Under the pieces are notes generated by a model. It did not search any database and was not told the DNA's origin. It was given only the letters and a program-made list of their open reading frames with translations. The position numbers and the translations under genes were made by a program. DNA of 64,000 nucleotides from Simmondsia chinensis (lineage: Eukaryota; Streptophyta; Magnoliopsida; Caryophyllales; Simmondsiaceae): contig JAGTTD010000010.1 in assembly GCA_018398585.1 (NCBI GenBank), forward strand, positions 30,358,638-30,422,637. Direction: 5' to 3'. Positions within the stretch are counted from its first letter, which is position 1, and each line of letters begins with the position of its first letter. Shown in pieces: positions 1-64,000 of this stretch.

Positions 1-299
1 CAGGAAACGCAGGCGCGGGGGCTAAGCTTGACAAGCCGAGGCTGGGTTGGGCTGAGGTAGCGCCTGGGCCATGCGGCGTGGGCCTGGATGGGCCTTGGCT
101 TGGGCATCCCATGAGTTCTACTCTTTGTGTATTATATTTTTTTACATATAAGGGCTTATTCAAGAAGCCTCTAGAGCATTCTAAAATATTTCAGGTAAAA
201 TTAATGCATAAAAATAATCATAATTATAATACTAAATTATGCATCTCGGTGTGTTGTCTTGACGAAGTTAGGACAAGGTCACAGTCAAGGATCGTGACA
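1..299 (-). repeat. 3' LTR of the RRM-carrying element, truncated
   Basis: This is the same sequence as the last ~320 bases of the complete LTR at 1606-2420, including the shared run GTTCTACT, the GCCTCTAGAGCATTCT block and the GGATCGTGACA end. The other end lies outside the window, so its full length cannot be measured. Several point differences from the right copy show that the insertion is not brand new. Confidence 0.85.
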
Positions 300-313
300 A
301 ACTCTTCCCCTTG
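300..313 (-). other. Polypurine tract of the RRM-carrying element
   Basis: Read on the minus strand this is AAGGGGAAGAGTT, directly abutting the TGTCACG start of the 3' LTR. That is the expected place for the plus-strand primer of an LTR retrotransposon. It fixes the orientation together with the primer site at 1590-1602. Confidence 0.75.
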
Positions 314-464
314 AAATCATCTTTGTCCTCAAGGATGTTATTGAGCGCTTCGTGCCGATCCCTATTCTTGGAAATTGTTCCCATACTCTTGCCTTGACCT
401 TGATCTTCTTGATGTCTTTTCTAGTGATCATCAGCCAAGATGGGTAACTTGGGCCTTGGGAGCT

Positions 465-1094
465 TCATTTTCTAATGCCCGTTCTAGGAAGGTGTTCCCC
501 TACCTTTGTCTTCTTGGCCTTCCTACTAAAGCCCTCTCTCTTTGTCGTTCCTTGAGTCCCATTGTGCGGTGTTGGTGCTTGTGGTGAGGCACTGTTGGGT
601 TGTTCATAACACGGGTCCTCCTTCGGTTGTTGCACGTCCCCCATCCCAGTAACTTGTGAATCAAGACCCGGTTGCTTCGGTTCATAGGTCATGGAGGCCC
701 CAAGGACTTCTTGAAGTTCCATGGGCACCATTTCAACTTCGGCCCTTGGCCCATGCGATTCTTCAGCATGGGTTGGTTCTTCCATAACGGGTGGCTCAAA
801 AGGTGGTGGCTCCATTGATTCTTTCACAAGATCACAAGGCCCTTTTTGTGGTGGTGGTGGGTGACCGAACCTCCTTCCATGGTTGTCAAAGCACGCTTGA
901 AGTTCCCAAGGTCTTGTTGCCCTAACTAATGATGCATGAGAGATCTCTTCAATGTGTGGCTCAATGAGGGTTGGCACAACCGTCTTCTCTACAACCCCAC
1001 ACCCGTGCTTTCTTTCTTGATTGTCCAAGTATTGGTTTATGGACTTGGTCAATGAAACATGGTGGCTTGCACCTTCGTCATGGAAGCTAAGCAT
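465..1094 (-). CDS. Hypothetical 209-aa proline/glutamate-rich ORF of the LTR element
   Basis: This is an open frame downstream of the RRM ORF, in a different reading frame, with 28 nt between the RRM stop codon and its first ATG. I recognise no catalytic domain and no zinc knuckle. The central part is rich in Pro, Glu and Met (for example EPPPFEPPVMEEP), and the C-terminus is basic (SRKAKKTK), which could suit nucleic-acid binding. It may be the second half of a single gag-like protein separated from the RRM part by a frameshift, or a separate ORF. It lies inside the interior of an LTR element and ends 165 bp before the 3' LTR. Function unknown. Confidence 0.4.
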   Translation of the reverse strand: MLSFHDEGASHHVSLTKSINQYLDNQERKHGCGVVEKTVVPTLIEPHIEEISHASLVRATRPWELQACFDNHGRRFGHPPPPQKGPCDLVKESMEPPPFEPPVMEEPTHAEESHGPRAEVEMVPMELQEVLGASMTYEPKQPGLDSQVTGMGDVQQPKEDPCYEQPNSASPQAPTPHNGTQGTTKREGFSRKAKKTKVGEHLPRTGIRK

Positions 1095-1122
1095 TCTTTG
1101 TGGGACTTGTCTTCATCCTTTG

Positions 1123-1473
1123 TCAACGAAGCCCTTGTTGCAGCGGCTTCTCTCTCTCTTTATTCAAGGCCATAGTGATCTTCAAATGACTCTTGAAGAG
1201 TTGGATTGTGGGCTTGGATGTTCTCACACAACATTCGTTGTAGACGCACCTTTCGCGTAGCCTCTTTCGTGCACTTTTGACATCTTCCTTTGAGGTCAAG
1301 ACCACTTGGCCTTCAACCCTTATGGTAGATGTTGAAGTGGTCTTGATTTCTTCAAGACAACCATAAGAAGAGAAGACTTGGTAGAGGACGTCTTCAGCAA
1401 TGGGATGGAGAACCTCCCAAACCTTAACAAGGAGTGTAGCCTTGTTGGAGACTTGAAGAGATTGAGCATACAT
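1123..1473 (-). CDS. PTB-like RRM protein encoded inside a non-autonomous LTR element
   Basis: A 116-aa frame that starts 117 nt after the primer site, where a gag gene would normally begin. Residues ~18-100 resemble an RNA-recognition motif of the polypyrimidine-tract-binding type. The stretch VLHPIAEDVLYQVFSSYG matches the PTB pattern of a proline-containing loop, helix 1 (DVLxQVFSxxG) and the following E-x-I strand. The later VYNECC segment matches the (I/V)YNxCC signature near the end of PTB RRMs. The usual RNP1 aromatic residues are weak. Family knowledge: such RRMs bind pyrimidine-rich RNA. Inference: the domain was captured from a host gene and may act as an RNA-binding gag substitute. 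The frame stops before the second ORF, so the protein may be truncated by a frameshift. A diverged gag remains an alternative. Confidence 0.55.
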   Translation of the reverse strand: MYAQSLQVSNKATLLVKVWEVLHPIAEDVLYQVFSSYGCLEEIKTTSTSTIRVEGQVVLTSKEDVKSARKRLRERCVYNECCVRTSKPTIQLFKSHLKITMALNKEREKPLQQGLR

Positions 1474-1589
1474 TTTTTTTTTTTTTATAAATTATAATAA
1501 AAATGCACCGGAATTTTTTTTTTTTTTTTAAATTCGAAAATGAGATCACCGAAAACGTAAAGGATAATTTGAGCCTCCGATCGAAAGAT

Positions 1590-1602
1590 GGCTCTGATAC
1601 CA
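1590..1602 (-). other. Primer-binding site (initiator Met-tRNA type)
   Basis: The plus-strand sequence GGCTCTGATACCA is the reverse complement of TGGTATCAGAGCC, which pairs with the 3' end of plant initiator tRNA-Met. It lies three bases from the LTR boundary at 1606 and shows that the element is transcribed from the minus strand. Confidence 0.9.
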
Positions 1603-1605
1603 CTT

Positions 1606-2420
1606 TGTCACAATCCTAAGATTTGTGACTTGGTTCTGGATAGGAATTTGAAAGATAAGTTTAGAATTTGAGATGAGAAGAGAATGATTTAGAATTTAGA
1701 TGAGAAAAGAAGTTAGAATTGAGCATGAGCTCATGAATTTAGATGAGAAAGTAGAATTAGCGATAATTGGAGATGAGGGAATTAAGAGTAAGAACTCTTG
1801 AATTCATTGATATTTCATTGATTGATTGATTATAACTTACAACTCATACATATTTATAGTACTCATCACAAACTACTAACATTAACTTCCTAAGGCTAAG
1901 TACATGAACCTCGTAACTCCTAGCTCCTCCTTCAAAGCTCACATGTGATTTCAAGGGAAAATGGCGGGAAACACCAAGGGAAAAATGGAGGGAAAACTCT
2001 TTAACTAGCCTAGATATTTCTTAAGTAATTTCTATAATAATTCATGGGTTTGGGCCTTGAAAAATCGGGGCACCCAAATTGGGCCAAGGCATGAGAACTA
2101 GGCCTGGCCGGGAAGGGCCAGGACACACAGGTGCGGGGGTTGGGCTGGGCTGGACAAGCGGATGCTGGGCTGGGTTGGGGTAGCGTCTGGGCCGTGTGGC
2201 GTGGGCCTGGACAGGCCTTGGCTTGGGCATCCCATGAGTTCTACTAGTTGTGTTATAATTTTTTACATATAAGGACTTATTCAAGAAGCCTCTAGAGCAT
2301 TCTGGAATATTCCGGGTAAAATTAAAATATAAAAATAATTATAATTAAAATACTAAATTATGCGTCTTGGTGTGTTGTCATGACGAGGTTAGGACAAGGC
2401 CACGGTTAAGGATCGTGACA
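1606..2420 (-). repeat. 5' LTR of the RRM-carrying element (815 bp)
   Basis: The boundaries are TGTCAC at 1606 and GTGACA at 2420, a perfect 6-bp terminal inverted repeat. On the minus strand a TATA-like ACTATAAATATG occurs near 1850-1862, a plausible U3/R junction. The GC-rich part at 2090-2225 (repeated GGGCTGG and GGGTTGG motifs) is U3. The outer end is identical in layout to the truncated LTR at 1-299. Confidence 0.85.
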
Positions 2421-2604
2421 AGCATCTCATGGTTGGGCAACCAGCCCAACCAACATCACAATAACCATGAAGCAAACGATCACTATCTAAAGGCAGAAAT
2501 ATACCCTGTCCAGGTCTACCCTTTAGGTGCCGCAATACCAGCATGGCTACATCAACATAAGGCTGTCTTAGATCATGCATAAATTGACTCAAAATTGGAA
2601 CAGC
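2421..2604 (-). pseudogene. copia RNase H fragment interrupted by an insertion
   Basis: The frame reads SQFMHDLRQPYVDVAMLVLR, then HLKGRPGQG, then CDVGWAGCP, which is the start of the copia RNase H region. The first catalytic Asp motif (normally C-x-x-DWAGC) reads CDVGWAGC, so the Asp before Trp is replaced by Gly. The frame passes from copia into LTR sequence at 2421/2420. The rest of the domain is absent from the window. Confidence 0.85.
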
Positions 2605-3640
2605 TTAATAAATGTCAGGTCGAGTGATGGTGAGATATAATAGACGCCCTACCAACTGCCTATATTGGCCTACATTCGACATAGAGTTACCAACTCCATC
2701 ACCTAACCCGTGATTTTGAGTAATCGGTGTGGATACCGGTTTGGCTCCCAATAGTCCAGCCTCACTGAGAATGTCAACAGTATAGTTTCTTTGGCTTAGC
2801 ATGATTCCTTTAGGTGAACATGCTACTTCTATGCCCAAAAAATACTTAGTAGGTCCTAGGTCTTTAATTCCAAAAGCTTTATTCAAAATCCCTTTTACTT
2901 TCGCTATGTTCTCCATATTATTTCAAGTAATTATCACATCATCCACATATATTAAAACAACAGTGTATACATCTTTGTGGAAAAATGTAAAAAGAGAATA
3001 ATCGGTTTTTGATTGATGAAAACTGATCCCTACAATTGTGAAAGTAATTTTTCATTCCTGTTACGGAGGCTTGTTTTAGCCCATAAAGAGATTTACGAAG
3101 ACAACAGACTTTCTCTTCACGTTGACGCTCAAAACCTAAGGGTAACTTCATACATACTTTTTCCCTTAGATCTCCATGGAGAAAAGCATTGTTTACATCT
3201 AGTGACCAATTTAGCGATCGGAGCAAAGGTATCGTGATAATCAGTACCTTCTACTTAAGTGAAGCCCTTGGGAAAAGACGCGCCTTGTATCATTCAATCA
3301 TCCCGTCTGACTTGTACTTCACTTTGTAGACCCACTTTGAATCTATGGCCTTTTTGTCATTGGGAAAACTTTCAAACGTCCAAGTGCGATTCTCTTCTAA
3401 AGCCTATATGTCTTTTTCCATAGCATCTCTCCAATGCTTGAAATGCACGGCTTGTTGATATGTTTTTAGCTCATTACCAAAAGTGATGACGTTTAAAAGA
3501 CTAACATGAGCATTAGAAAATTGTGCATTAGATACAAAATTTGAGATAGGATAAGCTATACCCAAATTGGCCAATGGAAAAGAGTAAGAGTATGGGCTAT
3601 AGAGGAAGGTACATAACAAACATAATCTCTATACTTCAAA
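2605..3640 (-). pseudogene. copia reverse transcriptase, decayed
   Basis: The RVT_2 family is recognised from several pieces in order: the pre-RT segment near 3619-3404 (HFKHWRDAMEKDI), the [12 protein letters not shown] motif with the first catalytic Asp and [12 protein letters not shown] (3226-3080), an intact YVDDVII catalytic box near 2938-2955, and the post-catalytic segment IKDLGPTKYFLGIEVA to LYLTITRPDIY (2916-2605). The frame is broken between these pieces, so no active enzyme can be made. It would copy element RNA into cDNA if intact. Confidence 0.9.
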
Positions 3641-3917
3641 GGAACCGACCATATACGAGCACTTCTTCTAGCAACAATGTCTGGATTATCTTCCTCATTC
3701 AAATCAAATCGGTGGCCACTGTGACCACCTGCTGTCTCATTGTCTGCGTCACCGGCCGACCTGCTGTCGACTGGAATTTTTGTGTGAGTCTTGGTCGGCA
3801 GTGAGTCTATCGAGGTATCCTAAGAAGATCTTCCTTTCTGTGCAGTTACCAGTTCCACACGAGCCGGTACTTCTTCAATAAAGACATGATCCTGAACAAC
3901 GTTGGGTAAAATACCAT

Positions 3918-4793
3918 CTAATGTAGGTTGAGTATTACGAGTTTAAGGTAAGGAAAATCGTCTTCATAAAATGGAACATCCCTTAAAACAATAATTTTCT
4001 TATCTTCGACACTATAAATCTTGTGCCCCTTTTGGCCATGTGGGTACCCAACAAATATCCCTAGACTTGCATGACTATCAAACTTATTACGTGTTTTATT
4101 ATAAAAATAACACCGACATTCAAGATCTCGTAAACGATCATAATGCCAAGGCCTTTTACCCATTAAAATCTCATATGGACTTTTGCTCATAAGTGAAACA
4201 GAAGGCGTTAAAATTTTAAGGTAAGCCGCTATCAAAATGCACTCACCCCAAAAACGTTCAGGCAAAGTGGCTTGAAAACGTAGTGCTCGACCAACCTCTA
4301 AGAGATGCTCGTGTTTGCGCTCAAAAACTCCATGTTGTTGAGGCATCCCAGTCAAAGACTTTTGAAATTGAATCCCCATGTTGATCATAGAAGTCCAATA
4401 AAGGCCCGTACTTCAATTCTTGTCCATTGCCGCTCCTTACTTGTTTGACCTGAAGGCCAAATTGAGTATCAACCACTCTATAAAAATTCACGAGTATTTT
4501 ATGAGCTTGGGATTGTTCCTTCATCAAATAAACCCATGTAAAACGGCTAAAATCATCGAAAATAGTAAGAAATATCGCGCCCCTATTAACTGCACAGTTC
4601 GATATGGTCCCCAAATATCATAATGTATAAGCTCGAAACAAACATTTATCTTTGAAGTCGACAATGAAAAAGGCAAACATGCCTGTTTGGCATGGTGGCA
4701 GCAATGAAAAACAAAATTCGTCCTTTTAACATTCAAATGCGGAAAAATAGATAACTTCGAGAAAGGAACATGCCCTAAATGAAAATGCCACAA
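3918..4793 (-). pseudogene. copia gag-pre-integrase and integrase, decayed
   Basis: The piece at 4793-4524 has WHFHLGHVPFSKL, a paired-Cys/His-like zinc region and DIWGPYR with the first catalytic Asp. The piece at 4614-4321 covers the core (DDFSRFTWVYL), but the second Asp motif, normally R-S-D-N-G, is RSGNG with Gly encoded at 4431-4429. The piece at 4388-3918 keeps the glutamate in QQHGVFERKH and the downstream GYPHGQKGHKIY and LRDVPFYEDDFPYL segments. The D-to-G change and the frame breaks make it inactive. Confidence 0.9.
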
Positions 4794-4808
4794 AACAACC
4801 TCCTTATT

Positions 4809-5260
4809 CTAAATTGAAACAAATGACGATGCCAGTGATGAAGAGGAACCCGCTGACCGAATCTCCATGCAGTATAGCCCATCCCTTAGTCTACCCGCTT
4901 CAATCAGCTTCTTCGAGTGTAGGTCATATATATAACAAAAATTGGGATGAAACGTAAATGCACAATTTTCAGGACGTGTTAGTTTACTCACGGGACAATA
5001 AGTTGCAATGAAAAATAGGCACGTGCAGAACATCCCTGAGAATGAGATTTTCTGAAATACGGACTTTTCCCGTATGGGAAACCAACATATTAGACCCGTT
5101 AGGGAATCTAACAGGCCCCACCGTGACATTAACAACAATATCAAACATCGAGGACAAAGATGAAACCATGCGATCTTGTATCAATAATCCAACTCAACGA
5201 AGGTGTCGCAACCTGACCTGTTAAATTTATACTAGGAGAGACAACAGTGGATCCAAGTAA
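4809..5260 (-). pseudogene. copia aspartic protease region, active site damaged
   Basis: Near 5200 the minus strand reads WIIDTRS where the family has W-I-I-D-x-G-A-S-D-H-M, so the D-T/S-G-A core has been disrupted by a small deletion. It is followed by MVSSLSSMFD, the KxRxPNGSNMLVSHTGKVR-like strand (5110-5050) and RDVLHVPIFHCNLLS. The gag-pre-integrase leader (KLTRPENCAFTFHPNFC) follows to 4809. The protease would process the gag-pol polyprotein if intact. Confidence 0.8.
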
Positions 5261-5339
5261 AGCAAACATTTGCTAATATTGGCACTGCGAAAGTCCCCAA
5301 ATAGGGCTGTCACTAGTCGATTGGGCTGCTACAACCGCA

Positions 5340-6271
5340 ACTAATGCATTTTGTCCACTTCCTTCCGTTGCCTTGTTTCTCCAACCCGGTGGATAGCCAA
5401 TCAACTCAAAGCACCTTTCCTTCGTGTGTCCCTATTTCTTACAATGCGTACAAGTGAAATGGTTAGAACGTTGAGAAGATATGCCAGCAGCAAGCTGTAC
5501 ACCACCAGCCGTAGCGAGATGCATCCCTTTTACGGCAAAAACCAATGCTTTGGGATGAGTAATTTGGTCGGTTGCGATCCTCTACTATTTTTCTTCTTGA
5601 CATAACAAAGAATAAGCATTCCCAATGGTGGTCAAGGGTTTAGTGTTCAAAAGTTAAGATTTAATAGTGGAAAAGGATGGATCAAGTCCCATAAGCAAAT
5701 CTAACAATCTTTCCATATCCCGGATTAAGGAAAAGGCCTAACCTGAACCGTAAGTGCAAGGGGGAATGGCAACCAAGGTATAAAGTTCATCTCATAGAGA
5801 TCTTAGTTTGACAAAATAATAGAAAATAGACTTATTCTCTTGTTTTAATTGCGAGATCTTGCACTTAATTTCATAGATATGGGGAACATTACCTTGCGAA
5901 AAACGTTCATTAAGGTCCAGCCAAATGTCACAGGAGATTTCAAAATAGGTGACGCTAGCATTGATTTCTTTTGAAACCGAGTTGGTAAGCCAAGAAGATA
6001 CCATTGAGTCGCAAGCACTCCAATTCTCAAAATCCGGAGAATTCTCATCAAGTTTTTCGATGCTTCCATCAAGAAAGCCGATTTTGCATTTAGCTTTGAA
6101 AACTTTAAGAATTGAGTGTTTCCTTGCCAGGAAATTTGGCCCGGTTAAAACATCTTGAACCAAAATAAGCCTTGGATCCGAGGGATGTAAAAAATAAGGA
6201 GAAGTAGCACCTAGCACTCCTTTTGAAACAACGACTGGAGCCTCAACTTGGTTGGAATTTTCCCCTGACAT
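5340..6271 (-). pseudogene. copia gag (UBN2-type) with CCHC knuckle
   Basis: I chose the ATG at 6271 (MSGENSNQ), 117 nt past the primer site; a longer frame begins at 6340 but adds only a Phe-rich run coded by a poly-A tract. Landmarks are SPYFLHPSDPRL, VFKAKCKIGFLDGSI, FENWSACDSMVSSWL and DIWLDLNERFSQGNVP, all shared with the copia array further right. The first frame ends at 5792. Near 5460-5340 a knuckle region ends in RCFELIGYPPGW with frame damage. Gag would form the particle that packages RNA. Confidence 0.85.
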
Positions 6272-6387
6272 TATAAAATTAATGCGACAAAGAAAGGCAA
6301 AAAAAAAAAAAAAAAGAAGAGAATGCTCACAAACAGTCAAGGTTCACGGCTAGAAGAAGGGAATATCGGACTTGCAAGATCAAGCCT

Positions 6388-6399
6388 GCTCTGATATCG
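6388..6399 (-). other. Decayed primer-binding site
   Basis: The plus strand reads GCTCTGATATCG, the reverse complement of a mutated Met-tRNA primer site (the consensus complement is GCTCTGATACCA). It sits between gag and the TG start of the LTR at 6400. Confidence 0.7.
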
Positions 6400-6875
6400 T
6401 GTAGAAAATGTGAAACAATTAAAGGGTAATACTTTTTTTGATTGAGTTATTCAAAGAGTACAATTTACATGTAAATAAATAGCAAAAAACATAGAATGTA
6501 GGAAAATTAGCCCTAGAATCAAGGAAAAAAACTAAAGTAAAGCCTGCCTAATCTTGCCTAAAAGTACACGGCTATCAAGGATGGAAAGAAGAAGAAATTA
6601 GCCATAATCCATGGTAAGTAAATAAGGAAGAGATCTTAGACAATATACTATACTACGTTCAAAATAAAGAATACATGTGCAAGGAACTAAATGCAAGGTA
6701 TTATACAAAAGAATAAGACTAGAATTTAACAAGGGCCCTAAACATACAAGATTCGAAAGCCAAATCTTGACCCGATGAGCCCTTTTTCCACACATGATCA
6801 GGTTTCTCAGAATAGTCTTCGAATTTGTCCATTTGGCTTGTTCTTAACCGCTTTTCACGATTCCTAGTTCCAACA
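6400..6875 (-). repeat. 5' LTR of the copia element (476 bp, one copy only)
   Basis: The start TGTAGAAA at 6400 follows directly after the primer site. The end is placed at CCAACA (6875), because TGTAGA/TGTTGGAA would give TG...CA ends. The second LTR is outside the window, so the outer boundary is an estimate and the flanking CGTAC (6876-6880) cannot be confirmed as a target duplication. Confidence 0.6.
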
Positions 6876-7220
6876 CGTACCAAGCTTAACTATATAAAGA
6901 TTATACCAAAACACATGCGTAATAGTCGAAAATATCATAGGAATGGGGTATAAACAATATAAAATATAATACACGTCAAGGGCCCTTGGACACATCATCC
7001 CCTTGTGGCATTAGGCTTCTTGTTGTTCCTGTTGTTGTATGTATAAGATAGATGTTTGATCAATATATATGACATATATGTAATCCCAAGTAGTACAATG
7101 AAAATCTTTTTAAAGCGTATTCCTGTTTTATGTCTTGATCATGCCTTCAAATTTTGGTTCTTTGTTGCATGTTTGTGTTTGCTCCCTTTTTGACCATTGA
7201 TCTATTGATTTATTTCATAT
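6876..7220. other. AT-rich spacer between two elements
   Basis: No ORF with recognisable similarity and no RNA gene is seen. It is bounded on the left by the copia LTR and on the right by the CAAAT target duplication of the next element, so it is probably old flanking DNA. Confidence 0.6.
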
Positions 7221-7225
7221 CAAAT

Positions 7226-8389
7226 TGTTGCGAATTCGGGCCCTAAATCGGACCCGAACACAACTCGAAAAACAGGATCTTGTCCCAGCACTAAGCAACG
7301 AAAAACCCACAAACAAAACAATGCGGAAATTAAACCATAAGCAATGAAAACAACGAAGAACACGCGATATACGTGGTTTGACACCTTAGCGAGGTCCTAC
7401 TCCACGGGCCTCCGTTTTCAGAGGAGTCAAATCAACTATGAGTAAAGTTAGGGTTACAAACACAGACCGAGCATCAAGTCTAAAACGAAAACCATAACAG
7501 AGATTAAAGCAAGAAAACGAGAAAGAACAAGATGAAAGCCATCACCGAGCGAATACGGGCGAAGAACAGCCTAGGGACTCGAACCCTAGACGGAATTGTG
7601 AAGAAGACCTCGTTTGGGACGACGCATCGCCTTGAACCGAGCATCCTGAGCTCCAAAGGTTCACCACCATCTTCTTCTCCTTAATCTTCAGCCTCCTACC
7701 TCAGACTTCACGCTTTCTCTCTCCTCGGGCTTTCTCTCACTAGAAAGTCGTCTCTCTCCTCCATTTCTCCTTTCTCTCTTTCTCTGCATTTTGTTTCGTT
7801 TAGTTACAGAGGAAAAACCCATCCCCTCTTTTGCTCTCTGTTAAAATAATGCTCTTCAATGTAAAAAATAAAACTGTGGAGTTTGCTTCATTTTCATTTC
7901 CTTAACTGTTCAAATTATATAAAGCAACAGTGACAAGCCAAAATCCAATGGACAACACTGGGACACGTGGCAACAATCTGATGTTTAGGTACAGCTGGCT
8001 AGGCACGGGTAACGGGTATGGGAAACCGGGTCGAGTAATAACCACTGGGTAATAATAACAAACCTGATATTATTTTTACCCAAAAGAAAATACAATATAT
8101 TTTCCAAATCTTTTAACCCATTTTAAAACCCAATTCAAATCAATAAAAATTGTCTATAATTTCTATTCTCCAAATTAGGATATAATTATACAAGTTTACC
8201 TCCAGCGCGCCTACACAAGGCGGGTGGCTAAAACCGGCAAACGACATCCTAATTTCCCAAATAGAAATTCTTTGACAATTTTAACCTTTCATTTAGTCAA
8301 GACGCTTCAGCCTATTATTACTGATGAACTTATATAACTCAGTTACATTCTATAGTGGATATCGAATTTCATGGGACCATAATCCAACA
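7226..8389 (-). repeat. 3' LTR of the LARD-like element
   Basis: It aligns base for base in layout with 10665-11828: GAATTCGGGCCC near the start, the CGCGATATACGTGG block, a Ser/Leu-like pyrimidine tract (CTTTCTCTCTC), an ATTATATAAAG TATA-like site (minus-strand TTTATATAAT) and the TAGTGGATATCGAATT end. The purine-rich minus-strand sequence TGGTGGAGTT at 8390-8399 is the likely polypurine tract. Confidence 0.9.
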
Positions 8390-10649
8390 AACTCCACCAT
8401 GGTCTCATGAAATTAACTTACACGCTCCTTCGGAAATAGAGGCCATTTCGAAAACCAAGTTTCAAACCAAGAAACCAAACATGCTCACTCAACAACATGG
8501 GCTCAATCATGGTGATCAAGTCTATCACAATTTCAACACGAAATCCAGGCTAAACATGCAATTCACCTAGAATACAACTTAGCCAAATCAATTCATATAT
8601 TGCATCACAAGACTCCACCATGACCAATATCCAAAAAACAACCCAACATAAGCAAACAACTTAATGACCATTACTCAAATAATATAAGGTACCTAAACAT
8701 AAACTTACCAAACAAATGGTCAATCTAAGGTTCATTAGACCTATACCTTACCCTTTTCCTAAAAACTAGAAAATAAGGCATTAAACAATAATCCTAAGGG
8801 TATACAAGTCTCCCAAGACAACACCATGTCCACATATGACTCAAACATATCATGTTTTCCCAACTCTTGGCTAAAATTCAGTAAAATAGCTCAAATACAT
8901 AATAATATGCAGAAAATTCAGCAGCTTTTATCATATTCCAGCAGCAATCAGCCAAAAATGCAGTAAAATTAGTATGAGGAGCACTAAAGACAGCATACCA
9001 GCATGTAGCAGTCCAAAACAGCAACAAATTCATCTTGAACTAGTCCATAAACAACATGTTTATCATCACTTCAAGCAACAAGTACCAATATATTCAACTC
9101 GATTCCAACATAGCCTTGGGAAATACATGAGACGTAAACATGGAGACCAAGTACACTAAATCACACATAGATTTTCCATAAGAACTCACAAGTTCTCTAA
9201 ACCCTTTACAATGATCAACTATTTCACTTAGTTCACTCAAACATTTGCAAGAAACACCAATTCTCGCATACAAAGTCTAATCCATGATTAAACTCAAAAC
9301 ATGCAATGCTCTATCTACACACGGGGTCCAAGATTGTGCAACTAGACATGCCTAACCTAAGAGTTGTCAATCCTAGGTTCAAGGCTTCCATTCCAACAAG
9401 TTTACAATCAACCTCAAGCATTAAACACATGTTAACCACTACAATCACATAGAACATTGAAAAGGCACATAATTCAATTTCTAAACAGCACAATTAGCCA
9501 CACAACAGCAGCACCAACACCATGCCAGAGTGTTCAAACTAACACCAAAATAGAATCCAAACCAAGGACTCCCATCCGACCACCAATTGGGTCAGGCTCG
9601 AGCAATTTACCTCCGAAATCGCTCCACCAAAACAAGAACCTACTCCGGATTCTCAACCGACCATACACGAGGCCGAACAAGCGATTAACCCCGAACCGCT
9701 CCACCAATTAGATGCACCTAGAGCTTTCTCACTTCAAGATAAACCTTTAGTCTCAAAGCATAAACATCTTTTCCACAACAAGAAACCACAGGATGTTCAA
9801 ACAATAACGAGAAATCCATGCTACCTAGGCCACCTAATCGAGTGTCCTAAACCAAGACACTTAAAAGACTCATATCAACTTCCACGTCGGAGACAAACTA
9901 GGGCTTTGGACGCAGTCTGACGCTTAAACCAAATGACCCATCTCCAATACTAGTCCAACCCGACTAGAGACAACCAATGACTTCAAGAAGGTCCTAACCA
10001 ATTAGATACTTCTAAGGTTCCAAAAGAAAACTTAGTTTTCTCAACCATTCAGGGATATCCAATGTTCTATACCTAAGATAGTTATTCTCCAAGCATCTCT
10101 CAAGAAACATCTACCACACACACCCCACCACCTATTAAATCTAAAATAGGTAGTAAAAGTCCTCAATCTAGGTCAAAACAAAGCATCCCACGCCCAAACC
10201 AACACCCCGTTCTAATTGTAAAGCCAAACCTAAATTTCTGATAGTGATTTAACATTTTCATTTTTCTTTCATATCGCACATATGTTCTTCCTTGTTCCGG
10301 ACTTTTATCATACTACCACATACACAGCAGTAGCCGAAAAATAACACTCAGATTTTTTGCAGAAACGAAAAGCCCATTGATCATCTCAAAACAAGTGTTC
10401 TTGTTAAAACCCACTTGAAAATTTTGACTCAAAAAATTTCACAAAAAACAAGAAATATTTCAGACCCTATTTCTATAAATATTTTCTTGGTTCTTTCATT
10501 TCTCTCCAAGAAACAAAGAACATCCCAAATTTTTCAAGAAAACCCTAGATCTAAAAATCAAGGCAATCCAACACAAAACCCTCATTCTGGTTCTGGTCTC
10601 GTTCGTGTTTTTTTTTTCGTTCTTACCGTGCAAATGGACACCGAACCAA
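8390..10649 (-). other. Non-coding interior of the LARD-like element
   Basis: This stretch carries only short frames without a recognisable domain. It is A/C-rich on the plus strand, with many CAACA and AACCA runs. No protease, integrase, RT or RNase H motif is visible. Interiors of such derivative elements usually contain packaging and dimerisation signals rather than genes; that role is inferred here. Confidence 0.7.
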
Positions 10650-10662
10650 GGCTCTGGTACCA
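10650..10662 (-). other. Primer-binding site of the LARD-like element
   Basis: The plus strand GGCTCTGGTACCA is the reverse complement of TGGTACCAGAGCC, one base from the standard initiator Met-tRNA site. It lies two bases from the LTR start at 10665. Confidence 0.88.
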
Positions 10663-10664
10663 CT

Positions 10665-11828
10665 TGTTATGAATTCGGGCCCAAAATCGGACCCGAACTC
10701 AACTCCAAAAACAAGATCTTGTCCCAGCACTAAGCAACGAAAAACCCACAAACGAAACAATGTCGAAATTAAACCAGAAACAACGAAAACAACAAAAAAC
10801 ACGCGATATACGTGGTTCGGCACCTCAGCGAAGTCCTTCTCCACGGGCCTCCGTTTTCAGAGGAGTCAAATCCACTATCAGTAAAGTTAGGGTTACAAAC
10901 ACAGACTGAGGATCAAGTCTAAAACGAAAACCATAACAGAGATTAAAGCAAGAAAACGAGAAAGAACAAGACGAAAACCATCACCGAGCGAATACGGGCG
11001 AAGAACAGCCTAGGGACTCGAACCCTAGCCGGAATCGTGAAGAAGACCTCGTTTGGGACAACGCATCGCCTTGAACCGAGCATCCCGATCTCCAAAGGTT
11101 CACCCCCGTCTTCTTCTCCTTAATCTTCAGCCTCCTACCTCAGACTTCACGCTTTCTCTCTACTCGGGCTTTCTCTCACTAGAAAGTCGTCTCTCTCCTC
11201 CATTTCTCCTTTCTCTCTTTCTCTGCGTTTTGTTTCATTTAGTTACAGAGGAAAAACCCATCCCCTCTTTTGCTCTCTGTTAAAATAATGCTCTTCAATG
11301 TATAAAATAAAACTGTGAAGTTTGCTTCATTTTCTTTTCCTTCACTGTTCAAATTATATAAAGCAACAGTGACAAGCCAAAATCCAATGGACAAGACTGG
11401 GACACGTGGCAACACTCTGATGTTCAGGTACAGCTGGCTAGGCACGGGTAACGGGTACGAGAAACTGGGTCGAGTAATAACCACTGGGTAATAATAACAA
11501 ACTTGATATTATTTTTACCCAAAAGAAATACAATATATTTTTTAAATCTTTTAACCCATTTTAAAACCCAATTTCAAATCAATAAAAATTGTCTATAATT
11601 TCTATTCTCCAAATTACAATATAATTATAAAAGTTTGCCTCCAACGAGCCTACACAAGGAGGGTGGCTAAAACCGGCAAACGACATCCTAATTTTCCAAA
11701 TAGAAATTCTCCGACAATTTTAACCTTTCATTTAGTAAAGACGCTCCAGCCTATTATTATTGATGAACTTACATAATTCAGTTACATCCTATAGTGGATA
11801 TCGAATTTTATGGGACCATAATCCAGCA
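10665..11828 (-). repeat. 5' LTR of the LARD-like element
   Basis: This is the second 1164-bp copy. It ends CCAGCA and is followed directly by CAAAT. Differences from the left copy include small balanced indels (for example near 11520 and 11570) and transitions at many sites, so the insertion has aged since integration. Confidence 0.9.
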
Positions 11829-12270
11829 CAAATATTTTAATTAGAAGCCTCATCCCCTCTAAAATGTAAGCACATCTCAAATTCTAATATTCTAATAAGG
11901 TGCTTCTTATTCACTATTCATTTGAAAATATAAAAAAATAATTTAAAAAAATGTAACGTATTTCTGTCGAAGCCATTAAAATGTGGTTAATTGGTGAATT
12001 TCAAAAGTTCTGCATGAAGTAATCCCCGGGAAAAAAAAGGTAACTTAAGGCTTCGTTTGTGTTTTGGTACAGGTTCTTTTAATGAAGGGCCGAAACTCAG
12101 ACCCTTCATCTTTCATTAAGTTTTTATTAATTAACGGTTTTATTATAATGATTTTTTATGGGATTACAAGTGAAAAAGAAAGAAAAACGAGGGGTATCAC
12201 ACTTCTGGGGGTCTTTCCGATAACTGTGATGGGAGATTCGTGAGCTTGTCCCTTCTTTAGGATTCTGAGC

Positions 12271-12285
12271 CCTATTTATAGAGAT
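12271..12285 (-). promoter_or_regulatory. TATA box reading on the minus strand
   Basis: The plus strand CCTATTTATAGAGAT reads ATCTCTATAAATAGG on the minus strand, a strong plant TATA box. It lies at the edge of the hairpin-bearing repeat array, which would be its upstream region. Confidence 0.6.
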
Positions 12286-12299
12286 TTTTCCTTGAAGAG

Positions 12300-13035
12300 C
12301 TGTGCTTCATGGGGGGCGTATCTCGCACGGTACGGAACCGGGGGCGAGATACCCCTGGCCATTGGGCCTATGGCTTCGGGTTGTCGTCCATCTGACTCAT
12401 GGTATCAGGGAGTTGTTGTTGGTGGGTCCCTAGGGAAGCGGGCATCTCGCTCAAGTCGAGGTGCGCATTGCATTGGGGTGTCATTATGAGACTCTTCGAT
12501 TTTCGAGCTTCGGGCTGTCGTCTGTCTGAGTCATGATGCCGGGTAGTTATTGTTGCTTGGCCAACTCTTGGGGGAGAGGGCATCTCAAACCGAGATGCCC
12601 CCTCGGAGCCGGGCGCGTGCTTTGTTGAAGCGTTGTTGCGAGACTGTCCAAGGGCCGGAATGCTCCCTATCGGCCTGATGCATTTATATCTTCGCGGCCG
12701 CCGTCTAAGTTCCGGAGTCGGCCTCCGAGGGTGCATCTCGACCCGAGATGCACCCGCATCCGGGTGGGCACGCTTCCTTCTTCTTCTACTCGAATTCTGG
12801 GACGTGTCCTGTCGGCAAGACGCGCTTCCTTCTTCTAAGTTAAAAGTGGAGTTCCGAAGGTAGCCTCCGAGGGTGCATCTTGGGTCCAAGATGCACCCGC
12901 GTCCGGATGGGCGTGCTTCCTTCTTCTTCTTGGATTCCGTGACATGTCCTGTCGGTGAGATGGGCTCCTCTCTTCCAGATTGAAGGTAGAGTTCCGAAGC
13001 TGGCCTCTGGGGTGTATCTCGGGCGGAGTTGTGGC
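12300..13035. repeat. ~140-bp tandem repeat, each unit with a GCATCTCG/CGAGATGC hairpin
   Basis: The cores begin at 12318, 12442, 12580, 12731, 12873 and 13013, spaced 124-151 bp. Most have a palindrome: GTATCTCGC...GCGAGATAC, GCATCTCG...CGAGGTGC, GGGCATCTC...GAGATGCCC, GGGTGCATCTCG...CGAGATGCACCC, and GGGTGCATCTTGG...CCAAGATGCACCC. The last unit keeps only the left arm. The last three units also share GTTCCGGAG/GTTCCGAAG starts (12709, 12851, 12991) and a CTTCCTTCTTCTTCT stretch. In the fifth unit both arms have changed yet still pair. Confidence 0.85.
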
Positions 13036-13195
13036 CACGTGTCACTTGTTCGAATGCTGTTTTTGGAGTTATTAGTTTGTTTTGGCGGAAAAGTAGAATC
13101 TAGGAATTGATATTTTTTTGAAAAAGGTTTTCCTAGGAAATATAAAATCTGAATGGGGTTTTCCGTTGTTTGTTTCAAAGGAAAACTTAATTCCA

Positions 13196-14150
13196 CATAT
13201 TAATGTCTTCTTGTATATTTTAAAAAATATTTTTCGCCAATTATTTTATATCTTGTTATAGAATAACATAAGTAATAATACAACATATATGAAAAGTAAC
13301 AAAAAAATAAAATAAATTAACTATCAAGGGTCTATAAATTAATTGTCTCTTAGGTATTCTAAAATTTAAGCAATTATCATTTTAATACCTGGTCATTTTA
13401 ATATATACTATGAAGTACCCTGAGATTATAAATTTTATCACTTACATATACATTGTGTTAAAATCTGGTGAATTTTTATTAAAATTCGGCTAATTTCTTC
13501 CCAAAAACTAATGTGATATAAACCGTGACCATATTACCAAGAGGTTATCCACATTCTGACAAAAATTACTTGTATATTATCAAATATAATGTGCCATGTT
13601 AGCATTTTAGACAAAAGAAATTATCGTATTATGATATATATATATATCATTGTTGTTTTATTTAAAATCTACTAAATATTGGTGAAAGATACATGATTCA
13701 TGACAAAACTTTTAAACATCAGGGTACATTATATTACTAAAGCCGCATGGTACGTATGTAATAGATGCCAAAATATTAGGGCACCTACATAATTTTCCTA
13801 TATAATATTATATAGAAATTCAACTTGATTAAAATTGTTCTTTTGTAATTATAACAAAGTAACATCCAAGCTCCTTTTAATTATTCGATCCAATTTTGGT
13901 CCGATATTGTGATGTAGTCTGCAGTCTAGTTTGTTTATTTCAATTCGATCTAGATTCACATGATGATTACCACGAAGGTTTTTGCACTCCTTAGAATCAT
14001 GACTTCCCCCATTTTGAAAAGGAAGTCATTTTCCTTTATTTGAGGGAAGAAAAACCTTTTCCGTCAGCAAAATGTGCGCCAAACAATAGAAAAGGAAAAA
14101 ACTACTTCCTAGAATATAATTTTCTTCCTAAACAAACGGAGCCTAAATGG
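13196..14150. other. AT-rich region with inverted-repeat (MITE-like) sequence, no gene
   Basis: The segment 13335-13800 has weakly complementary ends: a left TTAGGTATTCTAAAATTTAAG-like stretch, and the right end, which inverted reads TAGGTGCCCTAATATTT. This suggests a decayed inverted-repeat element. The stretch 13980-14147 is rich in GGAAGTCATTTTCC-like pieces and ends in AAACAAACGGAGCCT, a motif often seen at ends of plant DNA elements. Its nearest inverted partner is GGCTTCGTTTGTG at 12049. No coding sequence is recognised. Confidence 0.35.
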
Positions 14151-15310
14151 GTCAATTGAGAATGATAGGGGGTAAGGATAGCTAAGTACCACAATTCTAA
14201 CTTTATTGAAAAAAAGGAATAAAGTCCGAGAAATATATTTGAAATGAAAATGAAAGATATAAAATCCAATTATAATTGCGACACATCACAAACTATATTA
14301 ATCATCCAATTAGAATTTCAAATGTTTGTTTGAGCTTTGCCAACGAACAAGTTTTCTCCTAGGGAGGCCCTTCAGTGGTGGGTCCCAACCGGAAATGCTC
14401 CCAGTTGCTCCTTTTAATGAGGATGAGTTATGGGTAAGACACAAGAGTTACGGGTTACTTGGTAATAGAGAATTTGTTTATTTTTTTAGAAACTTTTTTT
14501 ACAAAATAAGGACCTTATTTTCCTATTTATTCCAAATGCAAATGGATAAGGTTTGGCAAGCATCTATCAATCAATTGTGGAACCATTATACCAAGTAGTA
14601 GAGCAGAAGTTATAATGTTGTGTGTTTAGGCCATATTTGTAATTTATTTCAACAATGACTGACTCTATTTCTTTGTGTTTGACTAATTTACGGATATTAT
14701 TTGGACGTATCATTTTCAACTTTCAAATAAGAAACATTATTGTCCAGATTGGATTCGACACGTATTATTCAATTTTTGAATTTATGGGTATTACTTATGT
14801 ATCATCCTCATTTTTTATTGGAAAGCAGGGATAACTTGAACATATTTTCTAGTTTTCTATATTACAACATCGAAAAGGGAAAAATGGAGATGAAAAGGAA
14901 AAGTAGAGATCGTTGGAAAAATAAGTGATATTAGATCAACTTAAGAGTGGAGGACTTATAAAATATAGGAAGGAAGATACTGCGCTATGGAAGACCACTA
15001 CCTCAAAGTTGAATTTGCCCCAACTTTGGTACACATTGGCTATCCGACAATCGACACCCAAGGTTTATGCGGTAGCTAAAACACTCGTGTACTCAAGAGT
15101 TACTGTATGGGAGAGCTTCGGTCAATTCCCAATAGCATTGATGGAGAAGAATAGGGCTAAGAGGGAGAGAATAATTGGAAAAATGTAGAGAGAATAACAA
15201 TCTCATTTTTTGCTACTCCAGCAAGTCCAAACCAGCCTTGGATTTATAGGGTAAACCTCAATATGCAACAATGAGCGTCATAATGGTCATGAATGCTAAA
15301 ATTGTAACTA
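14151..15310. other. AT-rich region, no recognisable gene
   Basis: Two short plus-strand frames (14326-14598 and 14925-15188) have starts and stops but show no family features, no good TATA box at a sensible distance, and no conserved neighbours. I cannot support either as a gene. Confidence 0.4.
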
Positions 15311-16549
15311 GGGGTGTTCATGAGTTGGGTAATACCCAAGACCCACCCAACCCACATCAATTGGGTTGGGTTGGGTATATTTTCAACGTTGGGTCTAATG
15401 GGTCCAACGTGCTTTGTACCCAAGGTATCGGGTATATGGTTTCGGGTTATCCATGGGCCGGCATTCATCATCTTGGATTATTTTCAAGTTAGCCTTACTC
15501 AAGGTTAAATGAGCCTAAATAAGGCGAACATATCTTTAATATATTAAGGTTTGGTTATTTATTATTTAAGTATCGAGACATTTCAATATATAAGTGGGAT
15601 ACCTTGATGTTTGACTATTACTTAGGTATCCTGACATTTTCATATATAAGTAGGATACTTTGAGGTACTATTTATTATTGAGGTATCCGCCATTTCAATA
15701 AATAAGTGGGATACTTAAGATTTGACTATTTGTCATATCAGTATCCTAAAGTTCCAATATATAAGTGAGATACTTTGAGGTTTAAAACTTCTATCAATTA
15801 GATACCTAGATGTTTAAAAGTTTATCAATCGAATATCCTTCTTCTGAAATTCGATAGATTTTTATTGAAAAATGTTAAATTAGAACATAACTCTGACAAT
15901 ATATAAGTATTTTTTTTTAATTTTATAATTTGGTTATTTTGGCAAAAGATGTTGATACAACATATGATTTCGGCAATATATACAAGTAGTGTACACAAAC
16001 ATTTGGTGAATATTTTATCACAGGTATTTGAATTTTTGTCAAAAATATTGATATGACTTTTTTATATTATCTTCGTATAAAATTGGTTAGATTTCTAAAA
16101 AAAATTTATCAAATTCTAACACAGGTTATCTATGTAATAAAATATTTAAACTTGAGATACTTCAATTGTATATATTGAAATACGGTACCTATATAATAAA
16201 TGTTAAAATCTTAGGGCACCTAAATGATTATATGTATATACACTCATGCGAATGATATAAAATATAAAAAAATCCTAACATATTATCATTCATATCAATA
16301 ATTGATAATTGGATCCCTTTCTTGGCTTTGTAATCGATTATTTACATTAAACTCAAATTAGAATTAGTTAAAATCAGAACTTAGATGAATGTTCATGTAT
16401 TAACCAAATATGGCCCGACCCAAACCCAGCCCAACCCAAAACCATCATCCTACCATTTGGCGGGTATGGGTTGGGTATGGGTCAAATATTGGATGGGTCA
16501 TGTTGGTTTTTGACCCAATCCGCCTAAACCCAACCCACGTGCACCCCTC
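15311..16549. mobile_element. hAT-like non-autonomous element with AGGGGTG/CACCCCT ends, itself interrupted
   Basis: The left end AGGGGTGTTCATGAGTTGGG and the right end, whose inverse reads AGGGGTGCACGTGGGTTGGG, are matching inverted repeats. Inward from each lie GGGTTGGGT-rich stretches (15355-15380 and 16410-16530). This composition is typical of abundant plant hAT-like elements. The middle (about 15500-16260) is AT-rich with a different repeat, so it is likely a nested insertion. I could not find an 8-bp target duplication (flanks TTGTAACT and CATAGGAC). Confidence 0.55.
15540..15800. repeat. ~57-bp tandem repeat, about four units
   Basis: The core TAAGTGGGATAC recurs at 15591, 15647 (TAAGTAGGATAC), 15703 and 15762 (TAAGTGAGATAC), spacing 56-59 bp. 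Each core is preceded by TTTAGGTATCC-like sequence and ATTTCAATATA. The same motif appears inverted near 16125-16200 (TAGGTACCGTATTTCAATATA on the minus strand), so the tandem block forms one arm of a larger inverted repeat. Confidence 0.75.
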
Positions 16550-17190
16550 ATAGGACACTTGAGGAGGATTAATAAGGGATATTGAGGGCCTAAATTAAAA
16601 GGGACCTAATTCGATGTTTAAGACAGTCTAAATTGGCAACAAAGAGTTGCATAAAATATACAGGGTGATCCAAGTAAATGTGCTCTCATCAAATATTGTA
16701 TGTGAGAGACCATAACTTAATATCGAATTTTGAAGCATTTCCAATAGTGATGAAAAGAAAAATTAAAAAAGAAAAAGGAAAGTTGTTTTCTACAATCAAA
16801 TAGCCACTTAGATTGGCTATAAAGGACATTTTTAGTTCCGTTGTGAGAAAGGATTGTTTTGGAATTGGTATATGTGTGCCTCCTGGTCTAAGAATGTTAA
16901 CGAAGTGATCGAGTCCATCAATGGGGATACATAAATGATTTTAGAAGAAAGTTTAGTGATGAATTTGAACCCAAGAGATGAGATTAGTCAGAAAATTTGC
17001 AAGTTTGAAGAAAGCATGGAAAGCAAAAATGAAGATTGAGAAGCGACGGTTACTAAGGGATTTGTCTACCATTATGGAGGGATCTACGCTTCCAATCTTT
17101 AAGTGTAATGACGAGGTTGAATTAAATGAGTCAGCTTTTGGTCCTTAGGAGCTTTGTGGTGGTTGTCCTTGAACAATTGCCTTGTCAACC
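16550..17190. other. AT-rich region, possible LINE ORF1 remnant
   Basis: No intact frame. The piece before the ORF2-like start at 17191 would be the place for a LINE ORF1, and a short FGP-stop-ELCGG stretch near 17135 could be its degraded C-terminal part. Evidence is too weak for a call. Confidence 0.25.
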
Positions 17191-17490
17191 ATGAGTATTA
17201 TTTGTTAGTACTGTCAAGGGTTGGGCTAGACCCTAACAATTAGAGCGCCGACAGAACTCAATTGGCAATTTAGGCCTGGGGTGATATTCCTAATGGAGAC
17301 TAAGCAATGGTAAGAGTACATGGTTAATTTAGCTTTGAGAATTGGGTTTAGTAACAATTTCATTGGTGATGCCGTGAGTCGAGCTTGTGGTTTGGCAATT
17401 TTGTGGGATGCTACTATCAAGATTGACATTATTCAGTATTCAGAAAGTGTTATCTTAGCTTGTTTGAGGTCCCGTGTGATGGATAAATGT
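17191..17490 (+). pseudogene. LINE (L1-type) ORF2 N-terminal endonuclease fragment
   Basis: From the ATG at 17191 the frame reads MSIIC-stop-YCQGLG, which matches the family start M-S-x-L-x-W-N-C-R-G-L-G. It continues to FRPGVIFLMETK (the metal-binding Glu of the apurinic endonuclease) and GFSNNFIGDAVSRACGLAILW (17338-17401), a hallmark of plant LINE endonucleases. In-frame TAGs lie near 17206 and 17227. Nothing of the RT follows. A run of 20 A at 17561-17580 could be a tail after an internal deletion. It is unrelated in position to the LINE at 50.7 kb. Confidence 0.75.
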
Positions 17491-18574
17491 TATTCGAAGA
17501 AAAGAAATATTCATGATATAAATAAATGCAAGTCGGAAAATATAAAAACAATGAAAACTCAAAAAAAAAAAAAAAAAAAAAGTTGTTGCGGACTGCGCTT
17601 GCAACTACCGATGGATTTAGGATGTTTTCTATCGATTTCTTTTTTTTTTTTTTTAAGAGTGAATGTTGCTCTAATTATATTTTACTCCACTCTTATATAT
17701 ATATATATATATTTTTTTTTTTTTGAACACCGACTTCACTCGTAAATTTGAATTTATTTTTAAGAAGTATATTTGAAAGACCAAGTTATAAGAAAGCATA
17801 TGTGTTTTAAAAAGTTAAAATTTTTAAATCTAATTTTTGCTAGACTTCAAGTGGACATAAAGAATATTCAACTTCTTTGAAAGTTAACAATAGAACTAGA
17901 CTGAACATGAATTAACAAATTAGATACAATTTAGTCACAACGGAGGTATGACTGGTAGGACATTACTTGTAGGTTTACAACAATAAGATACAAGTATGAT
18001 TGCACTGATAGTCGGTCAGAGGTTAAGTAAACAAGTTCTAGCCAATTATTTTAGATAATTTGATATGAACAATTTGGAACTTAAGCAATCCATTACCAAT
18101 TTGTTTTGAGATAGAACCTGCTTGAGTTAGAATAGAGATATGACTGGTAGGATATTGCTTGTAAGTTTACATAATAAGAAGCAAATACAATTGATGGCAG
18201 GTCAGAAGTTATGTATACAAGTTCTAGCTAATTGTATCAGAAAATTTAAGATAAAAAAAGAATACTCTTATATTTGGCTGGACATAGAGATACTCACTAA
18301 TTATTTGTTTTTTAGGAAAAAAGTTTTTGAAGATTAGGTGACTTTAATTGTTTTAAAGTAAAACTCTAGAATTATTTTAGTTAAATTAGACAGGCTTGAC
18401 AATTAAAAGGGGCGAACTTGATATTAGGGGGGAAAAAAAAAGTGAATTCAAAACGTAATTAATTACACAGAGCAATGCTAATATAAATTAGAGCGATATT
18501 ATTATTGGGAAAGTATTTGTATTTCTAGGGTAATTTTGCAACCATGACTCTTTATAAATCCTACCATTGCTCAC
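17491..18574. other. AT-rich spacer, no gene
   Basis: It contains A and T homopolymers (17561-17580, 17640-17655, 17712-17724), an AT dinucleotide run, and the direct repeat listed separately. No coding or RNA feature is recognised. It ends at the CCAAT target duplication of the copia array. Confidence 0.5.
17943..18244. repeat. Imperfect direct repeat, two ~110-bp copies
   Basis: The copies at 17943-18058 and 18135-18244 share TATGACTGGTAGGA, TTGTARGTTTACA, GGTCAGARGTTA and ACAAGTTCTAGC. The spacing between equivalent points is 192 bp. Nothing identifies the parent sequence. Confidence 0.6.
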
Positions 18575-18579
18575 CCAAT

Positions 18580-18959
18580 TGTTAAAATTTTGGATTTATT
18601 TTAATTGTATTTTATGTATTTTTCATGTTGTATTTCTCTTATGTAATACCTTAAATTAAATTACGATAGTTATTAGGTGTTTTATTTCTTAGTAGTAATT
18701 AAGTTTTTTTTAGCGGGACAATTAAGCTCCTCCTCTTCTCTTGCTTGTAACTGCCGGCCCCCTTCTTCAATTACCATGAATGGGGTATTTCATCTTCTAA
18801 CTTTGGATTCTCCTCCAATGGATTAAGTACTTTTCATTAACAAGTAAGATGGATTATAAATAGGTTTGGTTCTCATGTTAATACAATCATCCAATTCCAT
18901 TTTTTAGGAAGTGTTCTCTTTTAGTTCACTACTTCATCTTTGTCTTGTTAATTTTAACA
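18580..18959 (+). repeat. LTR A, 5' terminal LTR of the array (380 bp)
   Basis: Begins TGTTAAAATTTT directly after CCAAT and ends TTTTAACA before the primer site TGGTATCAGAATAGG (18960). A TATA box, TATAAATA, lies at 18855-18862. The family landmarks GCTCCTCCTCTTCTC and GTTAATACAATCATCC are present. Confidence 0.92.
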
Positions 18960-19087
18960 TGGTATCAGAATAGGTTTAGATCCAGAACTCCTCTTGTTTT
19001 TGCCCGTTTCTATAGCAGCCAAGTTTGTGAGCCATTTTTTTTTCGTTACTTGTTTTTGCTTGTGTTAGTTTTACGCATTGTTTTTCA

Positions 19088-19535
19088 ATGTATGAGGAAA
19101 ACTTTACTCAAACTTCTAATCAAAATGTTGTGCCAATTGTGATTTCAAGGGGAATTCCCGACTTGAACTCTCCCTATTATCTTCACCCCTTGGATCATTT
19201 GGGGCTTGTGTTTGTGAAAGATGTTTTGACGGGACCAAATATTCCGGCTTGGAGACGGTCCATTTTTAAAGTTTTAAAGGCGAAACGTAAAATTGGCTTT
19301 ATTGATGAATCATTTACAAAATTGGATGAAGATTCATTAGATTTCGAGAATTGGAATGCCTGTGATTCAATGGTGTCTTCATGGCTTTCAAATTCCGTGT
19401 CCAAAGAAATTAATGCCAGCATCACATATTTTGAAACTTCGCCGACATTTGGTTAGATTTAAATGAGCATTTTTCTCAAGGGAATGTTCCACGTATTTAT
19501 AAAATTAAGCGTGAAATTTCACACTTAAAACAAGC
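19088..19535 (+). pseudogene. Unit 1 first gag copy, truncated
   Basis: From MYEENFTQTSNQNV the frame runs through SPYYLHPLDHLGL, FENWNACDSMVSSWL and INASITYFETS, then loses frame near 19441 where the family has R-D-I-W-L-D-L-N. DNA similarity continues to about 19538 (CTTAAAACAAGCTAA) and then jumps into LTR sequence. It is a copia gag N-terminal half without knuckle. The structure LTR A - half gag - partial LTR - second gag shows a rearrangement inside unit 1. Confidence 0.85.
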
Positions 19536-19540
19536 TAAGT

Positions 19541-19626
19541 GTTCTCTTGTTAATACAATCATCCAATTCCATATTTTAGAAAGTGTTTTGTTTACTTCTT
19601 CATCTTTGTCTTATTAATATTTTACA
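19541..19626 (+). repeat. Partial LTR (3' 86 bp) inside unit 1
   Basis: The sequence from GTTCTCTTGTTAATACAATC to TTTTACA matches the 3' end of LTR A from 18869 onward and is followed at 19627 by a good primer site, TGGTATCAGAGCGG. The LTR part upstream of it (U3 and the TATA box) is missing; gag is joined directly to it. Confidence 0.88.
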
Positions 19627-19760
19627 TGGTATCAGAGCGGGTTTAGACCTAGAACTCCTCTTGCTTTCCCACGTTTCTACAACAGCCAAGATTGTGAGCC
19701 AAAATTTTATTTTGTTACTTGTTTTTCCTTGTGTTAATTTTGCGCATTGTTTTACGATGT

Positions 19761-20640
19761 ATGAGGAAAACTTAACTCAAACTTCTAATCAAAATGTTGC
19801 GCCAATTGTGGTTCCAAGGGGAGTTCCCAACGTGAACTCTCCCCATTCTCTTCACCCCCAGGGGCTCGTGTTTATCGTTTTAACCAGACCAAATTTTTCG
19901 GCTTGGAGACGGTCTATTTTTTAAGTTTTTAAGGAAAAATGTAAAATTTGCTTTCTTGAAGGATCAATTAAGAATCTGGATGAAGATTCATCGGATTTCG
20001 AGAATTGGAGTGCATGTGATTCAATGGTGTCTTCATGGCTTTCCAATTCCGTGTCTAAAAAAAATTAATGCTAACATCGCATATTTTGAAACTTCGCGTG
20101 ATATTTGGCTAGATTTAAATAAGCGTTTTTCTGAAGGTAATGTCCCACATCTTTACGAAATTAAGCGTGAAATTTCACACTTAAAACAAGCTAACTTGCC
20201 CTTTTTTTTTATTATTTCACGGAATTGAGGCCACTGTGGGATGAACTTTACGCTCTAGTGGCCATACCTTGTACTTGTGGTTCCGCCCATGCTTTTGCGC
20301 TAATTAGAGATATGGAGAGAATCCTAGATTTATAGATGGGTTTGGATCCATCTTTTTAAACTGTGCATTCCCAACTAATGAGCACTAAAACTCTCCCTGA
20401 TGTTGTAAGTACATACTCAACACTTTTTCAAGAAGAAAAACAGCAAGGTTTTGCCTCTGGTAGTGTTGTGGTCCTTGAAGCAACGACTCACGTTTCAAAA
20501 GAAAATAATGTGGGTATGGGAGGAAATGTGCCTTCTAATGGAAACCTTCAAAACTTAATAGTCGCTTGTCTTGCTATCATTGTAAAAGACAAGGATGGAC
20601 AAGGGAGCGTTGCTATGAACTCATTGGTTATCTTACTGAG
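19761..20640 (+). pseudogene. Unit 1 second gag with altered CCHC knuckle
   Basis: It restarts with MYEENLTQTSNQNV at 19761, with a deletion in the PSDHPRLVF region. It then runs through frame changes to the HSQLMSTKTLPDV segment (20363) and a knuckle at 20565-20615 that reads CYHCKRQGWTRERC, where the His of C-x2-C-x4-H-x4-C is Trp. ELIGYL follows. Gag would package element RNA; this copy cannot be translated as one protein. Confidence 0.85.
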
Positions 20641-21961
20641 AGGAGACAATGTGGATCGAATGCAAGATAATGGGTTGCAGTCGCTGCGCCAGCAACAACA
20701 ATAGCACGCACTGCGGCAACGCGTGTCACTGCTGCTGCCGAGACCGGACACGGCTTTTAGCGCAAGTGCAACTGCTTTTGATAGCCCCTTTGCTAGGCTT
20801 TCCAAGACTCAATATCAACAGTTGCTTGCCTTTCTCAGTAATGAGAATAGTTCTCCTTGTCTTCAAAAGACATTACTCTTGAAAATGTCTTACAAAGTAC
20901 TGGTTTTCATTGCAATTTACTTTCCGCAAGTAAGTCAACAAGAGATAGAAATTGTGCATTAACTTTCTTTCAAAAATTTTGTGTTATACAGGACCTTCAA
21001 TTGAGGAGGCTGATTGCAGTCAGTAGAGAGTGGGATGGGCCATACTACTTGGAATCACATGTGGGTCAAAGGGTTGCACATGCTCATAGTTCTACCAAGG
21101 AGACAATTTTGTGGCGTTGTAGGTTGGGCCACATTCTGTTTGCCAAGTTGCCTAGTTTTCTGAATTTCAATTTTCAAGTTGATGTTGATGTTGTTTGTTA
21201 TTCGGGTCATCAAACAAAGCAGACCTGTTTACCTTTCATTTTATCTGTTAGGAAAAATGTTGGATGTTTTGATTTGTAGCATTGTGACATTTGGGGTCCA
21301 TATCGGACTTTATCTATGACAGGCATCCGCTTCTTTCTTATGATTGTCCATGATTTTGGTAGAAGTACATGGATTTCCTTGAAGCGAGTCAAATCTCAGT
21401 CTCGCAAGATGCGTATGGATTTTTGTCAGTTTGCACAAACTCAGTACAATTCATAAGTTAAGCAAGTTAGAAGTGATAACAGCAGCGATTTTTTGTTTGG
21501 ACCACTACTAGAGTTTTATGCAGGGAAAGGAATTCAATTTCAAAATTCATGTAGAGACGCACCATAACACAATGGAGCAGTTGAAAGGAAGCATCGTCAC
21601 TTGTTGGAAGTTGCTTGTGCCCTCCGATTTGAAGCCAGCCTTCCTAAGCATTTTTGGGGAGAATGTGTGGTGATAACGGCATATTTGATCAATCTTATGC
21701 CCACTCTTTAGTTACAAAATTGCTCTCCTTATGAGGTACTTTTGGGGAAAGATTCCTTCTTATGGCCTTTTATGTGTCTTCGGTTGTTTGTGTTATGTTC
21801 ATTCAAAGGATCGTAATAAACTAGAGTATCGTGCTAATCAATGTGTTTTCATTGGGTACCCCCACGGGAAGAAGGGATACAAGGTGTTTTACTTGGACAA
21901 TAAGAAAATTGTCATTTCACGTGACGTTGTTTTTCATGAGGAGAGATTTCCATATCTTTAA
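20641..21961 (+). pseudogene. Unit 1 integrase region; protease active site deleted
   Basis: After the gag linker, the SSPC motif (20851) is joined almost directly to the segment DITLENVLQST (near 20870). The W-I-I-D-x-G-A-S-D-H-M protease core found in units 2-4 is missing, a deletion of roughly 190 bp. The gag-pre-integrase part is open at 20857-21279 (RRLIAVSREWD, CRLGHILFAKLP). Integrase DNA continues with stops to FHEERFPYL at 21961. Confidence 0.85.
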
Positions 21962-22080
21962 AAATAGGGGCAAAATCTTTATCAAGATAAATCAACACTT
22001 CTACCAAGATTTGTGGATAACCGTGTTACAAAGGGGACGTTCCCCACAAGTGCTACTGTGAGGGGGCGGAGGAAGTTGCG

Positions 22081-23870
22081 ATGGGTAGGCCGGTGCGTGC
22101 TCGTTCGACGCTGGTTAAATATCAAGATTATGTTTGTGACATTCCATCTTCCTTAGTCCATCCCCCCACTACCACTCCTTCGGCTAACTTAGGTATAAAA
22201 TTTCCTTTATCAAATTTTGTTTCAAATGCACAGTTTTCTAACTCACATTCAGCTTTTTTTTGGGGCCATCACATCTTGTGATGAACCAAAGCATTTTGCT
22301 TTGGTTGTTCAATTTTCTCATTGGAGAGAAGCGATGGAGATGGAAACTTCAGACTTAGAACAAAACAAGACTTGGAGTTTCAAAAACTTGCCATTGACCC
22401 AAAATGCATATACAAGATCAATTATAAGTCAGATATAGAGTCTAAATGGGTCTACAAGATCAATTATAAGTCAGATATAGAGTCTAAATGGGTCTACAAG
22501 ATCAATTATAAATCAGATGGGTCAATAGAGTGTTACAAGGGTTGTCTTGTAGCAAAGTACACTCAAGTTGAAGGTATAGATTACAATGATAGCTTTGCGC
22601 CCATAGCAAAACTCATAACTATTCGTCATGTCCTTGTAGTTGCAGCTGCCCGAAATTTGGTTATGCATCAATATGATGTAAATAATGCCTTTTTATATGG
22701 AGATTTAGGTGAGGAAGTTTATATGAAATTACCCCAAGATTTTGACAAAAGGCATGAAGGGAAAGTTTGTCGCTTGCGTAATTCACTTTATGGTTTAAAA
22801 CAAGCCTCTCGTAATCAGAATCAAATTTTTTTATTTTCCTCTCATAATGGAAATCAAAACTTTATTTATTTTCTCGCAAGTGTGTGATTTACTAAGTCTA
22901 AATTTGATTACTCGTTATTTAACTATTCGAACGGGTCGATTTTTACAAGTGTGTTAGTATATATTGATGATGTTATCGTAATAGGAAACGATATGCGCCA
23001 TATAGAAGATGTCAAAACCTCGCTTGATAATTGGAATAAAAAATTTGGGACTAGTTAAATTGTTCTAGGGATTGAGGTAGCTCATTCCAAAGAGGGTTTA
23101 GTTTTGAGCTAACGAAAATATGCGCTTAGCATTTTAAGTTAAGTCGGGCCCTTAGGTGCCAAGCCAATTTCTACACCTATCATTTAAAACCATGGTTCAA
23201 TTGATCTAGAAGGGGATCGTGTTGAGGAATCAGGTCGGTACCGATTTTTGGTAGGTACATTGCTTTATCTTACCGTTACCCGACCTAATATTTATTAAGC
23301 CAGTTTATGCACGATCCAAGAATTCCGCATGTAGAGTCCGCTTATCGTGTTCTTTGTTATGTTAAGGGCTCAACGGGTCAAGGATTGTTTCTTCCTCATA
23401 ATTGTGATTTTAATCTTCATGCATACTGTGATTTTATTAGGCAAGTTGTCCATTCACTAAACGGTCCACAACCGGGTTTGTTGTCTTTCTTGGTGACGCC
23501 CCAATTTTTTGGTGTTCCAAGAAACAATTAGTTTTTTCTCTTTCATCAATAGAAGCAGAGTACCGTGCGATTATTGTAGTAACTAGAGAATCGGTTTGGT
23601 TACGTGGACTTTCGTATGGCCTAAAGGTTAGAATTGATCAATCGGTTATATTATTTTGTGACAATCAAGCGGCTCTTCAGAATGCCTCCAATCCGGTTTT
23701 TCATGAAAAGACCAAACATATCAAAGTTGACTGTCATTTTGTTCGAGAACAGTTGGTGGGGAAGGAAATCTCAACATCCTACGTTCGCTCCATGGGTAAA
23801 GTGGTGGAAATTTTCACAAAAGACTCTTGGTTTTCTTCTATTTTCCACTTTTCTTCCCAAGTTGGGAATT
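22081..23870 (+). pseudogene. Unit 1 RT and RNase H with 42-bp triplication
   Basis: The RT frame 22321-22887 holds [20 protein letters not shown], the first catalytic Asp in [13 protein letters not shown] and [12 protein letters not shown]. The second catalytic box near 22957 reads LVYIDDVIV (family Y-V-D-D). Near 22400-22510 a 42-bp segment coding for [14 protein letters not shown] is repeated in tandem, in frame. RNase H pieces run from PHVESAYRVLCYVKGSTGQG (23331) to the end at about 23870, with stops between them. Confidence 0.88.
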
Positions 23871-23901
23871 GTTAATTTATATACTCCAACTTGAGAGGGA
23901 G

Positions 23902-24450
23902 TGTTAAAATTTAGGATTTATTTTAATTGCATTTTATTTATTTTTCATGTATTATTTCCTTTACATAATTATCTTAAATTAAATTAGGGTAGCACAAGGT
24001 TGGCGACCTCATTGGAAGTCCTTAGGTTGGGAGTACTCGGAAACCTGAAGGGGGAAGGCTATATACACCCACCCCCCCAAAGGCCGCGACCCTATGTAGG
24101 CGGGAGACCTTGGGGTACAAGGAACGTTGCTTTGTTGTTACCTTGAATTAAATTAGGATGGTTATTAGGTGTTTCATTTCCTAGTAGTAATCAAGTTTTT
24201 TTTTAAGGAAAATTAGGCTCCTCCTCTTCTCTTGCTTGTAACTACCGGCCCCCTTCTTCAATTGCCATGAATGGGTGTTTCATCTTCTAGCTTTGGATTC
24301 TACTCCAATGCAATAAGTGCCTTTCACTTCCTAGTATGATGTATTATAAATAGGTTTGGTTCTCCTGTTAATACAATAATCCAATTTCATATTTTAGGAA
24401 GTGCTCTTTTTTAGTTTACTTCTTCATCTTTGTCTTATTAATTTTTTACA
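23902..24450 (+). repeat. LTR B, shared by units 1 and 2, carrying a SINE
   Basis: Starts TGTTAAAATTTAGG after the purine tract CTTGAGAGGGAG and ends TTTTTTACA before the primer site TGGTATCAAAGCGG at 24451. It is 549 bp long because of the SINE insertion at 23989-24138 and its duplicated target. Its TATA box is TATAAATAGG near 24346. Confidence 0.92.
23989..24138 (+). mobile_element. Au-like SINE inserted in LTR B with 19-bp target duplication
   Basis: The flanks at 23970-23988 and 24139-24157 are TATCTTAAATTAAATTAGG and TACCTTGAATTAAATTAGG, 17 of 19 matching. The ~150-bp body starts AGCACAAGGTTGGCG (A-box-like region). It has a degenerate B box, GGTTGGGAGTACTCGG, at 24025-24040, then the Au-family-like GGGGGAAGGCT...ACACCC tail and GGCGGGAGACC, and ends TTTGTTGTT. 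Plant SINEs are transcribed by Pol III and moved by LINE enzymes. The boxes here are mutated, so it is probably silent. Confidence 0.75.
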
Positions 24451-25470
24451 TGGTATCAAAGCGGTTCCCACGTTTCTGCAGTAGCCAAGTTTGTGAGCCT
24501 TTTTTTTTTCACTTGCTTTTGCTTGTATTAATTTTGTGCATTGTTTTACAATGTATGAGGAAAACTCCAACTTCTAATAAAAATGTTGCACCAATTGTGG
24601 TTTCAAGGACAGTTCGTGACATGAACTCTCCCCATTATCTTCATCCCTCGGATCATTCGAGGCTTGTGTTTGGGCAAGATGTTTTCTCCGTACCAAATTT
24701 TTTGGCTTGGAGACCGTCAATTTTTAAAGTTTTTAAGAAAAAACTTAAAATAGGCTTTCTTGATGGATCAATTACGAAACTAAATGAAGATTCATCAGAT
24801 TTCGAGAATTGGAGTGCATGTGATTCAATGGTGTCTTCATGGCTTTCCAATTCCGTGTCTAAAAATATTAATGCTAGCGTCACATATTTTGAAACTTCGC
24901 GTGACATTTGGCTAGATTTAAATGAGCTTTTTTCTCAAGGGAATGTCCCACGTATTTATGAAGTCAGCATGTAATTTAACACTTAAAACAAGCTAACATG
25001 CCCATGTTTAATTATTTCACAAAATTTAGGTCATTGTGGGATGAACTTTACACTGTAATGGCCATATCCCCCGATACTTGTGGTTTTGCCTGTGCTTTTG
25101 TACCAATTAGAGATATGGGGAGAATCTTAAATTTATTAATGGGGTCGGATCCATCTTTTTCAACTGTGCATTCCCAACTAATGAACTCTAAAACTTTCCC
25201 AAATGTTGCAAGTTCATATTCAACACTTTGTGAGGAAGAGAAATAACAAAGTGTTGCCCCTAGTAGTGTTGTGGTCCGTGAAGCAACAACTTTTGTTGCA
25301 AAGGAAAATGCTATGGGTATAGGAGGAAATGCACCTTCTGACGGACAACCTCCAAATATTAATAATCCCTTGTCTTGCTGTCATTGTAAAAGATAAGGAC
25401 ATACAAGGGGGCGGTTCTATGAACTCATTGGTTGTCCCGCTGGGTGGAAACAATGTGGATCGAATGTCGA
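24451..25470 (+). pseudogene. Unit 2 gag with altered knuckle
   Basis: The primer site is at 24451. The gag frame begins at MRKTPTSNKNV (24557) and runs through SPHYLHPSDHSRL, FENWSACDSMVSSWL and DIWLDLNELFSQGNVPRIYE to a stop near 24974. It resumes at 24998-25246 (FRSLWDELYTVMAI, SFSTVHSQLMN). The knuckle near 25370-25425 reads CCHCKR, then a stop, then GHTRGRFYELIG, so the last Cys is Phe. Confidence 0.88.
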
Positions 25471-25699
25471 AAAACGAGTTGCAGAAGCTGTCGCACAGCC
25501 GCATTGCAAGTAGCAACAATAGCACACACTGCAGCAACACGCGCCGCTACTGTTGCCGGGACCAGACACGGCTTTTTGTGCAAGTACGAGAGCTTCTAAC
25601 AGCCCCAATGCCGGGTTTTTCGGGACCAATTATCAACGTTTGCTTTCCCTTCTCAGTAAAAAGAATAGGTCTCCTTGTGTTAAACTTAACAGGTTAGGT

Positions 25700-26980
25700 A
25701 CTTGAGTAATAATGGTTGGATTATTGATATTGCTACTTCCGACCATATGGTCAGCTTAGATTATGCTCTAGACGATGTTTTTAACTACAAAGTGATTAAA
25801 CCAATCAAGCTTCCGAATGGGTCAACATTACCTGTTTTGCATTATCTGTCTTACAAATTCCCTGTTTTCATTGCAATTTACTTTCCACAAGTTAGTTGAC
25901 AAGAGAGAGAAATTACGTATTAACTTTCTTTCAAAAATTTTGTGTAATATAGGACCTTCAATCGAGGAGGCTGATTGGAGTTGATAAAGAGTGGGATGAG
26001 CTACACTACTTGGAGTCAAATGTGGGTCCGAGGGTTGCACATGCTCGTGATTCTACAAAGGAGACGATTTTGTGTCATTGCGGGGTGAGCCACATTTCGT
26101 TTGCCAAGTTGCCCAATTTTCAGAATTTGAAATTTCAAGTTGATGTTGATGGTGTTTGTGACTTGTGTCAGCGATCAAAGAACTCTCTTTTACCTTTCCC
26201 TTTACCTATTAGCAAAGCTATTGGATGTTTGAGTTTTGTTGCAATGTGACATTTGGGGTTCGTATCGGACCTTATCAATGACAGGCACCCGCTTCTTTCT
26301 TACGCGTGCCGATCATTTTAGTAGATATACATGGGCCCAGTTGATGTGAGACAAATCTCAGTCTCATAAGATGCCTATGGATTTCTATTAATTTATGCAA
26401 ACAAAGTACAATTCACAAGGTATGCACATTAGATGTGATAATGGTATCGAATCTTTGTTTGGACCACTACTTGAGTATCATGCGGGGAAAGGAATTCAAG
26501 TTCAAAATTTGTGTAGAGATGCACCAAACCAAATGGTGTGGCTAAAAGGAAGCATCGTCACTTGTTGGAAGTTGCTCGTGGCCACCAATTTGAAACCCGC
26601 CTTCCTAAGCATTTTTGGGGAGAATGTGTGTTGACAGCACCATATTTGGTCAATCTTATGTCCACTCCTCGGTTGTAAAATAGCTCTCCTTATGAGATAC
26701 TTTCTGGGAAGATTCTTTCTTATGGTCATTTACGTATCTTTGGTTGTTTGTGTTATGTTCATTCAAAGGATTGTGATAAATTTGAGTATCGTGCTAATTG
26801 ACATGTTTTCATTAGGTACCCTCATGGGAAGTAGAGTTACAAGGTGTATAATTTGGACAATAAGAAAATTGTCATTTCACGTGATGTTGATTTTCATGAG
26901 GAGACATTTCCTGATCTTTAAATACAGGGTTAAAATGTTTATCAAGATGAATCGGCATTTCTACCAAGATTGTTAAATAA
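25700..26980 (+). pseudogene. Unit 2 protease and integrase
   Basis: The protease core at 25711-25760 reads WIIDIATSDHMVSLDYALDD: the catalytic Asp is present but the Gly after D-x is Ala and the next Ala is Thr. KLPNGSTLPVLH follows. Integrase pieces are HCGVSHISFAKLPNFQNL (26076-26130), HIRCDNGIESLFGPLLEY (26426-26480, second Asp present) and the terminal FHEETFPDL-like segment near 26920. Frames are broken throughout. Confidence 0.87.
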
Positions 26981-27339
26981 TGGTGTTACGGAGGAAATGT
27001 TCCCCACACGTGTGGCAGTACCACCACTGCAGAATGGTGATGCTACCACTATCACTGACTGACACCAAGAAGAGGGTGTCGGTCAGCCTATGGTTGACCA
27101 AGAGGGGGAGGAGGCAGTTGCGATGGGTAGGCCGGTGCGTGCTCATTGAATGCCGGTTAAATATCAAGATTACATTTGTAAAATTCCATCTTCGTTAGCC
27201 CATACTGCCACTACAAAGCCTTCGGCTAACTCAGGTATAAAATATCCTTTATCAAATTTATTTTCAAATGCATAGTTTTCTAACTCACATTTAGCTTTTC
27301 TTGGGGCCATCACATCTCATGATGAGTCAAAGTATTTTG

Positions 27340-28840
27340 CTCAGGTGCTACAATTATGTCATTGGAGAGAAGTGAGGAGAAGGAAAATTCAGCATTAGAA
27401 TAAAAAAAGGGCTTGAAGTTTGTAAAGCTTGCCACCTGAAAAACGAGACATTGGCTCGAAATGGGTATACAAGATCAAGTATAAATCAGATGGGTCGATA
27501 GAGCATTACAGGGCTCATCTTGTTGCAAAAGAGTACACTCAGGTTGAAGGTATAGATTACCATGACACTTTTGCACCCGTAGCGAAACTTGTGGCTGTTC
27601 ATTGTGTTCTTGCAGTTACAGCTGCTAGAAATTGAGGGGTACATCAATTGGATGTCAATAGCACCTTTTTAAATGAAGATTTGGATAAGGAAGTTTATAT
27701 GAAATTACCCCATGGTTTGAGAAAAGGCATGAGGGGAAGGTTTGTCGCATGCGTAGGTCACTTTATGTTTAAAACAAGCGTCTCGCAATTGGAATAAAAA
27801 ATTTGTTTCTTTTCTTACAAGTGTGGGTTTTACTCAGTCTAAATCCGATTACTCATTATTTACCTATTCGAACGGGTCAATTTTTACTAGTGTGTTAGTA
27901 GGTGTTGATGATGTTATCATAACATGAAATGATATGCGTCATATAGAAGATGTCAAAACCTTGCTTGATTACAGATTTGGAGTGAAGAATTTGGGACCGG
28001 TTAAGTTATTTTAGGGCTTGAGATAGCTTTTTCCAAAGAAGGTTTAGTTTTGAGTCAACGAAAATATGTGCATGACATTTTAAGTGAAGCCGAGCTCTTA
28101 GGTGCCAAGGCGATTCCTACACCTATTGTTCAAAACCATGGTTCAATTTATCTAGAAGGGGTCACGTCGAGGAACCGGGTCGGTACTGACGTTTGGTAGG
28201 TAGATTGCTTTTATCTTACCATTACCCGACCTAATATTTTTTATGCTTTAAGGATATTAAGTCAGTTTGTGCACGATCTAAGAATTCCGCATTTAGAGGC
28301 CGCTTATCGTGTTCTTTGTTGTGTTAAGGCTCACATGGTCAAGGATTGTTTCTTCCTCTAAATTACGATTTTAATTTCGTGCATGCTGTGATGGTTATTG
28401 GGCAGGTTGTCCATCTACTAGATGGTCCACGATCATGTTTGTTGTCTTTCTTGGTGACGCCCCAAATTCGTGGCATTCTTTTGTTGTTTCTCGTTCTTTA
28501 GTGGAAGCAGAGTACCGTGCCAAGGCTTCAGTAACTAGTGATTTGGTTGGTTCTGTAGAATCCTGTGCAACCTAAAGGTTAGAATTGATCAACCGGCTAT
28601 TCTATTTTGTGACAACCAAGCGGCTCTTCACATTGCCTCCAATCCGTTTTTCTATGAAAGTACCAAACATATTGAATTTGACTGTTATTTTCATCAAGAA
28701 AAGTTGGCAGCCAAGGAAATCACAACATCCTATGTTCGGTCTATGGGTCAAGTGGCGGATATTTTCATAATGGCTCTTGGTTTTTCTCTGTTTTCCACTT
28801 TTCTTCCAAAGTATGGCATTGTTAATTTATATGCTCTAAC
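27340..28840 (+). pseudogene. Unit 2 RT and RNase H
   Basis: An open piece at 27429-27635 carries [20 protein letters not shown] and [21 protein letters not shown]. After a TGA near 27635 the DNA continues with QLDVNSTFLNEDL, and the second catalytic box near 27905 reads GVDDVII (Tyr lost). RNase H similarity runs from 28250 to about 28835 with DNQAALHIAS-like sequence at 28605-28640. It ends in the purine tract CTTGAGGGGAAG. Confidence 0.87.
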
Positions 28841-28851
28841 TTGAGGGGAAG

Positions 28852-29229
28852 TGTTCAAATTTAAGATTTATTTTAATCGTATTTTATTTTTTATTTTTTT
28901 TTGCTTTGATGTATTGACCTTGAATTTAAATTAGGATAATTACTAGGTGTTTTATTTCTTAGTAGTAATTAAGTTTATTTTATGAGGACTATTAAGCTCC
29001 TCCTCTTCTCTCGCTTACAACTACTGGCCCCCTTTTTCACTTTCCATGAATAGGGTGTTTCGTCTTTTAACTTTCGATTCTCCTCCAATGGAGTGAGTGC
29101 TTTTCATTTCCTAGTATGATGTATTATTAAAAGGTTGGTTCTCGTGTTAATACAATCATCCAGTTTCATATTTTGGGAAGTGTCCTCTTTTAATTTACTT
29201 CTTCATCTTTGTTTTGTTAATTTTTTCCA
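28852..29229 (+). repeat. LTR C, shared by units 2 and 3
   Basis: It is 378 bp, starting TGTTCAAATTTAAG after CTTGAGGGGAAG and ending TTTTTTCCA before the primer site TGCTACCAGAGCG at 29230. The TATA box has decayed to TATTATTAAAAGG near 29130. Confidence 0.9.
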
Positions 29230-29363
29230 TGCTACCAGAGCGAGTTTAGATCCAGAATTCCTCTTGCTGTACTAAGTTTCTGTAGCAGCCACGTTTGCGA
29301 GCCAATTTTATTTCTTTTTATTACTTGTTTTTGCTTGTGTTAATTTTTTCGTATTATTATACA

Positions 29364-30260
29364 ATGTATGAGCAAAACTCTACTCAAACTTCTAATCAAA
29401 ATGTTACGCCAATTGTGGGTTTAGGGGGAGTTCCCGGCGTGAACTATGTATTATCTTCACCCCTCGGATCATCTGCGGCTTGTGTTTGCGCAAGATGATT
29501 TGATCGGACTAATTTTTCCGGCTTGGGAACGGTCTATTTTTTAAGTTTTTAAGGCAAAACATAAAATTGGCTTTCTTGATGGATCAATTACGAAGCTAGA
29601 TGAAGATTTATTGGATTTTGAGAATCAAAGTGCATGAGATTCAATGGTGTCTTCATGGCTTTCCAATTCCGTGTCTAAGGAAATTAATGCTAGCGTGGTA
29701 GATTTTGAAACTTTGCATGACATTTTGCTAGATTTAAGGGAGCGTTTTCTCAACGGACTGTCCCACGTATTTACGAAATTAAGCGCGAAATTTAACACTT
29801 AAAACAAGCTAACATGCCCATTTTTTTTTTTTTATTATTTCACGAAATTGAGGTCATTGTGGGATGAACTTTACACTCCAATGGCTGTACCCCCTTGTAC
29901 TTGCGGTTCCACCCACGCTTTTTCACAAATTAGATATATGACAAGGATCCTAGATTTATGGATGGGTTTGGATTCGTCTTTTTTAACTGTGCATTCCCAA
30001 CTAATGAACACTAAACCTCTCCCTAATGTTGCAAATGCATATTCAACACTTTGTCAGGAAGAGAAACAATAATGTATTACCTCTAGTAGTGTTGTGGTCC
30101 CTGAAGCAACGGCTCTCATTGAAAAGGGAAATATTGTGTGTATGGGAGGAAATGTGCCCTCTAATGAGGAACCACTAAAATATAACAATCGCTTATCTTT
30201 CTCTCATCGTAAAAGACTGGGACATACAGCGAAATGTCGCTATAAACTTTTTTGTTAACT
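29364..30260 (+). pseudogene. Unit 3 gag, knuckle lost
   Basis: MYEQNSTQTSNQNV opens at 29364. The rest shows DNA-level identity to the other gags, with many stops after 29498. An open piece at 29848-30072 covers RSLWDELYTPMAV and LLTVHSQLMNTK-like sequence. At 30190-30240 the knuckle reads SFSHRKRLGHTAKC, so two of three Cys are replaced. Confidence 0.85.
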
Positions 30261-30504
30261 CGTCAAGTGGAAAAAATGTGGATCGAATGCTGGACAATGA
30301 GTTGCAATAGCTGTCCCACAACAACATGCATTAGAGCAGGACGTGTCACTGCTGCAGTCGGGACTAAACACGCCATTTGGTACAGGTCCGAGTTCTTCTA
30401 ACAACCCCATTGGTGGGCTTTTCGGGACTCAGGATCAACAGTTGCTTGCTCTTCTCAGTAACGTGAATAGTTCTCCTTGTGTTAACTTAACAGGCTAGGC
30501 ATAG

Positions 30505-31740
30505 TTTAGAAATAATGTTTGGATTACTGATTTTGGTGCTTCCAACCATATGATCAGTTCAGATTATGCTCTAGACAATATTTTTGACAACAAAGTGATT
30601 AAACCAATCAAGCTTCCGAATGGGTCAACATGACATGTTTCGCATGTTGGTCGAGCCTTGATATCAAAAGATATTAGTCTTGACGATGTCTTACAAATTT
30701 CTGATATTCATGGCAATTTACCTTCAGCAAGTAAGTTGACAAGAAATAAAAATTGTGCATTAACTTTCTTTCCAAAATTTTGTTCAATACCAAACCTTCA
30801 GTCGAGGAGGCTGATTGCAGTCGATGGAGAGCAGGATGAGCTACACTATTTGGTGTCACATGTGGGTCTGAGAGTTGCACGTTCTCATGGTTCTACAAAG
30901 GAGAAAATTTTGTGGCATCGTAGATTTAGCAGCTTTCCCTTTGCCAAGTCGCGTAGTTTTCAGAATTTGAATTTTCAAGTTGATATTAATGTTGTTTGTG
31001 ACTTGTGTCATCGAGCATAGTCGACTCGTTTACCTTTCCCTTTACTTGTTTGCAAAATTGTTGGATGTTTTGATTTGTTGGGGACCATATCAGACTATAT
31101 CTATGACAGGCGCCCACTTCTTTCGTACAAATTGTCGATGATTTTAGTAGTTGTATAAAGGTTTACTTTCTGCGAAACAAATCTCAGTCTCACAAGATGC
31201 TTATGAATTTTTGTCAATTTGTACAAACTCGGTACGATTCACAAGTTAAGCAAGTTAGAAGTTATAATGGTAGCAAATCTTTGTTTGGACCACCACTTGA
31301 GTTTTATGCAGGGAAAGGAATTGAAGTTTAGAGATACACCACAACAAAATGGTGTGGTTGAAAGGACGCATCTCGTGCCTTCCGATTTGAAGCCAACCTT
31401 CCTAAACATTTTTGGGGGGAATATGTGTTGATAATGGCATATTTGATCAATCTTAAGGCCACTTCTCAGTTGCAAAATCGCTTTCCTTATGAGGTGCTTT
31501 TTGTGGAAGATTCCTTCTTATGGTCTTTTATGTGTCTTTGGTTGTTTGTGTTATGTTCATTCAATGGATCGTGATAAACTAAAGTATTGTGCCAATCGAC
31601 GTGTTTTCATTGGGCACCCTCATGAGAAGAAGGGTTACAAGGCATACGACTTGGACAATAAGATAATTGTCATTTCACCGTGACAATTTTTTTTTGGGGA
31701 GCGATTTCCATATCTTGAAAAACAGGGTCAAAATATTTAT
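30505..31740 (+). pseudogene. Unit 3 protease and integrase
   Basis: The protease core near 30520-30560 reads WITDFGASNHMISSDYALDN, which keeps D-x-G-A-S although neighbouring residues differ. The frame 30658-31020 holds the gag-pre-integrase part (DISLDDVLQISDIHGNLPSA, RRLIAVDGEQDE). Integrase follows with stops and a deletion around 31070. A later piece at 31489-31683 carries GLLCVFGCLCYVHSMDRDKL and HPHEKKGYKAYDLDNK. Confidence 0.86.
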
Positions 31741-32039
31741 CAAGACAAACCGGCATTTCTACGAAGATTTGTGGATAACGGTGTTACGACGGGGACGTTC
31801 CCCACACGTGCCATCGGGAGGGGGAGGAGGAAGTTGCAATGGGTAGGCCGGTGCATGCTAGTTCGATGCCGCTTAAATATCAAGATTATATATGTGACAT
31901 TCCTTGTTCGTTAGCCCATCCCCCCACTACCACTCCTTCGGCTAACTTAGGTATAAAATATCCTTTATCAATTTTTTTTTCAAATGCATAGTTTTCTAAC
32001 TCATATTCACCTTTTCTTGGGGCCATCACATCTTCTTAT

Positions 32040-33525
32040 TAGCCAAAGTATTTTGCTCCGGCTCTCATTGGAGAGAAATGATGGAGATGGAAATTTCAGC
32101 ATTAGAACAAAAAAAGACTGGGAGTTTCGAAAACTAGCCATTGACTCGAAATGAGTATACAAGATCAAGTATAAATCAGATGGGTCGATAGAGCATTACA
32201 AGGCTCGTCTTATTGCAAAAGGGTACACTCCGGTTAAAGGTATGGATTACCGTGATAGTTTTGCGCCTGTAGCAAAACTCCTAACTATTCCTTGTGTTCT
32301 TGCAGTTGCAGCTGCCCGAAATTTTGTTATACATCAATTGGATGTCAATAATACCTTTTTACATGGAGATTTATCTAAGGACATTTATATGAAATTACCC
32401 CAAGGTTCTGAGAAAAGTCCTGAGGGGATGGTTTGCTGCTTGCGTAAGTCACTTTATGGTTTAAAACAAGCCTTTCATAATTAGAATAAAAAATTTGTTT
32501 CCTTTCACACAAGTGTAGGGTTTACTCAGTCTAAACCCGATTAGTCGTTATTTACCTATTCAATAGGTCAATTTTTACAAGTGTATTAGTATATGTTGAT
32601 GATGTTATCGTAAGAGGAAACAATATCGTCATATAGAAGATGTCAAACCCTCGCTTGATAACAAATTTGGAATAAAGAATTTTGGACCGGTTAAGTTTTT
32701 ATAGGGATTGAGGTAACTCTTTCCAAAGAGGGTTTAGTTTTGAGTCGATGAAAACATGTGCTTGACTTTTTAAGTGAAGTCGAGCACTTAGGTGCCAAGC
32801 CGGTTTCTACACCTATCGTTTAAAACAATGTGTTAATTGATCTGAAAGGGGATCGTGTTGAAGAATCAAGTCGATACCGAATTTTGGTCAGTACATTGCT
32901 GACCTAATATTTGTTATGATGTACAGATATTAAGTCAGTTTATGCATGATCCAATAATTCCGCATTTAGAGACCACTTATCATGTTCTTCGTTATGTTAA
33001 GGGCTCAATGGGTCCAGGATTGTTTCTTCCTTATAATTTGAATTTAATCGTCGTGCATGCTGTGGTATTTATTAGGCAGGTTATCCATTCACTAAACGTT
33101 CCACGACCGAGTTTGTTGTCTTTCTTCGTGAGGGCCCAATTTTGTGGCGTTTCAAGAAACAATTAGTTTTTTCTCGGTCTTCAGCGGAAGCAGAGTGCCG
33201 TGCCATGGATACAGTAACTAGTGAATCAGTTGGGTTCCGTACACTTTTGTGGGATCTAAAGGTTAGAATTGGTCAATCAGCTATTTGATTCTGTGACAAC
33301 AAGGCGACTCTTCGCAATTCCTCCAATCTGGTTTTCAATGAAAGGACCAAACATATCACAGTTGACTGTCATTTTGTTAGACAAAAGTTGGTAGCCAAGA
33401 AAATCTCAACGTCCTACTTTCGCTCCATGGGTAAAGTTGCAGAAATTTTTACAAAGGCTCTAGGCTTTCTTCTATTTTCATCTTTTCTTCCCAAGTTGGG
33501 CATTGTTAATTTATATGCTCTAACT
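32040..33525 (+). pseudogene. Unit 3 RT and RNase H
   Basis: The open piece 32242-32484 contains [34 protein letters not shown] and [12 protein letters not shown]. Near 32587 the box VLVYVDDVIV is intact at the residue level. RNase H runs 32935-33500 with deletions (for example around 32900). The unit ends in CTTGAGGGGAAA before LTR D. Confidence 0.87.
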
Positions 33526-33535
33526 TGAGGGGAAA

Positions 33536-33921
33536 TGTGAACATTTAAAATTTATTTTAATTGTATTCTATGTATTTTTCATGTATTATTTCTTTTATTT
33601 AATTACCTTGAATTAAATAAGGATAGGTATTAGGTGTTTTATTTCTTAGTAGTAATTAAGGTTTTTTTCCCCCCCAGGACAATTAAGCTCCTCCTCTTCT
33701 CTTGCTTGTAACTACCAGTCCCCTTCTTTAATTGCCATGAATGGGGTGTTTCATCTTCTAGCTTTGGATTCTTCTCCAATGCAATAAGTGCTTTTCATTT
33801 CCTGGTATGATGTATTATAAATAGGTTTGGTTCTCATATTGATACAATCATCCAATTCCATATTTTAGCAAGTGTTTTCTTATAGTTTACTTCTTCAACT
33901 TTGTCTTGCTAATTTTATACA
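33536..33921 (+). repeat. LTR D, shared by units 3 and 4
   Basis: It is 386 bp, starting TGTGAACATTTAAAA after the purine tract and ending TTTTATACA before the primer site TGGTATCAATGCGG at 33922. The TATA box TATAAATAGG lies near 33817. A C8 run near 33670 is specific to this copy. Confidence 0.9.
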
Positions 33922-34047
33922 TGGTATCAATGCGGGTTTTGATCTCGAACTCCTCTTGCTTTCCCATGTTTCTGCAGCAGCCAAGTTTGGGAGCCCTTTT
34001 TTTTTTGGTTACTCACTTTTGCTTGTTTTTAATTTGCGCATCGTTTT

Positions 34048-34960
34048 ATGATGTATGAGGAAAACTCTACTCAAACATCTAATCAAAATGTTGCGCCAAT
34101 TGCGGTTTCAAGGCGAGTTCCCGATGTGAACTCTCCCTATTATCTTCACCCCTCAGATCATCCGAGGCTTGTGTTTATGCAAGATGTTTTGACCGAACCA
34201 AATTTTTGGGCTTGGAGTCAGTCTATTTTTAAAGTTTTTAAGACAAAACTTAAAATCGGCTTTCTTAATGGATCAATTACGAAATTGGCTGAAGATTCAT
34301 TGGATTTCGAGAATTGGAGTGCATGTGATTCAATGGTGTCTTCATGGCTTTCCAATTCCGTGTCTAAATAAATTAATGCCAGCGTGGCATATTTTGAAAC
34401 TTCACGTGACATTGGCTAGATTTAAAAAAGCATTTATCTCAGGGAAATGTCCCATGTATATATGAAATTGAGCATGAAGTTTAACACTTAAAACAAGCTA
34501 ACATGCCCACGCTGAATTATTTCATGAAATTCAGGTCATTGTGGGATGAACTTTACACTATAGTGGCCATACCCCCTTGTACTTGTGGTTCCGCCCACGC
34601 TTTTGAAGGAATTAGAGATATGGAGAGGATCCTAAATTTATTGATGGGATTGGATCCATCTTTTTCAACTGTGCATTCCCATCTAACGAACACTAAATCT
34701 CTCCCTAATATTGCAAGTGCATATTCAACACTTTGTCAAGAAGCGAAACAACAAAGTGTTTCCTCTGGTAGCTTTGCGGTCCCTGAAACAACGGCTCTCG
34801 TTTAAATATGAAATAATGTGGGTATGGAAGGAAATATGCCCTCTAATGGGCAGCCTCCCAAATCTTAATAATCGCTTGTCTTGCTCCCATTGTAACAGAT
34901 AAGGACATACAAGGGGGCGTTGCTATGAACTCATTAGTTGTCCTGCCGGGTGCAAACAAT
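34048..34960 (+). pseudogene. Unit 4 gag
   Basis: The frame MMYEENSTQTSNQNV runs to SNSVSK-stop at 34371, then frame shifts. The second part, 34503-34805, has NYFMKFRSLWDELYTIVA, SFSTVHSHLTNTKSLPN and CQEAKQQSVSS. The knuckle near 34878-34930 reads CSHCNR, then a stop, then GHTRGRCYEL, so all Cys/His ligands remain but a stop interrupts it. Confidence 0.88.
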
Positions 34961-35198
34961 TTGGATCGAATGCAGGAAAATAGGTTGCCGCTGTTGCCGC
35001 ACAATCACATTTCAAGTAGCAGGAACAGCACACACTGCAGCAGCACATGCTGCTGCTGTTGCCGGGACCAGACACGCCTTTTGGTGTAAGTATGAGTGCT
35101 TTTGATAGCCCCATTGCCTAGCTTTTCAAGAATCAGTATCAATAGTTGCTTGCCCTTCTCAGTAACGAGAATAGTTCTCCTTGTGTTAACTTAATAGA

Positions 35199-36460
35199 TT
35201 GAGCATTTTTAGTAATAATGTTTGGATTATTGATATTGGTGCTTCCGACCATATGGTCAGTTTAGATTATGCTCTAGACGATGTTTTTGATGGCAAAGTG
35301 ATTAAAACAGTCAAGCTTCCGAATGGGTCACCATTATCAGTTTTGTATGTTGGTCGAGCTGTGATATCAAAAGTAATTAGTCTTGAAAATGTCTTACAAA
35401 TTCTCAATTTTCGTTGAAATTTACTATCCGCAATTACGTTGACAAGAGATAGAAATTGTGTTTCTTTCCAAAATTTTGTGTAATGTAGGACCTTCAATCG
35501 AGGAGGCCGATTGGAGTCCATAGAGAGCGGGAAGGGCTTCACTACTTGGAGTCAAATGTGAGTCCAAGGGTCGCACATGCTCATGATTCAACCAAGGAGA
35601 CAATTTTGTGGCATCGCAGGTTGAACCACATTCCATTTTCGAAGTTGCCCAGTTTTCTGAATTTGAATTTTCAAGTTGATTTTGAAGTTGTATTTGACTT
35701 GTGTCATCGATCAAAGAAGACTTGTTTACCTTTCCCTTTATCTAATAGCAAAGCAGTTGGATGTTTGGATTTGTTACAATGTGACATTTGGGGTCTGTAT
35801 CGAACCTTATCTATGACACGGTCCCACTTCTTTCTTACAATTGTTGATGATTTTAGTAGATTTACGTGGCTCAGTTGATGCAAGACAAATCTTTGTCTCA
35901 AAAAATGCCTATGGATTTTTTTCAATTTGTACAAACTCAATACAATTCACAAAGTAAGCACGTTAGATGTGATAATTGTATCGAATCTTTGTTTGGACCA
36001 CTCCTTGAGTTTTATGCAGGGAAAGGAATTCAAGTTCAAAACTCATGTAGAGACACACCAAAAAAAATGGTCTGGTTGAAAGGAGGCATCGCCACTTGTT
36101 GGAAGTTGCTCGTGCCCACCAATTTGAAGCTAGCCTTCCTAAGCATTTTTGGGGAGGATGTGTGTTGACGGCAACATATTTGGTCAATCTTATGCCACTC
36201 CTAGATTGCAAAATCGCTCTCCTTATGACGTACTTTTGGGGAAGTTTTTTTCTAATTGTCATTTACGCGTCTTTGGTTGTTTTTGTTATGTTCATTCAAA
36301 GTATCCTTATAAATTTGAGTATCATGATAATAGGTGCTTTTTCATTCGATACCCTCACGGGAAGAAGAGTTACAGCGTGTATGATTTGGAAAATAAGAAA
36401 ACTGTCATTTCACGAGACATCGTTTTTCATGAGGAGAGATTTCCTTATCTTTAAAATCAG
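35199..36460 (+). pseudogene. Unit 4 protease and integrase (best-preserved protease of the array)
   Basis: The protease frame 35199-35417 reads NNVWIIDIGASDHMVSLDYA with an intact D-I-G-A-S core, then KLPNGSPLSVLYVGRAV. Integrase pieces are LWHRRLNHIPFSKLPSFLNL, CDIWGLYRTLSM with the first Asp (35546-35878), HVRCDNCIESLFGPLLEFYA with the second Asp (35866-36168) and GCFCYVHSKYPYKFEY to ISRDIVFHEERFPYL (36149-36454). Frame breaks separate them. Confidence 0.88.
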
Positions 36461-36879
36461 GGTTAAAATGTTTATCAAGATGAATCAGCATTTCTACCAA
36501 GATTGTTAGATACCAGTGCTATGGAGGGGACGTTTCCCACACGTGCGGCACCCACCATTGTAGAATGTTGGTGCTGCCATTGTCACTAACTGACACCAAG
36601 AGGAGGGTGTCAGTCAACCTTTGGTTGACCGAGAGGGGGACGAGGAAGTTGTGAGGGGTAGGCCGTTGCGTGCTTGTTGAATGCCGATTAAATATAAAGA
36701 TTATATTTGTGACGTTCCATCTTTGATAGCCCATCCCCCTACTACAACTCCTTCAACTAACTCATGTATAAATATCCTTTATCAAATTGTACAGCTTTCT
36801 AACTCACATTCGGCTTTTCTTGGGGCCATCACATCTTGTGATGAGCCAAAGTCTTTTCCTCTGGCGGTACCATTTTCTC

Positions 36880-37720
36880 ATTAGAAAGAAGCGATGGAGA
36901 AGGAAATTTCAGCGTTACAACAAAACAAGACTTGGAGTTTGGAAAACTTGCCACAAGGAAAATGAGCCATTGACTCGGAATGGGTATACAAAATCAAGTA
37001 TAAATTAGATGCGTCGATAGAGCATTACAAGGCTCATCTTGTAGCAAAAGGGTACACTCAGGTTGAAGGTATAGATTACCATAACACTTTTGTGCCCATA
37101 GCGAAACTTGTGACTGTTCCTTGTGTTCTTGCAGTTGCAGCAGCAAGAAATTGGGTTGTACATCAATTGGATGTCTATAACGCCTTTTTAAATGAACATA
37201 TTGATGATGAGGTTTATATGAAATTACCCCAAGGTTTTGAGAAAAGGGATGAGGAGAAGGTTTCTCACATGCATAATTTACTTTATGGATTAAAACAAGC
37301 CTCTCGTAACTGGAATAAAAAATTTGTTTTGTTTCTCACAAGTGTGGGGTTTACTTAGTCTAAATCCGATTACTCGTTATTTACCTATTTGAAAAGGTCG
37401 ATTTTTACAACGTGTTAGCATATGCTGATGATGTTATCATAACAGGGAACAATATGCATCATATAGAAGATGTCAAAACCTTGCTTGATAACAAATTTGG
37501 AATAAAAAATTTGGGCCCGGTTAAGTATTTTCTAGGGATTGAGGTAGCTCGCTCCAAGGAGGGTTTTGTTTTGAGTCAATGAAAATATGCGCTTGACATT
37601 TTAAGTGAAGCCAAGCCCTTAGGTGCCAAGACGGTTTCTACACCTATCGTTCAGAACCATGGTTCAATTGATCAGGAAGGGGATTGTGTTGAAAAACCGG
37701 GTAAGTACCGACGTTTCATT
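36880..37720 (+). pseudogene. Unit 4 reverse transcriptase
   Basis: Pieces in order: [54 protein letters not shown] (first Asp kept, 37155-37215), [15 protein letters not shown], and near 37410 LAYADDVIITGN, where the usual Val of the Y-V-D-D box is Ala. The stretch NLGPVKYFLGIEVARSKEGF follows near 37507. Several stops remain. Confidence 0.88.
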
Positions 37721-37726
37721 GGTCGA

Positions 37727-38389
37727 TTGCTTTATCTTACCATTACCCGACCTGATATTTGTTATGTTGTACAGAAAGTAAGTCAATTTATGCACCACCC
37801 CAGAATTCCGCATTTAAAGGCCGCTTATCGTGTTCATCGTTATGTTAAGGGCTCACCGGGTCAAGTGTTTTTTCTCCCTCATAATTGTGATTTTAATCTT
37901 TGTGCATACTGTAATACAGATTGGGCAGGTTGTCCATCCACTAGACAGTGTACGACCGGGTTTGTTATCTTTCTTGGTGACTGCCCAATTTCGTGGCGTT
38001 CCAAGAAACAATCAGTTGTTTCTTGTTCTTCCGCAAAAGCAGAGTACCATGCCATGGCTACGGTAACAAGTGAAATGGTTTGGTTACGTGGACATTTGTG
38101 CGACCTAAAGGTTAGAATTGATCAACCAGCTATTTTATTTGGTGACAACCAAGCGGCTCTTCACATTGCTTCCAATCCTGCTTTCCATGAAAAGATCAAA
38201 CATTTCGAAGTTGACTGTCAATTTGTTAGAGAAACATTGGTGGCCATGGAAATCTCAACATCCTACATTCGCTCCATGGGTCAGGTGGCGGATATTTTCA
38301 CAAAGGCTCTTGGTTTTCTTCTATTTTCCACTTTTCTTCTCAAGTTGGCATTGTTAATTTACATACTCCAACTTGAGGGGAAATGTTAA
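37727..38389 (+). pseudogene. Unit 4 RNase H domain, still open (220 aa)
   Basis: This is the longest uninterrupted pol frame in the array. It includes LYLTITRPDICYVVQKVSQF, YCNTDWAGCPSTRQCTTGFV with the catalytic Asp, SSAKAEYHAMA with the catalytic Glu, GDNQAALHIASNPAFHEK with the next Asp, and the terminal SMGQVADIFTKALG segment typical of copia pol ends. The family's catalytic residues are preserved. It ends just inside LTR E. The upstream RT is broken, so it would only be made from a cryptic start. Confidence 0.88.
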
Positions 38390-38763
38390 AATTTAGGATT
38401 TATTTTAATTCTATTCTATGTATTTTTCATGTATTATTTCATTTACGTAATTACCTTGAATTTGAATAAGGATTGTTATTAGATGTTTTATTCCTTAGTA
38501 GTAATTAAGTTTTTTAGGAGGACAACTAAGCTCCTCCTCTTCTCTTCCTTGCAATTGCCAGCCCCATTCTTCAATTGCCATGATGCAGTGTTTCATCTTC
38601 TAACTTTGGATTCTCCTCCAGTGGAGTATGTGCTTGTCATTTCTTAGTATGATGTATTCTAAATAGGTTTGATTCTCATGTTAGTACAATCATCCAATTC
38701 CATATTTTAGCATGTATTCTCTTTTAGTTTACTTCTTCATCTTTGTCTTGTTAATTTTTTACA
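38384..38763 (+). repeat. LTR E, shared by unit 4 and the gag-only unit
   Basis: It is 380 bp, starting TGTTAAAATTTAGG after CTTGAGGGGAAA and ending TTTTTTACA before the primer site TGGAATCAGAGCAGG at 38764. The TATA site reads TCTAAATAGG near 38658, mutated from TATAAATAGG. Confidence 0.92.
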
Positions 38764-38890
38764 TGGAATCAGAGCAGGTTTAGATCCACAACTCCTCTCG
38801 CTTTTCCACGTTTCTTCAGTAGCCAAGTTTGTGAGCCAATTTTTTTTTTCTTTACTTGTTTTTTCTTGTGTTAATTTTGCCCATTGTCTT

Positions 38891-39802
38891 ATGATGTATG
38901 AGGAAAACCCTACTCAAACGTCTAATCAAAATGTTGAGCCAATTGTGGTTTTAGGGGGAGTTCCCCACGTGAACTCTCCGTATTATCTTCACCCCTCGAA
39001 TAGTCCGCGGCTTGTGTTTGTGCAAGTTGTTGTGACCGCACCAATTTTTTCGGCATGGAGACGGTCTATTTTTAAAGTTTTTAAGGCGAAATGTAAATTT
39101 GTCTTTCTTGATGGATCAATTACGAAATCGGATGAAGATTCATCGAATTTTGGGAATTGGAGTGCATGTGATACAATGGTGTCTTCATGGCTTTCCAATT
39201 CTGTATCTAAAGAATTAATGCCAGCATCGCATATTTTGAAACTTCACGTAACATTCGGCTAGATTTAAGTGAACGTTTTTCTCAAGGGAATGTCCCACTC
39301 ATATATGAAATTAAGTGTGAAATTTTACACTTGAACAAGCTAACATGCCCTTGTTCGATTATTTCACGAAATTGAGGTCATTGTGGGTTGAATTTTACAC
39401 TTTAGTGACCGTACCCCCTTGTACTTGTGGTTCTGCCTATGCTTTTGTGCAAATTAGAGATATGGAGAGGATCCTAGATTTATTGATTTGTGTATATATG
39501 TCTTTTTCAATTGTGCATTCCCAACTAACGAATACTAAACCTCTCCCTAATGTTGCAAGTGCATACTCAGCACTTTGTTAGGAAAAGAAACAACAAAGTG
39601 TGACCTCTGGTGGTGTTGTGGTCTCGGAAGCAATGGCTCTCGTTGCAAAGGGAAATAATGTGGGTATGGGAGGAAATGCACCCTCTAATGTGAAACCTCC
39701 AAAACATAATAATCGCTTGTCTTGCTCTTATTGTCAAAGACGGGGACCTACAAGGGAGCGTTGCTATGAACTCATTGGTTATCCTACCGGGTGGAAACAA
39801 CA
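38891..39802 (+). pseudogene. Unit 5 gag only, fused to a partial LTR
   Basis: MMYEENPTQTSNQNV starts at 38891 and runs to about 39262 (FGNWSACDTMVSSWL). It resumes at 39345-39581 (FTKLRSLWVEFYTLV) and 39600-39800. The knuckle reads CSYCQRRGPTRERCYELIGY, with the His replaced by Pro. At TGGAAACAACATGG (39792-39805) gag passes straight into LTR sequence; protease, integrase, RT and RNase H are absent. Confidence 0.88.
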
Positions 39803-39894
39803 TGGTTCTAGTGTTAATACAATCATTCAATTTCATATTTTTGCTAGTGTTCTTTTAATTTACTTCTTCATCTTTGTCTTGTTAATTATTTTCA
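39803..39894 (+). repeat. Terminal partial LTR (3' 92 bp) closing the array
   Basis: TGGTTCTAGTGTTAATACAA to TTATTTTCA matches the 3' quarter of the array LTRs. It ends in CA and is followed at once by CCAAT (39895-39899), the partner of the CCAAT before LTR A. It lacks U3 and the TATA box. Confidence 0.88.
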
Positions 39895-40084
39895 CCAATG
39901 ACAATTATTAACCAAGCAATAATAACTTCTATAAATTACACTAATTTTGTACATATTTACAACTCTTTGTGATCCTAATAAAGTAATTTATTTAATTATG
40001 TAATTTTATATTTAGATTAAGGATATGTACCAATTTTCCATAGATAAATGCTAAAATATCATAGATCTAGGGCCAGCTTGAGTT

Positions 40085-40107
40085 CCCCCCCCCCCCCCCC
40101 CCCCCCC
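40085..40107 (+). repeat. Poly-C run (23 C)
   Basis: Twenty-three consecutive C, followed after TCTT by six more C. The minus strand is a G-tract able in principle to form a G-quadruplex. Length in the real genome may vary because such runs are hard to sequence. Confidence 0.8.
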
Positions 40108-40176
40108 TCTTCCCCCCGGCCCTATTTAACTCGGCCAGTGCTTGAGACCCATCCACAGTACTAGGCATACAGGCAA

Positions 40177-40201
40177 TGCATGGCCACAATGTGGCCATGC
40201 A
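40177..40201. repeat. Perfect 12-bp palindrome with 1-bp centre
   Basis: The arms TGCATGGCCACA and TGTGGCCATGCA flank a single A. It lies 70 bp right of the poly-C run. It has no adjacent T-run, so it is not a recognisable terminator; function unknown. Confidence 0.75.
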
Positions 40202-40990
40202 GGCTAGAGCAAGCCTGTCTACCTCACTCACCAACCTCTCACAGCGAGCAAGCGCCCGCTTTAATATAGCTGGGGGCCTGTGTTTGATTCAAGCTAAATG
40301 TCAATAATATTAACATATGTGAGGCATCAGCATTTTAAAAACCATAGGTATTTTTTTTTCTTTTTTTTTTTTTTGTTTTAGTGTCCCACGTCAAAATAGT
40401 TGGATAATTTTGTCCCAAAATTCTATTGTAATTAGAGGTCTTGAAAATTAAGTTTGGCATTCAATTTTTTGGAAATTCCTATTCTTCATATCATAAAAGT
40501 GTTACGATGAGATTGTAACGAAGGCTTTTGTAGTCTTAAGAGTTACAAGCGTGGGCCGTTTGTCTTTTCACGTACGTTTTCTCAACTTTTTCTATAATTT
40601 TTGCGCTTCTATATATATTATGTATATGTTTGTTTTATAAGATATTCTTATGTCATACATGAGTATTAGAGTAAACATCCTGAATTTATTAAATTTTACT
40701 TTTAATTCTGTTTACTGAAGAGTAAGGTAGATGTTACAAACCGAAATTCGAGGCTAGAGTTTAAATGTGGCTTTTGGTGGGAAAATTCAGTAAGGCTTTA
40801 AAAATCAGTTAGAACGGATATAGGAGCTGCTATTCTGATGCTGTTATGTCCTGCTTGGTCTGTTATATGGCTCTGCTACTGCTGGGTGCTGGTTCTGGTA
40901 CTGCTATCTGCTGCTGCCGTGTTGCTACTTCTGCTACTGATGTGCTGATCTACATATGGGGTTGTTATGCTGCTGCTGCTCACATGTTGC

Positions 40991-41337
40991 TGTTAGGATA
41001 GTGTTTGGCGCCATAATAACAATAACAATAATTCAAATGGTAGTTTGTTAGGTTCTAGATGCCTCTAAGTAGATTGTCTAGTTACATTGCATTGCTTGAA
41101 GTTGCTTGCTATAAATAATGTAACCTGCTGTAATTTCATTAAATCAATCAATAAAATCTGAATATTAATCTCATTTGAGATCAAACTCTACTCTCTCATC
41201 TCATTTTCCCTTCTTTCTCTCATCTAAACTCTAAACTCTACTTTCTCATCTCAAATTCAATTCTTTCTCATCCCAAACTCTCAATCTATCCGCATTTTAT
41301 ATTAGTTTACGTTCGTGGTTCAAGCCCGAGCGTAACA
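40991..41337 (+). repeat. Possible solo LTR (347 bp)
   Basis: It starts TGTTAGGATAG and ends GAGCGTAACA, giving TGTT...AACA ends. A TATA-like GCTATAAATAATG lies near 41108 and AATCAATAAAATC, a polyadenylation-like signal, near 41145. This is the make-up of a short plant LTR. The 5-bp flanks (GTTGC and GTAGA) do not match, so the call rests on ends and layout only. Confidence 0.4.
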
Positions 41338-42555
41338 GTAGAGTTATCACTAAGAGACTCTCATAGCACTTTTTCCTTAACCATTATAGAAACAATATAG
41401 ATGGTAAAGTTAAGGATGTACATGAGTTGAGTTAACTGACAGGCTATTATTGAGTTCAAAAGACTTGTCTTAATTAAATGAGTCAGGACTAAGTCTGATA
41501 AAGCTCGAGCTATACGCTTGTAAGCCTAACTTAGCCTTTGTGAAACTTTCTCAAGTATACTATGAACTTACATGTGCCCCATGTGCAACCTTTAAGCATA
41601 ATCACACCAAGATAAGCTTATACTTAGCATAAGAATGAGATAAAATGAGGAGCGTTTAGCTCGGTGCTCACCATATTTGGGTTCTAGTCATCTGAGCTAA
41701 GTAGAGCTCAAACTAAAAGTCTAGAACTTGGAGTGTCTTGAGTCAATTTGGAACTAGGAAAATTGTTGGTGCCATGCCTCAAGCTTTAAGGAGATTAGAG
41801 TAGAGCCAGTTCACTTACATTCAAAGTGACAATAAAAAAAAAAATAACAACTTAGTTTAAGGGTTTGATACAAACAACAAAATGGTCATGATAGATTACT
41901 GCGAGATGACTATGAGTAAAAATCGCGTCATCCAGAAGTTATAATTGGGTGATCCTTAGCCGGTTACAAATAAAGTTGGAAAAGAAAGTTATCCGGATCA
42001 ACTAGGCCTAGATTTAAAAAGGGTCTATTTTTGCTTACATTTATTTCGTTTCTCATGGTTAACATATTTGTAGCAAATCATTTTCTCAAAATTTAGAAAT
42101 TTTAGGTGGTTTAACAATTATAAAGCTATTTTAAACTTGATATGATTCAATAAAATCAATCCTCTATAATATTTAATTATTAAAAGTAATGCGAAAATTA
42201 CACAACCAAGTGAATTCAACCCTAATCTAATGGAGGTTTCAAGTTAGCACGTTGTTGCTAAGCCATATACAATTTTTCCCACGTAGCATGATAAAGAAAC
42301 CATTCATTAATTAGCATAAAGGTTAATTGTTTCTGCCATCATTTTTACTACATTCTTTATGGCTTGTCACTAACGTCAACAAAATATTTGTAACTTGAGG
42401 TTAAATTAGGCTAGCTAGATTTTATGTAGAAATTACAAAATGATAGAAAAATATGAATTATGTTATGTTACTAATTATGCATTAATAGCAAAAGTTACAG
42501 AAATATGAATGAATTAATCTAATTATTTTATGTTTTTTTTTATGTTCCCTCTTGC
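41338..42555. other. Intergenic region upstream of the ECA1-like gene
   Basis: AT-rich sequence without a recognised transposon or gene. It should contain the promoter of the gene at 42632, but apart from the TATA box I cannot identify cell-type-specific elements by eye. Confidence 0.5.
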
Positions 42556-42563
42556 CTATAAAA
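42556..42563 (+). promoter_or_regulatory. TATA box of the ECA1-like gene
   Basis: CTATAAAA lies 69-76 bp upstream of the ATG at 42632, the normal distance for a plant gene with a 40-45 nt leader. Confidence 0.6.
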
Positions 42564-42631
42564 CTCTCAAATTTCTTTTATAATCTATAATATTACACGA
42601 TATATCAGATTAAAAAAGATACTCTTATACA

Positions 42632-43063
42632 ATGGCAAAATCATCATCACTGATGCTCCTCTTGATACCTTCTACCTGCATGTTTTCTCTCTTGATGTCG
42701 TCAAGCTCAGCTCAACTCTCTCCTACAAATTCACCGAGTCTTCCACCTATTTGGTCAGAGAAAGACATCCAAAGTTGTTGGCAATCCATCAACAATGTGC
42801 CAGGATGTTTGACGGAGATCTTTTTAACCCTTGGAAGATTACAATTCGAGGTAATCGGGCCCAACTGTTGTAAGGCAATCAAGGACATTACTGACAATTG
42901 TTGGTCGATATTGTTCCCTTTTGACTCTTTTGTTGGCCCCTTCCTTAGGGGTAAGTGCGGTGGTGCCAGTGGAAATATTAACACGCCACCATTCTTTAAC
43001 CCTTTTAATCCTTTGCCACTCCTTAACCCTCCACCCATTGTTAATCCTCCCCCTAGAGATTGA
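42632..43063 (+). CDS. ECA1 gametogenesis-related / egg-cell-secreted-like protein (prolamin-like domain)
   Basis: An intact single-exon gene of 143 aa. Residues 1-28 form a hydrophobic signal peptide (LMLLLIPS...SSSSAQ), so the product should be secreted. Residues ~41-109 carry the six-Cys pattern of the plant prolamin-like (DUF1278) family: C49 in SCWQSINNVPGC, C59, the CC pair 79-80 after VIGPN, C90 in DNCWSILFPF and C109 in LRGKC. The C-terminus (116-143) is a Pro/Asn-rich tail (NPFNPLPLLNPPP) of low complexity. The family is plant-specific; some members are secreted by the egg cell at fertilisation and many others are expressed in reproductive tissues. A TATA box and leader fit transcription from this ATG. 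Which branch it belongs to cannot be decided by eye. No disruption is seen, and it is the only intact host-type gene in the window. Confidence 0.85.
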   Translation: MAKSSSLMLLLIPSTCMFSLLMSSSSAQLSPTNSPSLPPIWSEKDIQSCWQSINNVPGCLTEIFLTLGRLQFEVIGPNCCKAIKDITDNCWSILFPFDSFVGPFLRGKCGGASGNINTPPFFNPFNPLPLLNPPPIVNPPPRD

Positions 43064-43390
43064 ATTGTGACTTATTATTACTTTTAGAGTCAAGATTTTA
43101 CAGTCACACCAGAATAATCTCAAGTTTTAAGGAAATAGCAATGTTTTGTCTTAATTTATACATGCAATCAACTATATTTACTAATATTTTTCAAGCCCTT
43201 TGTCATTGTAAAGCTATCGTGATATAGAATATACTAACATCCTTTGTTTAGTTTTTGACTTGCCCCTCTGACTTGAATGTGACAATACTCTACGTTTCAC
43301 TATAATGTAAATCATTATTATATGGTTAAAATCACATAAGTTATGCGCACATTGGAAATTGTGTGGTATGCAACAATTTCAAAGTTATGG
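43064..43390 (+). other. 3' flank of the ECA1-like gene
   Basis: AT-rich sequence that should hold the 3' untranslated region. No clear AATAAA signal stands out; near matches are scattered. No other feature is seen. Confidence 0.4.
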
Positions 43391-43794
43391 AAGGACAATG
43401 GGTTATTTACGCTAAAGATTGATGTACTTTATCCATAATATCGATTTAGTCCTCATACTTTAATAGTATCTATTTAGTACCTGTATAATTTAAAATGTAT
43501 CAATTTGGTCCTTAGAGAAAATTTTATGTTAAGCTGTTAACGAAATATTTAATGGTTCAGTCACGAATTGGGTTAAATTGAGCAAATGGATGAAAATAAA
43601 ATAAATTGCTTGTATCTAATATAATTTCTCCATTCAAAATTATGACATTAACTTAACTTAAATTTGACCAAATGAATAAATTGATACATTTTGAGTTTCT
43701 TATGGATTAAATTGACCCAATTAAAATTTAAAGGACCAAATTGACATAATGGGCAAAGTACATGAACTTTTGGTATAAATAACGTAAGGATAAT
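43391..43794. mobile_element. Mutator-like MITE with 9-bp target duplication
   Basis: The flanks AAGGACAAT (43391-43399) and AAGGATAAT (43786-43794) match at 8 of 9 positions. Inside, the left arm (GGTTATTTACGCTAAAG..., to TTTAGTCCT at 43453) and the inverted right arm (CGTTATTTATACCAAAAG..., from 43785 back to AGGACCAAA at 43729) are about 53 bp long and roughly three-quarters identical. There is no ORF in the 386-bp body. Long inverted repeats and a 9-bp duplication are the marks of Mutator-type elements. It lies about 340 bp downstream of the ECA1-like gene. Confidence 0.65.
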
Positions 43795-43858
43795 TCATTA
43801 CACAAATGTTAAAGTAGGATAATTCATTGCAAGTCACTTTCTTTGAGTAATTTTTTCT

Positions 43859-44309
43859 TATTATAAAATTATAGAGATATAATACTTTATAGAAAAGGAA
43901 TAAAAAGAGAAACCCAACTATAATTGAAGAAAAATTGCAAGTTTTTTGTGTAAGAACTAAAAATTAAGAGAAATTAACTTTTTTCCTCAAATTTCAATCT
44001 CACTCAATTCTTTGCTGCAAATCTCACTTGCTCAATCTCATTTTTCTTGCTTTTTTCTCTCTGTGTCTCTCGCTGTGTATACATGCAGATTTATAAGTGT
44101 ACAAAAGGAGAGTGAGTCACCATGAGGGGTCATATTTTGGTGACAAATGTCCCTTATTTACATGTGATACATTGATATCCATTTATACATATGTATATGT
44201 ATAGATACGTCAATAGATATTTTATATAATTTTTAATTTTCTATGATATTTAATAATATCCAAATTCGAATATAAAATTATACCAGAAAAATATCAAATA
44301 TTTACAACA
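43859..44309 (-). repeat. 3' LTR of the right copia element (451 bp)
   Basis: The start is TATTATAAAATT (TG mutated to TA by comparison with TGTTATAAAACT at 50305) and the end is TTTACAACA. Read on the minus strand, CCAAAGGCAGAG at 44321-44310 is a purine-rich tract abutting the LTR. No convincing 5-bp duplication remains (TTTCT on the left, CTTCC after the other LTR). Confidence 0.8.
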
Positions 44310-44560
44310 CTCTGCCTTTGGATATTTTCCATTATAACAGGCCATGACACTCTTGAAAGTGTATAATGTCCAAGTTAGATATGCCTGCCCCATTAAAAAC
44401 CTTGCTAGAAAAAATTCAGCGGAAAAAATTATAGCGAAGGGAAAAAGAGTACAGCTCAAATTTAACTCCCCATCATATGAACATAATAGTAAGGGGCGTT
44501 TCTGTGTCAACGCGTACCAATCTTATGAACTAATTTCTCAAAAATTATTGTTGGCAATGC

Positions 44561-45060
44561 TTTGGTGAACAAATCTGTCAGGTTCTCACCTGAGGGAACT
44601 TGTTGAATATCCATTTCACCCATCTTCTGAAGCTCGTGTGTAAAGAACTTTGGTGAGATATATTTAATTTTGTCGCCTTTGATGTATCCACCTTTGATCT
44701 AAGTAATACATGCAGCATTATCTTCATACAATATCGTTGGACCCATGATCGTTGGAAGACCGCATTCCTCTTGAACATGTTGAATAAGGGATCTCAACCA
44801 TAAAAACTCTCTATTTGCTTCATGAAGTGCAAGTATTTCAGCATGATTTGAAGAAATTGTTGCTGTTGTTTGTTTGGTGGATTGCCAAGATATAGCAGTG
44901 TCACCATAAGTGAATAAATATCCTGTCTGCAAATGGCCTTTATGTGGATCAGACAAATATCTTGCATCTGCATATCCAACCAGTCTTGGACTTGGTTGTC
45001 TTGGATAGAATAATCCCATATCAAACGTACCACGGTGATATCTAAAGATACGTTTAATTC
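44561..45060 (-). pseudogene. copia RNase H
   Basis: The open piece 45019-44699 reads LVGYADARYLSDPHKGHLQT with the first Asp, TAISWQSTKQTTATISSNHA, then EILALHEANRE with the catalytic Glu, and TILYEDNAACIT with the next Asp. After a TAG near 44700, KGGYIKGDK, ISPKFF and GEMDIQQVPSGENLTDLFTK continue to 44561, which is the usual copia C-terminus. Confidence 0.88.
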
Positions 45061-45099
45061 CGTTCCAATGTCTCTAGGTAGGCATCGAGCTGTATCTTC

Positions 45100-45710
45100 C
45101 TAATAAGTTAGCCGAAAAGGTTATACCTAACCTTGTGTAGTTAGCAAGATACATCAATGCACCTATTGCACTTAGAATTGGCACTTCATGATGAAGAATT
45201 TCTTCATCATCCCCTCGAGGTGGAAAAGGTCCTTATTCACATCAAGTGATCGGATGACCGTTGGGGTGCTCAACAGATGTGCCTTATCCATGTAAAAAAA
45301 GTTTAAGCACTTTTTCTGTACAAGCAAATTGATGGACTAAAATTCAATCAGTTAAGTGCTCTATTTGTAGGCCAAGATAATATTTTGTCTTTTCGAGATC
45401 TTTCATTTCAAATTCTTTATTTGGATATGCAATAGGTTGTTTAATCGCTTCAGACATTCCTATGATGTTTAAATCATCAACATATACTCCAATGATAGCA
45501 AATCTAAAATTTGATTTCTTAACAAAGACACATGGGCTAATGGGATTGTTAGCATATCCTTCTTCCAGAAGGTATGTAGTAAGACGATTGTACCACATTC
45601 GCCCTGATTGTTTCAATCCATACAATGATCTTTGTAATTTGATTGAACACGGCTCTCAAGGTTTTGAATTATATGCTTCTAGCATTTGTAGCCCTTCAGG
45701 GACTTTCATA
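45100..45710 (-). pseudogene. copia RT, 3' part (downstream of the LINE insertion)
   Basis: From the insertion point the frame reads YMKVPEGLQMLE, then a stop, then LQRSLYGLKQSGRMWYNRLT and VYVDDLNIIG with intact catalytic aspartates (45500-45470). EMKDLEKTKYYLGLQIEHL follows (45625-45344). The remainder to 45100 has further stops. Confidence 0.88.
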
Positions 45711-46789
45711 TCAACAACAACAACAATAACAACAACAAAAACAACAAACCCAGTGCCTGCAATGGCTCCTGCAAAAGCAAGGTCTGGGGGAGGGTAGATG
45801 TACGCAGCCTTCCCCTTCAGGGGGCTACCTTGAAGAGAGGCTGTTTCTGAGGACCCCAAACCTGATAGAAAGGTCTGCCGCAGAGAGCAAGAAACCTGGC
45901 AATAGAAGAGCACAAAGCGATTAAGACAACAGACACAAAGCACACAAGACACAAAGCAAGCCACATTAAGCAAAAATCAAGCAGGAATCAAAGGATAGGA
46001 TAGGTAGGTAGGGAGGTACGCATGCAAGTAGTAGCTCATGGGAGCAAGTACCTAACCTAAGTGCGCTAGAAGGATAACACAGCCTAGCACTAATAAGCTA
46101 GACTACCCTACTCCAACTGGAGCATCTATAACCCCTATACTAACCCTCCATTGGGCCCTATCTAAGGCCATCTCCTGCCTAAGGTTTAAGTGGGTGAGTC
46201 TTGTCAGATCGTCTCCATCCATCTCTTCTTTGGCCTGCCTCTTCCTCTCCTGCCTAGTGTAGTAAGGGGTTGTTCGCACCTCCTTGCTGGAGCATTGTCC
46301 GGTCTCCTTCTAACATGTCCAAACCACCTCAAATGTTGCTCTCTCAATTTATCTTCAATGGAGACTACGCCCAATTTGCCTCTTATGACGTCGATTTTGA
46401 TCCTGTCCTTGCTTGTGTGTCCGCACATCTACCTAAGCATTCGCATCTCCGCCACCTTCATCTTCTGTGTGTGTTGTTATTTCGTCGCCCTGCACTTTGC
46501 CCCATACGTCATGGCTGGCCTCACAACCGTCTTATAGTATCTTCCCTTTAGCTTCATGGAAAACTTTCTATCACAAAATACCGAGGAGGCCATCCTCCAC
46601 TTATGCCATCCTGCTTTAATCTAGTTGTTGACATCCTCGTCAACTTCGCCGTTGTTCTGTACCATGGACCCCAAGTACCTAAAGCTCTCCTTCATCGATA
46701 TGGCATCAGATCCAATCTTGACATCTTCCTGGCTAGGCGTGGTGCAGGGATTGAATTTGAGTTGCATGTACTCTGTCTTGGCTCTGTTG
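45711..46789 (-). mobile_element. 5'-truncated RTE-type LINE with 12-bp target duplication
   Basis: GGGACTTTCATA occurs at 45699-45710 and 46790-46801. On the minus strand the body reads from TEYMQLKFNPCT (near 46775) through a YLGSMVQNNGEVDEDV-like stretch to MCGHTSKDRIKIDVIR, LRWFGHVRRRP and GRGRPKKRW (46428-46204). This is the C-terminal part of RTE-clade RT proteins. It ends after a non-coding tail in repeated TTG (CAACAA on the plus strand, 45711-45745). Stops in the frame (for example one codon before MCGHT) make it a dead copy. The 1079-bp length shows 5' truncation. Confidence 0.9.
46204..46789 (-). pseudogene. RTE LINE RT C-terminal fragment
   Basis: The C-terminal thumb and tail region of an RTE reverse transcriptase. 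Conserved pieces are TEYMQLKFNPC, the YLGS motif, MTYGAKCRATKK, then MRMLR-stop-MCGHTSKDRI and the LRWFGHV...RGRPKK end. Catalytic RT and endonuclease parts are missing because of 5' truncation. Family role: copies LINE RNA, and partner SINE RNA, at the target site. Confidence 0.88.
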
Positions 46790-46801
46790 GGGACTTTCAT
46801 A

Positions 46802-47330
46802 CATATATCATTATCAAGTGATCAATCAAGATAAGCCGTTACCACGTCCATAAGACGCATGTGGAGTCTTTCAAAGACTGCCAAACTTATTAAAAATTTG
46901 AATGTAATTGCGTCTATTACAGGTGAATATGTCTTTTCATAGTCAATTCCTGGCCTTTCTGAGAAACCTTGAGCTCTTTTCATTTCTTTTTTGCAAAAAA
47001 ACCCACTTGTAGCCCATGGTTTTGTATTTTCAGCCTTTTAAACTACAGGTCCAAAAACTGTACATTTCACAAGTGAGTTTAATTCCGCCTGTATTGCTTC
47101 TTTCTATTTTGGCAAGTCATTTCTTCTTTAACATTCTTGAAGAGATTTAGGTTCAAGATCTTCATCTTCTGTGGTCAAATTAGCGGCCACATTGTATGCA
47201 AACACTTGATCGAGAATCATTTCATTTCAATTCCACCATATGTCGGTAATAGCATAATCTATCGAGATTTCTTCATTCTCAGCATTTTCATCATTTTCAC
47301 ATTTTTCAGGTATTTGATACCCTCGAGGAG
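46802..47330 (-). pseudogene. copia RT, 5' part (upstream of the LINE insertion)
   Basis: The minus strand gives FSERPGIDYEKTYSPVIDAI (46965-46905), then HMRLMDVVTAYLD near 46860-46830, holding the first RT catalytic Asp, and a stop. It joins the other half at the duplicated codons YMKVP. Sequence from 47330 to 46970 is degenerate. Confidence 0.82.
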
Positions 47331-47628
47331 CCATTTCACCCTCCGATTCTTTTTCTTTAGTTTACATTTGTACCACTTTAGGGGTTTTCTCTTCAGGAGT
47401 TTTAATAAAGGAGCCAACTTATTTATGTTGCTCTCTTTTCTTTCTTAGATTCTTATCTTTAGAACCAACAGGTCTACCACACTTCTGGTGTGCAGTAAAC
47501 GTACTTGCCAATATCTTAGAAGACTGTTCATTCGGAATATCAATTCAGACATGTGACTTGATCACTCTTTTTGTATCAACCAATGCATCTGGTAATTGGT
47601 TCGTAATATTTTGTAAATGGATAATCTT

Positions 47629-48960
47629 CTAAACTTTCATTTCACATTGATTCATACGTGGATCAAAATGTGAAATAGATGATGCATTCCACACAATTCC
47701 ATGCTTTTCCAGCTTTAGTTTTTCTCCCCCTAATTCGGGGAACATTGTTCCGTCAAATTTATAATCTGCAAACTGTGCAGTAAAAATATCTTTAGCCAAT
47801 GGTTCAAGATATTTTAATTGATGGGGATTCAAACCCAATATAAATTCTTAGTCTCATTTATGGATATGGACCCATCTTTGTGCGTTGGGGTGGAGTAATT
47901 GGAACATATACTGCGTAACCAAAGATTCGTAGATGGGATATATTTGGTTCTTGACTCAAAACAAGTTGCAATGGGATTATATGTAGCTGTCCTAGTACGA
48001 ATAAGTGCTGCAGCATGCAATATACCATGTCCCCAAGCAGAACTAGGCAGCTTTATTTTCATGAGCAATAGTCTAGCAATTAGCTACAGACGTTTAATCA
48101 GAGATTCTGCAATACCATTTTGAGTATGATGGTGAGCCACAGGGTGCTCAAGTGTAATTCCAATTGACATACAATAGTCAGTAAAGGCTTGGGATGTAAA
48201 TTCTCCAGCATTATCAAGATGGATCTTTTGGATCGCGTAATCTGGAAACTGAGCCGTAGTCGGATTATTTGTGCAAAGAGTCTTGCAAATGCCACATTGC
48301 GAGTAGATAATAGGCAAACATGTGACCAATGTGCTGAGGCATCTATCAACACCATAAAATATCGAAATGATTTACATGATGGAATAATAGGCTCACATAT
48401 GTCTCCTTGTATTGTTTCTAGAAAGTTAGGAGATTAAATCCCAAGTTTAGTTGGAGATGACCTAGTAATCATTTTACCTTTAGCACAGGAAGCACATGAA
48501 ATCTCATCAGGTACAAGAATCTTCAGGTTTTTTAATGAATGCCCATGAGAAATTTCAATAATTTTTCTTATCATCGTTACACCTGGATGGCCTAAACGGT
48601 CATGCCACAGGGTGAACGTTTTGTGATCAATTAACTTTTGGTTAACCACTATATTTGATTCAATCGGGTTAATATGAGTATAATATAACCCAGAAGAAAG
48701 TGCTGTCAATTTTTTCACTATTTTCTTTCTTCCTGAGGTAAGCGATGTAATATAAAGATATTTTTTATCACCCTCATTTATTGTCTCAATGTGATAACCA
48801 TTGCGAAAAATATCTCGAAAACTGATCAAGTTTCTCTGTGATCTGCTGGAAAACAGAGCATTGCTTATGTTTAGTTTTGTTCCTTTGGAAAACATAACAT
48901 GTACTCTTCTGGAGCCTTCAACCAAATTTGAAATACCCGATATTGTATTCACATTAGCTT
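47629..48960 (-). pseudogene. copia gag-pre-integrase and integrase
   Basis: The open piece 48952-48434 holds the protease C-terminal part (MFSKGTKLNISNALF, YLYITS) and LWHDRLGHPGVTMIRKII with SCASCAKGK. The core at 48329-48084 has KIHLDNAGEFTSQAFTDYC (second Asp) and TQNGIAESLIKRL (catalytic Glu). Downstream are AWGHGILHAAALIR (48040) and NPHQLKYLEPL to 47629. Frames change between pieces. Confidence 0.87.
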
Positions 48961-49339
48961 CAGCTAATCGTAGCTGAGAAAAATATATTTTGCTTTAGCG
49001 AATAGTGTGTGTCATTGCATTGTCTGCTAGACATAAATCTCCTTCTTTGATCAAATTCATGTTTCTTTAAATAAAATACATATGTATTAGTGGGATTCTA
49101 TTTAAAATTCCAAAAGTGCAACGAATAAAGTATTTCAAAATGACTTGATTATAAAAAAGACATAACTGAAAAACATAAAAACTTTAGTCCAGTATAACAT
49201 TTCCATCGCCTATCAGATGATCAATTCTCCCACTGGCATCCTAAAAAAAATTAGAAACATTAAGATGCGTCACATCAAGTGGAGAATGATCTTTAGCGAA
49301 ATTTGTTTCTGGGAGATTTTCTTTTCCTTTTGATGATGC

Positions 49340-50225
49340 TTGATATAGCTTCGCTAGATGGTCAGGCATACTACTGGTACACGACCAGTGGCCTTTTGTG
49401 CCACGATGGTAATAATTTGTTTTAGCGTCTGTTGACGAATTTGGCTGATGGGTCTTCTCCCTTTTATTTTTCTCTTCATTATTGACCCCTTAAATTTTAG
49501 TCCATTTTAATTACCTCGTCCACGACCACGACCACGACCGCGTCTATGACTACGGCCACGTCCGCTACCACGACCACGGCCACGGCCACAGTTATGTGTA
49601 TTATTTTTATAGGATGTAGCATTCACTTCAGGGAATGACTTTGACCCAGTTGGCCGTGACTGATGATTTTTCATCAATAATTCATTATTTTGTTCAGCAA
49701 CAAGAAGGCATTGAATTAACTCTAAGTATTTTTTGAAATTTCGTTCTCTATATTGCTGCTGCAGGAGTATGTTTGAGACATGGAAAGTAGATAAAGTTTT
49801 CTATAACATATCCTCCTTGGCAATATTTTCACCGTATAATTGCAACTGGGAGCTAATAGTAAATACTGCAGAGTTATATTCACTGACAGTTTTAAAATCC
49901 TGCAACCGCTGGTGAATACATTCACAATGAGTTTTAGGGAGGATCACATATTTATGGTATTCAAACCTATCCTTTAAATTAAACCAAGTGACAAGTGGGT
50001 CCTTTACAGTAAGATACTCAACTTTCAATCCTTCGTGGATATGATGCCTAAGAATTATCATTGCTTTTACGCGATCCTGCAAAGACGCGTTATTACTCTT
50101 TTTAATTATATCTCCGAAATTCATAGCATCAAGGTGAATCTCGGCATCATGGGTCCAAGGCAAATAATTCTTGCCACTTATGTCAAGACAATAAACTCGA
50201 GCTTAGTTAGATTAGCTATTAGAAA
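49340..50225 (-). pseudogene. copia gag with RG-rich linker and damaged knuckle
   Basis: The frame 50163-49801 reads WTHDAEIHLDAMNFGDIIKK, HHIHEGLKVEYLTVKDPL and LQDFKTVSEYNSAVFTISSQ, a UBN2-type gag. The normal start (ATG before ANLTKLEF) is mutated near 50222 and a base is lost near 50180. At 49590-49510 a GRGRGRG-like run is encoded, typical of this lineage. The knuckle near 49400 reads YHRGTKGHWSCTS, lacking the Cys ligands. Confidence 0.87.
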
Positions 50226-50286
50226 TTAAAAAGTTTTAAAATTAAAAAAAAAAAATCTTGGCCTCAAGCTTACGATGTCTTGCTAG

Positions 50287-50304
50287 AGACTCGTGCTGAT
50301 AACG
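50287..50304 (-). other. Primer-binding site of the right copia element
   Basis: Plus-strand TCTTGCTAGAG...CTCGTGCTGATAACG abuts the LTR start at 50305. On the minus strand it reads CGTTATCAGCACGAG, the site commonly found next to this type of plant copia LTR. Confidence 0.6.
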
Positions 50305-50690
50305 TGTTATAAAACTATAGAGATGTAATACTGTATAGAAAGAGAATAAAAAGAGAACTCCAAATATAATTGAAGAAAAATTGCAAGTATTTTGTGTAAG
50401 AACTAGAAAATAAGAGAAATTAAAATTTTTCCTCAAATTTCAGTCTCACTCAATTCTTTACTACAAATCTCACTTGCTCAATCTCATTTTTCTTGCTTTT
50501 TCTCTCTAGGTCTCTTGCTATGTATACATGTAGATTTATAAGTGTCAAAAGAAGGGTGAGTCGCCATGAAGGGTCATATTTTGGTGACAAGTGTCCCTCA
50601 TTTACATGTGGTACATTAATACCCATATATGTGTATACATATATACATACATACATATATATATATATATATGTATATACGTAAATAAGT
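50305..50690 (-). repeat. 5' LTR of the right copia element, inner part
   Basis: Starts TGTTATAAAACTATAG and matches 43859-44230. It ends where the LINE begins; the last 15 bases, TATACGTAAATAAGT, are repeated at 56481-56495 on the other side of the LINE. Confidence 0.88.
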
Positions 50691-51169
50691 GCTCTAGAGC
50701 TTTGAAGGGAGAAAAAAGGGCGACAAGAGGCGGCGGCTAGGGCATCGCGTTTCTCGCGCGGTGGCCGGGGCTGAGGCCCGGCTGGGCGGCTCTTGACTCT
50801 CCGGATGCCACCCCTCCTGTTGGTGGCAGCTCCTTCTATCAGTGAACAACCTCGACGACCCCTCCCTGTCTTTGCCGCCCCTTTAGCAGCTGGTGCTGTG
50901 GCCGGAATCCGGCCAAACAAGTTTGGGTGATTTTGCGAAGTTGCGAACCACGCGACTTCTCTCTCTTCTCTTTCTTAATTTTTGGAGCAATTTCTCGTAA
51001 GTCTTCTTTGACCCTCACTTGATTGTTGTTGCTGAGTGTCAATGGCCGGTACCCCGACCGGTTTTGGCCGGTGAGGTGGTCGGTGGCGCGCGGTGATTTT
51101 GGGTGGTTTGGAACCTTTATTTTCTGGGGTTTCTTTACCTGTTTTCTTTACTGCTTTTTCTCACACACC

Positions 51170-52640
51170 ATGCCTGGGGTGCGTGATGCTGTGGCTGAGA
51201 GTTCGGGACTGGCGAGTGGTGGTGCGGGTACCGCCACTTGGGCTAACCGGCCCCGAACCACTGAGTTGAACACTTTGCAATATTTTGAACCTGTTCTTGT
51301 TGACAGCAAGCCTCTAGGGGTTGTCCCTGATGAGATCTTAGATTCCACCAATGATCTATGGGACCGTTGCTTGGTGGGTAGGCTCATTGGCACGGGATTG
51401 GCCTACTCTTGTGCTCAGGAGATTGCTAGTTTTCTCTGGGGAAATAAGGGCCTTGAATGTGTCCTATCTGATGGAGAAGTTTATTACTTTTAGTTTCGCA
51501 CTAGGGCGCAAGCCGAGAACGTGTTGTTAGGTGGTCCTTGGTTCTTCAAGGGTATTTGCATGTCCCTCCAGCTTTGGAAGGAGGGACTAACTATGCGTAT
51601 GGATAGCCAAACTGCTCCTGTTTGCGTTCGGATATTAGGTCTTCCTTTGTCTCTTTGGAAGCCCCCGGGGATTAGCTATGCTAGTAGTACCGTTGGTAGG
51701 CCTTTGTTCATGGACAAAGTCACGGCTAATGGTACTTGTTTGGGGTACATCCGGGTATGTGTTAAGGTGAGGGCCATGGCACCTATGCTACGGGAGACCC
51801 TCATTGAGGTGCGTGGTGCTCGGGTCCGCCTTGGTATCACGTGCAAAGGAATGCCAAAGCGCTGTCCGACTTGTATGGTGTTTGGGCATGATTGTTCACC
51901 TCCTGCTGCTCGGGAGGCTCTAAGTAATGCCGCCCCAGTGCTAGGGCATAGAAAAAAGAAAAAAATCTAAAAATAAAAAGGGGTTGGTACTTCGGGTGGC
52001 CTCACGGAGCCAGCACCGGTGCCGCGGTTAGTGGGGGCGGGGCTAGTAGCATGGCTATTGCCGCTAAACTAGTGGAGAAGTGGAGTCGTTGGTGGGGAGA
52101 GAGAGAGTGAGGGGGCAGCTGTGCCCCCTTCTCTAGCTGGTGGGCCGCCTGTTAGTGGCAGTCCTAACTAGCCCGCCGCCCACACCGGGCCCAGGCTTCC
52201 TGGGCCGAATCGCTGCCCGGGTGGAGGGGGGAGGACTCCACCTCCTCCCCTAGCTCAGCCCAATTTGGGGTTGGGTACTATTGGGCCCGTGTTGGGCCTT
52301 GCACCGGCCCACACCTGTCATTCTGTTACTGATTCATCCACTGATGGTGAGGAAGCTAGCTTGACGGAGGATCTAAGTCGGGCTCTTGTTCCTATGGAGA
52401 TTGAGGAGGCTCAGGATGCTCTTTTGGGGATTTATGAGCCTCTTTTCTTGTGTTGAGAGCCGGCCCGTGGAGACAGTTCCTAGTATCAAGTCTCTGAACC
52501 GATTCGCTCTTCTGGCCGAGCGGAGGTCTGGGGAGGCGTCCATGTCGGATGCTCCTCCCAACCCTGCTGCAGTTGTTCGTGTTACGCGCTCTACTGCTGC
52601 TCTCATTGCTTTGGGTGTTCAGGCTACTCAGGGCGCTTAG
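51170..52640 (+). pseudogene. LINE ORF1 (DUF4283, zinc knuckle), interrupted
   Basis: The likely start is the ATG at 51170 (MPGVRDAVAES); an upstream in-frame ATG at 51023 adds only a hydrophobic run from the leader. The DUF4283 nucleic-acid-binding domain includes LWDRCLVGRLIGTGLAYSCA and, after a TAG at 51491-51493, AENVLLGGPWFFKG and LRILGLPLSLWK-like sequence. The knuckle KRCPTCMVFGHDC (51863-51898) resembles the plant LINE type. A stop follows at 51970. The Pro-rich C-terminal part continues in other frames to SLNRFALLAERRS and ends at about 52640. ORF1 would coat LINE RNA. Confidence 0.88.
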
Positions 52641-52705
52641 GATGCTCAGGGTACTCATGGTGGCCGTAAAGGCCGTGGGGGTCCGCGATAGTTCTCCAGT
52701 CTCCC

Positions 52706-53500
52706 ATGATAGGATGTCGGAATGTGAGGGGGTTTAATAAACCCAATACTGTCAGTGCTATGCGTCATCGAATCTCTTCCGGTCGTTTGAGTCTAGTTGG
52801 CTTAATTGAGACCAAGACCAATCCTGTTGTTGTTGAGTCCGCTGTCACTCGTTGTACTGAGGGGTGGTAGTTTCGGATCAGTGGGGTGCGACCCCGTGGG
52901 TGTCGCATCACTATTTTTTGGGATCCTACTTTCGACCGTGTAGTGAGAGTACAGGGTGGAGATCAGTATATCACATGCCGAGTTTCTGATATCCGAGGTG
53001 ATGTGGACTTCACTGTTACATTTGTCTACGCCTTTAATGAGCCGGGTCCGCATCGAGAGCTATGGAGGTATATCCGAGGAGCTACTGTGGGTCTTCAGGG
53101 GGAGCCTTGGATACTCCTTGGGGACTTTAACGCTATCCTTAGTCCGAGTGACTGGAGAGGTGGTCGGACACTTGGCCTGGCCACATGGATGACTTGAGGG
53201 ACTGTGTTCATGATTCCGAGCTCACAGTTCTGCAGTTCTCTAGGCTACATTACACGTGGTCCAACGGGTTAGATGGGGATGCTCTCATTCTGAAGCGTCT
53301 CGACTGGTGCATGGTGAGCGAGGGCTGGCTTCGCACTTATTCTTCCTCATCTGCTGAGTTCCTTCCACGGGAGTTATGTTCAGACCATTGTCCCTTTGTA
53401 GTTAGAGGCCTTGGAGAGCGCCGCACATCGCGGCTCCCTTCAAATTCTTTAACTTTTGGGCTAACCATGAGGAGTTTCTACCTACTGTGAGGAGGGTTTG
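52706..53500 (+). pseudogene. LINE ORF2 endonuclease domain
   Basis: The ATG at 52706 begins MIGCRNVRGFNKPNT, the plant LINE start. LVGLIETKTNP has the metal-binding Glu, WILLGDFNAILSP the conserved Asp/Asn (53108-53146), RLDWCMVSEGWL follows, and SDHCPFV holds the terminal Asp-His (53380-53400). A TAG at 52869 and a frame change near 53195 interrupt it. The intact family enzyme nicks target DNA at AT-rich sites, which fits this insertion point. Confidence 0.9.
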
Positions 53501-55280
53501 GGAGACTAGTATTGAGGGCACGCCTATGTTTCAGCTCACTCAGAAGCTAAAGAGGCTGAAGGGTGAGCTAAAGGCCCTCAATGCTAGACATTATAGCCAC
53601 ATATCGGCTCAGGTTTTGGCAGCAAGGGATGCCTAGATGGAGGCTCAGTGGGCTTTAGATGATGGGCCCAAGAGTATGTTACTTCATGTGGAGGAGCGTC
53701 GTCAATCTCGGGAGTACTCGTGGTTGTGTAGGGATGAGGAGGCTTTCTATCATCAGAAGTCTGGCATCAAGTGGCTCCCTTTGGGAGATCATTTCCATAA
53801 GTCTGTCACGCATCAGCAGGCTAGGAGCTGGATCTCTTCTATCATTCGTGTTGATGGCAGGAGGATGTATGATGACAGTCAGGTTTCTAAGGCAGGAGTC
53901 TCCTACTTTCGAGGCTTATTGACAAAGCCAAGTGGGTTGCTTTGTGAGGATAATTCGGAGCTCTTTCAGACCCGTCTTTCTGAGTATGAGGCTCTATCTG
54001 TACCGGTTACTGATGTTGAGGTGAGAGATGCACTGTTCTCCACTGGTTATGATAGAGCGCCTGGCCCTAATGGCTATACCTCCCTCTTTTTTAAGAGGGC
54101 TTGGGACGTGGTGGGGCGTGATATTGTTTGGGATGTCCGGTCTTTCTTTCAGTCAGGGTGCATGCTTGGCGCTCTGAACTCCACTCGTATTAGCTTGATC
54201 CCGAAGGTGGAGAATCTCTCCACTTTCGTTGACTTTCGCCCGATCTCCTGTTTTAATGTGATCTATAAGTGCATCACTAAGATCATTGCAAATAGGCTGA
54301 AGGGGGTTCTTCCTTACCTCATTGATGACTCACAGTCTGCTTTTGCTCCTGGGCAGAGGATATATGATTGTATTATGTTGGCCCATGAGCTTCTACGCGA
54401 CTATCACCTTCGAACGCTTTCGCCTCGATGCGCTCTGAAGGTTGATCTTGGCAAGGCTTTTGACATGGTGCGCTAGGAGTTCATTCTTATTGCTATGCGC
54501 TGTATGGGTATACCTTAGGTCATGATTCGATGGGTGCGGGAGTATCTTTTCACAGCCAGATTTTCAGCCGCCATTAATGGCAAGCTTCATGGTTTTTTCG
54601 GCACGAGCAAGGGCATCAGGCAGGGGGATCCTCTCTCGCCCTACCTCTTTGTTATTGTCATGGAGGGCTTATGAGGTTTGCTTCACCGTGCATCTTCGGA
54701 TTCGAGGTTTCACTTTCATCGTCATTGCCAGAGTACCAGCCTTACTCACTTGTGCTTTGTTGATGAGCTTATGATTTTTAGTGAGGTTGAAGAGGGCAGT
54801 TTGTTAGTTCTTCGTGAGACTTTAGATCGTTTTGCTGCACTGTTAGGGTTGTCCTCGAATGCAGCAAAGAGCACCGCCTTCATTACTGGGGTTGACTCTG
54901 AGCTTCAGCAGACTCTCCTTGATATTTTGGGGTTCCAATTGGGTCAGTGCCCGGTCAGTTATTTAGGGGTGCTGCTCATCACGGCGAGGCTTTGGTTCAT
55001 CGATTGTAAGCCTCTTTTAGACCGCATTCTTGCTCGCATCTAGCTTTGGACATCTCGTGCTTTGTCTTATGACGGCTTGCAGCTTATCAGATCCGTCATG
55101 TTCTCTATTCAGGTCTTCTGGTCATCTATCTTCATTCTCCCAAAGCTGATGATCAAGAAGATTGAGTCGACTCTTGTAGCCTTTTTCTGAAAGGGCACTT
55201 CTCTGGGCCTAGGTGGGGCCAAGGTCTTTTAGAAGCATCTCTGTTATCCTCGCAAGGAGACGATCTCAAGGTTCGGCGTC
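53501..55280 (+). pseudogene. LINE ORF2 reverse transcriptase, active site altered
   Basis: The open part 53637-54476 includes RAPGPNGYTSLFFKRAW, ISLIPKV, FRPISCFNVIYKCITKIIAN and KVDLGKAFDMV with the first catalytic Asp. After stops come [14 protein letters not shown] (54615-54655) and FVDELMIFSE near 54757, where the family box F-A-D-D has become FVDE, so the second catalytic Asp is Glu. SYLGVLL and later pieces extend to about 55280 with more stops. Confidence 0.9.
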
Positions 55281-56290
55281 TGCATGAGTGGAACCAGGCT
55301 TCTCTCATGAAGCATATTTGGGTTCTACTCAATGATCGTGACTCTCTCTAGCCTCAGTGGATTCATGCCAACCGACTCAAGGAGAAGTCCTTTTGGGATA
55401 TTCAGCCGAGAGGTTCGATTTCATGGCATGGAGGAGCATTCTAGCTGTTCGATCGCTTTGTTCTGGGGCTTTTTGGCATATCATTGGTGATGGCCAGAAC
55501 ACTGCTTTGTGGTCCGATTACTAGCTGCCGTGTGGACTTCTAGAGGGGCTGTTCACTTTCCGCCTCCTCCATTCCACTGGTCATTGTTTGGACTCTTGAG
55601 TTTCAGATATTATTGAGGGTGATCGGTGGCGTTTCCCACGGGATAGTGATGAGCTGCTTCCTATCTGGGATTCTGTTGACTTCAGGCCCTGACCGGGGGT
55701 AGCTGACAGTGTATGATGGATGAGGGACCCATATGGGGTTTTCACCACTAGATCGGCATGGGAGATGATTCGTAGTCGGAGGGAGGAGGACTCCATCCAT
55801 CATCTTCTTTGGTTTCAGCTTCACATCCTGAGGCACTCCTTCATTTTGTGGCTTGCCTCCTGTGAGCGACTATGGACATTTGACAGACTGCTGAGACATC
55901 GAGTGTAGGATGTATGGGCTACTTGCATGCTTAGTCGCATGACCATCTCTTCTTCACCTGCAGCTACTTTGCTACTGTTTGGTCCAGGGCGTCCTCTCGC
56001 ACCTCTTTTGCCTGGCTCACGCTTCCATGGCGCGAGTTGGTTCAGTGGGCTACTACCAGGCTCCGTGGTCGCAGGGTGGATCGGATCCTTGCCCGCCTTT
56101 ATTTCTCCCGACGGTATACATCCTCTAGTATGAGCGTAACCTGAGGATTCATCGCTCCCAGTTCAGGCCTTCTACAGTTGTCACTGAGGAGATCACAGGA
56201 TTGGTCCGCAGCCGTCTTATTTCTGCTCCTACGCTTCACGGTACTCATCGCCACTCGCAGCTTCTGCAGGAGTGGGGGATTGAGCAATAG
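55281..56290 (+). pseudogene. LINE ORF2 C-terminal zf-RVT region
   Basis: WMRDPYGVFTTRSAWEMIRS (55718-55775) and RHSFILWLASCERLWTFDRL (55830-55890) match the zinc-binding reverse-transcriptase tail of plant LINEs. Stops at 55906 and elsewhere break the frame. The last coding-like sequence ends near 56288 and is followed by a ~190-bp 3' untranslated region. Confidence 0.82.
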
Positions 56291-56495
56291 CTTTAATTGC
56301 TTTCATTTGCTTGTTCTCTTTGTTTGGTCATGTTGACCGCTGATACTTCTTGCTTTGTTTCTTTCTTTGACTGATTCTTTAATGTAGGCCTTTTGGCCTT
56401 GGCTTGGAGTATGCCCCTTGTAGACTTGTACATATTTTTTTGATCATATATGGTATTTATCACTGATTTACCAAAAAAATTATACGTAAATAAGT

Positions 56496-56586
56496 ATTTT
56501 ATATAATTTTTAAATTTCTATGATATTTAATAATATCCAAACTCGAATATAAAATTATACATAAAAAATATTCAATATTCACAATA
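56496..56586 (-). repeat. 5' LTR of the right copia element, outer part
   Basis: ATTTTATATAATTTTTAAAT to ATTCACAATA matches 44217-44309 of the other LTR and closes the copia element. The terminal CA is mutated to TA. Confidence 0.85.
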
Positions 56587-58300
56587 CTTCCCTTTTTTTT
56601 TCCGAATTATGTGCATGGAATCTCTATCTTAAAATTGCTTCTTGATTCTACTATTAAAAAAAAGGTGCAATTCTCCTTTTTCTTAAAAAAATTTAACTAT
56701 TGTTTAAAGGAGGGATTTTTTTTTTTTTTTTTTTTTTTTGGGCAGGGACGAAACCCATTTCGATTCGAAATTACTAAAGTAGGCAAGCTATTATATGTTA
56801 GAAAAATTATGTATAGTGTTGATTAAAAATTATTTATTTTTAAAAAGTATTTACAACTCAATTTTAGTAAGGTAATAAAATCATTATTTGAATATTAACA
56901 ATGCCATAGTTTTTTCAAGCATTTGGTATCAACAATGAATGCGAAAATTGAGTATTGCTTTGACTAATGTGATAGTTTCATGTGAAGGGGAAAACATAAT
57001 AAAATATATATTGACCATAAAGTTTTGCACCTATTTAAGTATACAGGCTTGAAAGAAAATATATACAACTTGAAATATTTTATTATTTTAATTCCCTATA
57101 CTCTTTTGAAAAATAGTGAATTTGATAGTTCTAGCTCGAAGATCTTTCATTCTTATACTGATAAAGGTTCATCTGGTTGTTCAATCCTTGGAAAAGAGCT
57201 CATTCAAGCTTTAAATATAATGCTCCTGTAGAAGAGATGATTCCTTTCTAAGGATAGTGCTTTTCCGTGCCTCAACTCAAGATGTTCTCTAAATCTTTTT
57301 TCTATTAACGTGTTTTCTTATATCTATTGTTGTTTGTATTAGAATTGTTGGTTCTCGATCTAATGGTATCTTAACAATGTTATATTGTATTTTTTGGTTC
57401 TATAACTATCGATGTTTTGATACTAGTTCCCGGTTGATACATATATCATTATATACTTCATGCTATTAGTGTATCATTTAAAAATTATTTATTTTTATAT
57501 TATTTGTTTTGTTTGAGTTTCATTCCTTTTTTCGCTTCATGTGGTGGTTTTATCTTTTATATTCGAATGTTTTGCTCCTCTCATTTGTTGGGTTTGAAAA
57601 TAATATACATAGATATATAACATGGCTGAAAAACATTTGCTCAAATGAGGTTTTGATATTTGTTAAATAATGCATGCGGATTTTGAAGTTGCAATGTGGT
57701 TATATTCAATTGAAAATATTGTTTAAGTGCAGCTTATTTGAAAAGGAAAAAAAAAAAAAAAATTTGAATTACCATATGTACGATTATGCCTGTATATGTG
57801 CTCCTATATACAAAGAGAAATATATTTATATTTTGACGATATTATTTGTGATGAATTTGGTCAGTGTGCTTATTCATCATTTAAGAGATCTATACAAGGT
57901 GGGTTTCGTTCAGATGAGCTGAACTCAAGCTCTAGCTGCACACCCGACTTGATATTCCCTGCGAGATCAAACAAACGGTTAGAGGAGCCCACGAAGTAAC
58001 CCACGGGGAACCCCTCTGACGTTCAAGTCAGTATTAATACCATGATATAATAAATAAGGACAAGTAACAAATAGATGTAATTGATATAAAATATTTAGCT
58101 TGAGAGATGTAGGACGTTTGAACGATTATTGCTCTGGAAAGTAGATCGTAGATGTGTGAGAAGCAGAAGGAGGCATGTGGCCCCCTGCAACATGTCCCCT
58201 TTACTCTTCCTCCTTTTCTCATTTATAGAAGAAGGGGTAGGTGGATGAATATAATTTTTAGGATAAACATGTTTGATTATATAGTTTAATTACTTGGGTG
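56587..58300. other. AT-rich region without a recognised gene
   Basis: Contains a long T run (56710-56739), short frames without family features (for example 57025-57231) and an A-rich run at 57751-57765. At 57905-58035 a GC-richer block with CTCTGACGTTCAAGTCAGT resembles sequence seen in plant LTRs, but no paired end could be found. Confidence 0.45.
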
Positions 58301-58307
58301 TAAGCGT

Positions 58308-58812
58308 GTATGGGCGAATTGGGGAAGTGGGAGAATTGTGTGGGTAAGTGGGCGAATTGAGGTGTTGAGGAAGTGAGCGAATTGCACTGTTAGAAAAGTG
58401 GGTGAATTGCACTATTAGAAAAGTGGGCGAATTGTGTTAATATACACCTAGTGGGCAGGTTGAACATAGTGGGTGAATTACGTTGTTTTACATCTAGTGG
58501 GCTAATAGGGCTTAGTGGGTGAATTACATTGTTTTACACTCAGTGGGCGAATTGTGTTGTTCGTACAAAGTGGGCGAATTGCACTGTAAGCAAACTGGGC
58601 GAATTGCACGCTAAACAAACTAGGCTAATTGCACTGTTAGTAAAGTGGGTGAATTGCTTTAATATACACCTAGTGGGAAAATTGAACATAATGGGTGAAT
58701 TATGTTGTTTTACACCTAGTGGACGAATTGTGTTGTTTGTACAAAGTGGTGGAATAGCACTGTAAGCAAAGCGGGCGAATTGCGCTGTTAGTGGGCGAAT
58801 TTTGTTTTATGC
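58308..58812 (+). repeat. Minisatellite with GTGGGCGAATT core and ~220-bp higher-order period
   Basis: More than 20 variants of GTGGGYGAATT occur at roughly 20-30 bp spacing, often followed by GCACTGTTAGAAAA or GTGTTGTT. A longer block (AATATACACCTAGTGGG..., then TTGAACATAGTGGGTGAATT, ...TTGTTTTACAYCTAGTGG) appears near 58438 and again near 58661, so units are arranged in a higher-order pattern. Frames read through it give repeated QWANC/KWANC, a by-product of the repeat. Confidence 0.85.
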
Positions 58813-59690
58813 ATTTTGGAGATATAGTTCCAAATTAGTTGCAAGCTGATTTTTGTCCAAATAATTGCCCGTATTACCTATTTGCCCATCTACAGTAGCA
58901 AGCTGCTCAATTATAAGTTACCAACATATTAGTCTCCCTACTTGTGAGCGAACTTTGGTCATTCCAAGTTTAATCATGAAGTAATAAACTTATTTTACTC
59001 TGAGCTTAACACTGTACTACATTTTGTTGAGCAATGAAAGTATTTAGTGTTCTTTTTTTTCCCTTTGTAATTGTCATTCATGTGTATTTTGAATTTTATT
59101 CAAAATTAATAGAGCGTATGACTTAAATAAAATGTGTAATAGGGTACTTGAGACTCGATAGAATGTAAGTCATTATGGCTCATAACTGGGCACATGACCC
59201 ATCATGAACCATAATAGGGTGTTTAGCTTAGTTGTAAATCTCAGTAGAACGTTTTATATTTTGTTTGTTTGAATATCACAGTTCTTATTTGTGTAAGAAT
59301 GTTTCGAAGAATCTAGGCCTCTAAGATCTTTTGAAACTTAGAGTATTTAAGCATTTTGTCCCTTTATTTCAATAAGCATTTATGGTTGTTCAAGCTCTAT
59401 GTGATAAACATGCAAGGATACCATTTTCATGATTAGCTCCCAGGTACATTCGCATTTGGTTAGTAACATTCATAAAGCATTAAGTGTGATGCATCTAGCT
59501 CATGCTACTTTGATAGGCAAAGACACTTCTGGCTAGAGCTAGAGGCGGTTGAATTCATATACCTAGTCAGTATATTGGTGATAGGTGTAACCTATTTGGA
59601 CAAGATTAAGGTGCCCAATATGTTGCGTTGTTTATTTATTGCCCAAGTAAACAATACGTAATATACCATAATGTAGTTAATGTGATGAGT
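58813..59690. other. AT-rich spacer, no gene
   Basis: Nothing recognisable. Short T runs and a few TAGA-rich stretches only. Confidence 0.5.
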
Positions 59691-59697
59691 ATGCCCT

Positions 59698-59830
59698 TGA
59701 GGAGTGTTGCACTCATTACGGGTGATTGCATCAGGGCGGACCATGGTGAGGAATGTTGCAACCATTGCAGGTGATTGCACCGAGCGGACCATGTTGATGA
59801 GTGTTGCACCTCTTGCGGGTGATTACAACA
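59698..59830 (+). repeat. ~50-bp tandem repeat, 2.6 copies
   Basis: GAGGAGTGTTGCACTCATTA (59698), GAGGAATGTTGCAACCATTG (59747) and GAGTGTTGCACCTCTTG (59799) are each followed by GGGTGATTGCA-like sequence, and the first two by GCGGACCATG. The spacing is 49-52 bp. Confidence 0.8.
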
Positions 59831-61557
59831 AAATAGATCTATTGCAACACCAAATTTCAACTCTTCTTACACTTAAAAGCATTGTTGGCCACTCTAACAA
59901 CACACATAGTTGTGTCTGCTGGCTGGGTCACTGTGGGGACGCTTTCTTGTAGTGTTGGTACAGGGATAAATACACGTCTCTACACTACGACGCTTATGTT
60001 CTTATACTTTTTAGCATCTTTAAACCACATAAGAATTTTACCCATTAACATCCCCAATCCCTCATGCATAAATGAACAAGCCACACCAAAACTTTCTTAA
60101 ATTTTGTAAAATTCATAATTTTTATAAATACGCAATGCTATTATCAATACACTAAATCAAAACAAATCCAATTGGAAAGTACATGCATAATTTGTTCCAT
60201 AAAACCATACAACTGCATAGAAATATATGTCAACACAAAGTTTCATACAACGAATCCTATATACAAAGATGGTAAATGTGCTTATGTATTACATGTCCTA
60301 GACTATTTATCACTAAACAAACAAAGAATATCTTTCAATTAGATCCATAGAAATCCATCCTACACTGTAAAAAGGACCAATTTGATATGGTCATCTGGTA
60401 TGATGCTCGCTTATTTGTTGGAGTACCATGATCTTGAGTGCCATCTAATAAGGCTTGCTGTTGAATAATCATGGAAAAGACTATTAGGTAATAAGCATAA
60501 AAGTTCAAACATGTAAAAAATATTTAACACTAAGAAATGCTATTGCACATCATCACATCAAAAAAATAAAAAAGCACAATAGATGACAATAGGGAGGATG
60601 AGGACTCATTTGTAATTGAATCATGAAAGCACTAAGTTCGTAACTATAATAGAACTTATGTTGTTCTAAGATTATTATTGGTAAGGCTGTGTCATAGTAA
60701 CTTGACACATTCAATTATTGAAATGAGCCACTCCACACAGATGGATTATGCAATTATTCCATTTAACATGCAATTACTGTATAAGATTTAAGATTTATAG
60801 TATATTTTAGGACGATACACAAAAGATAGGCTAATTAACGTGACTGGTGTTTAACAAATGTTACACCAGTACCACCTAAGCTGTGAAGCTTAGCATAGTT
60901 GCTGAATGAAAACACTGTTACGGACTAGAGGGGGCTCAGGTGAATCTTCTAAACATGAGGGAATCTATATGTTATATGTTTGCCTCTCAAGGTACAAGGT
61001 GAAATTTTCCCTAGGATTTATTTAGTTTTTTGAGGATGACAATTCTACAAGCATGAGGACATTGTTATATACTCGTACTTCTATTTAGTTAAACCAAAAT
61101 CCGTGTTGGATGCCTAGAGCAGACATACCAATATATGATCGGTCTACAAAGCCCGCTAACCAACATTTCCCTTGTTGCAATTCCTTGCAAAATGTTCAAA
61201 CAAAATTCACTTAGAAGGGCATCACACTAAAACAGGTAGAGAAAATATAGCGATACCAATAGTTATAAAGTATTATAATAAAACTACAAGAGAAGTTTAC
61301 CTTCAAAAGTGTAGGAAAACAAATGTGTTGAAACATTCCCCTACATAATAGTTAAATTGACAATAGAAAAGTAAGACTCCAATAAGTGGAAAGTTTGAAA
61401 TAATATAAGTATCGTAACAAACCTGCCTCAACTAAAATTTCTATATTCAATGGGAAAACTACTCTCTGTGTCAAATACAAAGAACAATAATATCAACTTC
61501 AGAAAGTAAATGCACACAAAAATAGTGCACTCAATTTAATTTTGGATTATATAATAA
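59831..61557. other. AT-rich region left of the transposase pseudogene
   Basis: At 59941-59955 GCTTTCTTGTAGTG is the inverse of a CACTA-element terminus (CACTACAAGAAAGC), but no partner end was found. On the minus strand near 60470-60370 a short frame (MIIQQQALLDGTQD) could be a last exon of the transposase gene; support is weak. Nothing else is recognised. Confidence 0.4.
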
Positions 61558-63561
61558 CTACCTTAGTGCATGTTTGGATTTATATTTTTGTAATTTGCCT
61601 TTTAATTTTTTGATCATTTTCTCTTGATTATTCAATCGCTCTTTAATTTGCTCCATGCATAGTAATATTTTTTCAATATTACCACTCATACGATGCATAT
61701 TTTCCTCAACAATAGTTCCCTCAATTGATGTCATCCTCAAACCATCAAAGGCATGAGGTTGAAGGTCCAAACACCTTGTTTGAATAGATAAAATATGTTA
61801 GTTCACAACATACATCAAAAAGACAGATAAAAAGGCAAAGTAAAATATCTTCCATTAATATTGAAATATGGAGAATAAAATTTCAAGATTCCACTAATGA
61901 CCTATGTAGGAGTAGGTCCTAATCCCATGCCTCGTACACAACTATACTTGTCCTTACCGAAAGCCTAATCAAGAACATCTCCTTCCGAAGCCGTACTTCC
62001 GTTCAAACCTTCAAGGAGCGGTCGTTGCTTCAAGAACTTTTCTCTTACTTTGGCCTACATATAGGTTAATTGTTACTTTGGTTGTTTAATTTACTATAAA
62101 CTTATGCAATAAAGGTTGGTCAAATGCATACACATTTCTCTACATCTTTTACGTGCTTATGACATTCCAAGTAAACTTCAGCACAATGCAGTACTTTCTT
62201 ATCTTGATGTTTTTGTCTCTAAAAATGAAAAAAAAAAAAAAATTACAAATAAGGAAGATTAATTGAAAGCAAATGCAACTTCAGGGATCAAAAAATCTAC
62301 AAAATTGAAGTATACTCTATATCTGTTCAAAAAAACTCTACTCTATAATATAATGGTTTTCAATTTACCATTTCTTCAGCTACACGAGCAAAACTCTTTG
62401 TTCCTGCTGTATGAGGGGCATCGACAAAGGAAAGACTTCTCTTATTCCTCTCACTACATTTTTATGATTTAAAAAACAAAAAATAGCATACATAAACATA
62501 ATAAAATGACAAAAAGAAATTGAACTTTCATAAACTTAAATTTTACCTTTCCTGTGGGTGATCTCCAAAAATTTACAAGGCAAATCCATTGATCTTTGAA
62601 AATATATTCCATTCCTTTGTTATACAAGCTAGTTAAGCTTGCATATTCATTGTAAAATTTTGCTTTGACTTTAGCCTTATAGTTCTTCCACTTTGATCCA
62701 ATTGATTTCAAAATCCACTTGTCCATTATGGAAGAATATTGAAACTTTGCCTTTAACACATATAAAAATAAATAAATATATCATAAATCACTTTTCAGTC
62801 CAAAATCTAGTCTCTCTGTGCAAAAAATTATTCCAAATATTACCTGCACTTCTTCTAGTATTGGTTGCCCATTAGCTTTTTTTTTTATGAGCCTCCAATC
62901 ATTATGCACTAATAAATAGATCGCTCCATTCCTTGCAATTGTACCCAAAAACCCAAAACTCTGCCTTCATCACCATTTGGTTGTCCTTTTTCATTACAAC
63001 CAACTATAGCTTTATGTCCATGTGGTAAATTCCAAATATGTGATAGACAAGTTTTTCCACAATAGATCTTGCCGTCACCTACTTATTTTGCAATTTAAGA
63101 AACCATCAAACATAATGATTCAGTTGAGACCTAATCTACTTCAGAGCACATATGCAAGTCAAAGATCTATTGGTGCAACAACTTGATTGTCAAGATACTG
63201 AATAACCATTAAAGGCCTAAGACCTAACTATTACCTTGAATAGTAACCACTGCTTCAGGTTCCTCAATGGTTTCTTGGGGTTGAGAAGGATCAAATATAG
63301 GTTGTCTAGGATGTTGATGTTCGAGTTGTGAATGATGCAATTGTGATGGAGATTGAGTTTTTCGTGCGTTGACATTTCTACATTTCCTCGTGGGTTTTAT
63401 CTATATTCAATAAAACAATGACTGGCCCTACACATCTGTACCAAAAAAATAAATATAATCTATATATATTAGGATAAGACCTTTGAGGCAGTTCCTAAAG
63501 AAGCATGCTTTCTTGATTGACCCTGTTGTCCTTCACTTCTAGTGGTATTTAACTTTGCCAT
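61558..63561 (-). pseudogene. Ptta/En/Spm-type plant transposase (transposase_24), multi-exon, decayed
   Basis: Proposed exons with AG/GT borders on the minus strand: 63561-63481 (MAKLNTTRSEGQQ), 63400-63235, 63078-62844 (KIYCGKTCLSHIWNLPHGHK, then GFLGTIARNGAIYLL), 62751-62547 (DKWILKSIGSKWKNYKAKVK, DQWICLVNFW), 62453-62369 (APHTAGTKSFARVAEEM), 62218-62132 (EVYLECHKHVKDVE), 62054-~61885 (EKFLKQRPLLEG, VRGMGLGPTPT) and ~61770-61558 (a coiled coil, NIEKILLCMEQIKERLNNQE). The HTAGTKSFA and W-x-x-LVxFW motifs are characteristic of plant transposase_24 proteins carried by CACTA-type elements. A one-base frameshift near 62955 and stops in exon 7 (after GDVLD and after GPTPT) show decay. Exon borders are proposals. 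Confidence 0.72.
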
Positions 63562-64000
63562 CAACAATACCTATACATAACAAAAAAATGTAAAGAAAAA
63601 GAAGAAGCTAAAAAGAAGCTAGTTAAATTTTCATACATCACTAATCAAAATAAAAACTATTAATTGAAAATGACACCATCATAACTCACCATAACACAAA
63701 TGCAGCTTTCGCAAAAAGAAACGTTGCATACTTTCTCAAATCAGGTGCAATCCAAGAAATGCACTTCTTATACTCTGAGAAAAAGCTCACACACTATGAC
63801 CTTGATTCAATACAACTGTCAAATTTACAGCCACCTTGTACCATTGAGCAAGCCAACTTTCAAGAAAAGTGTGTCATAAGCTAACTAGGACCTTGATTCA
63901 AATTCCCTTTTCCTTAACACCACTTACTTGCAGAAAGAAGTCCCATAAATTAAATGTAGCACCCCACTCTCCAGTCAAAGACTCTAGCACCCTAAGTCAA
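63562..64000. other. Region right of the transposase pseudogene
   Basis: This would be the 5' flank of the minus-strand transposase gene. No TATA box, CACTA end or other gene is recognised before the window ends. Confidence 0.4.

Follow-up and report, generated by a model that had tools for sequence, protein, structure and literature searches.

Tandem LTR retrotransposons with a single target site duplication (TSD) have been described as common in plants, and a 2025 survey left the mechanism of their formation open (PMC11899658). The tandems it described in rice, Arabidopsis, almond, and cotton resemble the array analyzed here in that LTRs and interiors alternate, internal LTRs are shared, there is one outer TSD, and a single insertion was inferred. 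The two loci treated in detail have two interiors (with 99% identity at one locus), whereas the present locus has four full interiors and a truncated fifth, 14 to 18% apart. Template switching has been proposed as a source of tandem complexes (PMC1950507). The Angela, Opie, and other complexes in that work include copia (Angela) chains with a shared LTR and a 5-bp TSD, as here, but they comprise three LTRs and two interiors, and later events were not ordered. Within-family recombination during bursts has been shown for Onsen, according to passages of PMC5668417. Excerpts on tandemly arrayed TRIMs (PMC4717578) describe up to five LTRs and four interiors within one TSD, and those on Cassandra arrays (PMC7215508) describe at least 12 LTR copies, with truncated end units in some; in the same excerpts, both types are small and without gag or pol, in contrast with the 21 kb of gag-pol copia sequence found here. 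In A. thaliana, LTRtype (PMC5379124; A. thaliana and maize) likewise recorded 10 elements with three LTRs and 4 with more, and the excerpted text gives no history of single arrays.

Set beside these systems, the locus is a long, old copia example of an already described tandem type, with a history that is partly readable. A preliminary description of this DNA had called long chains with a clean outer duplication unusual. That was overstated, since tandems are reported to be common in plants, mostly with two interiors, and five-LTR TRIM arrays are known. Among the titles and passages of the open literature that were covered, we found none that works out the order of events for a two-unit duplication made in place within an array of this type. 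An old array with enough mutations to order events offers a locus-by-locus route to how tandems arise, and a codon-position test separates the decay of dead copies from the divergence of active parents.

Structure of the array

The array lies in a 64-kb window (the whole stretch of DNA analyzed; GC 38%, no N). It is real and consists of four full copia units and a truncated fifth, joined via shared LTRs, in a dead locus. Its outer ends, units, and LTRs are as follows:

18575..18579, no strand: left TSD copy, CCAAT, directly outside the TG at 18580
18580..18959, + strand: LTR1 (TG...CA), placed by LTR alignment and flanking letters; primer site at 18960
18580..23901, + strand: unit 1, LTR1 plus interior, with an internal duplication and 42-bp repeats
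23902..28851, + strand: unit 2, LTR2 (23902-24450), primer site at 24451, and interior
28852..33535, + strand: unit 3, LTR3 (28852-29229), primer site at 29230, and interior
33536..38383, + strand: unit 4, LTR4 (33536-33921), primer site at 33922, and interior
38384..39802, + strand: unit 5, truncated, LTR5 (38384-38763), primer site at 38764, and gag to about 39802
39803..39894, + strand: sixth LTR, last 92 bp only, placed by alignment; terminal CA at 39894; joined to gag
39895..39899, no strand: right TSD copy, CCAAT, directly outside the terminal CA at 39894

Inspection of the letters at all LTR borders placed CCAAT at the outer ends of the chain only. Both 5-nt flanks of each of the four internal LTRs were unit sequence, with no target duplications there, in agreement with the preliminary description, which had named CCAAT as the sole duplication. 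Because TG...CA ends and one 5-bp TSD surround the chain, its origin from one locus-level Ty1/copia integration that turned into a chain, as proposed there, is supported. Each of the four internal LTRs was adjoined at its left edge by a purine-rich TTGAG... tract and at its right edge by a TGGTATCAGAGC-like primer site, which we take to be a match to initiator Met-tRNA (1, 2, 2, and 1 mismatches for the LTRs at 23902, 28852, 33536, and 38384, respectively); all four placements had been given correctly before.

Interiors alternate with shared LTRs inside the one TSD, and the last LTR is truncated. Five LTRs have a TG end and a primer site. The five-LTR chain originally described is thus right as to its five LTR starts but not as to its right end, where a fifth interior of primer site and gag, together about 1.04 kb after LTR5, runs into a 92-bp remnant of a sixth LTR. 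Four of the LTRs are 378 to 386 nt long (about 380 bp), while LTR2 measures 549 nt owing to an insert of about 169 nt (near 23969-24137) that is bounded by imperfect direct repeats and would be the putative SINE of the preliminary description. A length of about 1.5 kb, suggested by the repeat table, was ruled out by the primer sites and the LTR alignment.

Domain searches of the open frames matched RVT_2 in unit 1 (E 1.2e-28) and Retrotran_gag_3 in unit 5 (E 2.7e-06). A stretch resembling gag_pre-integrs lies upstream of RVT_2 in unit 1, as a match (E 7.1e-05) that falls short of the curated cut-off, and the integrase core domain had no match in the open frames searched. The locus thereby combines copia-type gag and reverse transcriptase (RT) with TG...CA LTRs, a 5-bp TSD, a primer site, and a purine tract, as in Ty1/copia elements. 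Among the RT matches listed, the named sources were assorted flowering plants. A search with a prolamin-like frame near the array gave no homologue, and Rfam gave nothing at gathering thresholds.

Decay of the units

Within unit 1, about 0.67 kb is duplicated in tandem, a feature absent from the preliminary description. The two copies differ at 13.9%, and only one site is common to them as a pair. A second length difference lies between integrase and RT. The features concerned are these:

18869..19538, + strand: unit-1 duplication, first copy; spans the end of the LTR, the primer site, and some 580 nt as far as mid-gag
19541..20194, + strand: unit-1 duplication, second copy; gag joined to LTR base GTTCTC, with a primer site at 19627-19638
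27013..27101, + strand: stretch between integrase and RT, kept in unit 2 (unit 4 counterpart, 36547-36632)

The integrase-RT stretch is cut to about 6 nt in unit 1 (near 22053-22060) and unit 3 (near 31811-31817), so that both are without about the same 82 nt and the frame is broken. The residual nucleotides at this gap differ between the two units, which leaves some chance that each underwent its own deletion. The four full units carry 14, 21, 20, and 18 in-frame stops (units 1 to 4; 1240 to 1295 codons each). These fall at 58 sites. The lesions had been described as private, which holds for the 45 stop sites found in a single unit but not for the 13 found in two or more, nor for the length difference of about 82 nt. 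Pairs sharing stops were units 2 and 4 (4 sites), 1 and 3 (3), 3 and 4 (2), 1 and 2 (1), and 2 and 3 (1), and one stop, near a frame-label boundary, was common to all four. The reported 42-bp triplication is a repeat at 22411-22518 in unit 1, with 2.6 copies rather than three.

Unit pairs differed at 13.9 to 18.3% of compared sites, in keeping with the earlier view of an old chain and not an assembly duplicate. In a template-switching complex (PMC1950507), outer LTRs made in one reverse transcription should be alike. Here LTR1 and LTR5 differed at 12.7%, as much as LTR pairs in general (11.0 to 17.0%); the sixth LTR enters with 92 bp only. Counting transversions only, and excluding LTR3, the fastest-changing, from the LTR and gag sets, divergence was 0.062 (0.042 to 0.085) for LTR1 versus LTRs 2, 4, and 5, and 0.059 (0.041 to 0.079) for the unit-1 duplication. 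In pol, where units 1 and 3 form one type and units 2 and 4 the other, it was 0.075 (0.068 to 0.083) between types and 0.064 (0.057 to 0.071) within types. The corresponding ratios were 0.85 (0.80 to 0.91) for pol within types to pol across types, 1.2 (0.88 to 1.80) for pol across types to LTR1, and 0.96 (0.65 to 1.35) for the unit-1 duplication to other gag pairs. These transversion figures suggest that, within wide limits, the chain and the unit-1 duplication are about as old as the insertion itself. CpG is sparse in the LTRs, with none in LTR4, and this scarcity may explain their lower total divergence.

Codon frames were set by translated matches, and columns of uncertain frame were excluded. 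Private changes among the units numbered 293, 282, and 270 at codon positions 1, 2, and 3 (270 of 845 at position 3), and sites splitting units 1 and 3 from units 2 and 4 numbered 29, 33, and 25. In contrast, an outgroup at 2-6.7 kb, compared at sites constant among the units, differed at 0.26, 0.19, and 0.50 for positions 1, 2, and 3, and a second outgroup alignment gave 0.27, 0.18, and 0.49. From this control, position 3 would be expected to hold 52 to 53% of changes, and private changes showed no such excess. Because unit-unit differences lack a position-3 excess, the units diverged as dead copies and not as separate active elements. A seeming codon-bias difference between the two lineages was weak (p 0.06 to 0.17), and at position 3 it comes from few sites (4/24 versus 12/34).

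Pairing of units along the element

In pol (alignment columns 2175-4990), the grouping of units 1 and 3 against units 2 and 4 was favored with a delta lnL of 63. Derived changes lay on both sides of this split, 26 in units 1 and 3 and 34 in units 2 and 4. At clean sites outside CpG and CHG contexts, the patterns 13|24, 14|23, and 12|34 occurred 25, 3, and 0 times in columns 2214-3464 but 5, 5, and 6 times in columns 464-1464. Likewise, clean 3′ columns (2404 in all) paired units 2 and 4 in 73 cases versus 26 and 14 for the other pairings, while in the 1315 clean 5′ columns the count was just 22 versus 17 and 17. These pattern counts were stable under three other alignment settings.

For LTR and gag together, the best of 15 trees joined units 2 and 4 and units 3 and 5, with a lead of 4 lnL that is not significant; gag bootstrap values for these pairs were 81 and 73. 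With gag taken to column 1515, the best tree joined units 1 and 2 and units 3 and 5, again not significantly. The preliminary description had proposed an LTR tree as a test of crossing-over. LTRs alone favored units 4 and 5, no LTR pairing was significant, and the test proved uninformative. Columns 4000-4464 had no preferred pairing. Sites joining units 1 and 2 were clustered at columns 1446-1502, which hints at some gene conversion.

Candidate histories of the chain

We lean, by a little, toward a history of two steps, in which an early LTR-joined chain was followed by an in-place unequal exchange in gag that duplicated units 1 and 2. At or near insertion, the locus would have consisted of about two full units, X and Y, and a third unit, Z, truncated in gag, joined by LTRs. 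The first and last units would already have had their odd joins between gag and LTR, and a multimeric cDNA or very early crossing-over could have produced this chain. X and Y, already dead, would then have decayed independently until about 15% of their separation had accrued, a timing taken from the within/cross ratio in pol. A single unequal exchange between the gag of Z and the gag of X, which is supported but not proven, would next have doubled the X-Y block to give X, Y, Z/X, Y, Z, that is, units 1 to 5, with neutral decay thereafter. The exchange is placed as follows:

29813..30281, + strand: predicted crossover interval in unit-3 gag, from the equivalent of the unit-1 duplication end to the unit-5 break point

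With derived changes in both pol pairs, one block duplication accounts for the two pairs together. The gap of about 82 nt common to units 1 and 3 also speaks for it. One gag exchange also fits the sister relationship of units 2 and 4 in pol, the likeness of unit 3 to unit 1 in pol, the absence from unit 3 of the unit-1 duplication, and the end of unit 5 in gag. That unit 3 is without this duplication despite its unit-1-like pol is as expected if the crossover lay downstream of it, and the best LTR and gag tree has the pairs that the two-step history predicts. Against it, units 2 and 4 should pair along the whole unit, yet 5′ columns show little preference, 5′ trees are not significant and differ by region, and stops are shared in other pairs. 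A two-unit duplication with its crossover in the LTR is disfavored, as gag and LTR show no clear pairing and unit 3 is without the unit-1 duplication. Unequal crossing-over, one of the two mechanisms named in the preliminary description, is supported for later growth, with a two-unit block copied and the predicted crossover in gag rather than in an LTR.

The other mechanism named there, a multimeric cDNA, could still apply to the first chain, although cDNAs from different active parents are disfavored by the lack of a position-3 excess. Extended to the whole locus, it would make the array a five-unit cDNA that was integrated once and whose synthesis had switched, in the order A-B-A-B, between two defective RNA templates packaged together, A and B, which resemble each other over the 5′ half but differ in pol. 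The single TSD, the near-star relationship of LTRs and gag, the equal age of the unit-1 duplication and the chain, and the two odd joins at one LTR base are all consistent with this; tandem insertions with a TSD have a proposed source in template switching (PMC1950507), and in-family recombination is shown for Onsen in passages of PMC5668417. Such an origin is nevertheless unlikely, for it requires repeated alternation and template reuse, and the sites splitting A from B have no position-3 excess (25/87), so that both RNAs would have come from long-dead copies. It is quite unlikely that the chain formed all at once and that patchy gene conversion in pol later joined unit 1 with 3 and unit 2 with 4. 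The confinement of the pairing mainly to pol, its unevenness there, and the cluster joining units 1 and 2 would fit, but at least two conversions are needed, one per pair, as both pairs have shared derived changes, and conversion would have had to cross the 82-nt gap. The distance between units could also reflect cDNAs of different active parents, or separate neighboring insertions, joined by recombination. The position-3 share of private changes and the single matching outer TSD pair, with none internally, speak against this origin, which is very improbable.

Both odd joins reach the LTR at the same base, which the gag of unit 1 meets at GTTCTC with 2 extra nucleotides (19539-19540) and the gag of unit 5 meets to within 1 to 2 nt; the gag sides differ, at about 580 nt and about 1040 nt past the primer site, respectively. 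This apparent coincidence was noticed post hoc. Microhomology is a weak explanation, as equally good matches occur at a fraction of 0.025 to 0.29 of the gag positions taken as background in three units. The usual distance from an upstream element such as TATAAATA to a transcript start is about 30 nt; here TATAAATA lies only 14 nt upstream, and a transcript start at the shared base was not supported. It is conceivable, though doubtful, that the first chain was a reverse transcription product and that strand transfer, misdirected from a single RNA or cDNA end, left both joins behind as scars. If so, two events would be separably recorded at the locus, first the integration of a multimeric cDNA and then the two-unit crossover in gag.

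Gag-to-LTR joins

A single LTR base (GTTCTC, LTR position about 290) was the junction partner of two distinct gag sites, one in unit 1 of the chained copia array and one at the array's right end.

19538-19541, gag-LTR join in unit 1, LTR side at GTTCTC
39802-39808, gag-LTR join at the array right end, LTR side at GTTCTC, as in unit 1

Outgroup and divergence of unit 3

A decayed copia element related to the array, and about 65-77% like it over matched stretches, was used as the outgroup for array comparisons.

2576-6334, minus strand, decayed copia element with SH3_retrovirus and gag matches

Private changes occupied 279 of 4049 columns in unit 3 (28852-33535), versus 214-227 of 4049 in the other units, and this surplus was present in both LTR and interior.

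Other features of the window

42632-43063, plus strand, open frame with Prolamin_like match (E 4.6e-12)
51521-55043, plus strand, DUF4283 and RVT_1 domain matches
48434-48952, minus strand, gag_pre-integrs match (E 3.9e-12)

The Prolamin_like frame may be a host gene. A homologue search with it yielded no passing hit. The DUF4283/RVT_1 stretch is perhaps a LINE, and the gag_pre-integrs stretch is likely a further copia fragment.
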